DNA of 36,286 bases from Akkermansiaceae bacterium (GTDB taxonomy: Bacteria > Verrucomicrobiota > Verrucomicrobiia > Verrucomicrobiales > Akkermansiaceae). Under the pieces are notes generated by a model. It saw only the letters and a program-made list of their open reading frames with translations. It was not told where the DNA came from and did not search any database. This document shows positions 1 to 36,286 of this stretch, piece after piece. Positions within the stretch are counted from its first letter, which is position 1; the number at the start of each line of letters is the position of its first letter. The stretch spans positions 1 to 36,286 of the forward strand of contig CAIRGO010000102.1 in NCBI GenBank assembly GCA_903878115.1, in the 5' to 3' direction. The position numbers and the translations under genes are program-made.

Positions 1-180
1 ATGGCAGTTTTCCGACAAATTTCTGATAAAGAAAAACGTCGATTCTTGTCGCTCTGGAGAACCGGAATATACACTGAACCAAAAAATAATATGAAGTCAA
101 TAAACGACCTACCCAATATGGGCTACCATGCCCATCCGCCATATTTTTCTATCGTTTTTGCCTCTAGACTTGTCAAATGA
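1..180 (+). CDS. possible small ORF of 59 codons at window edge, unknown
   Basis: An open frame runs from an ATG at base 1 to a TGA at 178-180 and would encode 59 residues starting MAVFRQISDKEKRRF. I recognise no family, signal peptide or membrane segment. Nothing upstream is visible, so neither promoter nor start can be judged, and the frame could be the 3' end of a longer gene. The well-formed promoter of the next gene begins inside its last codons (from 170). A frame of this length can occur by chance, so this is a weak call. Confidence 0.2.
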   Translation: MAVFRQISDKEKRRFLSLWRTGIYTEPKNNMKSINDLPNMGYHAHPPYFSIVFASRLVK

Positions 181-197
181 CGAGATGAGTTTATAAG
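170..197 (+). promoter_or_regulatory. sigma70-like promoter of the FAH gene, leaderless geometry
   Basis: TTGTCA at 170-175 (5 of 6 matches to TTGACA), a 16-nt spacer, then TATAAG at 192-197 (5 of 6 to TATAAT). A transcript starting about 7 nt after the -10 box would begin at or next to the ATG at 205, so the mRNA would have essentially no leader. There is no good Shine-Dalgarno at normal spacing before 205. Confidence 0.6.
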
Positions 198-204
198 CGT
201 GCCC

Positions 205-1056
205 ATGAAATTGATCCGACATGGTGAGATGGGGCGTGAAGAACCAGGGGTTTTATTACCGGATGGACGGCGCATTGATGCGAGTGGTGAATTTGCCGAT
301 TACGATGAAGGATTTTTTGCATCGGGCGGGATGGAATCATTAGCTCAGTGGGTGGAAGATGGTTGCCAAGGTGGTGCTGAAATTTCTCCGCTGGCGAGAA
401 TTGGCGCGCCAATTGATCGACCCTCGAAAATTATCTGCGTCGGTAAAAACTACCTCGAGCATGCGAAAGAGTTTGGTGAAGGAATTCCTACGGAACCTGT
501 GTTGTTTATGAAAGCGACGTCCGCATGGTGTGGGCCATTTGATGAAGTGATTCGTCCACGTGGAGCAGAGAAACTCGATTACGAGGTAGAGCTCGCAGTG
601 GTGATTGGACAAACGATGAGTTATGTGAGCGAAGAAGATGCGCTGAATTATGTCGCTGGCTACGCGGTGTTTTGTGATTACTCTGAACGCGCGTTTCAAA
701 AAGAAATGGGCGGGCAGTGGGTGAAAGGAAAAAGTGCTGATCGATTTGCTCCGATGGGGCCAGCCCTCGTTCCTGCTTCTCAAGTTCCTGATCCGCAATC
801 ACTACGCTTGTGGTGCAAAGTGAATGGAGAATTTCGCCAAAATGGTTATACCGGCGACATGATGTTTCCTGTGAAAATGGTGCTGAGTTACATCAGTCGA
901 TTTATGACTCTGCTACCTGGCGATGTGGTTGCTACGGGAACACCATCTGGTGTAGCGATGGGCATGAATCCGCCGAAATACTTGCAACCTGGCGACTACG
1001 TTGAGCTGGGAATTGAAGGATTAGGGGAAATGTCGCAACGTGTGGTAGCTGGCTAA
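205..1056 (+). CDS. fumarylacetoacetate hydrolase (FAH) family protein
   Basis: This is a cytosolic FAH-superfamily enzyme, a group that includes fumarylpyruvate and acylpyruvate hydrolases, 2-keto-4-pentenoate hydratase-like enzymes and oxaloacetate decarboxylases acting on 2-keto acid substrates with Mg2+ or Mn2+. Visible family signatures in order are KIICVGKNYLEHAKEFG, EPVLFMKATSAW, the metal-binding acidic cluster in LDYEVELAVVIG, the GY-FCDYSER segment, KGKSADRFAPMGPALV, and the C-terminal LLPGDVVATGTPSGV. About 283 residues is normal for the single-domain bacterial form, which starts MKLIR as here. The frame is open from a GTG at 199, but the promoter at 170-197 places transcription start at the ATG at 205, so I chose that. 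It is followed convergently by the DUF3817 gene, only a few bases away. The exact substrate cannot be read from sequence. Confidence 0.9.
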   Translation: MKLIRHGEMGREEPGVLLPDGRRIDASGEFADYDEGFFASGGMESLAQWVEDGCQGGAEISPLARIGAPIDRPSKIICVGKNYLEHAKEFGEGIPTEPVLFMKATSAWCGPFDEVIRPRGAEKLDYEVELAVVIGQTMSYVSEEDALNYVAGYAVFCDYSERAFQKEMGGQWVKGKSADRFAPMGPALVPASQVPDPQSLRLWCKVNGEFRQNGYTGDMMFPVKMVLSYISRFMTLLPGDVVATGTPSGVAMGMNPPKYLQPGDYVELGIEGLGEMSQRVVAG

Positions 1057-1059
1057 CTG

Positions 1060-1377
1060 TTAGTTATTACTGGTGTTTTTTTCATCATACGCGAGCTTTG
1101 GATCCATGAAAAATGGACCGAATGGGAGCAGCGAGGCAATGAATGCCTGAACCGAGCGCAGGAAGGAAATATTTCCATTAAGCAAGGCTAGTAAAATCGT
1201 TAAACAATAGCAGATAAATAAAATCCCATGAGCCATGCCTACGATGCTCACGGCTTCTGGCATGTTTGCTAGGTATTTTAATGGCATCGCAACACCTAAC
1301 AAAAGCAGATAGGAAATGCCCTCGAGAATGCCGACTAGGCGAACTCGGCCAACAGGAGTGGATAGTTGTTTGATCAT
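1060..1377 (-). CDS. DUF3817 small integral membrane protein
   Basis: A 105-residue membrane protein matching the DUF3817 family by its layout: an N-terminal RVRLVGILEGISYLLLLGVAMPLKYL segment (given here as its two halves, RVRLVGILEGISYL and LLLGVAMPLKYL), then a second segment with VGMAHGILFICYCLTILLAL and a third hydrophobic stretch AFIASLLPFGPFF. Three membrane helices are likely. DUF3817 proteins have no established biochemical role. The gene lies 30 nt downstream of the outer-membrane channel gene on the same strand, so it could be the last gene of the efflux operon by read-through. I see no separate strong promoter in the gap. It converges with the FAH gene with almost no spacer. Confidence 0.8.
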   Translation of the reverse strand: MIKQLSTPVGRVRLVGILEGISYLLLLGVAMPLKYLANMPEAVSIVGMAHGILFICYCLTILLALLNGNISFLRSVQAFIASLLPFGPFFMDPKLAYDEKNTSNN

Positions 1378-1407
1378 GAAGATTGAGAAATTCTGCGAAG
1401 TGTAACA

Positions 1408-2895
1408 CTATTTTTTAAAGAGTCGCTGGAAAAAGTTTTTCTTTTTCTCTGGTGCTACTGGATTTCCTTGTGCCGCAGGATCGACTTGCATCACTGGAAT
1501 TTGCGTGGGCATTTTTTGATTCCATCCGCCACCGAGCGCTTTGATGAGAGTAACCGACGCGACTAAATTTTGGCCGCGCATTTGGTGCAATCGGCGTTGT
1601 GTAGTGATCGCATTTTTTCCTGCTTCTAACAAATCGAGATACTGCCCGAGACCACTTTCGTAGCGGGTTTTCGCAAGTGCACGTGATTTTTCTGCATTGT
1701 CATAAGCACCGTTTTGGAAGGTAATTTGCTCCTTGAGATGCTTGAGTGCGGATAGGTTGTTATCGACTTCGGCGAACGAAAGTAAAATGGTTTGTCGGTA
1801 TTGAGCCAGTTGCAAGTCGGCAGCAGCGATAGCGGCCTCTAGGTTCGCTTTGTTTTTGCCTCCCGATAATATCGGTATGCTGATGCTCGGTCCAATGCTC
1901 CATTTTTCGCTTCCTGTGGCGAATAAGCTACTCAGGCTACCACTTACCACCCCACCACTTCCCGTTAGTCTGATGGATGGATAGCCGGCTAATTTTGCTA
2001 CACCCACGCGGGCAATGCTTGCCGAAAGTGCCCGTTCGCTGGTTGCGATGTCCGGTCGTCTTTCTAACAAATCGCTAGGAATCGATGTTGGCACGCTAGG
2101 TGGAGCAGGGAGCGGATTAGTGGATGGCTTCAATGAAAACTGGTCGGTACGTTTGCCCACTAACACCGCGATCGAGTTTTGCAATTGATCGCGTGTGGTC
2201 ATCATGCCAGCTAGTTCTGCTTGCGTGGAAAGCAATTCGCTGTTGGCGCGGGTGACTTCTGCCTCTGTAGCAGTGCCAGATTTCTGTCGTGCCAGAGCAA
2301 TATTTTGCGCCTCGGTGAGAAGGGCAATGGAATTTTTTAATGCCAAATTTTCTGCGTCGACTGCTCTCAGCATAAAGTAATTTTGAGCTACTTCTGCCTG
2401 CACGGAAAGCATCACATTTTGCATAGATGCGGCAGTGGATGCGGCATCATTAATGCTCGCCTCCACACTTTTGCGCACGCGACCCCATAAATCAATCTCG
2501 TAACTCACGTCTAACGGAATATCAAAATTTGAGCCAGTAATTACTGTGCCACCTGGATCAAAGGGCACTGTGATGGCACCACTAGTCGTTTGTCTGGTGG
2601 CACTCGCATTGATCGATGCTTGGGGGAAAAATTGGCTTCTTGCGAGTCGAGCAGCAGCGCGTGATTGATCAAGGCGAAATACCGCTACTTTGATGTTTTG
2701 ATTGGCCGTGCTCGCTTGGCGAATCAGGGAGTCGAGAATTTCATCGTCGTAGATGCTCCACCATGAGCCACGGGAGATGTGGTCGCGCGGTTGCACTTCG
2801 CGCAGCACGATTTCCTCTCCCGCCTGCGCGAGCAGGGGGAGAGAAGCCATGATGCCAGAAAAAATAATGAAATAGCGGAAAGTGAAAAATTTCAT
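1408..2895 (-). CDS. RND efflux outer-membrane channel (TolC/OprM, NodT-type)
   Basis: A 495-residue outer-membrane efflux protein forming the exit duct of the tripartite pump encoded just upstream. It has an N-terminal signal peptide (hydrophobic to about residue 25, ending LPLLAQAGEE). Two OEP repeats follow, with the typical GVGVAKLAGYPSIRL-like and FSPQASINASATR-like stretches, for example RSQFFPQASINASATRQ near residues 90-106 and RVGVAKLAGYPSIRLTG near 310. Most NodT-type relatives have a lipobox cysteine; none is visible at the expected place, so an ordinary signal peptidase I site is more likely. The C-terminus carries a proline/lysine-rich tail ending KKKNFFQRLFKK that is outside the domain. 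Its ATG overlaps the stop of the pump gene as ATGA, indicating translational coupling. Confidence 0.92.
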   Translation of the reverse strand: MKFFTFRYFIIFSGIMASLPLLAQAGEEIVLREVQPRDHISRGSWWSIYDDEILDSLIRQASTANQNIKVAVFRLDQSRAAARLARSQFFPQASINASATRQTTSGAITVPFDPGGTVITGSNFDIPLDVSYEIDLWGRVRKSVEASINDAASTAASMQNVMLSVQAEVAQNYFMLRAVDAENLALKNSIALLTEAQNIALARQKSGTATEAEVTRANSELLSTQAELAGMMTTRDQLQNSIAVLVGKRTDQFSLKPSTNPLPAPPSVPTSIPSDLLERRPDIATSERALSASIARVGVAKLAGYPSIRLTGSGGVVSGSLSSLFATGSEKWSIGPSISIPILSGGKNKANLEAAIAAADLQLAQYRQTILLSFAEVDNNLSALKHLKEQITFQNGAYDNAEKSRALAKTRYESGLGQYLDLLEAGKNAITTQRRLHQMRGQNLVASVTLIKALGGGWNQKMPTQIPVMQVDPAAQGNPVAPEKKKNFFQRLFKK

Positions 2896-5800
2896 GAGAT
2901 GATGGTGTCGTTAGAATCAACTGGTTTCGATTTTTTACTGAGAACTACGAAAAATACGGGAGTAAGGAATAGTCCTAGGAAGGTCACACCGATCATGCCT
3001 GAGAATACGGCTGTGCCCATCGCGCGGCGCATTTCCGAACCTGCTCCGGTGCTGACGACTAGTGGGTAGCAGCCCGCAATGAATGCGATCGATGTCATCA
3101 AAATGGGACGCAATCGCAGATGACAGGCTTCCAGCGCTGCCTCAATGGGGCTGAGCCCTTCGTGAATTTTTTCACGGGCAAATTCAATGATCAGAATCGC
3201 ATTCTTGCATGCGAGTCCGATCAGCACGATGAAGCCAATTTGCGTAAAAATATTGTTATCGCCATTGGTCAGTAAAACTCCTGCGAGGGAAAACAATAAA
3301 CACAGCGGCACAATCAGAATAATGGCTAGGGGCAGACGTAAACTTTCATACTGTGCCGCTAACACGAGAAATACTAACAACAGGCAAAGTGGATAGATGT
3401 AAACTGCGGAGTTTCCTGCGAGGATTCGTTGATAGACTAGTTCGGTCCACTCAGGTTCAAATCCTGGAGGCAGGGTTTCTTTGGCGAGTTTTTCCATCAA
3501 GGCTTCGGCATCTCCCGAGCTGATTCCCGGTGCGGCGGCGCTATTAAAATCGGCGGCCAGATAACCGTTGTAATGAGTGACACGGTCAGGACCTGATCCT
3601 TCTTTGATTTGCACCATCGAACCGATCGGCACCATCTCACCCAATAGATTTTTGGTTTTTAATTTCGTAATGTCATCTGCTTGATCGCGAAACGGTGCAT
3701 CGGCCTGTGCGACTACTTGCCATGTGCGACCGAAACGATTGAAATCATTGACGTAAATAGAGCCTAAATTGATCTGCAATGTATCAAAGAGATTTTGCAA
3801 CGGCACACCAGCGGCTTTGGCTTTTTCTCGATCAACCACTGCATCCAACTGGGGTACATTGACCGTATAGCCAGAATATGTTTGTCCAAATTTTTGCTGC
3901 TGCATCACCTTGCCTAACAGCTCTTGGGTGTTTTGATAGAGTGAATCGTATCCAGCATCGCCCCGGTCCAAAATCATCATCTTGAATCCACCAGTCGTGC
4001 CAATTCCGTTCACGGGCGGAGGTGATAGACTGAGAATAAATGCTTCTTTGATTTGTGAAAATTGGGCGTTCAGCGCTCCTGCAATCGCCGCTGCCGATAG
4101 CTCGGGTGTGGTGCGTTCCTCGAAAGGCTTCAGTCCTACAAAGACAATTCCTGAGTTGGGACTAACAGAAAATCCTTGAATGGATAAACCAGGGAAAGCA
4201 ATGCTGTTATCAACCCCAGGCTGTTTGAGTGCGATATCACTGAGTTGGCGAATGACTTTCTCGGTGCGGTCTAACGAGGCTCCATCGGGAAGCTGTGCAA
4301 AGGCGATGAGGTATTGTTTGTCTTGTGCCGGCACAAATCCGGTGGGTGTTTTTTGGAACGCTTGATAGGTCAGCCAAACCATCCCACCGTAAACAATCAA
4401 TGCAATGGCGGAAAAACGAATGATGCGTCTAACAATTTTCACATACGTGCGCGACGACCAATCAAAAAATCGATTGAAAGGACGAAACATCCAGCCTAAT
4501 AGGAAATCGAGCAATTTGGTGAAAAGGTCTTTTTTTGCCGCATGATCACGCAATAAAATCGCGGAGAGTGCGGGGCTTAATGTTAATGAATTAAACGCCG
4601 ATATGACCGTGGAAATGGCAATGGTGACGGCGAACTGTTTGTAAAATTGTCCGCTGATACCGCTGATGAATGCAGTGGGGATAAATACCGCACAGAGAAC
4701 CAGCGCCGTGGCAATGATCGGTCCGGTGACCTCGCGCATCGCTCGCTGTGTCGCTTCTATGGGGCGATATCCAAGAGCGATGTTGCGTTCCACATTTTCG
4801 ACAACGACAATCGCATCATCGACCACGATGCCGATGGCTAATACCAGTCCAAAAAGCGATAGATTATTTAACGAGAAGCCTAACATATGCATCACCGCAA
4901 ATGTCCCGATCAATGAGACGGGCACCGCCACCAGAGGAATGATCGAGGCGCGCCATGTTTGCAGAAATAGCACCACCACGATGACCACTAACAGAATTGC
5001 TTCTATTAAGGTATGAATCACCGCATCGATTGATTTATCGACAAAACGTGTCGGGTCGTAGGCAATGGTGTAGTCGATACCTTGCGGGAATTTTTTCTTT
5101 AACTCTTCCATCTTACTGCGCACGGCGTCTGATAGATCGAGCGCGTTTGACCCCGGTGATTGAAAAATAGGAATGCCCACGGCCTCTTTGTTATTGATCA
5201 GTGAACGCAGACTATAATCACCCGCGCCGAGTTCTACGCGTGCCACATCTTTTAATTTCGTTTTTTCGCCATAGGGACCGTTTTTGACGATAATGTCAGA
5301 AAATTCTTCCTCCGTGATCAATCGACCTTTGGCATTTACGGTGAGTTCAAACGAAACATCTTGCGACAGTGGTTGCTGACCTACCGCACCGGCGGCCACT
5401 TGCACGTTCTGCTCTCGGATCGCATTGACAATTTCAGTTGCGGTTAGATTGCGGGCTGCTGCTTTATCGGGGTCGATCCATACGCGCATGGCATAATCGC
5501 CACCTCCAAACAATTCGACTTGCCCCACTCCTGGTAAACGCGCCAATTCGTCTTTTACATTGAGAATCGCGTAGTTGCGCAAATAGAGGCTGTCATAACG
5601 TTCGCTAGGCGATAGCAAATGCACCACCATGGTAAGATTCGGCGAGCTTTTGATAGTCGTCACTCCGATACGGCGAACTTCTTCTGGAAGCTTGGGTAGT
5701 GCTTGCGAAACCCGATTTTGCACCTGCACTTGTGCGTTATCTATATTCGTTCCTAGCTTGAAAGTGACGGTCAGGGTCGTAACTCCGTTCGCCGTGCTTT

Positions 5801-6047
5801 GCGAACTCATGTAGAGCATGTTTTCCGTGCCGTTGATGGCCTGCTCCAGCGGTGACGCGACCGTTTCTGCAAGGGTTTTTGGATTAGCTCCGGGATAAGT
5901 GGCGCTAACAATGACCGTGGGCGGAACAACTTCTGGATACTCAGAAATCGGAAGTTTAAAGAGTGAAATACTGCCAAGAACGAGAATGATCACCGAGAGA
6001 ACTCCGGCGAAAATAGGTCGTTTGATAAAAAATCCTGCGATGTTCAT
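2892..6047 (-). CDS. HAE1-type RND efflux pump (AcrB/MexB-like inner-membrane transporter)
   Basis: A 1051-residue proton-driven inner-membrane drug exporter, full length for the AcrB family. It begins with the classic FIKRPIFAGVLSVIILVLGS first helix. The paired aspartates of the proton relay are present in helix 4 (GIVVDDAIVVVENVER), as is the helix-10 lysine (GLACKNAILIIEFARE). The large periplasmic porter loops contain LPEEVRRIGV and NNKEAVGIPIFQSPGSNALD. No frameshift or missing core residue is visible. It lies 19 nt after the adaptor gene and overlaps the channel gene by 4 nt, so TetR, adaptor, pump and channel form one operon. The substrate range cannot be inferred; the family commonly exports hydrophobic drugs, dyes, detergents and bile acids. 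Confidence 0.96.
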   Translation of the reverse strand: MNIAGFFIKRPIFAGVLSVIILVLGSISLFKLPISEYPEVVPPTVIVSATYPGANPKTLAETVASPLEQAINGTENMLYMSSQSTANGVTTLTVTFKLGTNIDNAQVQVQNRVSQALPKLPEEVRRIGVTTIKSSPNLTMVVHLLSPSERYDSLYLRNYAILNVKDELARLPGVGQVELFGGGDYAMRVWIDPDKAAARNLTATEIVNAIREQNVQVAAGAVGQQPLSQDVSFELTVNAKGRLITEEEFSDIIVKNGPYGEKTKLKDVARVELGAGDYSLRSLINNKEAVGIPIFQSPGSNALDLSDAVRSKMEELKKKFPQGIDYTIAYDPTRFVDKSIDAVIHTLIEAILLVVIVVVLFLQTWRASIIPLVAVPVSLIGTFAVMHMLGFSLNNLSLFGLVLAIGIVVDDAIVVVENVERNIALGYRPIEATQRAMREVTGPIIATALVLCAVFIPTAFISGISGQFYKQFAVTIAISTVISAFNSLTLSPALSAILLRDHAAKKDLFTKLLDFLLGWMFRPFNRFFDWSSRTYVKIVRRIIRFSAIALIVYGGMVWLTYQAFQKTPTGFVPAQDKQYLIAFAQLPDGASLDRTEKVIRQLSDIALKQPGVDNSIAFPGLSIQGFSVSPNSGIVFVGLKPFEERTTPELSAAAIAGALNAQFSQIKEAFILSLSPPPVNGIGTTGGFKMMILDRGDAGYDSLYQNTQELLGKVMQQQKFGQTYSGYTVNVPQLDAVVDREKAKAAGVPLQNLFDTLQINLGSIYVNDFNRFGRTWQVVAQADAPFRDQADDITKLKTKNLLGEMVPIGSMVQIKEGSGPDRVTHYNGYLAADFNSAAAPGISSGDAEALMEKLAKETLPPGFEPEWTELVYQRILAGNSAVYIYPLCLLLVFLVLAAQYESLRLPLAIILIVPLCLLFSLAGVLLTNGDNNIFTQIGFIVLIGLACKNAILIIEFAREKIHEGLSPIEAALEACHLRLRPILMTSIAFIAGCYPLVVSTGAGSEMRRAMGTAVFSGMIGVTFLGLFLTPVFFVVLSKKSKPVDSNDTIIS

Positions 6048-6066
6048 GATGGTAGTTGCGGATTTG

Positions 6067-7194
6067 TTAGGGCGTTATCATTTCTGGCTGCACGGGCATG
6101 CCTGGCATGAATATTTTTGCCAAACCATTGACGACTACGGTATCGCCCACTTCCAGGCCACTGCGAATGATTCTGCGCTGACCAACGCTAGGACCTAAGA
6201 CAACAGCTCTATATTGGGCAGTGGACTTTTCATCGATGACAAAAACAAACTTTTGCCCTTGGTCGGTTTTGAGTGCGGTTTCTTCTAACAAAATTGTCGG
6301 CACTTCTTCACTAAGCGGGATGCGAATTCGCGCAAACATACCTGGAAGCAATTTGCCATTTTCGTTAGGGATAATGCTGCGCAGAATGATGCTCCCCGTC
6401 GTGGCACTGACACGGTTATCCAGTGATTCAAACCAGCCTTTATGAACAAATGTTTTCTCATCACTGAGTTGTAGTTCCACGGGGATACGACCTTTCTCAT
6501 CGAGTTTTACTTTTTTCTCAGCGATGGCTTTTTGCACACGGAGTAGGGTGTTTTCATCAATATCAGCATAGGCAAATACTGGGTCAATGCTGACGATGGT
6601 GGTGAGCACCGTGGATTGTCCGGGCTGTCCACTGACTTGATTGCCTTGCGTCACCATGGCGCGCGAAATTTTTCCAGAAATAGGTGAGCGCACTTTGGTT
6701 CGATCTAAGTCTAACAACGCGGCGTCATTTTCTGCTTTCGCGGCAGCTTGGGATGCCTGTGCTTGAAGCAGGGCTGATTGACGAGCATCCGCTTCTTCGC
6801 GCGTCATCGCCCTTGCGGCGAGTAATTCGTTGACGCGATTGAATTCACTTTGCGCAGAGGTCAACGCCGCATCTGCTCTGCTAAGCATAGCTGCCGTTTG
6901 TGCTTGTTTTACTTGATACGGTAGGGGATCAATCTCAAATAAAATCGCATCTTTTTCCACCAACTGCCCGGCGGTAAATAGCACCCGATCAATGTATCCA
7001 GAAACCCGCGGACGGAGTTCGACGATTTCCATGGCTTCAACGCGTGCGGAAAATTCTTCCCATTCCACTAATGGTTCGGTGACGATTTTTTTAACCCCGA
7101 CCACGCTGGGTGGCATTTGTGGAGGTGGTCCTTGGGCTGCGTGTTTGCAGGCAAACAAAGCGAATGAACTGGATAGGATTATGAGGAGTCGCAT
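6067..7194 (-). CDS. RND efflux periplasmic adaptor lipoprotein (AcrA/MexA-like)
   Basis: A 375-residue membrane fusion protein linking the inner-membrane pump to the outer-membrane channel. The N-terminus is a lipoprotein signal with lipobox LFAC (cysteine at residue 16), followed by a proline-rich tether. Next come the first half of the lipoyl/barrel-sandwich domain (VELRPRVSGYIDRVLFTAGQ), an alpha-helical hairpin rich in Ala/Gln/Glu (about 95-170), the second lipoyl half (DRTKVRSPISGKISRA), a beta-barrel, and a membrane-proximal domain near the C-terminus (VGDTVVVNGLAKIFMPGMPV). It is second in the operon, 32 nt after tetR and 19 nt before the pump. Family membership is clear; partner specificity is inferred from adjacency. 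Confidence 0.95.
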   Translation of the reverse strand: MRLLIILSSSFALFACKHAAQGPPPQMPPSVVGVKKIVTEPLVEWEEFSARVEAMEIVELRPRVSGYIDRVLFTAGQLVEKDAILFEIDPLPYQVKQAQTAAMLSRADAALTSAQSEFNRVNELLAARAMTREEADARQSALLQAQASQAAAKAENDAALLDLDRTKVRSPISGKISRAMVTQGNQVSGQPGQSTVLTTIVSIDPVFAYADIDENTLLRVQKAIAEKKVKLDEKGRIPVELQLSDEKTFVHKGWFESLDNRVSATTGSIILRSIIPNENGKLLPGMFARIRIPLSEEVPTILLEETALKTDQGQKFVFVIDEKSTAQYRAVVLGPSVGQRRIIRSGLEVGDTVVVNGLAKIFMPGMPVQPEMITP

Positions 7195-7226
7195 AGTTGA
7201 CTAGTTGGTTAAGATGTAGGAAAAAA

Positions 7227-7829
7227 TTAGCGATTGGCAGTGACACCGAGCATGTCTAAAAAACCTTGTTCGATATCGGCAATATACGAAATATCATTGT
7301 GGATGCGTCCCTGTGTCAGCATTCCTTCAGCATAGGCAAAAAGACGTCGTGCCAGGGGCTCTACTGGACCAGGCGCAATCTCGCCTGAACGTTGGGCATC
7401 GCGGATCGCTGATTCGTAGTAATAAATATGTTTATCGAGAATTGTTTTGATTTTGTTGGCTAACAATTCATCGCTTGTACCAATTTCGGCTCCGAGAGAA
7501 AATAATGGGCAACCGAGGACTTTACCAAATTTTTCCTTGATTTGACATTGAAAATTATAACCCCAGCGGGCCTCGCAGCGAATTCTCTCTAGTGGTGGAA
7601 TAGCGGGCGAATAGATTCGATCAAGCTCCGCGTAGACCTCAGAAGATCCCGCGTCTAAGGCCGCGAGGCAGAGGTTCGTCTTCGATGCAAAAAAATGATA
7701 GAAGCTACCTTTTTTCACACCAGCTCGCTCGCAGACATCGTCAACACTGGTGCTTCCGTAGGAGCCTAACCAAATAAGCTCACTCATTGCTTCGATCAAG
7801 CGTTCTTTTGCATCTGATGTTCTACCCAC
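7227..7829 (-). CDS. TetR/AcrR-family transcriptional regulator of the efflux operon
   Basis: A dimeric repressor with an N-terminal helix-turn-helix (residues about 8-55, including STSVDDVCERAGVKKGSFYHFF) and a divergent ligand-binding C-terminal domain. The frame is open back to a TTG at 7847, but I prefer the GTG at 7829. The protein then starts VGRTSDAKERLIEA, the usual N-terminus of this TetR group, giving 200 residues, and the GTG lies 5 nt after a -10-like box. The gene is first in the operon with the pump genes, so the likely role is autorepression and repression of the pump until an effector binds. The effector is unknown. Confidence 0.9.
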   Translation of the reverse strand: MGRTSDAKERLIEAMSELIWLGSYGSTSVDDVCERAGVKKGSFYHFFASKTNLCLAALDAGSSEVYAELDRIYSPAIPPLERIRCEARWGYNFQCQIKEKFGKVLGCPLFSLGAEIGTSDELLANKIKTILDKHIYYYESAIRDAQRSGEIAPGPVEPLARRLFAYAEGMLTQGRIHNDISYIADIEQGFLDMLGVTANR

Positions 7830-7834
7830 ACCCG

Positions 7835-7863
7835 AATGTGCAGTCAACTAGACGATTAGTCAA
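7835..7863 (-). promoter_or_regulatory. promoter of tetR-efflux operon with candidate operator
   Basis: Read on the minus strand: TTGACT (7858-7863, 5 of 6), a 17-nt spacer, CACATT (7835-7840, 3 of 6), then 5 nt to the GTG at 7829. The spacer contains ACTA-6-TAGT and a second TTGACT copy. Within 7849-7863 (plus strand) the arms TAGAC and GTCAA are separated by 5 nt, an imperfect dyad of the type bound by TetR proteins. Overlap of dyad and promoter fits autorepression. The -10 box is weak. Confidence 0.4.
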
Positions 7864-7880
7864 GTATTTTTCGAAAATAC
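7864..7880. repeat. perfect inverted repeat GTATTTT-TCG-AAAATAC
   Basis: Seven-base perfect arms with a 3-nt centre lie immediately upstream of the tetR -35 box and 33 nt downstream of the sod stop codon. The arms are AT-rich and no T-run follows, so an operator half-site or regulatory dyad is more likely than a terminator, but neither is proven. Confidence 0.4.
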
Positions 7881-7912
7881 CGCAATTATCGATATTCACA
7901 CTCAATGATGAT

Positions 7913-8635
7913 TCAGCCAGCGAAGCTTTTGTTCACGACATTCCAGTTGAGGACGTTCCACCAAGCGGTGATGTAATCAGCGCGGCGATTTTGGTAGTGT
8001 AGATAGTAGGCATGTTCCCATACATCGAGGCCGATCAATGGCTTGCCGAGATCGGTATCGGCGATGAGGCCTTTCATCAATGGGTTGTCTTGATTGGGAG
8101 TGGAGGTGATTTTTAGTTTGCCATCTTGCATGATCAACCAAGCCCAGCCTGATCCAAATCGTTTCATCGCGGCATCGGCAAAGGCGGTTTTCATTGCATC
8201 CATGGAACCAAAACTTGCATTGATTGCTGTGGCTAACTCTGCTGATGCTTGACCACAATCTTTCGCGGGAGCCATGATTTTCCAGAAAAAATTATGATTC
8301 CAGTGACCTCCACCGTTGTTGCGCAGCGTAGCCATCAGCGCTGCATCGCTCGTTTTTGATATTTGAGCCATGAGATTATCGAGCGAATCTTTTTTGAGAA
8401 CTGGATTTGCCGTGAGTGCATCATTAAGCTTGGTGATATAGGCGGCATGATGTTTGCCGTGATGAATGGTCATGGTCAAAGCATCAATGTGTGGTTCCAG
8501 AGCTGCTGGGTCATATGCTAATGCGGGAAGGGTATACACGGCTGATTCCTCCGCTGCATGGCTAACAGAAAATGCAGAAGCAGCTGCTGCGGCTGATAAT
8601 TTCACGAAATTGCGACGATCAATTGAGGTAGTCAT
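7913..8635 (-). CDS. superoxide dismutase (Mn/Fe family) with twin-arginine signal
   Basis: Converts superoxide to oxygen and hydrogen peroxide. The frame extends to 8695, but the ATG at 8635 gives a clear Tat signal (SIDRRNFVKLSAAAAASAF, AHA-like end SHAAE) and sits 6 nt after a promoter -10 box, so that start is chosen (240 residues). Metal ligands by family alignment are H58 (TIHHGKHH), H114 (GGHWNHNFFW), D204 and H208 (DVWEHAYYLHYQNRR). The STPNQDNPL segment is more usual in Mn-type or cambialistic enzymes. The Tat signal implies folding and metal loading in the cytoplasm followed by export, so it would act in the periplasm or envelope. It is transcribed toward tetR but is separated from it by regulatory sequence. 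Confidence 0.92.
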   Translation of the reverse strand: MTTSIDRRNFVKLSAAAAASAFSVSHAAEESAVYTLPALAYDPAALEPHIDALTMTIHHGKHHAAYITKLNDALTANPVLKKDSLDNLMAQISKTSDAALMATLRNNGGGHWNHNFFWKIMAPAKDCGQASAELATAINASFGSMDAMKTAFADAAMKRFGSGWAWLIMQDGKLKITSTPNQDNPLMKGLIADTDLGKPLIGLDVWEHAYYLHYQNRRADYITAWWNVLNWNVVNKSFAG

Positions 8636-8641
8636 CCAACA

Positions 8642-8669
8642 AGGATACTCTGAATACTGGTTTTCGCAA
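8642..8669 (-). promoter_or_regulatory. candidate sod promoter, leaderless geometry
   Basis: On the minus strand TTGCGA (8664-8669, 4 of 6), a 16-nt spacer, TATCCT (8642-8647, 4 of 6), then 6 nt to the ATG at 8635. Transcription start is predicted at or next to the start codon. No Shine-Dalgarno is visible. Confidence 0.45.
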
Positions 8670-8753
8670 GAGGATTTCTTATAAATTGTGCGCATTTTTT
8701 TTGATCATTGCTGAATTTCATGCATGATCCTTTTTGAGATGATTAGAGAGAAA

Positions 8754-9620
8754 ATGCAGACGCTATCAAGCCAAATGTGGCAGGAGTTAGCGACCGCACA
8801 CCGCGCTCGTGCTCAGTGCTGGACACTGCCTGCGCTGGATCGCCATTCTCGGCAACAATCGCATCCGGTGGATGATTTTCTTTTCACGTATTATAGTTTT
8901 CCGTTGACGAAGATCGAGCAATGGCATCCTGGGTTTGGGGTGGCCATTGCTTGCGATGAGGAAATGCGGCCTAGTTGGATGAAGAGACATTATACCTTAG
9001 AAAACGGTCATTTGTTTGCAGATCCGACTTTGTTGTTAGACAAAGAGCGAGCTCGATTTTTTTGGATCAGAGAGTTGTTAGCAAATACGGCTCAGCAGAG
9101 CGGCAACTTCGGATGCTTTGGCATGCACGAATGGGCAATGGTCTATCGATCGGGAGAAACCCGTCATGGCCACGTGACCGGCCTGCGATTGCCTGCGGAG
9201 GAGGTGGATCGTTTTGTGGAATCACGCCCCATTCGCTGCACGCATTATGATGCATTTCGATTTTTTACGCCTGAGGCGCGTCCCTTGAATCAATTGCAAC
9301 CAGAGTTAAATCATCGCGAAATCAATGAACAACCAGGGTGCATTCACGCGAATATGGATTTGTATAAATGGGCCTACAAATGTGTGCCATGGATTTCTGG
9401 TGAATTTTTGTTGGATTGTTTTTCGTTAGCCAAAGACTTGCGTCAATTGGACATGCGCGCCAGTCCGTATGATTTGCGGCAGTATGGCTACGATTCAGTA
9501 GATATCGAGACTGCCGATGGGCGGAAACAATATGAAATGGAACAGCGGAGTTTAGCAGAGCGCGCCGCACCCATGAGAGCTAAACTGATCGCTGTGTTGG
9601 ATCGAATGCTAGCTGTTTGA
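8754..9620 (+). CDS. conserved protein of unknown function (often misnamed 3-methyladenine DNA glycosylase)
   Basis: A soluble protein of 289 residues from the chosen start. I recognise the family by SHPVDDFLFTYYSFPLTKIE followed by WHPGFG, and by the Trp/His/Tyr-rich character throughout. Similar proteins in actinobacteria and elsewhere are labelled 3-methyladenine DNA glycosylase in databases, but I see no helix-hairpin-helix or known glycosylase motif, so function is best left open. Further conserved-looking stretches are FGMHEWAMVYR, HYDAFRFFTPEA and IHANMDLYKWAYK. In-frame ATGs lie at 8724, 8739 and 8754; the last follows a purine-rich GAGAGAAA and is chosen, giving MQTLSSQMWQ. It is divergent from sod and stands 51 nt upstream of gpmI, with which it may be cotranscribed. 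Confidence 0.75.
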   Translation: MQTLSSQMWQELATAHRARAQCWTLPALDRHSRQQSHPVDDFLFTYYSFPLTKIEQWHPGFGVAIACDEEMRPSWMKRHYTLENGHLFADPTLLLDKERARFFWIRELLANTAQQSGNFGCFGMHEWAMVYRSGETRHGHVTGLRLPAEEVDRFVESRPIRCTHYDAFRFFTPEARPLNQLQPELNHREINEQPGCIHANMDLYKWAYKCVPWISGEFLLDCFSLAKDLRQLDMRASPYDLRQYGYDSVDIETADGRKQYEMEQRSLAERAAPMRAKLIAVLDRMLAV

Positions 9621-9671
9621 GGGAAATCAATAAGAATTCCTGTGGACGTCAGCGCCGCAGTGGAGTAAGTA

Positions 9672-11225
9672 GTGCCCGTCATGGCAAAGAAACCAGTAGT
9701 ATTGATCATTCGTGATGGATGGGGTGTGAATCCCGGAGGAAAAGAAACCGCGGAACGCGACGGCAATGCTACGCTTTTAGCTCAGACCCCTTTTCATGAT
9801 CTCCTCTATGCCACATTTCCGCAGGCACGGCTTTCCGCTAGCGGGATGGATGTCGGTTTGCCTGATGGACAAATGGGCAATAGCGAAGTAGGACATCTGA
9901 ATCTCGGTGCTGGACGCATTGTTTGGCAGGATTTGACGCGCATCAATAAATCAATTCTCGATGGCGAATTGGAGCAAAATTCCAATCTACAAGCAGCCTT
10001 TGCGAAGGCAAAAAATTCCCGACTCCACTTGATCGGTTTGGTGAGTGATGGCGGTGTTCATTCTCACCAAGACCATTTGATCGCCATTGCACACATGGCT
10101 GCTCGTGCAGGGGTGACGGATACTTTGGTTCACGCGATCACCGATGGTCGTGATACTTCGCCTACCAGCGGTGCTGGTTATCTAACGGAAGTGGCAAGTC
10201 GTTTGCAAGGCAGCCATGCCACCATCGCTACTGCGATTGGTCGTTACTATGCGATGGATCGCGATAAACGCTGGGAAAGAAATAAACTTGCGTGGGATGC
10301 GATCGTGCTTGGTCGTGGCGAAGTCACTACGCTATCGCCTGGTGATGCTGTGCATGCTGCCTACGCTGCCGATCCTCGTGGTGATGAATTTCTCCAACCA
10401 TTAATTTTTTCTCATGCTAACGAACTACGCGTGCGCGATGGTGATGTGTTTTTGTGGTTCAATTATCGCAGCGACCGCACGCGACAATTGACCGATGCTT
10501 TTTTGATCGATGATTTCGATAGTTTTGATCGTGAAGTACTGCCGAAGGTCGAATACGTGACTCTCACAAGTTATGGCGCGGGTTATGATTGCCCGATCAT
10601 TTTTGAGCCGCAATCGCTGTCGATGATTTTGGGTGAAACAGTATCGAATGCTGGTCTCACGCAGTTGCGATCTGCGGAAACGGAAAAATATCCCCACGTC
10701 ACATTTTTCTTTAATGGCGGAGTGGAGCCACCATATCCGGGCGAAGATCGCTATCTTGCCATTAGCCCTAAAGAGGTGGCAACTTACGACTTCAAACCAC
10801 AAATGAGCGGACCAGATGTGGCGTTTGAAGTCTATCGACGCATGGAAAATTACGACCTAGTGATTGTGAATTTTGCCAACCCCGATATGGTAGGGCACAC
10901 GGGGGTTGTCGAAGCAGGCGTTCACGCAGTAGAAACCATCGACCTAGGTGTCCGACTATTAGTCGAGCGCACATTAGCACTTGGCGGAAAACTTTTCATC
11001 ACAGCCGATCATGGCAATTGTGAAGTGATGCGCAATCCCGATGGATCGCCGCATACGGCACATACGACAAACCTAGTACATTCGCTCTACGTTGCGGCAG
11101 ATGCGGATCAGTATAAGCTGCACGATGGTATTCTCGCTGATGTAGCGCCGACATTGTTAGCCATGTTAGGTGTCGCTCAACCTGCGGAGATGACTGGTAA
11201 ATCCTTGTTAGAGAAAAAGGCATAA
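9672..11225 (+). CDS. gpmI: 2,3-bisphosphoglycerate-independent phosphoglycerate mutase
   Basis: Interconverts 3- and 2-phosphoglycerate in glycolysis and gluconeogenesis using two Mn2+ ions and a phosphoserine intermediate. The length, 517 residues, is typical. Motifs seen: RDGWG (first metal Asp, residue 15), GQMGNSEVGHLNLGAGR with the catalytic serine (about residue 71), HAITDGRDTSP, GRYYAMDRDKRW, FNYRSDRTRQL and ADHGNCEV (metal-binding Asp/His). The start is either the GTG at 9672, 6 nt after GGAG (9662-9665), or the ATG at 9681; the spacing favours the GTG. It is followed 7 nt later by trmL, so the two are probably cotranscribed. The gene also shows the TTA-before-G codon bias: six of the seven TTA codons I could find precede G. 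Confidence 0.97.
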   Translation: MPVMAKKPVVLIIRDGWGVNPGGKETAERDGNATLLAQTPFHDLLYATFPQARLSASGMDVGLPDGQMGNSEVGHLNLGAGRIVWQDLTRINKSILDGELEQNSNLQAAFAKAKNSRLHLIGLVSDGGVHSHQDHLIAIAHMAARAGVTDTLVHAITDGRDTSPTSGAGYLTEVASRLQGSHATIATAIGRYYAMDRDKRWERNKLAWDAIVLGRGEVTTLSPGDAVHAAYAADPRGDEFLQPLIFSHANELRVRDGDVFLWFNYRSDRTRQLTDAFLIDDFDSFDREVLPKVEYVTLTSYGAGYDCPIIFEPQSLSMILGETVSNAGLTQLRSAETEKYPHVTFFFNGGVEPPYPGEDRYLAISPKEVATYDFKPQMSGPDVAFEVYRRMENYDLVIVNFANPDMVGHTGVVEAGVHAVETIDLGVRLLVERTLALGGKLFITADHGNCEVMRNPDGSPHTAHTTNLVHSLYVAADADQYKLHDGILADVAPTLLAMLGVAQPAEMTGKSLLEKKA

Positions 11226-11232
11226 TTTTTCC

Positions 11233-11688
11233 ATGTTTCACATCGTTCTCGTAGCACCAGAAATTCCTCATAACGCCGGTGCCGCTGGGCGCTTGGCGTT
11301 GGCTACTGGTTCGGTATTGCATTTGATCAAACCACTCGGATTTTCGTTAGAAGACAAATACGTTCGTCGCACGGGACTGGACTATTGGAAAGATGTTGAC
11401 CTGCGCGTATGGGAGAATCTCGAAGAAATGCAAGCGGCTGCCGGAGTTGATGCGAGATTTTGGTATTTGAGCACCAAGGCTGCAAAAGGCTTGTGGGATG
11501 CGAAATTTGCTGATGGCGATTATCTGATCTTTGGTTGTGAAGGCAGAGGCTTGCCAGAGAACATTGTCTATGGGGCAGGGGAGCAAGCCGTCACCATTCC
11601 GATGAAAGCAGATAGCACACGCAGCTTGAATCTTTCCACCGCTGTAGCCATCGTGCTTTACGAAGCGGTGAGACAGGTGGGATTTTGA
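11233..11688 (+). CDS. trmL: tRNA (cytidine(34)-2'-O)-methyltransferase, SpoU/TrmL family
   Basis: Transfers a methyl group from S-adenosylmethionine to the ribose of the wobble nucleotide in certain tRNAs, typically tRNA-Leu. At 151 residues it is the minimal trefoil-knot SPOUT domain expected of TrmL. All three SpoU motifs are present: EIPHNAGAAGRLALATG (motif 1), DYLIFGCEGRGLPENI (motif 2) and DSTRSLNLSTAVAIVLYEAV (motif 3). The ATG lies 7 nt after the gpmI stop. Its TGA directly abuts the oppositely oriented stop of the next gene within TGATCA (11686-11691), so there is no spacer between the convergent genes. Confidence 0.94.
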   Translation: MFHIVLVAPEIPHNAGAAGRLALATGSVLHLIKPLGFSLEDKYVRRTGLDYWKDVDLRVWENLEEMQAAAGVDARFWYLSTKAAKGLWDAKFADGDYLIFGCEGRGLPENIVYGAGEQAVTIPMKADSTRSLNLSTAVAIVLYEAVRQVGF

Positions 11689-12942
11689 TCAAGGAGAAAT
11701 GATCACGGGAGTGCCGCTGGTGGCTTCGGCGAAAATTTCTAACAAGTCATCTTGATTCAAACTCAGACAGCCCCAAGTAAGTGCGCGGCTTCCTGCTGGA
11801 TCCCAGCCGTTTTCGGCCCAGCCATGAATGCCGATTCCTCCGCCAAGTGCGGTGTTTTGTGGCGGCATGACCTTGCGCTTGTGCGCTGCGACAATGCTTT
11901 CCATCACAGGTTGGGTAATGCGTTTTTCGGCAAATCCTAGACGCGCATCATAACTGTTAGGGTAATCGAGTCGGATCCACGCGACTCCGAGAAATTTTCG
12001 CCACTCTTCGCCATCGAACGGTCCTTTTGCTTTGCTGAGTATGTGGTATTCGCCCTCGGGCATTTTGAGATCACCTTCTGCCAGTTTATGGCCTAACGGT
12101 TTTTGACTGAGTGCAACTTCGTAAGTTTTGATTACTTGGCCTTTTTTGATCAGGTGCATTTGGTGGGTGCTTTTTATCGCCCAGAAGATCTTTGTGGCTG
12201 TCGCGGGGTGCGTAAGTTTGCGATGCGCATTGATAAAACTTGATGGTTGCTCGTAGTTTTTCTGCACCATCTCGGTCGTCCAACCATTGCTCGATGGCCA
12301 AAATTCAGGTGAAAATTTCGCCATTTCATCCTTACGGATTTCAAAGTGGAGGTGAGCAGGAAATCGATCACCATCGCCCTTACCAATCGTTCCAATCAGT
12401 TCGCGGCGTTTCACGAGTTGATCTTTTACCACTTTCATTTCGTGAAGATGATCGTACTGAGAAAAGATGCGTCTGCGTTGTCCATTTTCCAGATAATAGT
12501 GCTCGATCACCACGATGTTTCCGTAAGGTCCAGTGGCTTTTTGTGCGTAGATCACACGTCCATTTCCGATCGAGTAAATCGGCTGTCCGAGATCAGTATC
12601 ACCGCCGCCATTGCCATTCCAATCCTCGCCAGTATGGATGCCGAGAGAATAGTTTTCGGCAAAATTGGTAGCGATATACCAGCCTGAGTATTTTTTTCCG
12701 TTAGGGGCGATATACGAACCTTTTGCATTTACATCTCCTATGGGAAAGTCAAAGCCATCTGCGAGTTGAGGATCGATGAATTGTTGCAATCGAGCGGCGT
12801 TGTCGTTTGCTGTGATTTGTTCCGGTGTGAGCAACTGAACTGCGGGTGTCACTAAAATACTCGGTTGATTGTCTTCAGAATATACGAGTGCCAACAGAGA
12901 AATAGAAATAGTCGTGATGCCGACAAAATAAAGTTTGTTCAT
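11689..12942 (-). CDS. M23 endopeptidase fused to an L,D-transpeptidase (YkuD) domain
   Basis: A 417-residue cell-wall enzyme combining two opposing activities. After one N-terminal hydrophobic anchor or signal (residues 5-21) comes a LytM/M23 domain with the zinc motif H103-x3-D107 (HTGEDW), YDHLHE and H197-L-H199 (HLHFE), all intact, so peptide cross-link cleavage is expected. From about residue 250 an ErfK/YkuD domain follows: LIKKGQVIKTYEVALSQKP, IGIHG with H373, then TWGCLSL with catalytic C392. The usual SHGC-R is TWGC-S here, a variant seen in other YkuD enzymes. It would form 3-3 peptidoglycan cross-links or attach proteins. It is last in a four-gene operon, and its ATG overlaps the DUF1501 stop (ATGA). 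Confidence 0.9.
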   Translation of the reverse strand: MNKLYFVGITTISISLLALVYSEDNQPSILVTPAVQLLTPEQITANDNAARLQQFIDPQLADGFDFPIGDVNAKGSYIAPNGKKYSGWYIATNFAENYSLGIHTGEDWNGNGGGDTDLGQPIYSIGNGRVIYAQKATGPYGNIVVIEHYYLENGQRRRIFSQYDHLHEMKVVKDQLVKRRELIGTIGKGDGDRFPAHLHFEIRKDEMAKFSPEFWPSSNGWTTEMVQKNYEQPSSFINAHRKLTHPATATKIFWAIKSTHQMHLIKKGQVIKTYEVALSQKPLGHKLAEGDLKMPEGEYHILSKAKGPFDGEEWRKFLGVAWIRLDYPNSYDARLGFAEKRITQPVMESIVAAHKRKVMPPQNTALGGGIGIHGWAENGWDPAGSRALTWGCLSLNQDDLLEIFAEATSGTPVIISP

Positions 12943-14066
12943 GATAAGGAAGAAATTGGCTCTAACGAAAAATCAGGAAACACCTGATTCATCGGTGCGC
13001 TGGGTGATATCTTAGTGAGTAGCGGAGCCAATACATTGCGATAGTTATTGATAACGGGTAAATCACCCGGACCGCTGAGTTGGGTTGATGCTAGCCCTGA
13101 CCAAGTGCCATGCATACGCCCTCCTTGATGGTTGCCGCCTAACAAAAACATCGCGCTCCCGAGACCATGATCTGTTCCACCGGCGCTGTTTTCAGCAACT
13201 CTGCGCCCAAATTCGGTCATGACGATCACTGTGGTATGATCTAACAACTTACCACCTAAATCCTGCGCAAAAGCAGCCAAACCATTGCCGAGTTGCAGGA
13301 TGGGACTATTGATCACGGATGATTGCGTAAGATGTGAATCCCAACCGCCAAGGCTAATGGCAACTGCTTGCACCCCCACGCGTGCTTTCAGCAGTTTCGC
13401 GATCTGTTTCATTCCTTGTCCGAAAGTTTCGTTACCATATTGTGCTCCGTTAGCTGGCGCAGAACGATCATTGGTGAGTGATTCAATTTTTTTTAAGGCG
13501 GCTAGCGCTAGCGCTCCTGCCGTGCCTAACAAATCAGGGGTGCTACCATACATGCTCGCGAGTTCTTGGATGAATGCGGGTTTAGCGTATTTTCCCAAAC
13601 CAAAGTCTTGCAACGATTGCATCGCCGCGCACGATGGCGCGCCGCGCAGGCATTCAGGCAGTTGTGAACCGATAGCTACTGCGGTGAGTGGTGATTCTCC
13701 GGCATCGGGCCGCACGCGTAAAAATCGCCCTAACCAACCACCTGCCGCGAGGCCGCCGTGCTCCATAAAATCCTGCGCTTCAAAATGCGATCGTGTCTGA
13801 TCTTCTGAACCGACCGCGTGGATCGCGCTCAGTTTGCCTTCCTTCCACCATGGCAGAATTGCGGAGAGATTTGGATGAAGTCCAAAAAATCCATCGATAT
13901 CTAACAGCTCATTTTTTTTCAGCCCAATCGTCGGTCTAGCGCGGTAGTAGCCATCATCAGCGTGTGGCGTTACTAAGTGCAGACCGTCAGCTCCGCCACG
14001 CAAGAAAACAACTACCAAGGTTTTCTCGGTATCGCGGTTGTCATTGATGATTGCGGTGGATGCCAT
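12939..14066 (-). CDS. DUF1501 protein
   Basis: A 375-residue member of DUF1501, distantly related to the alkaline phosphatase/sulfatase fold and very common in planctomycetes and verrucomicrobia, where it pairs with DUF1800. Family signatures are LVVVFLRGGADGLHLVTPHAD near the N-terminus (given over 20 residues only in part: VVVFLRGGADGLHL), SHFEAQDFMEHG, SLGGWDSH, and near the C-terminus VIVMTEFGRRVAENSAGGTD followed by HG. Unlike many relatives it shows no Tat signal, which suggests export with a partner or cytoplasmic location. The gap to the DUF1800 gene is 4 nt, and the next gene overlaps by 4 nt. Biochemical function is not established for the family. Confidence 0.92.
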   Translation of the reverse strand: MASTAIINDNRDTEKTLVVVFLRGGADGLHLVTPHADDGYYRARPTIGLKKNELLDIDGFFGLHPNLSAILPWWKEGKLSAIHAVGSEDQTRSHFEAQDFMEHGGLAAGGWLGRFLRVRPDAGESPLTAVAIGSQLPECLRGAPSCAAMQSLQDFGLGKYAKPAFIQELASMYGSTPDLLGTAGALALAALKKIESLTNDRSAPANGAQYGNETFGQGMKQIAKLLKARVGVQAVAISLGGWDSHLTQSSVINSPILQLGNGLAAFAQDLGGKLLDHTTVIVMTEFGRRVAENSAGGTDHGLGSAMFLLGGNHQGGRMHGTWSGLASTQLSGPGDLPVINNYRNVLAPLLTKISPSAPMNQVFPDFSLEPISSLS

Positions 14067-14070
14067 GATG

Positions 14071-15543
14071 TTAGTGGATTTGGAAGGAGGGACTGGCTAG
14101 CACTAATGCCAGCGGCGCACCTGATGCTTTCGCGGCTCGTATTTCCTCATCTGTCGCTTGTCTGCCAAGTAAATGTGCGGCACAAGGAATTTCGCCTCCC
14201 GCTGCTTTGACTAAAAGATGGGTGTCAAGCGCGGTTCCTTTGATTTGATTCGCAGCGAATTCGGAGGCAAAACGCCAACGCCACAGGAGAGTCGCCATCC
14301 ACGGTTGCGGTTCTGTCGGATAGCCATCGGGCGTTGGATATTGAAATGGTGAGTGGCCCATGCGCAAAAGATAGTCCTGCAGCGCTGGTCCCGCATCGGT
14401 CTCTGCTGCCGTTGCGCGAATCGCAGAAACCACATAGTGAAATGGACGTTTGATTTTGTTGCCTCGATGTTGCCAAAATTCTTCTTGTGCAAAAACTGAT
14501 TGCAGTGTTTCACGAATGTCACCGCCAGTTGTAAGAAAAGTTTTTGTGACATTTTCCACAGCTTGCTGAGGGGGATTGTCGGCGATGAAACATCGGCATA
14601 ACTTGGTGGCAAGATGATGAGCTGTGGATGGATGATGTGAAACAATATCGATGACGCGATCAAGATCGCCTACGCCGAGACCTGCTGGGATCGTCACGCC
14701 TAACACTTCCTTGGCTCCATCGTCATGATCTGCGGGGTGAAATTCGACTTTTCCCACAGCAAAACGTGCTTTGTGACGTTCGCGTAGTCCCCAACCGGTG
14801 AGGCAACGTGCCACTTCCATGACATCCTTTTGCGAATAACCACCATCAACTCCGAGTGTGTGAAGTTCTAACAATTCACGGGCATAGTTTTCATTTGGTT
14901 TTTCGTTAGGCTTGCTACGTTTATTGACGCGACCATCGAGATACCATAGCATCGCTGGACTGAGAGCCGATGCTTTGAGCATGGCGGCAAAGTTTCCCAA
15001 TGCATGTTTGCGGATTACAGAGCGATCATCGAGTGGCTTGAACCAGCGCGAGTCGCCTTTCGATGGATCGATATTAAAATGATCAGTCCAAAAATCTACC
15101 ATGACTTCGTGCAATTGCCGTTGCGAGTGAATGGCGCGCTGGATTTTAACACGAGTGAGTTGATCGAGTAATTCAGTTGGCGCATACTCTAACAATTCTC
15201 CTGCTGGGTGCGCATCGAGAGCTTCGAAATGTTTGCTCTTGCTGAGCGAGCGAGTATCATCGATGTCATCCGGGTTGAGTTGTTCATTGATGTAGGCACG
15301 GGCACCGATCGCCGTGATCCGAGCATGATCACCTGGGCGGGCGCCAAAACTCAGTCTGTTCAGCACATGGCTTGCATCATCGATGCTCGTAGCGAGAGGA
15401 ACATTGAATGGCGGCAGATTCCCATCTTGTTGTTGCGCCCATGAAAAAAACCATTGAGAAAAAGCAGAGAATCCACCAACGCCAGCCACAGCTCCACCTG
15501 CTGCTGCTACTTTTACGAAGGTGCGACGACTACTGTCTTTCAT
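14071..15543 (-). CDS. DUF1800 protein with twin-arginine signal
   Basis: A 490-residue DUF1800 protein. The N-terminus SSRRTFVKVAAAGGAVAG is a Tat signal, so export to the periplasm or envelope is likely. DUF1800 hallmarks are HVLNRLSFGARPGDH near residue 60, FWTDHFNID, the highly conserved NENYARELLELHTLG, then VARCLTGWG and a C-terminal region rich in Trp/Phe. DUF1800 and DUF1501 genes are almost always adjacent; they are often induced together in polymer-degrading PVC bacteria, but no biochemical activity is established. Its ATG overlaps the stop of the upstream membrane-protein gene, and the DUF1501 gene follows after 4 nt, so this is the second gene of one operon. Confidence 0.93.
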   Translation of the reverse strand: MKDSSRRTFVKVAAAGGAVAGVGGFSAFSQWFFSWAQQQDGNLPPFNVPLATSIDDASHVLNRLSFGARPGDHARITAIGARAYINEQLNPDDIDDTRSLSKSKHFEALDAHPAGELLEYAPTELLDQLTRVKIQRAIHSQRQLHEVMVDFWTDHFNIDPSKGDSRWFKPLDDRSVIRKHALGNFAAMLKASALSPAMLWYLDGRVNKRSKPNEKPNENYARELLELHTLGVDGGYSQKDVMEVARCLTGWGLRERHKARFAVGKVEFHPADHDDGAKEVLGVTIPAGLGVGDLDRVIDIVSHHPSTAHHLATKLCRCFIADNPPQQAVENVTKTFLTTGGDIRETLQSVFAQEEFWQHRGNKIKRPFHYVVSAIRATAAETDAGPALQDYLLRMGHSPFQYPTPDGYPTEPQPWMATLLWRWRFASEFAANQIKGTALDTHLLVKAAGGEIPCAAHLLGRQATDEEIRAAKASGAPLALVLASPSFQIH

Positions 15544-16067
15544 GAAATTTCCGATTGTTCACTGGCCAACAGTGGTGGTGGATTTTTACGTTGTCTCAAG
15601 GCAAAACACCACGCGCCGATGCCAGCAGCGAGGATGAGAGGAATTAGCAGCAATTGACCTAATACAGGCAGGAGAAATGTAAGTGACAACACCGTGCCAC
15701 CGCGTAGCACTGCGCGCCATGGTTGGCTTTCATCAATTGGCGTGCTCATGCCACGACCGATACGCCGAGCTAGTCCCGCGCTTCCTAACAGGCCGATAAA
15801 CAATGGCGCTGCAATCATGAACAAGCCAATCCACTTCAGTGCCACAGGAAATGCTTTGAGAACGATCAATCCAAGAATGATCGGCAACACTCCCGCAAGA
15901 AATCCAAGAAGAGTGATCAAGATCGGTCTCGCAAATTTTTCCTCGCAGCGCTCAACTAGTCTTGGAAACAACGCCGTAGCTGCCAGCCAATAACTAAGAA
16001 ACATCATGAGTAAACCTATAGTAGTGAAAACCCAAGCAAGAACGTTTGCCGTAGTGATATATTCCAT
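15540..16067 (-). CDS. small multi-pass membrane protein, unknown function
   Basis: A 175-residue integral membrane protein that I cannot assign to a named family. Hydrophobic segments are at about 8-32, 47-72, 78-95 and 120-158 (two helices probable in the last), so four or five membrane passes are likely. A short charged loop GRGMSTPIDESQPWRAVLRG separates the third and fourth. The C-terminal tail is basic then acidic (RQRKNPPPLLASEQSEIS). It heads the DUF1800/DUF1501/M23-LDT operon and overlaps DUF1800 by 4 nt, so a role in the envelope localisation or export of those proteins is possible, but that is inference from position only. Confidence 0.75.
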   Translation of the reverse strand: MEYITTANVLAWVFTTIGLLMMFLSYWLAATALFPRLVERCEEKFARPILITLLGFLAGVLPIILGLIVLKAFPVALKWIGLFMIAAPLFIGLLGSAGLARRIGRGMSTPIDESQPWRAVLRGGTVLSLTFLLPVLGQLLLIPLILAAGIGAWCFALRQRKNPPPLLASEQSEIS

Positions 16068-16266
16068 AGTGAAAAAACTAGTGAAATGGCAAAAAATTGC
16101 GAGGAAAAACTAATTGAAAAATTAGAATGCATAGGGAAATAGCGCTATATTAACAGAGGAAAATCACTGGAAGTTAGAGCAGGCGTCTCGCAATTTTTGT
16201 TAGATAAATACAATAGAGCGTATTCTTGCTGATGCAATTACCCCCTCTAACACATCGTATCTATCA

Positions 16267-16683
16267 TCAGGTAGAAAATGGATTTAGGACTTTCACGCCT
16301 GCGTGTTTGAAGTATGTGACGTTGCGCGTCACGATTGTCAGTCCGTGGCGATGGGCAGTGGCGGCAAGTTGGCTATCTATTGTAGGAAGTGTATTGCCGC
16401 GCTTATCTGCCCGAGCAACAAGTTGACCCCAAACGTGTGCCGTACTGGTATTAAAACTAAGGATACGTCCTTCCATACGATGGCATAATTCTGTCAACCA
16501 TGATTGCAGCGCTGTTTTACGTTTGCCAGAGGTAAGGTATTCAATCCCTCGCTTAATTTCACCAATCGAAATGCTGCTAACATAAAGTTCTGGCTCGTGC
16601 TTACTCAGCCATTGCAGCACTAGAGGATCAGGCTTAGTTTTGACGAGTTCGCTAAAAACGTTATTATCGACGAGGTAACCCAT
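16267..16683 (-). CDS. vapC: VapC-like PIN-domain ribonuclease toxin
   Basis: A 138-residue PIN-domain toxin of the VapC/FitB group, expected to be a Mg2+-dependent endoribonuclease held inactive by the adjacent antitoxin. Acidic residues are visible at D6 (YLVDNNVFSELV), E42 (SIGEIKRGIEYL) and D103 (TIDSQLAATA). The C-terminal TRNVTYF corresponds to the usual TRN--DF, so the final aspartate is replaced by Tyr while N121 remains. The second residue after D6 is Asn where Thr is usual (DNNV for DTNV). These may be neutral or may lower activity. It starts 4 nt after the antitoxin stop, a typical coupled arrangement. Confidence 0.9.
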   Translation of the reverse strand: MGYLVDNNVFSELVKTKPDPLVLQWLSKHEPELYVSSISIGEIKRGIEYLTSGKRKTALQSWLTELCHRMEGRILSFNTSTAHVWGQLVARADKRGNTLPTIDSQLAATAHRHGLTIVTRNVTYFKHAGVKVLNPFST

Positions 16684-16687
16684 AGCA

Positions 16688-16924
16688 TTAAAGAGAAAGG
16701 GGACGAGTGGAGTCTTTTGAACGCGGTGCGAGCACTAACGGATAAGGGCAGGCGAGTAGGTGGTCAATAAGCCCCTGATTGGGCCTGCGGGAGATACGAC
16801 GGAGAACAATCGTGTCTTCGTCTTCGATAAATACTTCAAAATCTTGACCTGGCTCCAACTGCATCTGTTCACGGACCGCACTGGGTAGGACAATCTGGCC
16901 TTTTTGGGATAGTACTGTGGTCAT
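16688..16924 (-). CDS. vapB: VapB-like AbrB/SpoVT-fold antitoxin
   Basis: A 78-residue antitoxin with an N-terminal swapped-hairpin AbrB DNA-binding domain (SQKGQIVLPSAVREQMQLEP, then GQDFEVFIEDEDTIVLRRIS) and a short C-terminal tail that would wrap the toxin. Antitoxins of this group repress their own operon. The likely operator is the perfect palindrome GTAAGA-AAA-TCTTAC at 16926-16940, directly before the start and overlapping the -10 box. The first 17 or so codons and about 58 nt of upstream DNA have a diverged duplicate at the start of the trypsin-like gene. Confidence 0.92.
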   Translation of the reverse strand: MTTVLSQKGQIVLPSAVREQMQLEPGQDFEVFIEDEDTIVLRRISRRPNQGLIDHLLACPYPLVLAPRSKDSTRPLSL

Positions 16925-16925
16925 G

Positions 16926-16940
16926 GTAAGAAAATCTTAC
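16926..16940. promoter_or_regulatory. probable VapB operator palindrome
   Basis: GTAAGAAAATCTTAC has perfect 6-bp arms (16926-16931 and 16935-16940) around AAA. It lies one base before the vapB ATG and contains the -10 hexamer. Position and symmetry are what is expected for autorepression by an AbrB-fold antitoxin dimer. Confidence 0.6.
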
Positions 16941-16962
16941 ACCGCTTCCGTAAACAAGGCAA
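16934..16962 (-). promoter_or_regulatory. vapBC promoter, leaderless geometry
   Basis: On the minus strand TTGCCT (16957-16962, 4 of 6), an exact 17-nt spacer, TAAGAT (16934-16939, 4 of 6), then 9 nt to the ATG at 16924. Predicted transcription start is within 2-3 nt of the start codon. The same spacing and -10 are kept in the duplicated copy upstream of the trypsin-like gene. Confidence 0.6.
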
Positions 16963-17028
16963 TACAAATTTGTGATGTATTCGACCATGCATTTTTCAAG
17001 ATGCTCCCTGTGGTGATAATTGTTGGCG

Positions 17029-18501
17029 CTATTTTAGGTTGTCGTTTATAAACTTTGCGACCGTCTCTGCTGTGATCGCGAAGTTGAGTTTATCGATTTC
17101 TACATCGCTAAGGCCATACGTCAACATGCCTACAAATTGTCCCGTTTGATCCACCACAGGTCCTCCGCTATTTCCTTGATTCGCAGTGATGTCTAATTGA
17201 TATACTGGATGCCCTTTCAATTCTTGATCGATTTTTGTGATCGATCCAAAGTTCATTGCGGCAGTATTCGTATCGGCGGGAAAACCGATCAAAGTAACAG
17301 GCAGGTCGAGAGTGGTTTTTTGACTACGGAATCCAATGATGAAGTGCTCATTGAAATCGATTTTGATGATCGCTAAATCATACTCGGGAGAAGTGGCGAT
17401 GATTTTAGCTTTGAAGGAACTCCCGTCATCCAATGTAACGTTCAGGCTATTTTTCTTTTCCACGAGATGACGATTTGTCAAAATGTATCCTCCTTTTTTG
17501 AAGAAAAATCCAGTGCCGTGATCGTTTTCATGAGAAATTCGAACACAGCTCGGTGCGATTTTTGCAAGAATTTCATCTTGTCGCAAAACTTTAAATTGAT
17601 CAGTCGGAATGAAGGGGTTGCTTCGAATCTCTATCGCTTTTTCATTGTTGCCCGCCATTTCGTAATATTCTAATGCGGACCCAAAGAGCTTGAGTTCTTC
17701 TAATTTCACGGCAAGCAGATTGGCGCATCTTTTTTTAGATTCTTCTAAATGAGCTTTGGTATAGAGTCGAATCGCTTCTTCGTATTGTTGCGAACTCTCT
17801 GCATTTTTTGCAGCTTCTAGCCAATCGACTCGTGATCGAATAAAAGTGTTCAATGAGACAATTTTTTCACGCGTTAACATTGGGCGATATGCGTCTTTAG
17901 GAAGAGACCGCTCATTGATGCTCAGCATTGTGTTCGCTAGAATAGAAACGACATTATAATCTTTTTTATTGTGATAAATGAGAATCATCGCATCGGCATC
18001 ACGCAATTGCCGAATCAAATTTTCACGTGCATCGTTCAACTCGGCGGTGGCTTTTTTTCTGACTGCCTCAGCTTTCATGGATGAGTCTTTTGCGGCTGCT
18101 CTGTTAATGGTGCCAAAAGCATTGGGGCTAAGCCATTCTCTGGCATGTTTCTCATGTGTTTTGGCCTCAGTTTCCGCTTTCTGTTGATCTATGACTTTAG
18201 TCGCTACATTAAACTCAGCCGAGTAGGTATTTTTTATGATTCTACTCATCGCTTGAATCGCGACTTTCTCCGCCCCATTTTTGCTGTCGGCTAACTTTTC
18301 CAAATTTGATAAGACAAGCTTTGCTGACTCGATGTCAGGTAGAATGAGTGGAGATAAGGTTTTTGATAGTTCGGAGGACGTCGATGGTTCCTGTCCTTCT
18401 GTGACGCCGAAGTTCATGAGTGCGATCACGATGCAAGCGCGTGCTGAGCGCAATGCACAGAATAAGGCAATCTGGCCTTTTTGGCGAATACCTATCGTCA
18501 T
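17029..18501 (-). CDS. trypsin-like (S1C/DegP-type) serine protease with TPR-like N-terminal region
   Basis: A 490-residue protein. The C-terminal half is a trypsin-like domain with the full triad: H345 (ILTNRHLVE), D375 (DLAIIKI) and S445 (TANQGNSGGPVV). No PDZ domain follows, so this is not a full DegP. The middle (about 60-300) is helical and charged, with a TPR-like stretch AAKNAESSQQYEEAIRLYTK and SALEYYEMAGNNEKAIEIR. The first residues, MTIGIRQKGQIALFCALR, match the VapB N-terminus (SQKGQIVLPSAVR) because the start region is a duplicated vapB 5' end. The segment RSARACIVIALMNFGVTEGQ could be what remains of its own signal peptide, with a TTG at 18453 as an alternative start. A periplasmic role would require that. 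It lies just upstream of vapBC on the same strand. Confidence 0.88.
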   Translation of the reverse strand: MTIGIRQKGQIALFCALRSARACIVIALMNFGVTEGQEPSTSSELSKTLSPLILPDIESAKLVLSNLEKLADSKNGAEKVAIQAMSRIIKNTYSAEFNVATKVIDQQKAETEAKTHEKHAREWLSPNAFGTINRAAAKDSSMKAEAVRKKATAELNDARENLIRQLRDADAMILIYHNKKDYNVVSILANTMLSINERSLPKDAYRPMLTREKIVSLNTFIRSRVDWLEAAKNAESSQQYEEAIRLYTKAHLEESKKRCANLLAVKLEELKLFGSALEYYEMAGNNEKAIEIRSNPFIPTDQFKVLRQDEILAKIAPSCVRISHENDHGTGFFFKKGGYILTNRHLVEKKNSLNVTLDDGSSFKAKIIATSPEYDLAIIKIDFNEHFIIGFRSQKTTLDLPVTLIGFPADTNTAAMNFGSITKIDQELKGHPVYQLDITANQGNSGGPVVDQTGQFVGMLTYGLSDVEIDKLNFAITAETVAKFINDNLK

Positions 18502-18559
18502 CGTAGGGAAATCTTACACTGCTTCAGAAAACATGCCAATGTGAATTTGTGGTGAATTC
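18468..18559 (-). repeat. vapB 5' duplication, copy B (captured by protease gene)
   Basis: Gapless 92-nt relative of 16891-16982. In this copy the ATG at 18501 starts the protease, the promoter is kept, and the first codons still read MT---RQKGQI. The operator-like element is GTAGGG-AAA-TCTTAC (18503-18517), so one arm carries two changes and symmetry is lost. Confidence 0.85.
18511..18539 (-). promoter_or_regulatory. protease promoter derived from vapB promoter
   Basis: On the minus strand TTGGCA (18534-18539, 5 of 6), a 17-nt spacer, TAAGAT (18511-18516, 4 of 6), then 9 nt to the ATG at 18501. Its -35 is closer to consensus than in the vapB copy. Leaderless geometry is kept. Confidence 0.55.
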
Positions 18560-18599
18560 TTAGTCCTTGGATATAATTTTTTCAGCGTCCGCCCAACGA

Positions 18600-21500
18600 T
18601 TATTTTTGGATCGTGAAATCTGGTGAAGTAGTGATCAGATGAATGATGGCTCTTAGGCGGTCACGGCGCTGGATTTCGGTCGCCGCTCCTGTTGTATAGC
18701 TGAGGGTTGTCACATAGTTACTGATAATGGCTTTTGCTTGGCTTGATAGTTGCCCTGAAGTCAACAGTGTTGATAGTTCATCAATCAATGCGCTTATATT
18801 TGCATTGTCCGTCCATGGCACGGTCGTGCTAGGACGATTGCCTAACCATTTGGTGAAATCCAATGCCAATGTTCCATTTCCGCTGCGGAAGCTGGAGATG
18901 GGGCTATTGCCGCTTGGTTTGAAAATCCCCTCATAGATGAAATTCGATTGACGAATCACATTCGTATCAGAGCTCAACTGGAATTCAGGAGTCACCATTT
19001 TGTTGGTCGCTAGGGTTCCTGGAAATTGATAGTCTGGCATATAAAAATTAAACACCGTAGGCGAGCGCAGCGGCGTCTGACCCAAGTCAGTCTCGGTATC
19101 ACCAACGGCATAATTACTATAAGCCGTGGAGGCATTTCCAGAAAACGAGAGGATCGGATTTTGCGGACTCATGACGATGGTTCCTGAGCGACTGGACGTT
19201 AACGCGCCTGCACTGTTTGTAATGGTTAGATTTGTGTCATCCACTACCGTGACGGGGTAGAGTCCACTCGTGGGGCTGGTAGTCTGTCCACTGACTGGAG
19301 TGAAACTAAAATACGCCATATCGCCTGAGATCAGATGGTGATTTGTTGCGCAGGTAATGGCGACCGTAGCATTGGTCGCCGCCATGCTATAACCGCCGCT
19401 ATGTTTTACACCTATGGCTGATTGATTTGATAGTGTCGCGGCGCTATCTACAGTGAAGGTAAATACAGTACTGCTGACATAAGTTATTGGATAGAGGCGA
19501 TTGGCATATCCTCCTGTGAGGAATTTGATAAAAACTTGATGTCCTGTGCTCAGTCCATGGGTGCCAGTGACCATGGTTGCGGTTACGGTAGTTCCACTCT
19601 GTGTGTAAGTCAGCGGTAGTACTTCTTTCACGCGGACTGAAAACCCAGTAGTTGTGACGGGTATGCTGCTTGTGATCGAATACACTCCTCCCGTGGCGGG
19701 GCTAGGAGATCCAGAGGTGACATTAATGAGTATGGGATTACCACTAACTAGAGAATGCGGCGTTGTTGTTGTAAACGTAATGAAGCCATCGTTTTGTTGA
19801 TAGCTAGCGGTGAGTGGCGCTGTGGGCAGGAAAGCACGGGCGATCGCTGAGATGCGTAGCAACGGTTCTTTTTGTTTTCCAAAACGTTGCTGATTCACGA
19901 TGGCTGGTGAGCGTGCTTCATAATCGAGTAGGATCGCTTTGATGATTGCTTTCATGTCCCCACGAACGCCACTGCCATTGTTTTCAAAAGCTTTTACCAC
20001 GCGATAAACGTAGGCATTGCTTGGCGTGCTCGTTACGAGACGTTGGATCAATTGTCTGCAAACGAAAGGACCGAGGTTAGGGTTTTGGAAAATTGAATCG
20101 TGCGTTGCATCCATTTCTTGCGCTGCGAGATTTTGAAATTCATCATCGGTGCGAACAGTGGTGTTAGAGGCATAGTTTGTGTTGGCATTAAGCGGAACGA
20201 CAACATTCGTGCTAGTGGTGATTTTTGGCAAGCCAGGCAATACCACATTATTTAGTAAACGTTTCGGTCCAATATCATGTCGATCAGGCACCTCGCGCAT
20301 CGGATTGAGCCAATCGCTGCTCGGCGACCAATTCACAGGCTTGAATCCGCCCACATCAGCTTGATTGTAATTCCAACCAGTGAATGCGTGGGCAAATCCC
20401 ATGATTTCTTCTTGTTGATAGGTGGGGATCGGTTGGTCTTGCGAATTCAGCATGAGTGAGCCGTCTGGGTGCAGACGATAGAGACCAATGCTAAAAAGTT
20501 GCAAAATTTCTCGCGCATAGTTTTCGTTAGGAATACGACCACTGGCTTTGTCGGGTCGCTCATTTTTTAACATATCAAGGTAACGTCCCATGGTGGGGTG
20601 AAGGCTTACGTCTTTTAACAAATCGCGGACGTTGCCAAAGGCGCGATCGAGCATCATGTCGTAATAATCTGAGAGAGCATCGGCTTTGTCATCGAGCGTG
20701 CCAGCTTCTGAAGCGACAAAAATTTGTGAGAGCGCGAAAGCAACACGTTGCCGCAATTGGTCAGGACCAGTGACTGATTGTTTCCACCAGGCATTGAACA
20801 ACTGGCTTCCCGAGTAGGTCGGGTTGTTAGGATTGGTAATGTTGCGCGACGCGAAAACTTCACTGTAAAGAGAGCTTTTTGGAATGGTGAATTGTTGGTC
20901 AACCCATCCGCTGTAGCCGAGTGCGCCCACGGATGTAATCTCTGCCTCGGTGGTGCCATAAGTAGCCTGCGTGAGAAAACGAGACGCAGCATTCCGATCT
21001 GTGTGATCAGAAGTCCATGCTGGTGGATTGGCGGGGACGGTGAATACTTTTGATCCAACTTGTGGGCGCATGGTGCCAGAAATTTCACCACCGGGATAAT
21101 TGGCCGAGTGAATATTGATGTAGGCTTGACCATTTTTGATGACGTTCTTGATATCTTCAATCGAGATGGCACCAGCGGGCACAAATGTCCACAGATAGGA
21201 TCCATCTGCTTGAGGAGTGCTGGTATCAATGTCATAAATGATCGCACCGCCATGGGCCGAAGAGTGAATATGCGCACCCGTTTTGGGGGCTGTTAGATTG
21301 GCATAGACGAAGCGTAATGTTGCTTCGGTTTCTGCTTCATTCACTTGCAAGGTGGCGTTGCCGTAGCCACCAGTGAGATTCGCCCCTTGTGCAGAAATTT
21401 GAGCGGTAAAAAGGGTTCCCGTCGTCTCGGTATTGACGATATTGATCCATGGCGATAAGGCGAAAGAAGGAATTACGGCAGAGGGAACTGTGATTGCCAT

Positions 21501-23603
21501 CGGGTCAGTTGTTCCTTGCGATGGTAGTAGCCAGCCTACGGCTAGATGTGCATCGTCGGTTTGATTGATGGTGCGAGCTTCCCAGTAATATCGCTGTCCA
21601 GCCTCGAGCCATAATATTGGAGATTTTGCTCCATTGGACCAAGATTTCACCGTGGTGCTGGTCGAAAGAGTAGCTCGAGAAAAAAGATTGATCGTTTCAT
21701 TATCGTTAGAGATGAGTAATTCGGCAGTATCATCACCGGTGATCCAAAAACGATACATTCCGGTTTCTGGTGCCGTCATGTAACCGCGAAGTCGTTGCGC
21801 TCCATTTGCCAACTGGGACAAGGGAATCTCTGTGGTGGGTAAGGTGCTGGAGCTACTTGCATTACTCGACCAATCAAAATTTCCGACTGTAGCAGTGGGG
21901 GAAATGTTATTCCATGTTTCGTGGGTGATGGCAGCTCCCGTTGCAACGATGTCCAATTGCAACATCGCGCTGCCCATGCCGTAGATATTCGTGGCGGTCA
22001 CGGGAATCAACCAGCTCCCTGCCGTCGTTGTAGGACCACTGAGCAGTCCGCTTGTTGCATTGATGTTCCATCCAGCGGGTAAACCACTGGCAGAGAAAGA
22101 TGTCGGGTTGCCACTTGCGGTTAGTTGCCAAGATTGCGTGCCGCTATTTTGCAAAAGAATTTTTGAAGCAGAACCAATCAACTGAGGTGGCGTCTGCGGA
22201 AACATGCGGGCTGTGGGAATGACCTGTTTCGTAAGACTAGCCGCTTGCCACGATAGGATGCATTTTGCGTCGCCAGTAGTTTCATACTGTTCTAACACAA
22301 TTGGCACTCGTTTGCCGCCGACGAGATCGATGAGGCCGGTATAGGCTTTTGATGTTACGGTGCTTCCGCTACCCGGCCAGTTATTAATGATCAATTGACC
22401 ATTGACCCACAGTCTACCACCGAGGTTGCAATCAACCTCAAACGTGTAGGTCTGGGAAAATTCGGGTAAAATTTCTCCGCTCCAACGACTGGAGAAATAA
22501 TCGACATTCACACCAGCAGCAGGGGAGTTCACTCCTTGGACACTGGCACTGGGCCACGTGTAGTTGATTGTGGCATCGGTCCGCGAGACGATACGATTGT
22601 TATATAGAGGCGGATTGGTCGTGCTAACATTTGTTTCATTAAAAAATTCCGCAAATAATCCCGTGCCATTGGCGAGAATATTATCATGGATGAGAATACC
22701 AGCGCTGGGTGAGGGGGCTACGACATAGGAGGTATCTGGAGAAATAGTTAGAACGACAGCTTCATCCGATTCAGTCATGCTATCGGCAAGCGGCGTGAGC
22801 GCAATCGTGGCATTGTTTACCCCCATGGCTAGATTGATCGAACTGGCGAGAGCATTGTGATCGCCGGCAGTGGTGGCACCGCTCTTCGCGAGTAAAACTG
22901 TTAGGCCAGCCAGACCGCCTGAGCGAGTGACCGTAAATGTTCCGGCATCTGCTGGATTCGTTCCGAGGGACTCTGAGGCATCGGCATCGGTTGCTGTGAT
23001 GCTTACATAAGAAGGCGCTTGTAAAGAATAGGTGAGGCGAGCTAGATCGGTGTCGCCGCAATGGCAGGAAGGATAACACGTGGAGTTGGCTCCACAGTTG
23101 CAGGCCCCGGGACCGTTGTGGTTCGGATCGTAGCCTACTTGAATTTCTTCCCAATCGGAGACGCCATCGTTGTCGGTATCAGTATCGAATACGCGGACGC
23201 GAAAAAATTGATGATTGCCAGTGACCGTAAGACTTCCCGATAGCATATTGCTGGTCCCTGCAGAGATCGCGCCGACGTCTTGCCAATTACTAGCGCTCAG
23301 ATCAGTACTGCATTCTACTTGGTAACGTTTGCCGAGAATCGATGGCCATTGCAGAGTGACAGTGTTGCCAGTGCGGACAATGCTAGTAACCTGGATGATG
23401 TCGTTTGCCTGATACGGATTGGTGCCTGCTGCGGATTCGGCCGCATTGCTTTGACCATCGCCATCACTATCCGCAACAGAGGGTATCGCAGCTCCAGGAT
23501 ACTTGAGTTGCCAGACATCGCTCATTCCGTCGGCGTTAAGATCAAGCACCGCATGAGCAATTGTGGTGAGGTAGAGAAAGAAAATAGTCAGGAAAAGCTT
23601 CAT
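18600..23603 (-). CDS. very large exported multi-domain DUF1800 protein (Calx-beta, PA14, CHRD)
   Basis: A 1667-residue secreted protein. Signal peptide at 1-18. Then come thrombospondin-3/dockerin-like Ca2+ loops (LNADGMSDVW, DSDGDGQSNAAE, DTDNDGVSDWEE), a Cys-rich linker near 168-183, and a Calx-beta-like domain (about 195-310). A PA14 domain follows (about 312-465, GLFAEFFNETN and SRWSGEILPEFSQTYTF), then an Ig-like segment and a second PA14-like region (about 555-715, LRGYMTAPETGMYRFWITGD). A CHRD domain (about 721-865, TGAHIHSSAHGG) precedes DUF1800 from about 868 to the end, with NENYAREILQLFSIGLYRL. Inside DUF1800, at about 1263-1478, sit roughly three beta-rich repeats not part of the usual domain. 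No DUF1501 partner is adjacent, unlike the smaller DUF1800 gene. PA14 domains suggest carbohydrate binding. Confidence 0.9.
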   Translation of the reverse strand: MKLFLTIFFLYLTTIAHAVLDLNADGMSDVWQLKYPGAAIPSVADSDGDGQSNAAESAAGTNPYQANDIIQVTSIVRTGNTVTLQWPSILGKRYQVECSTDLSASNWQDVGAISAGTSNMLSGSLTVTGNHQFFRVRVFDTDTDNDGVSDWEEIQVGYDPNHNGPGACNCGANSTCYPSCHCGDTDLARLTYSLQAPSYVSITATDADASESLGTNPADAGTFTVTRSGGLAGLTVLLAKSGATTAGDHNALASSINLAMGVNNATIALTPLADSMTESDEAVVLTISPDTSYVVAPSPSAGILIHDNILANGTGLFAEFFNETNVSTTNPPLYNNRIVSRTDATINYTWPSASVQGVNSPAAGVNVDYFSSRWSGEILPEFSQTYTFEVDCNLGGRLWVNGQLIINNWPGSGSTVTSKAYTGLIDLVGGKRVPIVLEQYETTGDAKCILSWQAASLTKQVIPTARMFPQTPPQLIGSASKILLQNSGTQSWQLTASGNPTSFSASGLPAGWNINATSGLLSGPTTTAGSWLIPVTATNIYGMGSAMLQLDIVATGAAITHETWNNISPTATVGNFDWSSNASSSSTLPTTEIPLSQLANGAQRLRGYMTAPETGMYRFWITGDDTAELLISNDNETINLFSRATLSTSTTVKSWSNGAKSPILWLEAGQRYYWEARTINQTDDAHLAVGWLLPSQGTTDPMAITVPSAVIPSFALSPWINIVNTETTGTLFTAQISAQGANLTGGYGNATLQVNEAETEATLRFVYANLTAPKTGAHIHSSAHGGAIIYDIDTSTPQADGSYLWTFVPAGAISIEDIKNVIKNGQAYINIHSANYPGGEISGTMRPQVGSKVFTVPANPPAWTSDHTDRNAASRFLTQATYGTTEAEITSVGALGYSGWVDQQFTIPKSSLYSEVFASRNITNPNNPTYSGSQLFNAWWKQSVTGPDQLRQRVAFALSQIFVASEAGTLDDKADALSDYYDMMLDRAFGNVRDLLKDVSLHPTMGRYLDMLKNERPDKASGRIPNENYAREILQLFSIGLYRLHPDGSLMLNSQDQPIPTYQQEEIMGFAHAFTGWNYNQADVGGFKPVNWSPSSDWLNPMREVPDRHDIGPKRLLNNVVLPGLPKITTSTNVVVPLNANTNYASNTTVRTDDEFQNLAAQEMDATHDSIFQNPNLGPFVCRQLIQRLVTSTPSNAYVYRVVKAFENNGSGVRGDMKAIIKAILLDYEARSPAIVNQQRFGKQKEPLLRISAIARAFLPTAPLTASYQQNDGFITFTTTTPHSLVSGNPILINVTSGSPSPATGGVYSITSSIPVTTTGFSVRVKEVLPLTYTQSGTTVTATMVTGTHGLSTGHQVFIKFLTGGYANRLYPITYVSSTVFTFTVDSAATLSNQSAIGVKHSGGYSMAATNATVAITCATNHHLISGDMAYFSFTPVSGQTTSPTSGLYPVTVVDDTNLTITNSAGALTSSRSGTIVMSPQNPILSFSGNASTAYSNYAVGDTETDLGQTPLRSPTVFNFYMPDYQFPGTLATNKMVTPEFQLSSDTNVIRQSNFIYEGIFKPSGNSPISSFRSGNGTLALDFTKWLGNRPSTTVPWTDNANISALIDELSTLLTSGQLSSQAKAIISNYVTTLSYTTGAATEIQRRDRLRAIIHLITTSPDFTIQK

Positions 23604-23696
23604 GCAAACGGGTTTAGTTTATGAGCACACCATGGATGATATTCGTAAAAATGCCAGCAAAATTTATTTTTTTGGCGAGATGTTCTCGAATATTAC

Positions 23697-23725
23697 TTGC
23701 CGATAATCTGCGCATTTATTATCAT
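23697..23725 (+). promoter_or_regulatory. promoter of the DUF1802 gene, leaderless geometry
   Basis: TTGCCG (23697-23702, 4 of 6), an exact 17-nt spacer, TATCAT (23720-23725, 5 of 6), then 6 nt to the GTG at 23732. Transcription would start at the start codon. This decides the start over the upstream in-frame ATG at 23621. Confidence 0.55.
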
Positions 23726-23731
23726 GGGCAT

Positions 23732-24274
23732 GTGGAAAAATCAGTGGGCTTTAAAGAATGGCAGGTGGTTTGTGACGCTCTTGCCAGCGGTAGGCAAACG
23801 GTCATCATGCGCAAAGGAGGCATTCATGAAGGTCGCGAGGGATTTTCCTTTGCTCATGAAAACTTTTTTCTCTTTCCCACAAGGTTTCACGCCACCGGAG
23901 AGCAGGTGAAATCGGTAGAATCGGTGACGGTTTCACCAGAGTGGCAGACTGGCGAAAATGTTGCCATTACCCATTACTGCGAAGCAGCATGGGCGCGAAC
24001 ACTAACGGATTGGGATGAAGTCTTAGCATGGGCTCCTCACCATATTTATAGTGATCAAACCGTACGCGACCGTTTTGATTGGGAAGGGAAGGGGATGAGC
24101 AGCGGCAGCATACATATCGCAAAAGTGCGCGTGTCTCGCTTGCATACACCGTGGATTTTCCCCTATGAGGCGCGTTATGGTGGTTGTCGCAGTTGGGTGT
24201 CTCTTGATGAGCCACCTACGAATTGGCGCGAACTGTTAGCCATCTGCTCGCCGACAGTTATATCCTTGACTTAA
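23732..24274 (+). CDS. DUF1802 family protein
   Basis: A soluble protein of 180 residues matching DUF1802 by its start GFKEWQVVCDALASGRQTV, IMRKGGIHEGREGFSFAHE and FFLFPTRFHATGEQVK. The family is common in cyanobacteria and some PVC bacteria and has no known function. The frame is open back to an ATG at 23621, but the extra 37 residues are not part of the family, and a good promoter sits inside that extension with its predicted transcription start on the GTG at 23732. It is divergent from the giant DUF1800 gene. The C-terminal half contains WAPHHIYSDQTVRDRFDWEG, which looks conserved rather than random, and KVRVSRLHTPW. Confidence 0.82.
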   Translation: MEKSVGFKEWQVVCDALASGRQTVIMRKGGIHEGREGFSFAHENFFLFPTRFHATGEQVKSVESVTVSPEWQTGENVAITHYCEAAWARTLTDWDEVLAWAPHHIYSDQTVRDRFDWEGKGMSSGSIHIAKVRVSRLHTPWIFPYEARYGGCRSWVSLDEPPTNWRELLAICSPTVISLT

Positions 24275-24395
24275 CATAAATATTTTGATTCTTTAAGTTC
24301 GTAATGAAGACGTTTGTTGTCGTGGAAATTGTTTTCAATTTGCTAGATAAGCGTTCGAAGCCAACACCATTCAATAACGATCACCCTGCCAAGAT

Positions 24396-25682
24396 GTGAA
24401 TCTAGAAGTCCTAATCCGCTCGCCTATTTTCTCAGATCCTTTCCTCATTGTTGGGATGGGAGGTGGCGCACTTATGCTCGGATACTTGGTTACCCAATGG
24501 CTGGCGACCACTCGTCGTTATGCTTTTGAGACGAAGCGCAATCAGCTAGAGCTCACTGCCCTTGCCAAGCGGATTGAGATACTCAATTTAAAAGTTCAAG
24601 CGTCTCCCGAAGTGGCATGGAATGGATATCGTAAGTTCACTGTTGCTCGAAAGGTTGAAGAATGTGAGGACACATATTCCTATTATCTTAAGCCCCACAA
24701 CGGCAGGCCACTGCCCTCGTTCAAGCCTGGTCAATACCTCACCTTCGAAATTCAGCCGCCGGGTTTTCCAAAGGCACAAATTCGTTGTTACTCGCTCTCT
24801 GACGGTGCACTCAGCGACGATCATTACCGCGTGACAATCAAACGCTTCACGAGAGACGATGGCACTCCTGGGGTGGTTTCTTCCTATTTCTCCGATGAAG
24901 TCCGCGAAGGTGATATTCTCAATGTTAAAGCACCCTCTGGGAAATTTTATCTTGATGTCGATATCGAGCGCCCGGTAGTTTTAATCTCTGGCGGAATTGG
25001 GATTACGCCCATGCTCGCCATGGCTCGGGTGCTGACTCATATCAATGATCAGCGGGAAATTTATTTCTTTTTTGGCTGTCGCAGCGGCGTCGATCACATG
25101 TTCCGCGATGAAGTGATCGAGCTTCAAAAAAACAACCCGAACATGCGTCTGCATATTTGCTATAGCCGACCTAACGAGAGCGATGTTAAGGGCGAACATT
25201 ACAATCATCACAGTCGTGTCACCATCGATCTGATGAAGGGGGTCTTGCCTTCTAGCAATTTCGAATACTATCTCTGCGGCCCAGGTCCATTTATGGATTC
25301 TCTTGTCGCAGGACTCTACGAATGGGGTGTTCCCAAAAAAGATGTCAAGTTTGAAGCCTTCGGTCCCGCCACAGTAAAATCAGGAGCTAAGGATGGTGCT
25401 CCTAAAGCAGACACTGGCGATCAGCCGACTTTTGAAATTGAGTTTTCTCGCAGTGGAAAAAAAATCGCATGGGAGCCAGAGTCTCCGAGCTTGCATGCAT
25501 TTGCCGAGAAACATGGCATCCCTATTGATTATAGTTGCGGGGCGGGAAGTTGCGGCTCTTGCTTAGTAGCAATCAAAAAGGGTAACGTGAATTATGACAT
25601 GGAGCCTGGGCACGATGTCGATGAGGGCAGCTGTTTAACTTGCATTTGCCGCCCAGCAGGTAACCTCGTGATCGACGCCTAA
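24396..25682 (+). CDS. membrane-anchored FAD/NAD(P) ferredoxin reductase with C-terminal [2Fe-2S] ferredoxin
   Basis: A 428-residue flavoprotein moving electrons between NAD(P)H and an iron-sulfur centre. One membrane helix near residues 16-36 is followed by a short coiled stretch. The FNR-like FAD domain contains RCYSLS (130-135). The NAD-binding domain has GGIGITPM (199-206) and CGPGPFM (294-300). A plant-type [2Fe-2S] domain closes the protein with C381, C386, C389 (SCGAGSCGSC) and C416 (LTC). This order matches NqrF in reverse and resembles phthalate-dioxygenase-type reductases. The start is a GTG. It is the first gene of a three-gene module; the next gene begins 9 nt after its stop. Direction of electron flow is not determinable from sequence. 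Confidence 0.92.
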   Translation: MNLEVLIRSPIFSDPFLIVGMGGGALMLGYLVTQWLATTRRYAFETKRNQLELTALAKRIEILNLKVQASPEVAWNGYRKFTVARKVEECEDTYSYYLKPHNGRPLPSFKPGQYLTFEIQPPGFPKAQIRCYSLSDGALSDDHYRVTIKRFTRDDGTPGVVSSYFSDEVREGDILNVKAPSGKFYLDVDIERPVVLISGGIGITPMLAMARVLTHINDQREIYFFFGCRSGVDHMFRDEVIELQKNNPNMRLHICYSRPNESDVKGEHYNHHSRVTIDLMKGVLPSSNFEYYLCGPGPFMDSLVAGLYEWGVPKKDVKFEAFGPATVKSGAKDGAPKADTGDQPTFEIEFSRSGKKIAWEPESPSLHAFAEKHGIPIDYSCGAGSCGSCLVAIKKGNVNYDMEPGHDVDEGSCLTCICRPAGNLVIDA

Positions 25683-25691
25683 CATACCATC

Positions 25692-27431
25692 ATGGCCAAA
25701 TCTGATAGCAACCTTTCGACCCTAGTCCGCCTAGCGGAGAGGCCGCAGCGTTGGGAGCAACAACTCGATCCCAACATGAGCGAGGACATACTCGACATGC
25801 TGTTGGCCACCGAGCCTTTTGCGAGCATGGATCCATCACGCTTTCCCTCGGGAACTCCGCTGCGTGAGATTTTACGATTTGATACCGCCGTGCGCGCCTA
25901 TGATACTGGCGGGATTGTCATTCGGAAAGATGACTACGGTACTTCCGCTTATCTCGTTCTCGAGGGTGAGGTGGATGTAGTGATCCGGCCTGAGATTGAT
26001 CCCCGGTTACTCGGGCGCGCACCAAGTGTGAAAAAAAGTTTTCTCGGCCGCTTCGCGCAGCTATGGAACAACAACTCAGAACCCGAGGTTTGGAAAAATC
26101 CGTTGCGCCGTTCTGGGCAAAAAATGAACGACTCCTACGACAAAGATAGTGGCTCAGTTTATCTGCAAGACTACCCACGCATTGTTTCAGGATCGCAAAC
26201 GGCGACGCTCGGTGCCGGGAGTATGTTTGGCGAAATCTCAGCACTCAGTCGCATGCCACGCACTGCCACGGTAGTCGCTTCCTCGCCAAAGACCAGTTTG
26301 TTAGAATTTAGTTGGGAAGGATTGCGCGACATCATGAAATATGATCCTGCGCTCAAAGCTCGCATTGACAAAATTTACCGTGAAAACTCGCTGAAATCTT
26401 TCCTCAGCAACCATCCACTTTTCCGTCATCTTGATGAATCAAGCTACCGCGAATTGTGCGACGCCGCGCAATTGGAGACATATGGCGATTACAACTGGTC
26501 CGGTGCCTATAAGCGCCTCGCAAAGGAGGGGACCTCATCGACATCCGCCAACGAACCGATCATTACCAGAGAGGACGATTACCTTAACGGCATTCACATG
26601 ATCCGCGCTGGCTTCTGCCGCGTGAGTCGCAAATACGGCGGTGGTGAGCGCACACTCAACTACATCGGAGCGGGTAGTGTTTTCGGCTTTGAGGAAATTG
26701 CGAATCATTGGAAAAACTCCGCGCAAAGTCTTCAGTCCACCCATACGCTGCGCTCTCTAGGGTACGCTCACTTGATTTTCATTCCCACGGCCGCATTGGA
26801 AAAATATGCCAACCGCGAGTGGGCAGAAAAGCAACTCGGTAAAGCGTTCACGCCAGAAATTAATCCCTCAGATCAAAGCGAAAATGATGAGGCGCCCTCT
26901 GCTGGGCTGATGGAGTTCATGTCGGAACACCGTTTTCTCAATGGGACAAAATCCATGGTCATTGATATGGATCGCTGCACTCGTTGCGACGATTGTGTGC
27001 GTGCTTGTGCTTCTACGCATGACGGCAATCCTCGATTTCTTCGTCACGGTCCCATCATCGATAACTTGATGATCGCCAATGCTTGCATGCACTGCATCGA
27101 TCCCGTTTGCATGATCGGTTGTCCCACTGGTGCGATTCACCGCACCAGCTTTGGTGGAGAAGTTGTCATCAACCCTAGCACCTGCATCGGTTGTGGCGCC
27201 TGCGCAGCAAACTGTCCGTATGACTCCATACGAATGGTCGAAGTGCGTTCTAAAACTGGTGAGTTTCTCGTGGATGACGAATTTCAACCACTGCTCAAGG
27301 CCACGAAGTGCGACTTTTGCGTTGAGCAAACTAGCGGTCCAGCATGCTTAAATGCTTGCCCGCACGATGCTCTTAGCCGCACGAATTTAACCCGTATTAC
27401 CCCACTGACCCATTGGCTAAAAAGAAAATAG
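25692..27431 (+). CDS. cyclic-nucleotide-binding domains fused to a four-cluster [4Fe-4S] ferredoxin
   Basis: A 579-residue fusion. The first CNB domain (about 60-235) has an intact phosphate-binding cassette FGEISALSRMPRTATV (179-194) but is interrupted by a charged insertion of about 65 residues (100-165). The second (about 240-380) has the degenerate cassette GAGSVFGFEEIANHW, lacking the key Arg, so it may not bind nucleotide. The C-terminal part resembles DmsB/NrfC-type electron-transfer subunits with four Cys groups: 429/432/435/439, 465/468/473/477, 498/501/504/508 and 540/543/552/556. No signal peptide is visible, so it is cytoplasmic. It would carry electrons between the flavoprotein and the membrane cytochrome, with cAMP or another ligand possibly gating the chain; that last point is inference. 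Confidence 0.9.
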   Translation: MAKSDSNLSTLVRLAERPQRWEQQLDPNMSEDILDMLLATEPFASMDPSRFPSGTPLREILRFDTAVRAYDTGGIVIRKDDYGTSAYLVLEGEVDVVIRPEIDPRLLGRAPSVKKSFLGRFAQLWNNNSEPEVWKNPLRRSGQKMNDSYDKDSGSVYLQDYPRIVSGSQTATLGAGSMFGEISALSRMPRTATVVASSPKTSLLEFSWEGLRDIMKYDPALKARIDKIYRENSLKSFLSNHPLFRHLDESSYRELCDAAQLETYGDYNWSGAYKRLAKEGTSSTSANEPIITREDDYLNGIHMIRAGFCRVSRKYGGGERTLNYIGAGSVFGFEEIANHWKNSAQSLQSTHTLRSLGYAHLIFIPTAALEKYANREWAEKQLGKAFTPEINPSDQSENDEAPSAGLMEFMSEHRFLNGTKSMVIDMDRCTRCDDCVRACASTHDGNPRFLRHGPIIDNLMIANACMHCIDPVCMIGCPTGAIHRTSFGGEVVINPSTCIGCGACAANCPYDSIRMVEVRSKTGEFLVDDEFQPLLKATKCDFCVEQTSGPACLNACPHDALSRTNLTRITPLTHWLKRK

Positions 27432-28249
27432 AAATCGTCCGCCGCCGAGTTGCGGGCATCGTTTTGACCACCTTGTTGGTGGTGGGCTTATTCGTGTTCT
27501 ACACAAAAATTTCTTTGCTCTATCCGCGCCATCCCTACGTGAGTGGTTGGGTATTTTTTGGGGTGATGCTTTTTCTAACATTTTTCAATCTACGAAAAAA
27601 AGTTCCATTTCTTCGGCTAGGTAGTACTGTTTTCTGGCTCCAACTTCATATCTATATCGGGATTCTTTCAGGAGCGCTTTTTTTGGCGCACAGTGGTTTT
27701 TCTTGGCCGCATGGTTTGTTGAATCAGATCATCGCCACATGCTTTATCATTGTCTTTGTGACGGGAGTCATCGGACTATGGATTAGCAGAGTATTTCCCA
27801 AAAGACTAACCGTTGCAGGTTTTGAAACACCATTTGAACGCATCCCGCATGTCCGCAATCATCTCCGTAAAGAAGCAGAAGCACTCGTGCTTGCAGGTGT
27901 GGATGGTCAAACTTCACCGGTCATCGCCGATTTTTATACGAAAAAACTGGGCCGATTCTTCACGAGGCATGAGAACTTCCTAGCGCATTTGCAGCGCTCG
28001 CGCACCCCACAAGCGTCTCACATTTCTCAGTTCGATGAACTCGAAAGATACGCCAAGAAAAACGAACAAGAACTCTTGAGTAAACTCGCCGATCTCGTTG
28101 AGCAAAAGCACCTGCTCGATTATCAATACACCTTGCAACTCAGCCTCCGAGTTTGGCTTTTTGCGCACATCCCGCTAAGTTATTCTCTACTCATCCTTAG
28201 CGTGATGCACATCATCATCGTTTATTCATTTTCAGCATCCGCCCCATGA
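27413..28249 (+). CDS. membrane protein with cytochrome-b-like di-haem signature
   Basis: A 278-residue membrane protein starting at a TTG that overlaps the preceding gene by 19 nt. Five helices are likely: about 12-30, 43-60, 71-93, 102-124 and 245-272. Helix 3 has H79 and H93, helix 5 has H252 and H266; each pair is 14 residues apart, the spacing that ligates two stacked b haems in the cytochrome b of bc1 complexes. Between helices 4 and 5 lies a soluble loop of about 120 residues rich in Lys/Glu/Gln. I do not recognise a named family. As third gene of the module it is the obvious membrane partner for the flavoprotein and Fe-S protein, passing electrons to or from the quinone pool. Confidence 0.82.
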   Translation: MAKKKIEIVRRRVAGIVLTTLLVVGLFVFYTKISLLYPRHPYVSGWVFFGVMLFLTFFNLRKKVPFLRLGSTVFWLQLHIYIGILSGALFLAHSGFSWPHGLLNQIIATCFIIVFVTGVIGLWISRVFPKRLTVAGFETPFERIPHVRNHLRKEAEALVLAGVDGQTSPVIADFYTKKLGRFFTRHENFLAHLQRSRTPQASHISQFDELERYAKKNEQELLSKLADLVEQKHLLDYQYTLQLSLRVWLFAHIPLSYSLLILSVMHIIIVYSFSASAP

Positions 28250-28305
28250 AAAATCAGCAAGCACCGCATGCTCATCAAGCAACTAAAAAACCATCTAGCG
28301 ATTGA
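28246..28305 (+). pseudogene. 19-codon frame ATGA-coupled to the cytochrome gene, probable truncated gene
   Basis: An ATG at 28246 overlaps the stop of the previous gene as ATGA, the usual sign of a coupled next gene, but the frame ends after MKNQQAPHAHQATKKPSSD. Base composition becomes clearly more GC-rich soon after. This could be the 5' remnant of a fourth gene of the redox module lost when the downstream block arrived, a genuine micropeptide, or a chance overlap. Nothing homologous to a known gene follows in the same frame. Confidence 0.3.
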
Positions 28306-28363
28306 TCAACGATATAAAAATCCTGCTATTGTGACAATGCGTTGACTCAGTAGAGGCCTTGGC

Positions 28364-28390
28364 TGAGCATCGGGTGATTGCTCATATAAT
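28364..28390 (+). promoter_or_regulatory. -10 box with adjacent inverted repeat upstream of ECF sigma gene
   Basis: A perfect TATAAT at 28385-28390 directly follows the inverted repeat TGAGCA (28364-28369), 9 nt, TGCTCA (28379-28384). No convincing -35 lies at 16-18 nt, so the promoter may need an activator at the dyad, or the dyad may be an operator. The distance to the ATG at 28450 is about 60 nt, so this transcript has a leader. Confidence 0.4.
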
Positions 28391-28449
28391 GGGCCGCATT
28401 TCGATTTTTCAACATTCTTGTAACAATCGCTCCGTCTTTGGGAGAATAT

Positions 28450-28986
28450 ATGAAAATGCTCACTACCGAACAACAGGAACAGTTTACCCAACTCTGGACG
28501 CAAGCTCAGTCCACGGTGGCGTGTTTTGTTCACGCCAGCATTCAGGATCGTGGGCATGCGGAGGATCTGATCCAAGAAATCGCGATGATCCTGCTGCGCA
28601 AATTCACCGACTATGACACAACCAAGCCCTTCCTGCCGTGGGCGATGGGAGTGGCAAAATTCGCCATACTCGGCAGCAAAAGGGACTTTGCGCGATCACG
28701 CTTGGTGTTCGATGAATCGTTGCTGGAACGCATTTCACAGACGATGCTCGATGTCGCGCCAGCCCAACGGGAGGAGGCTGCGTTTCTCGACACCTGCCTC
28801 ACAAAACTCGCCCCTAAGGCTCGCAAAATGGTCCGGCTACGCTACTACGATTCGCTGGATTTGGCGGAGATCGCCCGCGTGCTTGGAATCAGTGAAGTGG
28901 CGACACGCGTCGGATTGTTGCGCATTCGCGAACAATTGCGCAAGTGCATTGAGAACCAATACCAACGAGAAAGGAGTCACCCATGA
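28450..28986 (+). CDS. ECF-type RNA polymerase sigma factor
   Basis: A 178-residue sigma70-family factor of the ECF kind found in PVC bacteria next to FecR-domain genes. Region 2 contains GHAEDLIQEIAMILLRKFTD and PFLPWAMGVAKFAIL; region 4 contains LAPKARKMVRLRYYDSLDLA and EIARVLGISEVATRVGLLRI, a normal helix-turn-helix. The frame is open from a TTG at 28438, but the ATG at 28450 follows GGGAG at good spacing and is chosen. Its stop overlaps the FecR-protein start (ATGA). It probably directs transcription of the downstream polysaccharide genes under control of the FecR protein. Confidence 0.93.
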   Translation: MKMLTTEQQEQFTQLWTQAQSTVACFVHASIQDRGHAEDLIQEIAMILLRKFTDYDTTKPFLPWAMGVAKFAILGSKRDFARSRLVFDESLLERISQTMLDVAPAQREEAAFLDTCLTKLAPKARKMVRLRYYDSLDLAEIARVLGISEVATRVGLLRIREQLRKCIENQYQRERSHP

Positions 28987-30278
28987 ACCGTTTTGACGAA
29001 CTGTGCTCCCGCTACTATGAGAACAATCTGAACGAAAGTGAGTCCACTGAACTCCGCGAGTTGCTGGCTGGCAGTCCCGAAATCTTAAGGGAGTTTGTGA
29101 TCACAGGCATCCGTGAAGAACAGCTCAGAGCCGCCCTGCGCAGCAGTTCCGCGCTCGAGGAAGCCCTCCCGTTCGTCGATGCGCGGACGCGATCGAACAA
29201 ACGGCGAATGATCTGGCTCACCGCGGCCGCTGTCATCGCGATTTCGTTTGCGACATGGGCTCACATGACCCGGGGCGTCGCAGTGGAAGTGCTCGCCTCC
29301 CGAGAAGCGAACATCTCTCACGGCAGCCTCTCGCCCAGCCTCGGCAGCCGCAGCCGCGTGCGCGATCTCACGATCGATACAGGGCTGCTCAGTTTGCGAT
29401 TGGCCAACAACGTTTCCATCGAACTGTTAGCCCCGGCGCAACTGCGCTTCATCGATCCGATGCATGTCCAGATTCTCTCGGGAAAAGCCACGGTCGATGT
29501 CGGCGAGCACGGCAAGGGATTTATCCTAGACACGCCGCAGACCCGGGTGGTTGACCTCGGCACCCGATTCGGTGTGGATGCCTCCTCTGCGGATTCCACT
29601 GGCGTGGTGGTCATCGAAGGCAGCGTAGAACTGCACTCGAAGGAGGGCAAAGTAAACCATCTCACCGAGGGCGAAGGAGCCGTGGTCAACATCTCCGGCA
29701 CCATCGGCAAACTGGATCAAGCACGATTCAATCCCCGCACTGGACAGTGGAGTACGCGCGCGCTGTATGACGGCAGCTCGCTCATCCGCTCGGTGCGCAA
29801 CAATCAAAAGGACCAATCCGTCTATCACATCGTTGCAGGTGGGTTGGTCGAGTCCGTACCAGCGCATCACAATCGCAATGCCCGCTGGGTGAGTCTACCC
29901 GAAAAACCCATCCCTGCTTGGTTGCTCGGCGCGGATCTGGTCTTACCCGCCCACACCCATCGTGACCGCAAAAATCTTCGTGTCACCGTCACCGTGGCAC
30001 CGCGCACAGCGCTTTTCGTGTTTCAGCGTCGGACCCAACCGCCGCCGTCGTGGCTAGTCGAGGGCTTTGTCCCGACCGGTGAAAAAATTGGCAAGGTCAG
30101 CATCGAGAAAGATCGCGAGAACAAACCCGTTTCGTTCGAGATCTGGCGTCGGGATATGCCGGAAGGCGGCGAGGTAATTCTCGGCCCGGCGGCGCGTCCG
30201 GAGTTGTTCAATGCCAGCACGATCCTCTACGGCATCGCCGCCTTTCCCATCGAAAAAGCCCCTTCCTCTTCTCACTAA
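28983..30278 (+). CDS. FecR-domain transmembrane protein, putative anti-sigma factor
   Basis: A 431-residue protein with a short cytoplasmic N-terminal domain (1-72, RYYENNLNESESTELRELLA, the zinc-less anti-sigma-like helical segment), one membrane helix (about 75-92, MIWLTAAAVIAISFATWAH) and an exported FecR domain (about 110-240, including QTRVVDLGTRFGVDA and VVVIEGSVELHSKEG). The remaining 190 residues are beta-rich and unassigned; relatives often carry a LamG/concanavalin-like domain there. A strong Shine-Dalgarno (AAAGGAG) precedes the ATG. Translational coupling to the sigma gene supports a sigma/anti-sigma pair. The extracellular part may sense glycan or envelope signals. Confidence 0.88.
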   Translation: MNRFDELCSRYYENNLNESESTELRELLAGSPEILREFVITGIREEQLRAALRSSSALEEALPFVDARTRSNKRRMIWLTAAAVIAISFATWAHMTRGVAVEVLASREANISHGSLSPSLGSRSRVRDLTIDTGLLSLRLANNVSIELLAPAQLRFIDPMHVQILSGKATVDVGEHGKGFILDTPQTRVVDLGTRFGVDASSADSTGVVVIEGSVELHSKEGKVNHLTEGEGAVVNISGTIGKLDQARFNPRTGQWSTRALYDGSSLIRSVRNNQKDQSVYHIVAGGLVESVPAHHNRNARWVSLPEKPIPAWLLGADLVLPAHTHRDRKNLRVTVTVAPRTALFVFQRRTQPPPSWLVEGFVPTGEKIGKVSIEKDRENKPVSFEIWRRDMPEGGEVILGPAARPELFNASTILYGIAAFPIEKAPSSSH

Positions 30279-30311
30279 CGGATTTACCATCAAAGCACCC
30301 CAAAACCCATC

Positions 30312-33300
30312 ATGCTTCTCAAAACCCTCATCCTTCCGCTGATCCTGCTGGCGCTTGCACTTTGCGGCGGCACCGTGGCATCCGCTGAGGACTTCTACGT
30401 CGATCCTGTTTCCGGAAATAATGCGAACAACGGCACGTCGTCTACCACTGCTTTCAAGACTATAGAGAAAGCCCGCCAGGCGGTGGATTTGATCAATGGC
30501 AGTATGACGGAGGACATCACCGTCCATCTGCGCGGCGGTATTCACCGCCTTTCCTCCACGCTGACGCTGGGCCCGGGGGATTCGGGAACGAATGGCTTTA
30601 CTGTAATCTACCGGAATTACGGCAGCGAAGTCCCCGTCCTCCACGGCGGCGTGGATCTCTCAGGCGGCTGGGTGCTTCATGATGCGGTGAAAAACATCTT
30701 CAAGAAAACCGGAGTCACTACGCAGTTCCGGCAACTGACAGTGAATGCCTCCTCTACCATTAGGGCGAGAACGCCGAATCAAACCAATGCGGAAACGCTC
30801 GGCCCGTATCTCACCATGGTCGGAATCGACGCCGCGGCCCAAGAGGCGATCGTCCCTCGGGCACCCATCGAAGGCTGGAGAAGTGTCGCCGGCCTCGCCA
30901 ACGTGGAAGTGGTCATGCACCCGCACTGGTACCAATACCGCGGGAGAATCGACCCCGATGCTTCTTATCAAAATGCGACACAGGTCCGTTTCAAATTCCA
31001 ATCGCCGGAGAACGGTTCGATTTTTGCAAAAGGCGACAGTTTCTGGGATAGCGCTACCTATCCTGTTCCTTACTTTGTCGAGAACTCGATCGATTTTCTC
31101 GATGCCGAGGGCGAATGGTTCCTTGATACCGCCGCCGACACCCTCTACTACAAGCCGCGTCCGGGTGAATACATGCCCACCGCCACCATCGAAGTGCCAG
31201 TGCTGGAAAGGCTGATCCAGATCTCCGGCGCATCCTCCAGCAACAAGGTGCGCAATGTCCGCTTCGAAGGGCTTTCCTTTACTCAGACTGGCTGGAATGG
31301 CCCCAGCACCAAAGGCTCCGCCATGACGCAGGGTTCTAGGGAACTTGTCCAACCCTATGCCAAACATGGAGCGATCACGGTGCAGTATTCCGATAATATC
31401 GATATCGCTTTCTGCAAATTCCGCTTTCTCGGCTTCACCGCCATTTCCTATGTGAAGGGAGTCACGGGCGGCTCCATCCGCAATTGCGATTTCCGCTGGC
31501 TCTCCGGGAACGGCATTGTGATTCATGACGATGGCACTCAGAGCCCGGCCGCAGGCGAGGAGTGCCAGAACATCCGGATCGTCAACAACGGCATTTATCG
31601 GTTCGGCCAGCAATACAGCAACGGCATCGGCATCGTCTGTTATTTTGTGAAACGCATGCTCATCGCGGACAATGAAATCTGCTACGGCCCCTACATGGGC
31701 ACCCAGACGGGAGGGCAGACCGGTGGCCACGAGGAAGCGGGCATGAAGGACAATATCCTGAGAAACAATTACGTGCACCACGTGATGCAGTTCCACGATG
31801 ACGGCGCGGCGTTTTACACGCTGGGCCGCCAGCAAGGGACGCATGTAGTGGACAACTGGGCGGACTCGATCCAGTGGGCCCAGCTGACAGGTGCTTACCC
31901 AGTGGCCGGAATCTATGCCGACAACTACTCGGAATTCATCACCTACGAACGCAACGCCAGCTCGAATTGCTCCGACGACATCAACCAGAATATCGGCGGC
32001 GGCGTGCAGAACATTCGCTTGATCAACAACTACAACACGGCGGAGCCGACCATCACCCAATATGCGGGTCGCAAGGAAAACTATGTCTGGCCCACCAAGA
32101 TCGAGGCTGAAGGCATGACGATCACCGGAGGAAGCTCCGAGTCAGGAGCGTCAGCCTATTCCAATGATGCGGGCATCACTTTCAGCGCTGCTGGAAATCT
32201 CAGCACTACCTTTGCCGGTGCGGCCGGAACCTATAACCTCCACGCAGCTTATGTCACCGGGTCCAGCGCCGCGGCGAGCTATGTGCTGCGCGTGAACGGA
32301 ACGAGTGTTGATTCGTGGTCGGCAGAGCTGACCCCAGCAGGCACAGGACTTCAAATCCGCCATCGGATCAAGCGTGCGGTCACGCTGCCAGCCGGAGCTG
32401 TGATCCGGCTCGATGTCTCACCCGTTTCCGGCACTCCTGCCAAGGTCGATTACGTGGAAGTCTATGGCAGACAACTCGCAGCACCACTCGCACCCGAAAG
32501 CCTCACGGCGAACGCTGTTTCCGCCACGAAAATCGCGCTGGCTTGGGAGGGCTGGACGGGAGAGGCCACGCCTGTCAACTATACCATCTCCCGGGCGACA
32601 TCCTTAGCGGGTCCGTTCACCAACGTCGTGACGGGAATCACCAGCACAACCTGGATGGACTCGCACTTGGTGCAAGATACTGCGTATTTCTACAGAGTCA
32701 CCATGACCACGGCCCTGGGCACGAGCCCTGTCAGCCAGACCGTGAGTGCCACGCCGCTTGCATTTTCCGGCACGACCACGCTGGAAGCCAGCGCGGATGC
32801 CTTTGTGCGGGCGGGCAACGACGGCACAACCAACTTCGCCGCAACCAACTTCGGCACTTTGTCGACACTTGTCGTCAAAAATTCCGCCACTGCCATCACT
32901 CAACGGAAGTCATACGTTCGCTTCGATCTCACCGGTCAAGACATACACGTCACGCCGAACGCGTCACTGCAGTTCGCCGTCTCTAGTGCTTGGGTTGATG
33001 CGACGCCGTTGCAGGTCTATGGATTGAAAAATGCAGATGCAGGGGAATCCTGGGGTGAAAGTACCATCACATGGAACAATGCACCGGCCAACACCACAAG
33101 CTCAGGAGATGGACTCGTCAGCAGTCGGGTGACGCTGCTCGGCACGCTTGCCGTCACCGGAGCTCAGCCATTGGGACAAGTGCTGGAGCTGCGGTCCGCA
33201 GCTCTGGATGCCTTTCTTTTGGCGGATACCGACAACAAGGTGACATTTATTCTGACCCGCGCCAGCACCCTGGCCGGCAACTCCATCGTCGCCTCCAAGG

Positions 33301-34694
33301 AAGACACCACCTTCGCCGCTCCGGCACTGGAATTTGACAGAAGCGTGCCCGCCTTCATCGAGGTCAATGCCAGCACCCAGCGATACCAAGACCCCGCATC
33401 GCTGACTCATACCATTTCCACCTTCACCGTCCCCAGCGGCAGCTACCGCAAGCTGGTGCTGACCGCCAGTTGGGAACAAGGGAGTCCGGCGGGCATCAGC
33501 GCGACTTGGAACGGAAGCCAGAATTTCACGACGGCGGTGAAATCAGCATCCGGTAGAAACGCAGCCATCCTCTACCTCGACGATCCGACCCCGGGCACCG
33601 GCAACATCGTCGTGACTTTTTCTGCGACCACCCAGTCACGCGCCGGCGTGCTGAGCTTGGTGGGCGCCGCGCGTGGAGTCGCGAGAACTTCGACCTCCTC
33701 CGGCGTTTCCGGTAGCTTGATCGTCCCGGTCAATGAGTGCCTCGTGACTGGCGTTTACACGTCCAACGGGGTACCCACGATCACCGGTCCTTTCGCCAGC
33801 GCCCTCCATAACGGCGATTCGGGTTCGTCCGCTGGCAACGCGGGTTACCAGATCGTCCCAACAGCGGGCTCCGCCAATTACACCTGGACGGTCAATGCCC
33901 CTTCGGCCGACAACAACGCTCTCGCAGCCTTCGCGCCGGCGGCTGCCGCACCTGTCATCACCACCACCAATCCGGCGGACAATGCTACCGATGTGCCTGT
34001 CGCTGCCAACCTCATCGCAACCTTCAGCGAGCCCGTGGTAAAGGGAACCGGCACGATCACGCTCAAGAGAAGCTCCGACAACAGCACGGTCGAGAGCTTC
34101 AACATCGCCACTTCTCCCGCGCTCACCATCAGCGGACAAACCCTGACCATCAATCCGACTAACGACCTCAGTCCGGGAGTGAGTTATAATGTCCTGATCG
34201 ACTCCACCGCGATCGTCGATAGTTCCGGCGGCCATGCCTTCGCTGGTATTTCCAGCATCACCGCATGGAACTTCACCACCGCACTCCCCACCTTCTCCAG
34301 TTGGATATCCAACCCCAGCTTCGGGCTTGCCGTTGCCGACCGAGATCTCTCCGACGATCCCGATGGCGATGGCATTCAAAACGGCGTGGAAAACTTCTTT
34401 GGCACCAACCCAAGTGCGTATACGCAAGGACTGATCGCGGGAAGCAAAAGCGGCAATACCTTCACCTTCACCCACCCGCAGAATGCAAGTCCTGCCAGCG
34501 ACCTCACCTCAAACTACCGCTGGTCCACCGATTTCGCCACCTTTCAACTCAGCGGCGTGACCAGCGGCGGAACCACCGTGACCTTCACCACCCAGGCGAA
34601 CACACCCTCCCCTGGTTTCACCCGCGTCACCGCCACGGCCACCGGCACGATTCCCGTCCGTCTTTTTGTCGATGTCAGAGTGACGGGACCTTGA
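30312..34694 (+). CDS. large secreted right-handed beta-helix enzyme, GH141-like, with accessory domains
   Basis: A 1460-residue exported protein. Signal peptide 1-25. The catalytic-type beta-helix spans about 27-590: it opens EDFYVDPVSGNNANNGTSST, then EKARQAVDLI and HLRGGIHRLSSTLTLGPGDS, with GEWFLDTAADTLYYKPRPGE and buried right-handed coils (YVHHVMQFHDDGAAFYTLG). This arrangement resembles GH141, which includes alpha-L-fucosidases and xylanases; activity is not proven here. Accessory parts: CBM35/6-like (about 595-720), fibronectin III (about 723-815), DNRLRE-like (about 820-1010, ASADAFVRAGNDG and SYVRFDLTG), an unassigned jelly-roll-like region, an SbsA/Big_5 Ig-like domain (about 1213-1325), and a C-terminal Ca2+ loop (DDPDGDGIQNGVENFFGTNP) with a beta tail typical of exported verrucomicrobial proteins. 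Between a sigma/FecR pair and a sulfatase, a role on a sulfated polysaccharide is likely. Confidence 0.82.
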   Translation: MLLKTLILPLILLALALCGGTVASAEDFYVDPVSGNNANNGTSSTTAFKTIEKARQAVDLINGSMTEDITVHLRGGIHRLSSTLTLGPGDSGTNGFTVIYRNYGSEVPVLHGGVDLSGGWVLHDAVKNIFKKTGVTTQFRQLTVNASSTIRARTPNQTNAETLGPYLTMVGIDAAAQEAIVPRAPIEGWRSVAGLANVEVVMHPHWYQYRGRIDPDASYQNATQVRFKFQSPENGSIFAKGDSFWDSATYPVPYFVENSIDFLDAEGEWFLDTAADTLYYKPRPGEYMPTATIEVPVLERLIQISGASSSNKVRNVRFEGLSFTQTGWNGPSTKGSAMTQGSRELVQPYAKHGAITVQYSDNIDIAFCKFRFLGFTAISYVKGVTGGSIRNCDFRWLSGNGIVIHDDGTQSPAAGEECQNIRIVNNGIYRFGQQYSNGIGIVCYFVKRMLIADNEICYGPYMGTQTGGQTGGHEEAGMKDNILRNNYVHHVMQFHDDGAAFYTLGRQQGTHVVDNWADSIQWAQLTGAYPVAGIYADNYSEFITYERNASSNCSDDINQNIGGGVQNIRLINNYNTAEPTITQYAGRKENYVWPTKIEAEGMTITGGSSESGASAYSNDAGITFSAAGNLSTTFAGAAGTYNLHAAYVTGSSAAASYVLRVNGTSVDSWSAELTPAGTGLQIRHRIKRAVTLPAGAVIRLDVSPVSGTPAKVDYVEVYGRQLAAPLAPESLTANAVSATKIALAWEGWTGEATPVNYTISRATSLAGPFTNVVTGITSTTWMDSHLVQDTAYFYRVTMTTALGTSPVSQTVSATPLAFSGTTTLEASADAFVRAGNDGTTNFAATNFGTLSTLVVKNSATAITQRKSYVRFDLTGQDIHVTPNASLQFAVSSAWVDATPLQVYGLKNADAGESWGESTITWNNAPANTTSSGDGLVSSRVTLLGTLAVTGAQPLGQVLELRSAALDAFLLADTDNKVTFILTRASTLAGNSIVASKEDTTFAAPALEFDRSVPAFIEVNASTQRYQDPASLTHTISTFTVPSGSYRKLVLTASWEQGSPAGISATWNGSQNFTTAVKSASGRNAAILYLDDPTPGTGNIVVTFSATTQSRAGVLSLVGAARGVARTSTSSGVSGSLIVPVNECLVTGVYTSNGVPTITGPFASALHNGDSGSSAGNAGYQIVPTAGSANYTWTVNAPSADNNALAAFAPAAAAPVITTTNPADNATDVPVAANLIATFSEPVVKGTGTITLKRSSDNSTVESFNIATSPALTISGQTLTINPTNDLSPGVSYNVLIDSTAIVDSSGGHAFAGISSITAWNFTTALPTFSSWISNPSFGLAVADRDLSDDPDGDGIQNGVENFFGTNPSAYTQGLIAGSKSGNTFTFTHPQNASPASDLTSNYRWSTDFATFQLSGVTSGGTTVTFTTQANTPSPGFTRVTATATGTIPVRLFVDVRVTGP

Positions 34695-34728
34695 GCGTTC
34701 ATTCCAGTAATCACTCTTCCATCACATC

Positions 34729-36090
34729 ATGTATCTCAAACATCTCTTCCTCACCCTGATCCTGCTCGGCATCGCCGCTGGTGCCGAGCGGCCTAACATT
34801 TTATTCATTGCCATCGATGACCTTCGCCCCGAACTCGGATGTTATGGTACCCCGCAGGTCAAGACGCCGCACATCGATAAACTCGCCGCCAGTGGCCTGC
34901 GCTTCGAGCTCGCCTATTGCCAAGTGCCGATCTGCATGGGATCGCGTGCCTCCCTGATGACCGGGATGCTTCCGACCTCGAAACGCTTTGTCGGCGACTG
35001 TCGCATGGACGTGGATGCTCCCACCGCCGCGACCTTGCCGGAAGTTTTTCGTAAGGCAGGCTACACCACTCTTTCTAACGGAAAAATCTATCACAATCAA
35101 GAAGACGCGGCGGATCGTAGCTGGAGCGAGGCTCCGTGGATGACTCGCGATAACATGCGCAGCCATGACCCGGAGACCACGCGTCGGCTTTCCAAATCCA
35201 AACAGCGCGGGCGCATCTACGAACTTCCCGATGTGGCCGACGATGCTTATCCCGATGGCGAGACCGCGCAAAAAACCATCAAGGATCTCCAGCGCCTCAA
35301 GCAAGAAGGAAAACCGTTTTTCCTCGCCTGCGGCTTCATCAAACCGCACATGCCCTTCTACGCGCCGAAAAAATACTGGGACCTCTACCCGCGCGATGCC
35401 ATCCAACTCGCCCCCAATCGCCAACGCCCAGCCAAAGCACCCGACCAACTTGTAGGCAGCAGTGAATTCCGCAGCTATCACCTCGCGGACATGGATCCGA
35501 ACTCGGATGAATTCCACCGCACTATGCGCCACGGCTACCTCGCCTGCACCAGCTATACCGACAAACTCACCGGCGATGTCCTCGCCGAACTCGATCGACT
35601 CGGCCTCGCGGAAAACACCATCGTCGTGCTCTGGGGCGACCACGGTTGGCACCTCGGCGAGCACAATTTCTGGGGCAAGCACAACACCATGCATCTCGCC
35701 ATCCGCGTGCCACTCATCGTGAGAGTCCCCGGCAAAAAACCAGGCGTTTCCTTAAGCCTCGTCGAAACTACCGACCTCTTCCCCAGCCTTTGCGCGCTCG
35801 CTGGCATCGCCACACCCTCCACCGTGCAGGGCCGCGATTTCACCGCACTGCTCGATGACCCTAACAAAAAATTCCACGAAGCCGCCTACAGCCGTTTCCT
35901 CAATGCCGATGCCGTCATCACCGATCGCTTCAGCTACACTAGTTATGACAACGGGAAATCACAAATGCTCTACGATCTATCGAAAGATCCGCAGGAAAAC
36001 AAAAACATCGCCGACGATCCCAATCATGCGGAAACCGTCGCCACGATGAAAAAACTGCTCAAGAAACGCATGGAGCAGGCGAAGAAATAG
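34729..36090 (+). CDS. S1-family sulfatase (iduronate-2-sulfatase-like)
   Basis: A 453-residue secreted hydrolase removing sulfate esters from glycans. Signal peptide about 1-19. Metal ligands D30/D31 lie in NILFIAIDDLRPELGCYG. The activation site is C69 in ICMGSRASLMTG, to be converted to formylglycine. The canonical C-x-P-x-R has Gly at the third place here (C-M-G-S-R), a variant I recall from PVC sulfatases. The second metal-binding region is LWGDHGWHLGEHNFWGKH near 303-320. It ends in a Lys-rich helix. It follows the beta-helix gene by 34 nt and probably shares its transcript; together they would desulfate and cut one polymer. A probable terminator follows. Confidence 0.93.
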   Translation: MYLKHLFLTLILLGIAAGAERPNILFIAIDDLRPELGCYGTPQVKTPHIDKLAASGLRFELAYCQVPICMGSRASLMTGMLPTSKRFVGDCRMDVDAPTAATLPEVFRKAGYTTLSNGKIYHNQEDAADRSWSEAPWMTRDNMRSHDPETTRRLSKSKQRGRIYELPDVADDAYPDGETAQKTIKDLQRLKQEGKPFFLACGFIKPHMPFYAPKKYWDLYPRDAIQLAPNRQRPAKAPDQLVGSSEFRSYHLADMDPNSDEFHRTMRHGYLACTSYTDKLTGDVLAELDRLGLAENTIVVLWGDHGWHLGEHNFWGKHNTMHLAIRVPLIVRVPGKKPGVSLSLVETTDLFPSLCALAGIATPSTVQGRDFTALLDDPNKKFHEAAYSRFLNADAVITDRFSYTSYDNGKSQMLYDLSKDPQENKNIADDPNHAETVATMKKLLKKRMEQAKK

Positions 36091-36101
36091 CAAGACTCAT
36101 G

Positions 36102-36130
36102 AGCGCCGCAAATTCACTGCGCTTTTTTTT
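36102..36130 (+). terminator. probable intrinsic terminator after the sulfatase
   Basis: AGCGC (36102-36106), a 12-nt loop and GCGCT (36119-36123) form a 5-bp GC-rich stem, directly followed by eight T (36123-36130). The loop is long and the stem short, so efficiency is uncertain. Position just after the last gene of the operon supports it. Confidence 0.55.
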
Positions 36131-36153
36131 CCCTATGCCCGCTAGCTTGTGGC

Positions 36154-36207
36154 CCCTGAAAAAAAATTCCACGAAACCGCCTACAGCCGTATCCTCGATG
36201 CACGATG
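36154..36207 (+). pseudogene. decayed fragment duplicating the sulfatase 3' region
   Basis: About 54 nt here match 35859-35912 inside the sulfatase gene with only a handful of differences. In frame it reads PEKKFHETAYSRILDA against PNKKFHEAAYSRFLNA in the sulfatase. Sequence before and after does not match, and no start or rest of a sulfatase is present. It is a non-functional remnant of a partial duplication, or of a second sulfatase copy. Confidence 0.7.
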
Positions 36208-36286
36208 GGCGTATTTTTTTACACCCATCCTGAGAGTCATACAGGCAATTCATTCTTGATTCTTTCTTTTCCGATCTTTAACATCC

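Follow-up and report, generated by a model that had tools for sequence, protein, structure and literature searches.

Type II toxin-antitoxin (TA) operons of the vapBC kind known from Shigella combine the gene of an AbrB/MazE-type antitoxin with an adjacent gene for a PIN toxin, and carry a palindrome in the promoter. Some antitoxins have been reported to repress outside promoters as well; MqsA was claimed to be a global regulator, of csgD and rpoS (PMC4894380), but this regulator role was not confirmed later (PMC6918082). Antitoxin control beyond the own operon is a matter of dispute, one reason being that proposed sites are look-alikes. Promoters themselves can change hands: in experimental evolution, genes have captured promoters through duplication, deletion or recombination (PMC4395868). 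Here, we describe a locus in which a copy of the control region, ATG and first codons of vapB heads the gene of a putatively secreted protease. An important distinction of this locus is that the site before the protease demonstrably copies the control region of the antitoxin and that the genome holds no third copy, which makes for a clean two-promoter test.

The window, i.e., the whole stretch of DNA that was analyzed, is a complete contig of 36,286 bases from one draft MAG of an uncultured bacterium (4.4 Mb in 331 contigs). On its minus strand, a DUF1800/PA14/CHRD gene is followed by the protease, vapB and vapC, and then by an unrelated DUF1800/DUF1501 group (Table 1). The vapB and vapC genes are 4 bp apart, and orthologous pairs are present in many genomes; with the antitoxin directly before a PIN toxin and a palindrome in the promoter, the pair fits a vapBC type II TA operon. 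The catalytic triad of the protease (H345, D375, S445) appears intact in the alignment. The match to the NCBIfam model degP_htrA_DO (5e-24), like those to all NCBIfam HtrA models, is under the curated cut-off, and Pfam finds no PDZ domain in the protein, which ends directly after the C-terminal Trypsin_2 domain; on these grounds, the protease is best described as HtrA-like and not filed as an HtrA. Elsewhere in the window, a second DUF1800/DUF1501 pair lies at 12939-16067; at E<=1e-50, none of the nine further genomes of the genus has a match to the DUF1800 gene of this pair. At 28400-36286, the GC content goes up to 57-61%, from about 49% before, and holds this level to the contig end; this stretch, with genes for an ECF sigma factor, FecR, a CBM96/GH141-like protein and a sulfatase, is a possible acquired block or assembly junction.

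Table 1. Features of the protease-vapBC locus, in window coordinates.
Feature	Position	Strand	Basis or remark
DUF1800/PA14/CHRD gene directly upstream of the protease	18600..23603	-	3' end is the synteny breakpoint
Start of the protease gene, captured copy of vapB promoter, operator, ATG and first codons	18468..18559	-	71/92 identity, E 6e-14
Putative -35 box of the protease, TTGGCA	18534..18539	-	Consensus scan, spacer 17; rests on shared architecture
Putative -10 box of the protease, TAAGAT, with TG before it	18511..18516	-	Consensus scan and sequence; ends 9 nt before the ATG
VapB-type operator before the protease, GTAAGA-TTT-CCCTAC	18503..18517	-	Matrix rank 2 in the window; one mismatch to the pattern (per-window chance 0.04)
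vapB-derived codons 1-18 of the protease frame	18448..18501	-	Alignment to vapB and vapB homologues
Ancestral signal peptide of the protease, remains at residues 18-37, RSARACIVIALMNFGVTEGQ	18391..18450	-	tblastn to the G164 orthologue from residue 20; hydropathy
Trypsin_2 / HtrA-like protease, 490 aa	17029..18501	-	Pfam PF13365, E 1.9e-26
Start of the resident vapB, source-type copy of promoter, operator, ATG and first codons	16891..16982	-	Coding part standard among vapB homologues of many genomes
Putative -35 box of vapB, TTGCCT	16957-16962	-	Consensus scan, spacer 17
Putative -10 box of vapB, TAAGAT	16934-16939	-	Same as at the protease
VapB-type operator of vapBC, perfect palindrome GTAAGA-TTT-TCTTAC	16926..16940	-	Same place in vapB homologues of several families
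vapB antitoxin, AbrB/MazE type	16688..16924	-	PF04014, E 1.5e-10; TIGR01439 above cut-off
vapC toxin, PIN domain	16267..16683	-	PF01850, E 5.4e-13; nearest solved relative FitB, 2h1c, E 7e-20

The initial annotation had proposed that two 92-nt stretches, one at the start of vapB and one at the start of a trypsin-like protease, align without gaps at about 77 percent identity and encode N-termini reading R/S-QKGQI-[VA]-L, with the similarity fading near codon 17. All of this holds. The two stretches are identical at 71 of 92 positions (77%) without gaps; the ATG of one begins vapB (MTTVLSQKGQIVLPSAVRE) and that of the other the trypsin/HtrA-like protease (MTIGIRQKGQIALFCALRS), and the N-terminal motif is correct. 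Identity amounts to 45/58 before the ATG and 24/33 in codons 2-12, and drops to 10/18 over codons 13-18, where the last five residues are weakly alike between VapB and protease (P/F, S/C, A/A, V/L and R/R in codons 14-18). The shared upstream DNA thus covers 58 nt in the ungapped alignment; with gaps it covers about 75 nt and extends to about 16998 and 18584, nearing the stop codons of the preceding genes (the protease before vapB, and DUF1800 before the protease).

We compared the best ungapped score of the two stretches to those of 1000 dinucleotide-preserving shuffles. The observed score of 53 is far above the shuffled scores (mean 9.8, sd 1.3, maximum 17). A search of the 4.4-Mb genome with the vapB stretch matched only this stretch itself and the one at the protease (E = 6.1e-14), and for a longer query around the protease start, the vapB start was the sole other match beyond chance in the same genome. 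A mobile or dispersed repeat was ruled out, because the genome holds two copies only and the operator-ATG pattern found elsewhere belongs to vapB genes. Although the window spans a whole contig of a draft MAG, an assembly artefact or a chance similarity is barely credible: a misassembled repeat would not yield copies differing at 21 of 92 positions, the fused frame has no stop within its 490 codons, and the shuffles never came near the observed score. The match thus points, beyond chance, to common descent of the protease stretch with the 5' region of vapB.

The coding part of the repeat has a clear origin. The peptide MTTVLSQKGQIVLP is the standard start for this vapB family in many genomes, where the homologues begin with MTTVLxQKGQIVLP or near it, and therefore the QKGQ-type codons belong to vapB. 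The same palindrome lies 1-3 bases from the ATG of vapB homologues in G006, G036, G052, G049 and G002, which were picked purely by protein similarity, and the other upstream DNA of these five is unrelated; imperfect operator half-sites occur also at the vapB genes of G036, G049 and G002. In 387 genomes of the order, the exact pattern GTARGA-N3-TCYTAC-N-ATG was found at 19 distinct sites, 16 of which precede vapB followed by a PIN toxin, compared to 6 matches for the reversed pattern that served as a control. A weight matrix built from seven vapB operators of other genomes, chosen by protein similarity, ranked the vapB and protease operators 1 and 2 among about 72,500 positions of the window. 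One such palindrome, a hallmark of this family of vapBC operons, is thus present at the protease as a putative operator.

Both copies have the same promoter-like layout: TTGNCW, a 17-nt spacer ending in TG, TAAGAT, and an ATG 9 nt further on. By itself, the consensus promoter scan is uninformative, because it found 6 sites versus 5.2 expected, which is near chance. The palindrome GTAAGA-N3-TCTTAC overlaps the -10 box and ends one base short of the ATG, and the putative position of the -10 box would imply a leader of 0-4 nt. An in-frame TAA lies within the operator just before the protease ATG, and likewise at vapB. We rejected the argument that a missing Shine-Dalgarno motif indicates leaderless translation, because most genes of the window lack one: such a motif was seen at 2 of the 18 gene starts examined, many of which read ATC-ATG. 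The ATC-ATG starts and the scarcity of Shine-Dalgarno motifs suggest SD-independent initiation in this lineage.

At the protease, the operator has lost its perfect symmetry through two changes, at position 10, where the operator of G002 also lacks T, and at position 12, where vapB operators have either C or T; the right half-site is GTAGGG. It should be noted that conservation of the operator beyond its flanks is not convincing, with changes at 2 of 15 positions compared to 11 of 43 in the flanking upstream DNA. These observations, together with a -35 box that moved toward the consensus (TTGCCT at vapB, TTGGCA at the protease), are what one would expect if the capture is real but control by VapB was lost, i.e., if all that the protease acquired was a promoter, with the degenerate palindrome left as a relic. 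We consider such a loss unlikely, although it deserves to be kept in mind: the protease site still ranks second in the window after the vapB operator only, and the half-sites are imperfect also at the three vapB genes named above. The operator of vapB thus remains recognizable at the protease, and on this basis control of the protease by VapB is plausible.

For the state of the protease gene elsewhere, the non-catalytic part of the protein (residues 41-320) was used as the query in 260 genomes of the family and was found in 26, the present genome and 25 others. N-termini were read at 19 of the homologous loci. All 19 lack a QKGQ motif and a vapB-type operator; their N-termini consist of ordinary signal peptides or of different domains. 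In G029, G259, G164 and others, the signal peptide is followed directly by the conserved region, whereas the closest homologue (59%, in G003) has a signal peptide and a domain of ~150 residues like part of the type IV pilus outer-membrane (secretin) family. A second public genome collection, searched for closer relatives of the protease, yielded nothing beyond the G003 orthologue and a distantly related Flavobacterium protease. Given its absence from the 19 homologous loci, the vapB-type start of the protease is the derived state. In the genus g9, the homologues L070 and L071 (from G017 and G029) have lost the catalytic His and Ser, and are thus pseudoproteases that keep the non-catalytic region.

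Approached from the protease side, the fusion comes into view as well. In tblastn, the G164 orthologue (44%) aligns from residue 20 of the window protein on, with ARACIVIA against ARAGVIAA of the G164 signal peptide, and the ancestral methionine of the protease would lie near residue 13. Residues 22-33 form a hydrophobic core behind R18 and R21 that is homologous to the G164 signal peptide, and the hydropathy peak of 2.39 at residues 23-33 is similar to those of orthologue signal peptides. Since the likeness to vapB fades at codons 13-18 and the likeness to the orthologue starts at residue 20, the fusion point is visible from both sides. The description of the protein as an unrelated envelope-type protease has to be amended: it is an HtrA/trypsin-like protein, putatively secreted, with its own signal-peptide core behind the vapB codons. 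The central proposal, that a vapB control region, ATG and codons now head the protease gene, is supported by their absence from the 19 homologues and by the two copies in the genome. Neither of the two outcomes that the initial annotation had named as refuting it was seen: the orthologues lack this N-terminus, and the alignment score lies outside the shuffled range.

Codons 18-37 alone look like a normal signal peptide, so that the vapB-like codons might be an upstream remnant, with the true start inside the frame (TTG at codon 17, GTG at 25 or ATG at 29) and no vapB residues in the product. The absence of a Shine-Dalgarno motif is no bar to such a start, as so few genes of the window have one. 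We nevertheless regard it as improbable, because the frame is open and ungapped from the vapB-type ATG, the in-frame TAA lies just before this ATG as it does at vapB, and the 9-nt distance from the -10 box suits transcription that begins there. With the start at the vapB-type ATG, the frame runs open through the fusion across all 490 codons, ungapped despite the 23% divergence of the copies. Judged from the sequence, the protease's own promoter and start were replaced by the vapB copy, joined in frame to the signal peptide.

The vapB gene of the sister genome G006 shares the operator only and lacks the rest of the upstream DNA, and the copying was therefore local, in a lineage whose vapB already had the present upstream DNA. 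Signs of rearrangement are found at the DUF1800 gene: a DUF1501 gene comes directly after its orthologues in G006 (64%) and G005 (61%), whereas in the present genome the DUF1501 partner is on a different contig, where it sits behind a dxr-like gene. This displacement marks the 3' end of DUF1800 as a rearrangement point. The displaced DUF1501 gene (L112 2250-2370, G000:C52) runs at its 3' end into short tandem repeats, with PDLGFMMP repeated in the translations past the stop codon. The distance from the superoxide dismutase gene to DUF1800 is about 3.4 kb in G006, where a formyltetrahydrofolate-deformylase-like gene, a small ORF and DUF1501 occupy the interval, and about 10 kb here, with different genes (7913-18600); a segment of ~10 kb has thus been replaced, with the protease-vapBC unit at its edge.

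The layout of repeat, 1.5-kb cargo and repeat, the GC dip to 41-45% across the protease-vapBC stretch (16-19 kb) and the break of synteny at the DUF1800 3' end would also fit an insertion of the protease as a small segment that, on integrating, copied the 5' end of vapB and left attL/attR-like direct repeats, with any effect on control being incidental. Such insertion scars are improbable, however, because no integrase or transposase is present among those window genes that were run against Pfam, and the boundary of the repeat lies inside the protease signal peptide instead of outside the protease gene. Transfer of the protease between genomes as a cassette carried by vapBC was also considered and is unsupported by the flanks: no protease lies beside the vapBC orthologues in G006, G036 and 14 other loci whose flanks were fetched, and no vapBC lies beside the protease orthologues examined. 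As the route, the initial annotation had named either the overwriting of an old tandem vapB copy or recombination. The simplest would be a tandem duplication of the unit that runs from the protease signal peptide through its stop codon and the promoter to vapB codons 1-18; the junction would join vapB codon ~18 to the signal peptide in frame, and the first protease copy would then have been lost at the breakpoint. The arrangement was found in one genome only, the fragmented MAG.

We consider it fairly probable that a local duplication placed the vapB promoter-operator, ATG and ~18 codons on the protease, making it VapB-repressible, near-leaderless and derepressed together with vapBC. The copied unit would be a compact near-leaderless cassette with a -35/-10 promoter, a VapB palindrome over the -10 box and the ATG directly behind. 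The protease is most likely transcribed from the captured promoter, starting, as the -10 position suggests, at the vapB-type ATG or a few bases from it, and the vapB-derived residues would lengthen the positively charged n-region before the signal-peptide core. VapB or VapBC bound across the -10 box most likely represses the protease as well as vapBC, so that degradation of VapB would release VapC and raise the exported protease alongside. Eighteen residues of VapB are too few for an AbrB-type DNA-binding domain, and therefore the protease itself should not bind the operator. Protease transcripts may run into vapBC, as no strong terminator lies between them, which would give an operator-protease-operator-vapBC unit. 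A more far-reaching possibility, which we advance tentatively, as it has somewhat less than even chances, is that the TA cassette was exapted as a portable module: VapB would control the protease in cis from two operators 1.58 kb apart, release of the toxin and proteolysis in the envelope would be co-induced, and the protease transcript would feed vapBC. If so, near-leaderless TA promoters would be especially easily captured. The locus is a visible case of how a selfish or stress module may recruit a host gene, in which about 100 copied bases would rewire a gene because control region, start and operator are so compact.

Among known systems, the locus shares with Shigella-kind vapBC operons the adjacent antitoxin and PIN toxin and the promoter palindrome. 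The copied control region belongs to this vapBC family; however, one of the two putative operators here heads a protease. The PIN toxin is closest in sequence to FitB, yet its partner is an AbrB/MazE-type VapB, unlike FitA, the partner of FitB, which is of the RHH type (PMC4803016). Family homologues among the HtrA/trypsin-like exported proteases have in common with the window protein the Trypsin_2 domain and a signal peptide, putative in the window protein, followed by an ELxxxLxPLxxPDxxxAK region, but not the vapB start and operator; some of them, in genus g9, also lack the catalytic H and S. With MqsA (at csgD and rpoS) and DinJ, the locus shares an antitoxin palindrome before a non-TA gene, and since such control is contested for MqsA, caution is due on the coupling of VapB to the protease. 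No account of a protease that captured a TA promoter came up in the literature searched, which is weak evidence of absence; promoter capture is a known type of event, and a TA operator-start cassette at an exported protease is undescribed as far as the searches reached. Here, the site is a physical copy of the antitoxin promoter, ATG and codons, whereas those of MqsA and DinJ are look-alike sites. As in experimental promoter capture, a gene gained the promoter of another by rearrangement, but the present case is natural, old (23% divergence), and takes with it an autoregulated TA cassette including the ATG and first codons.
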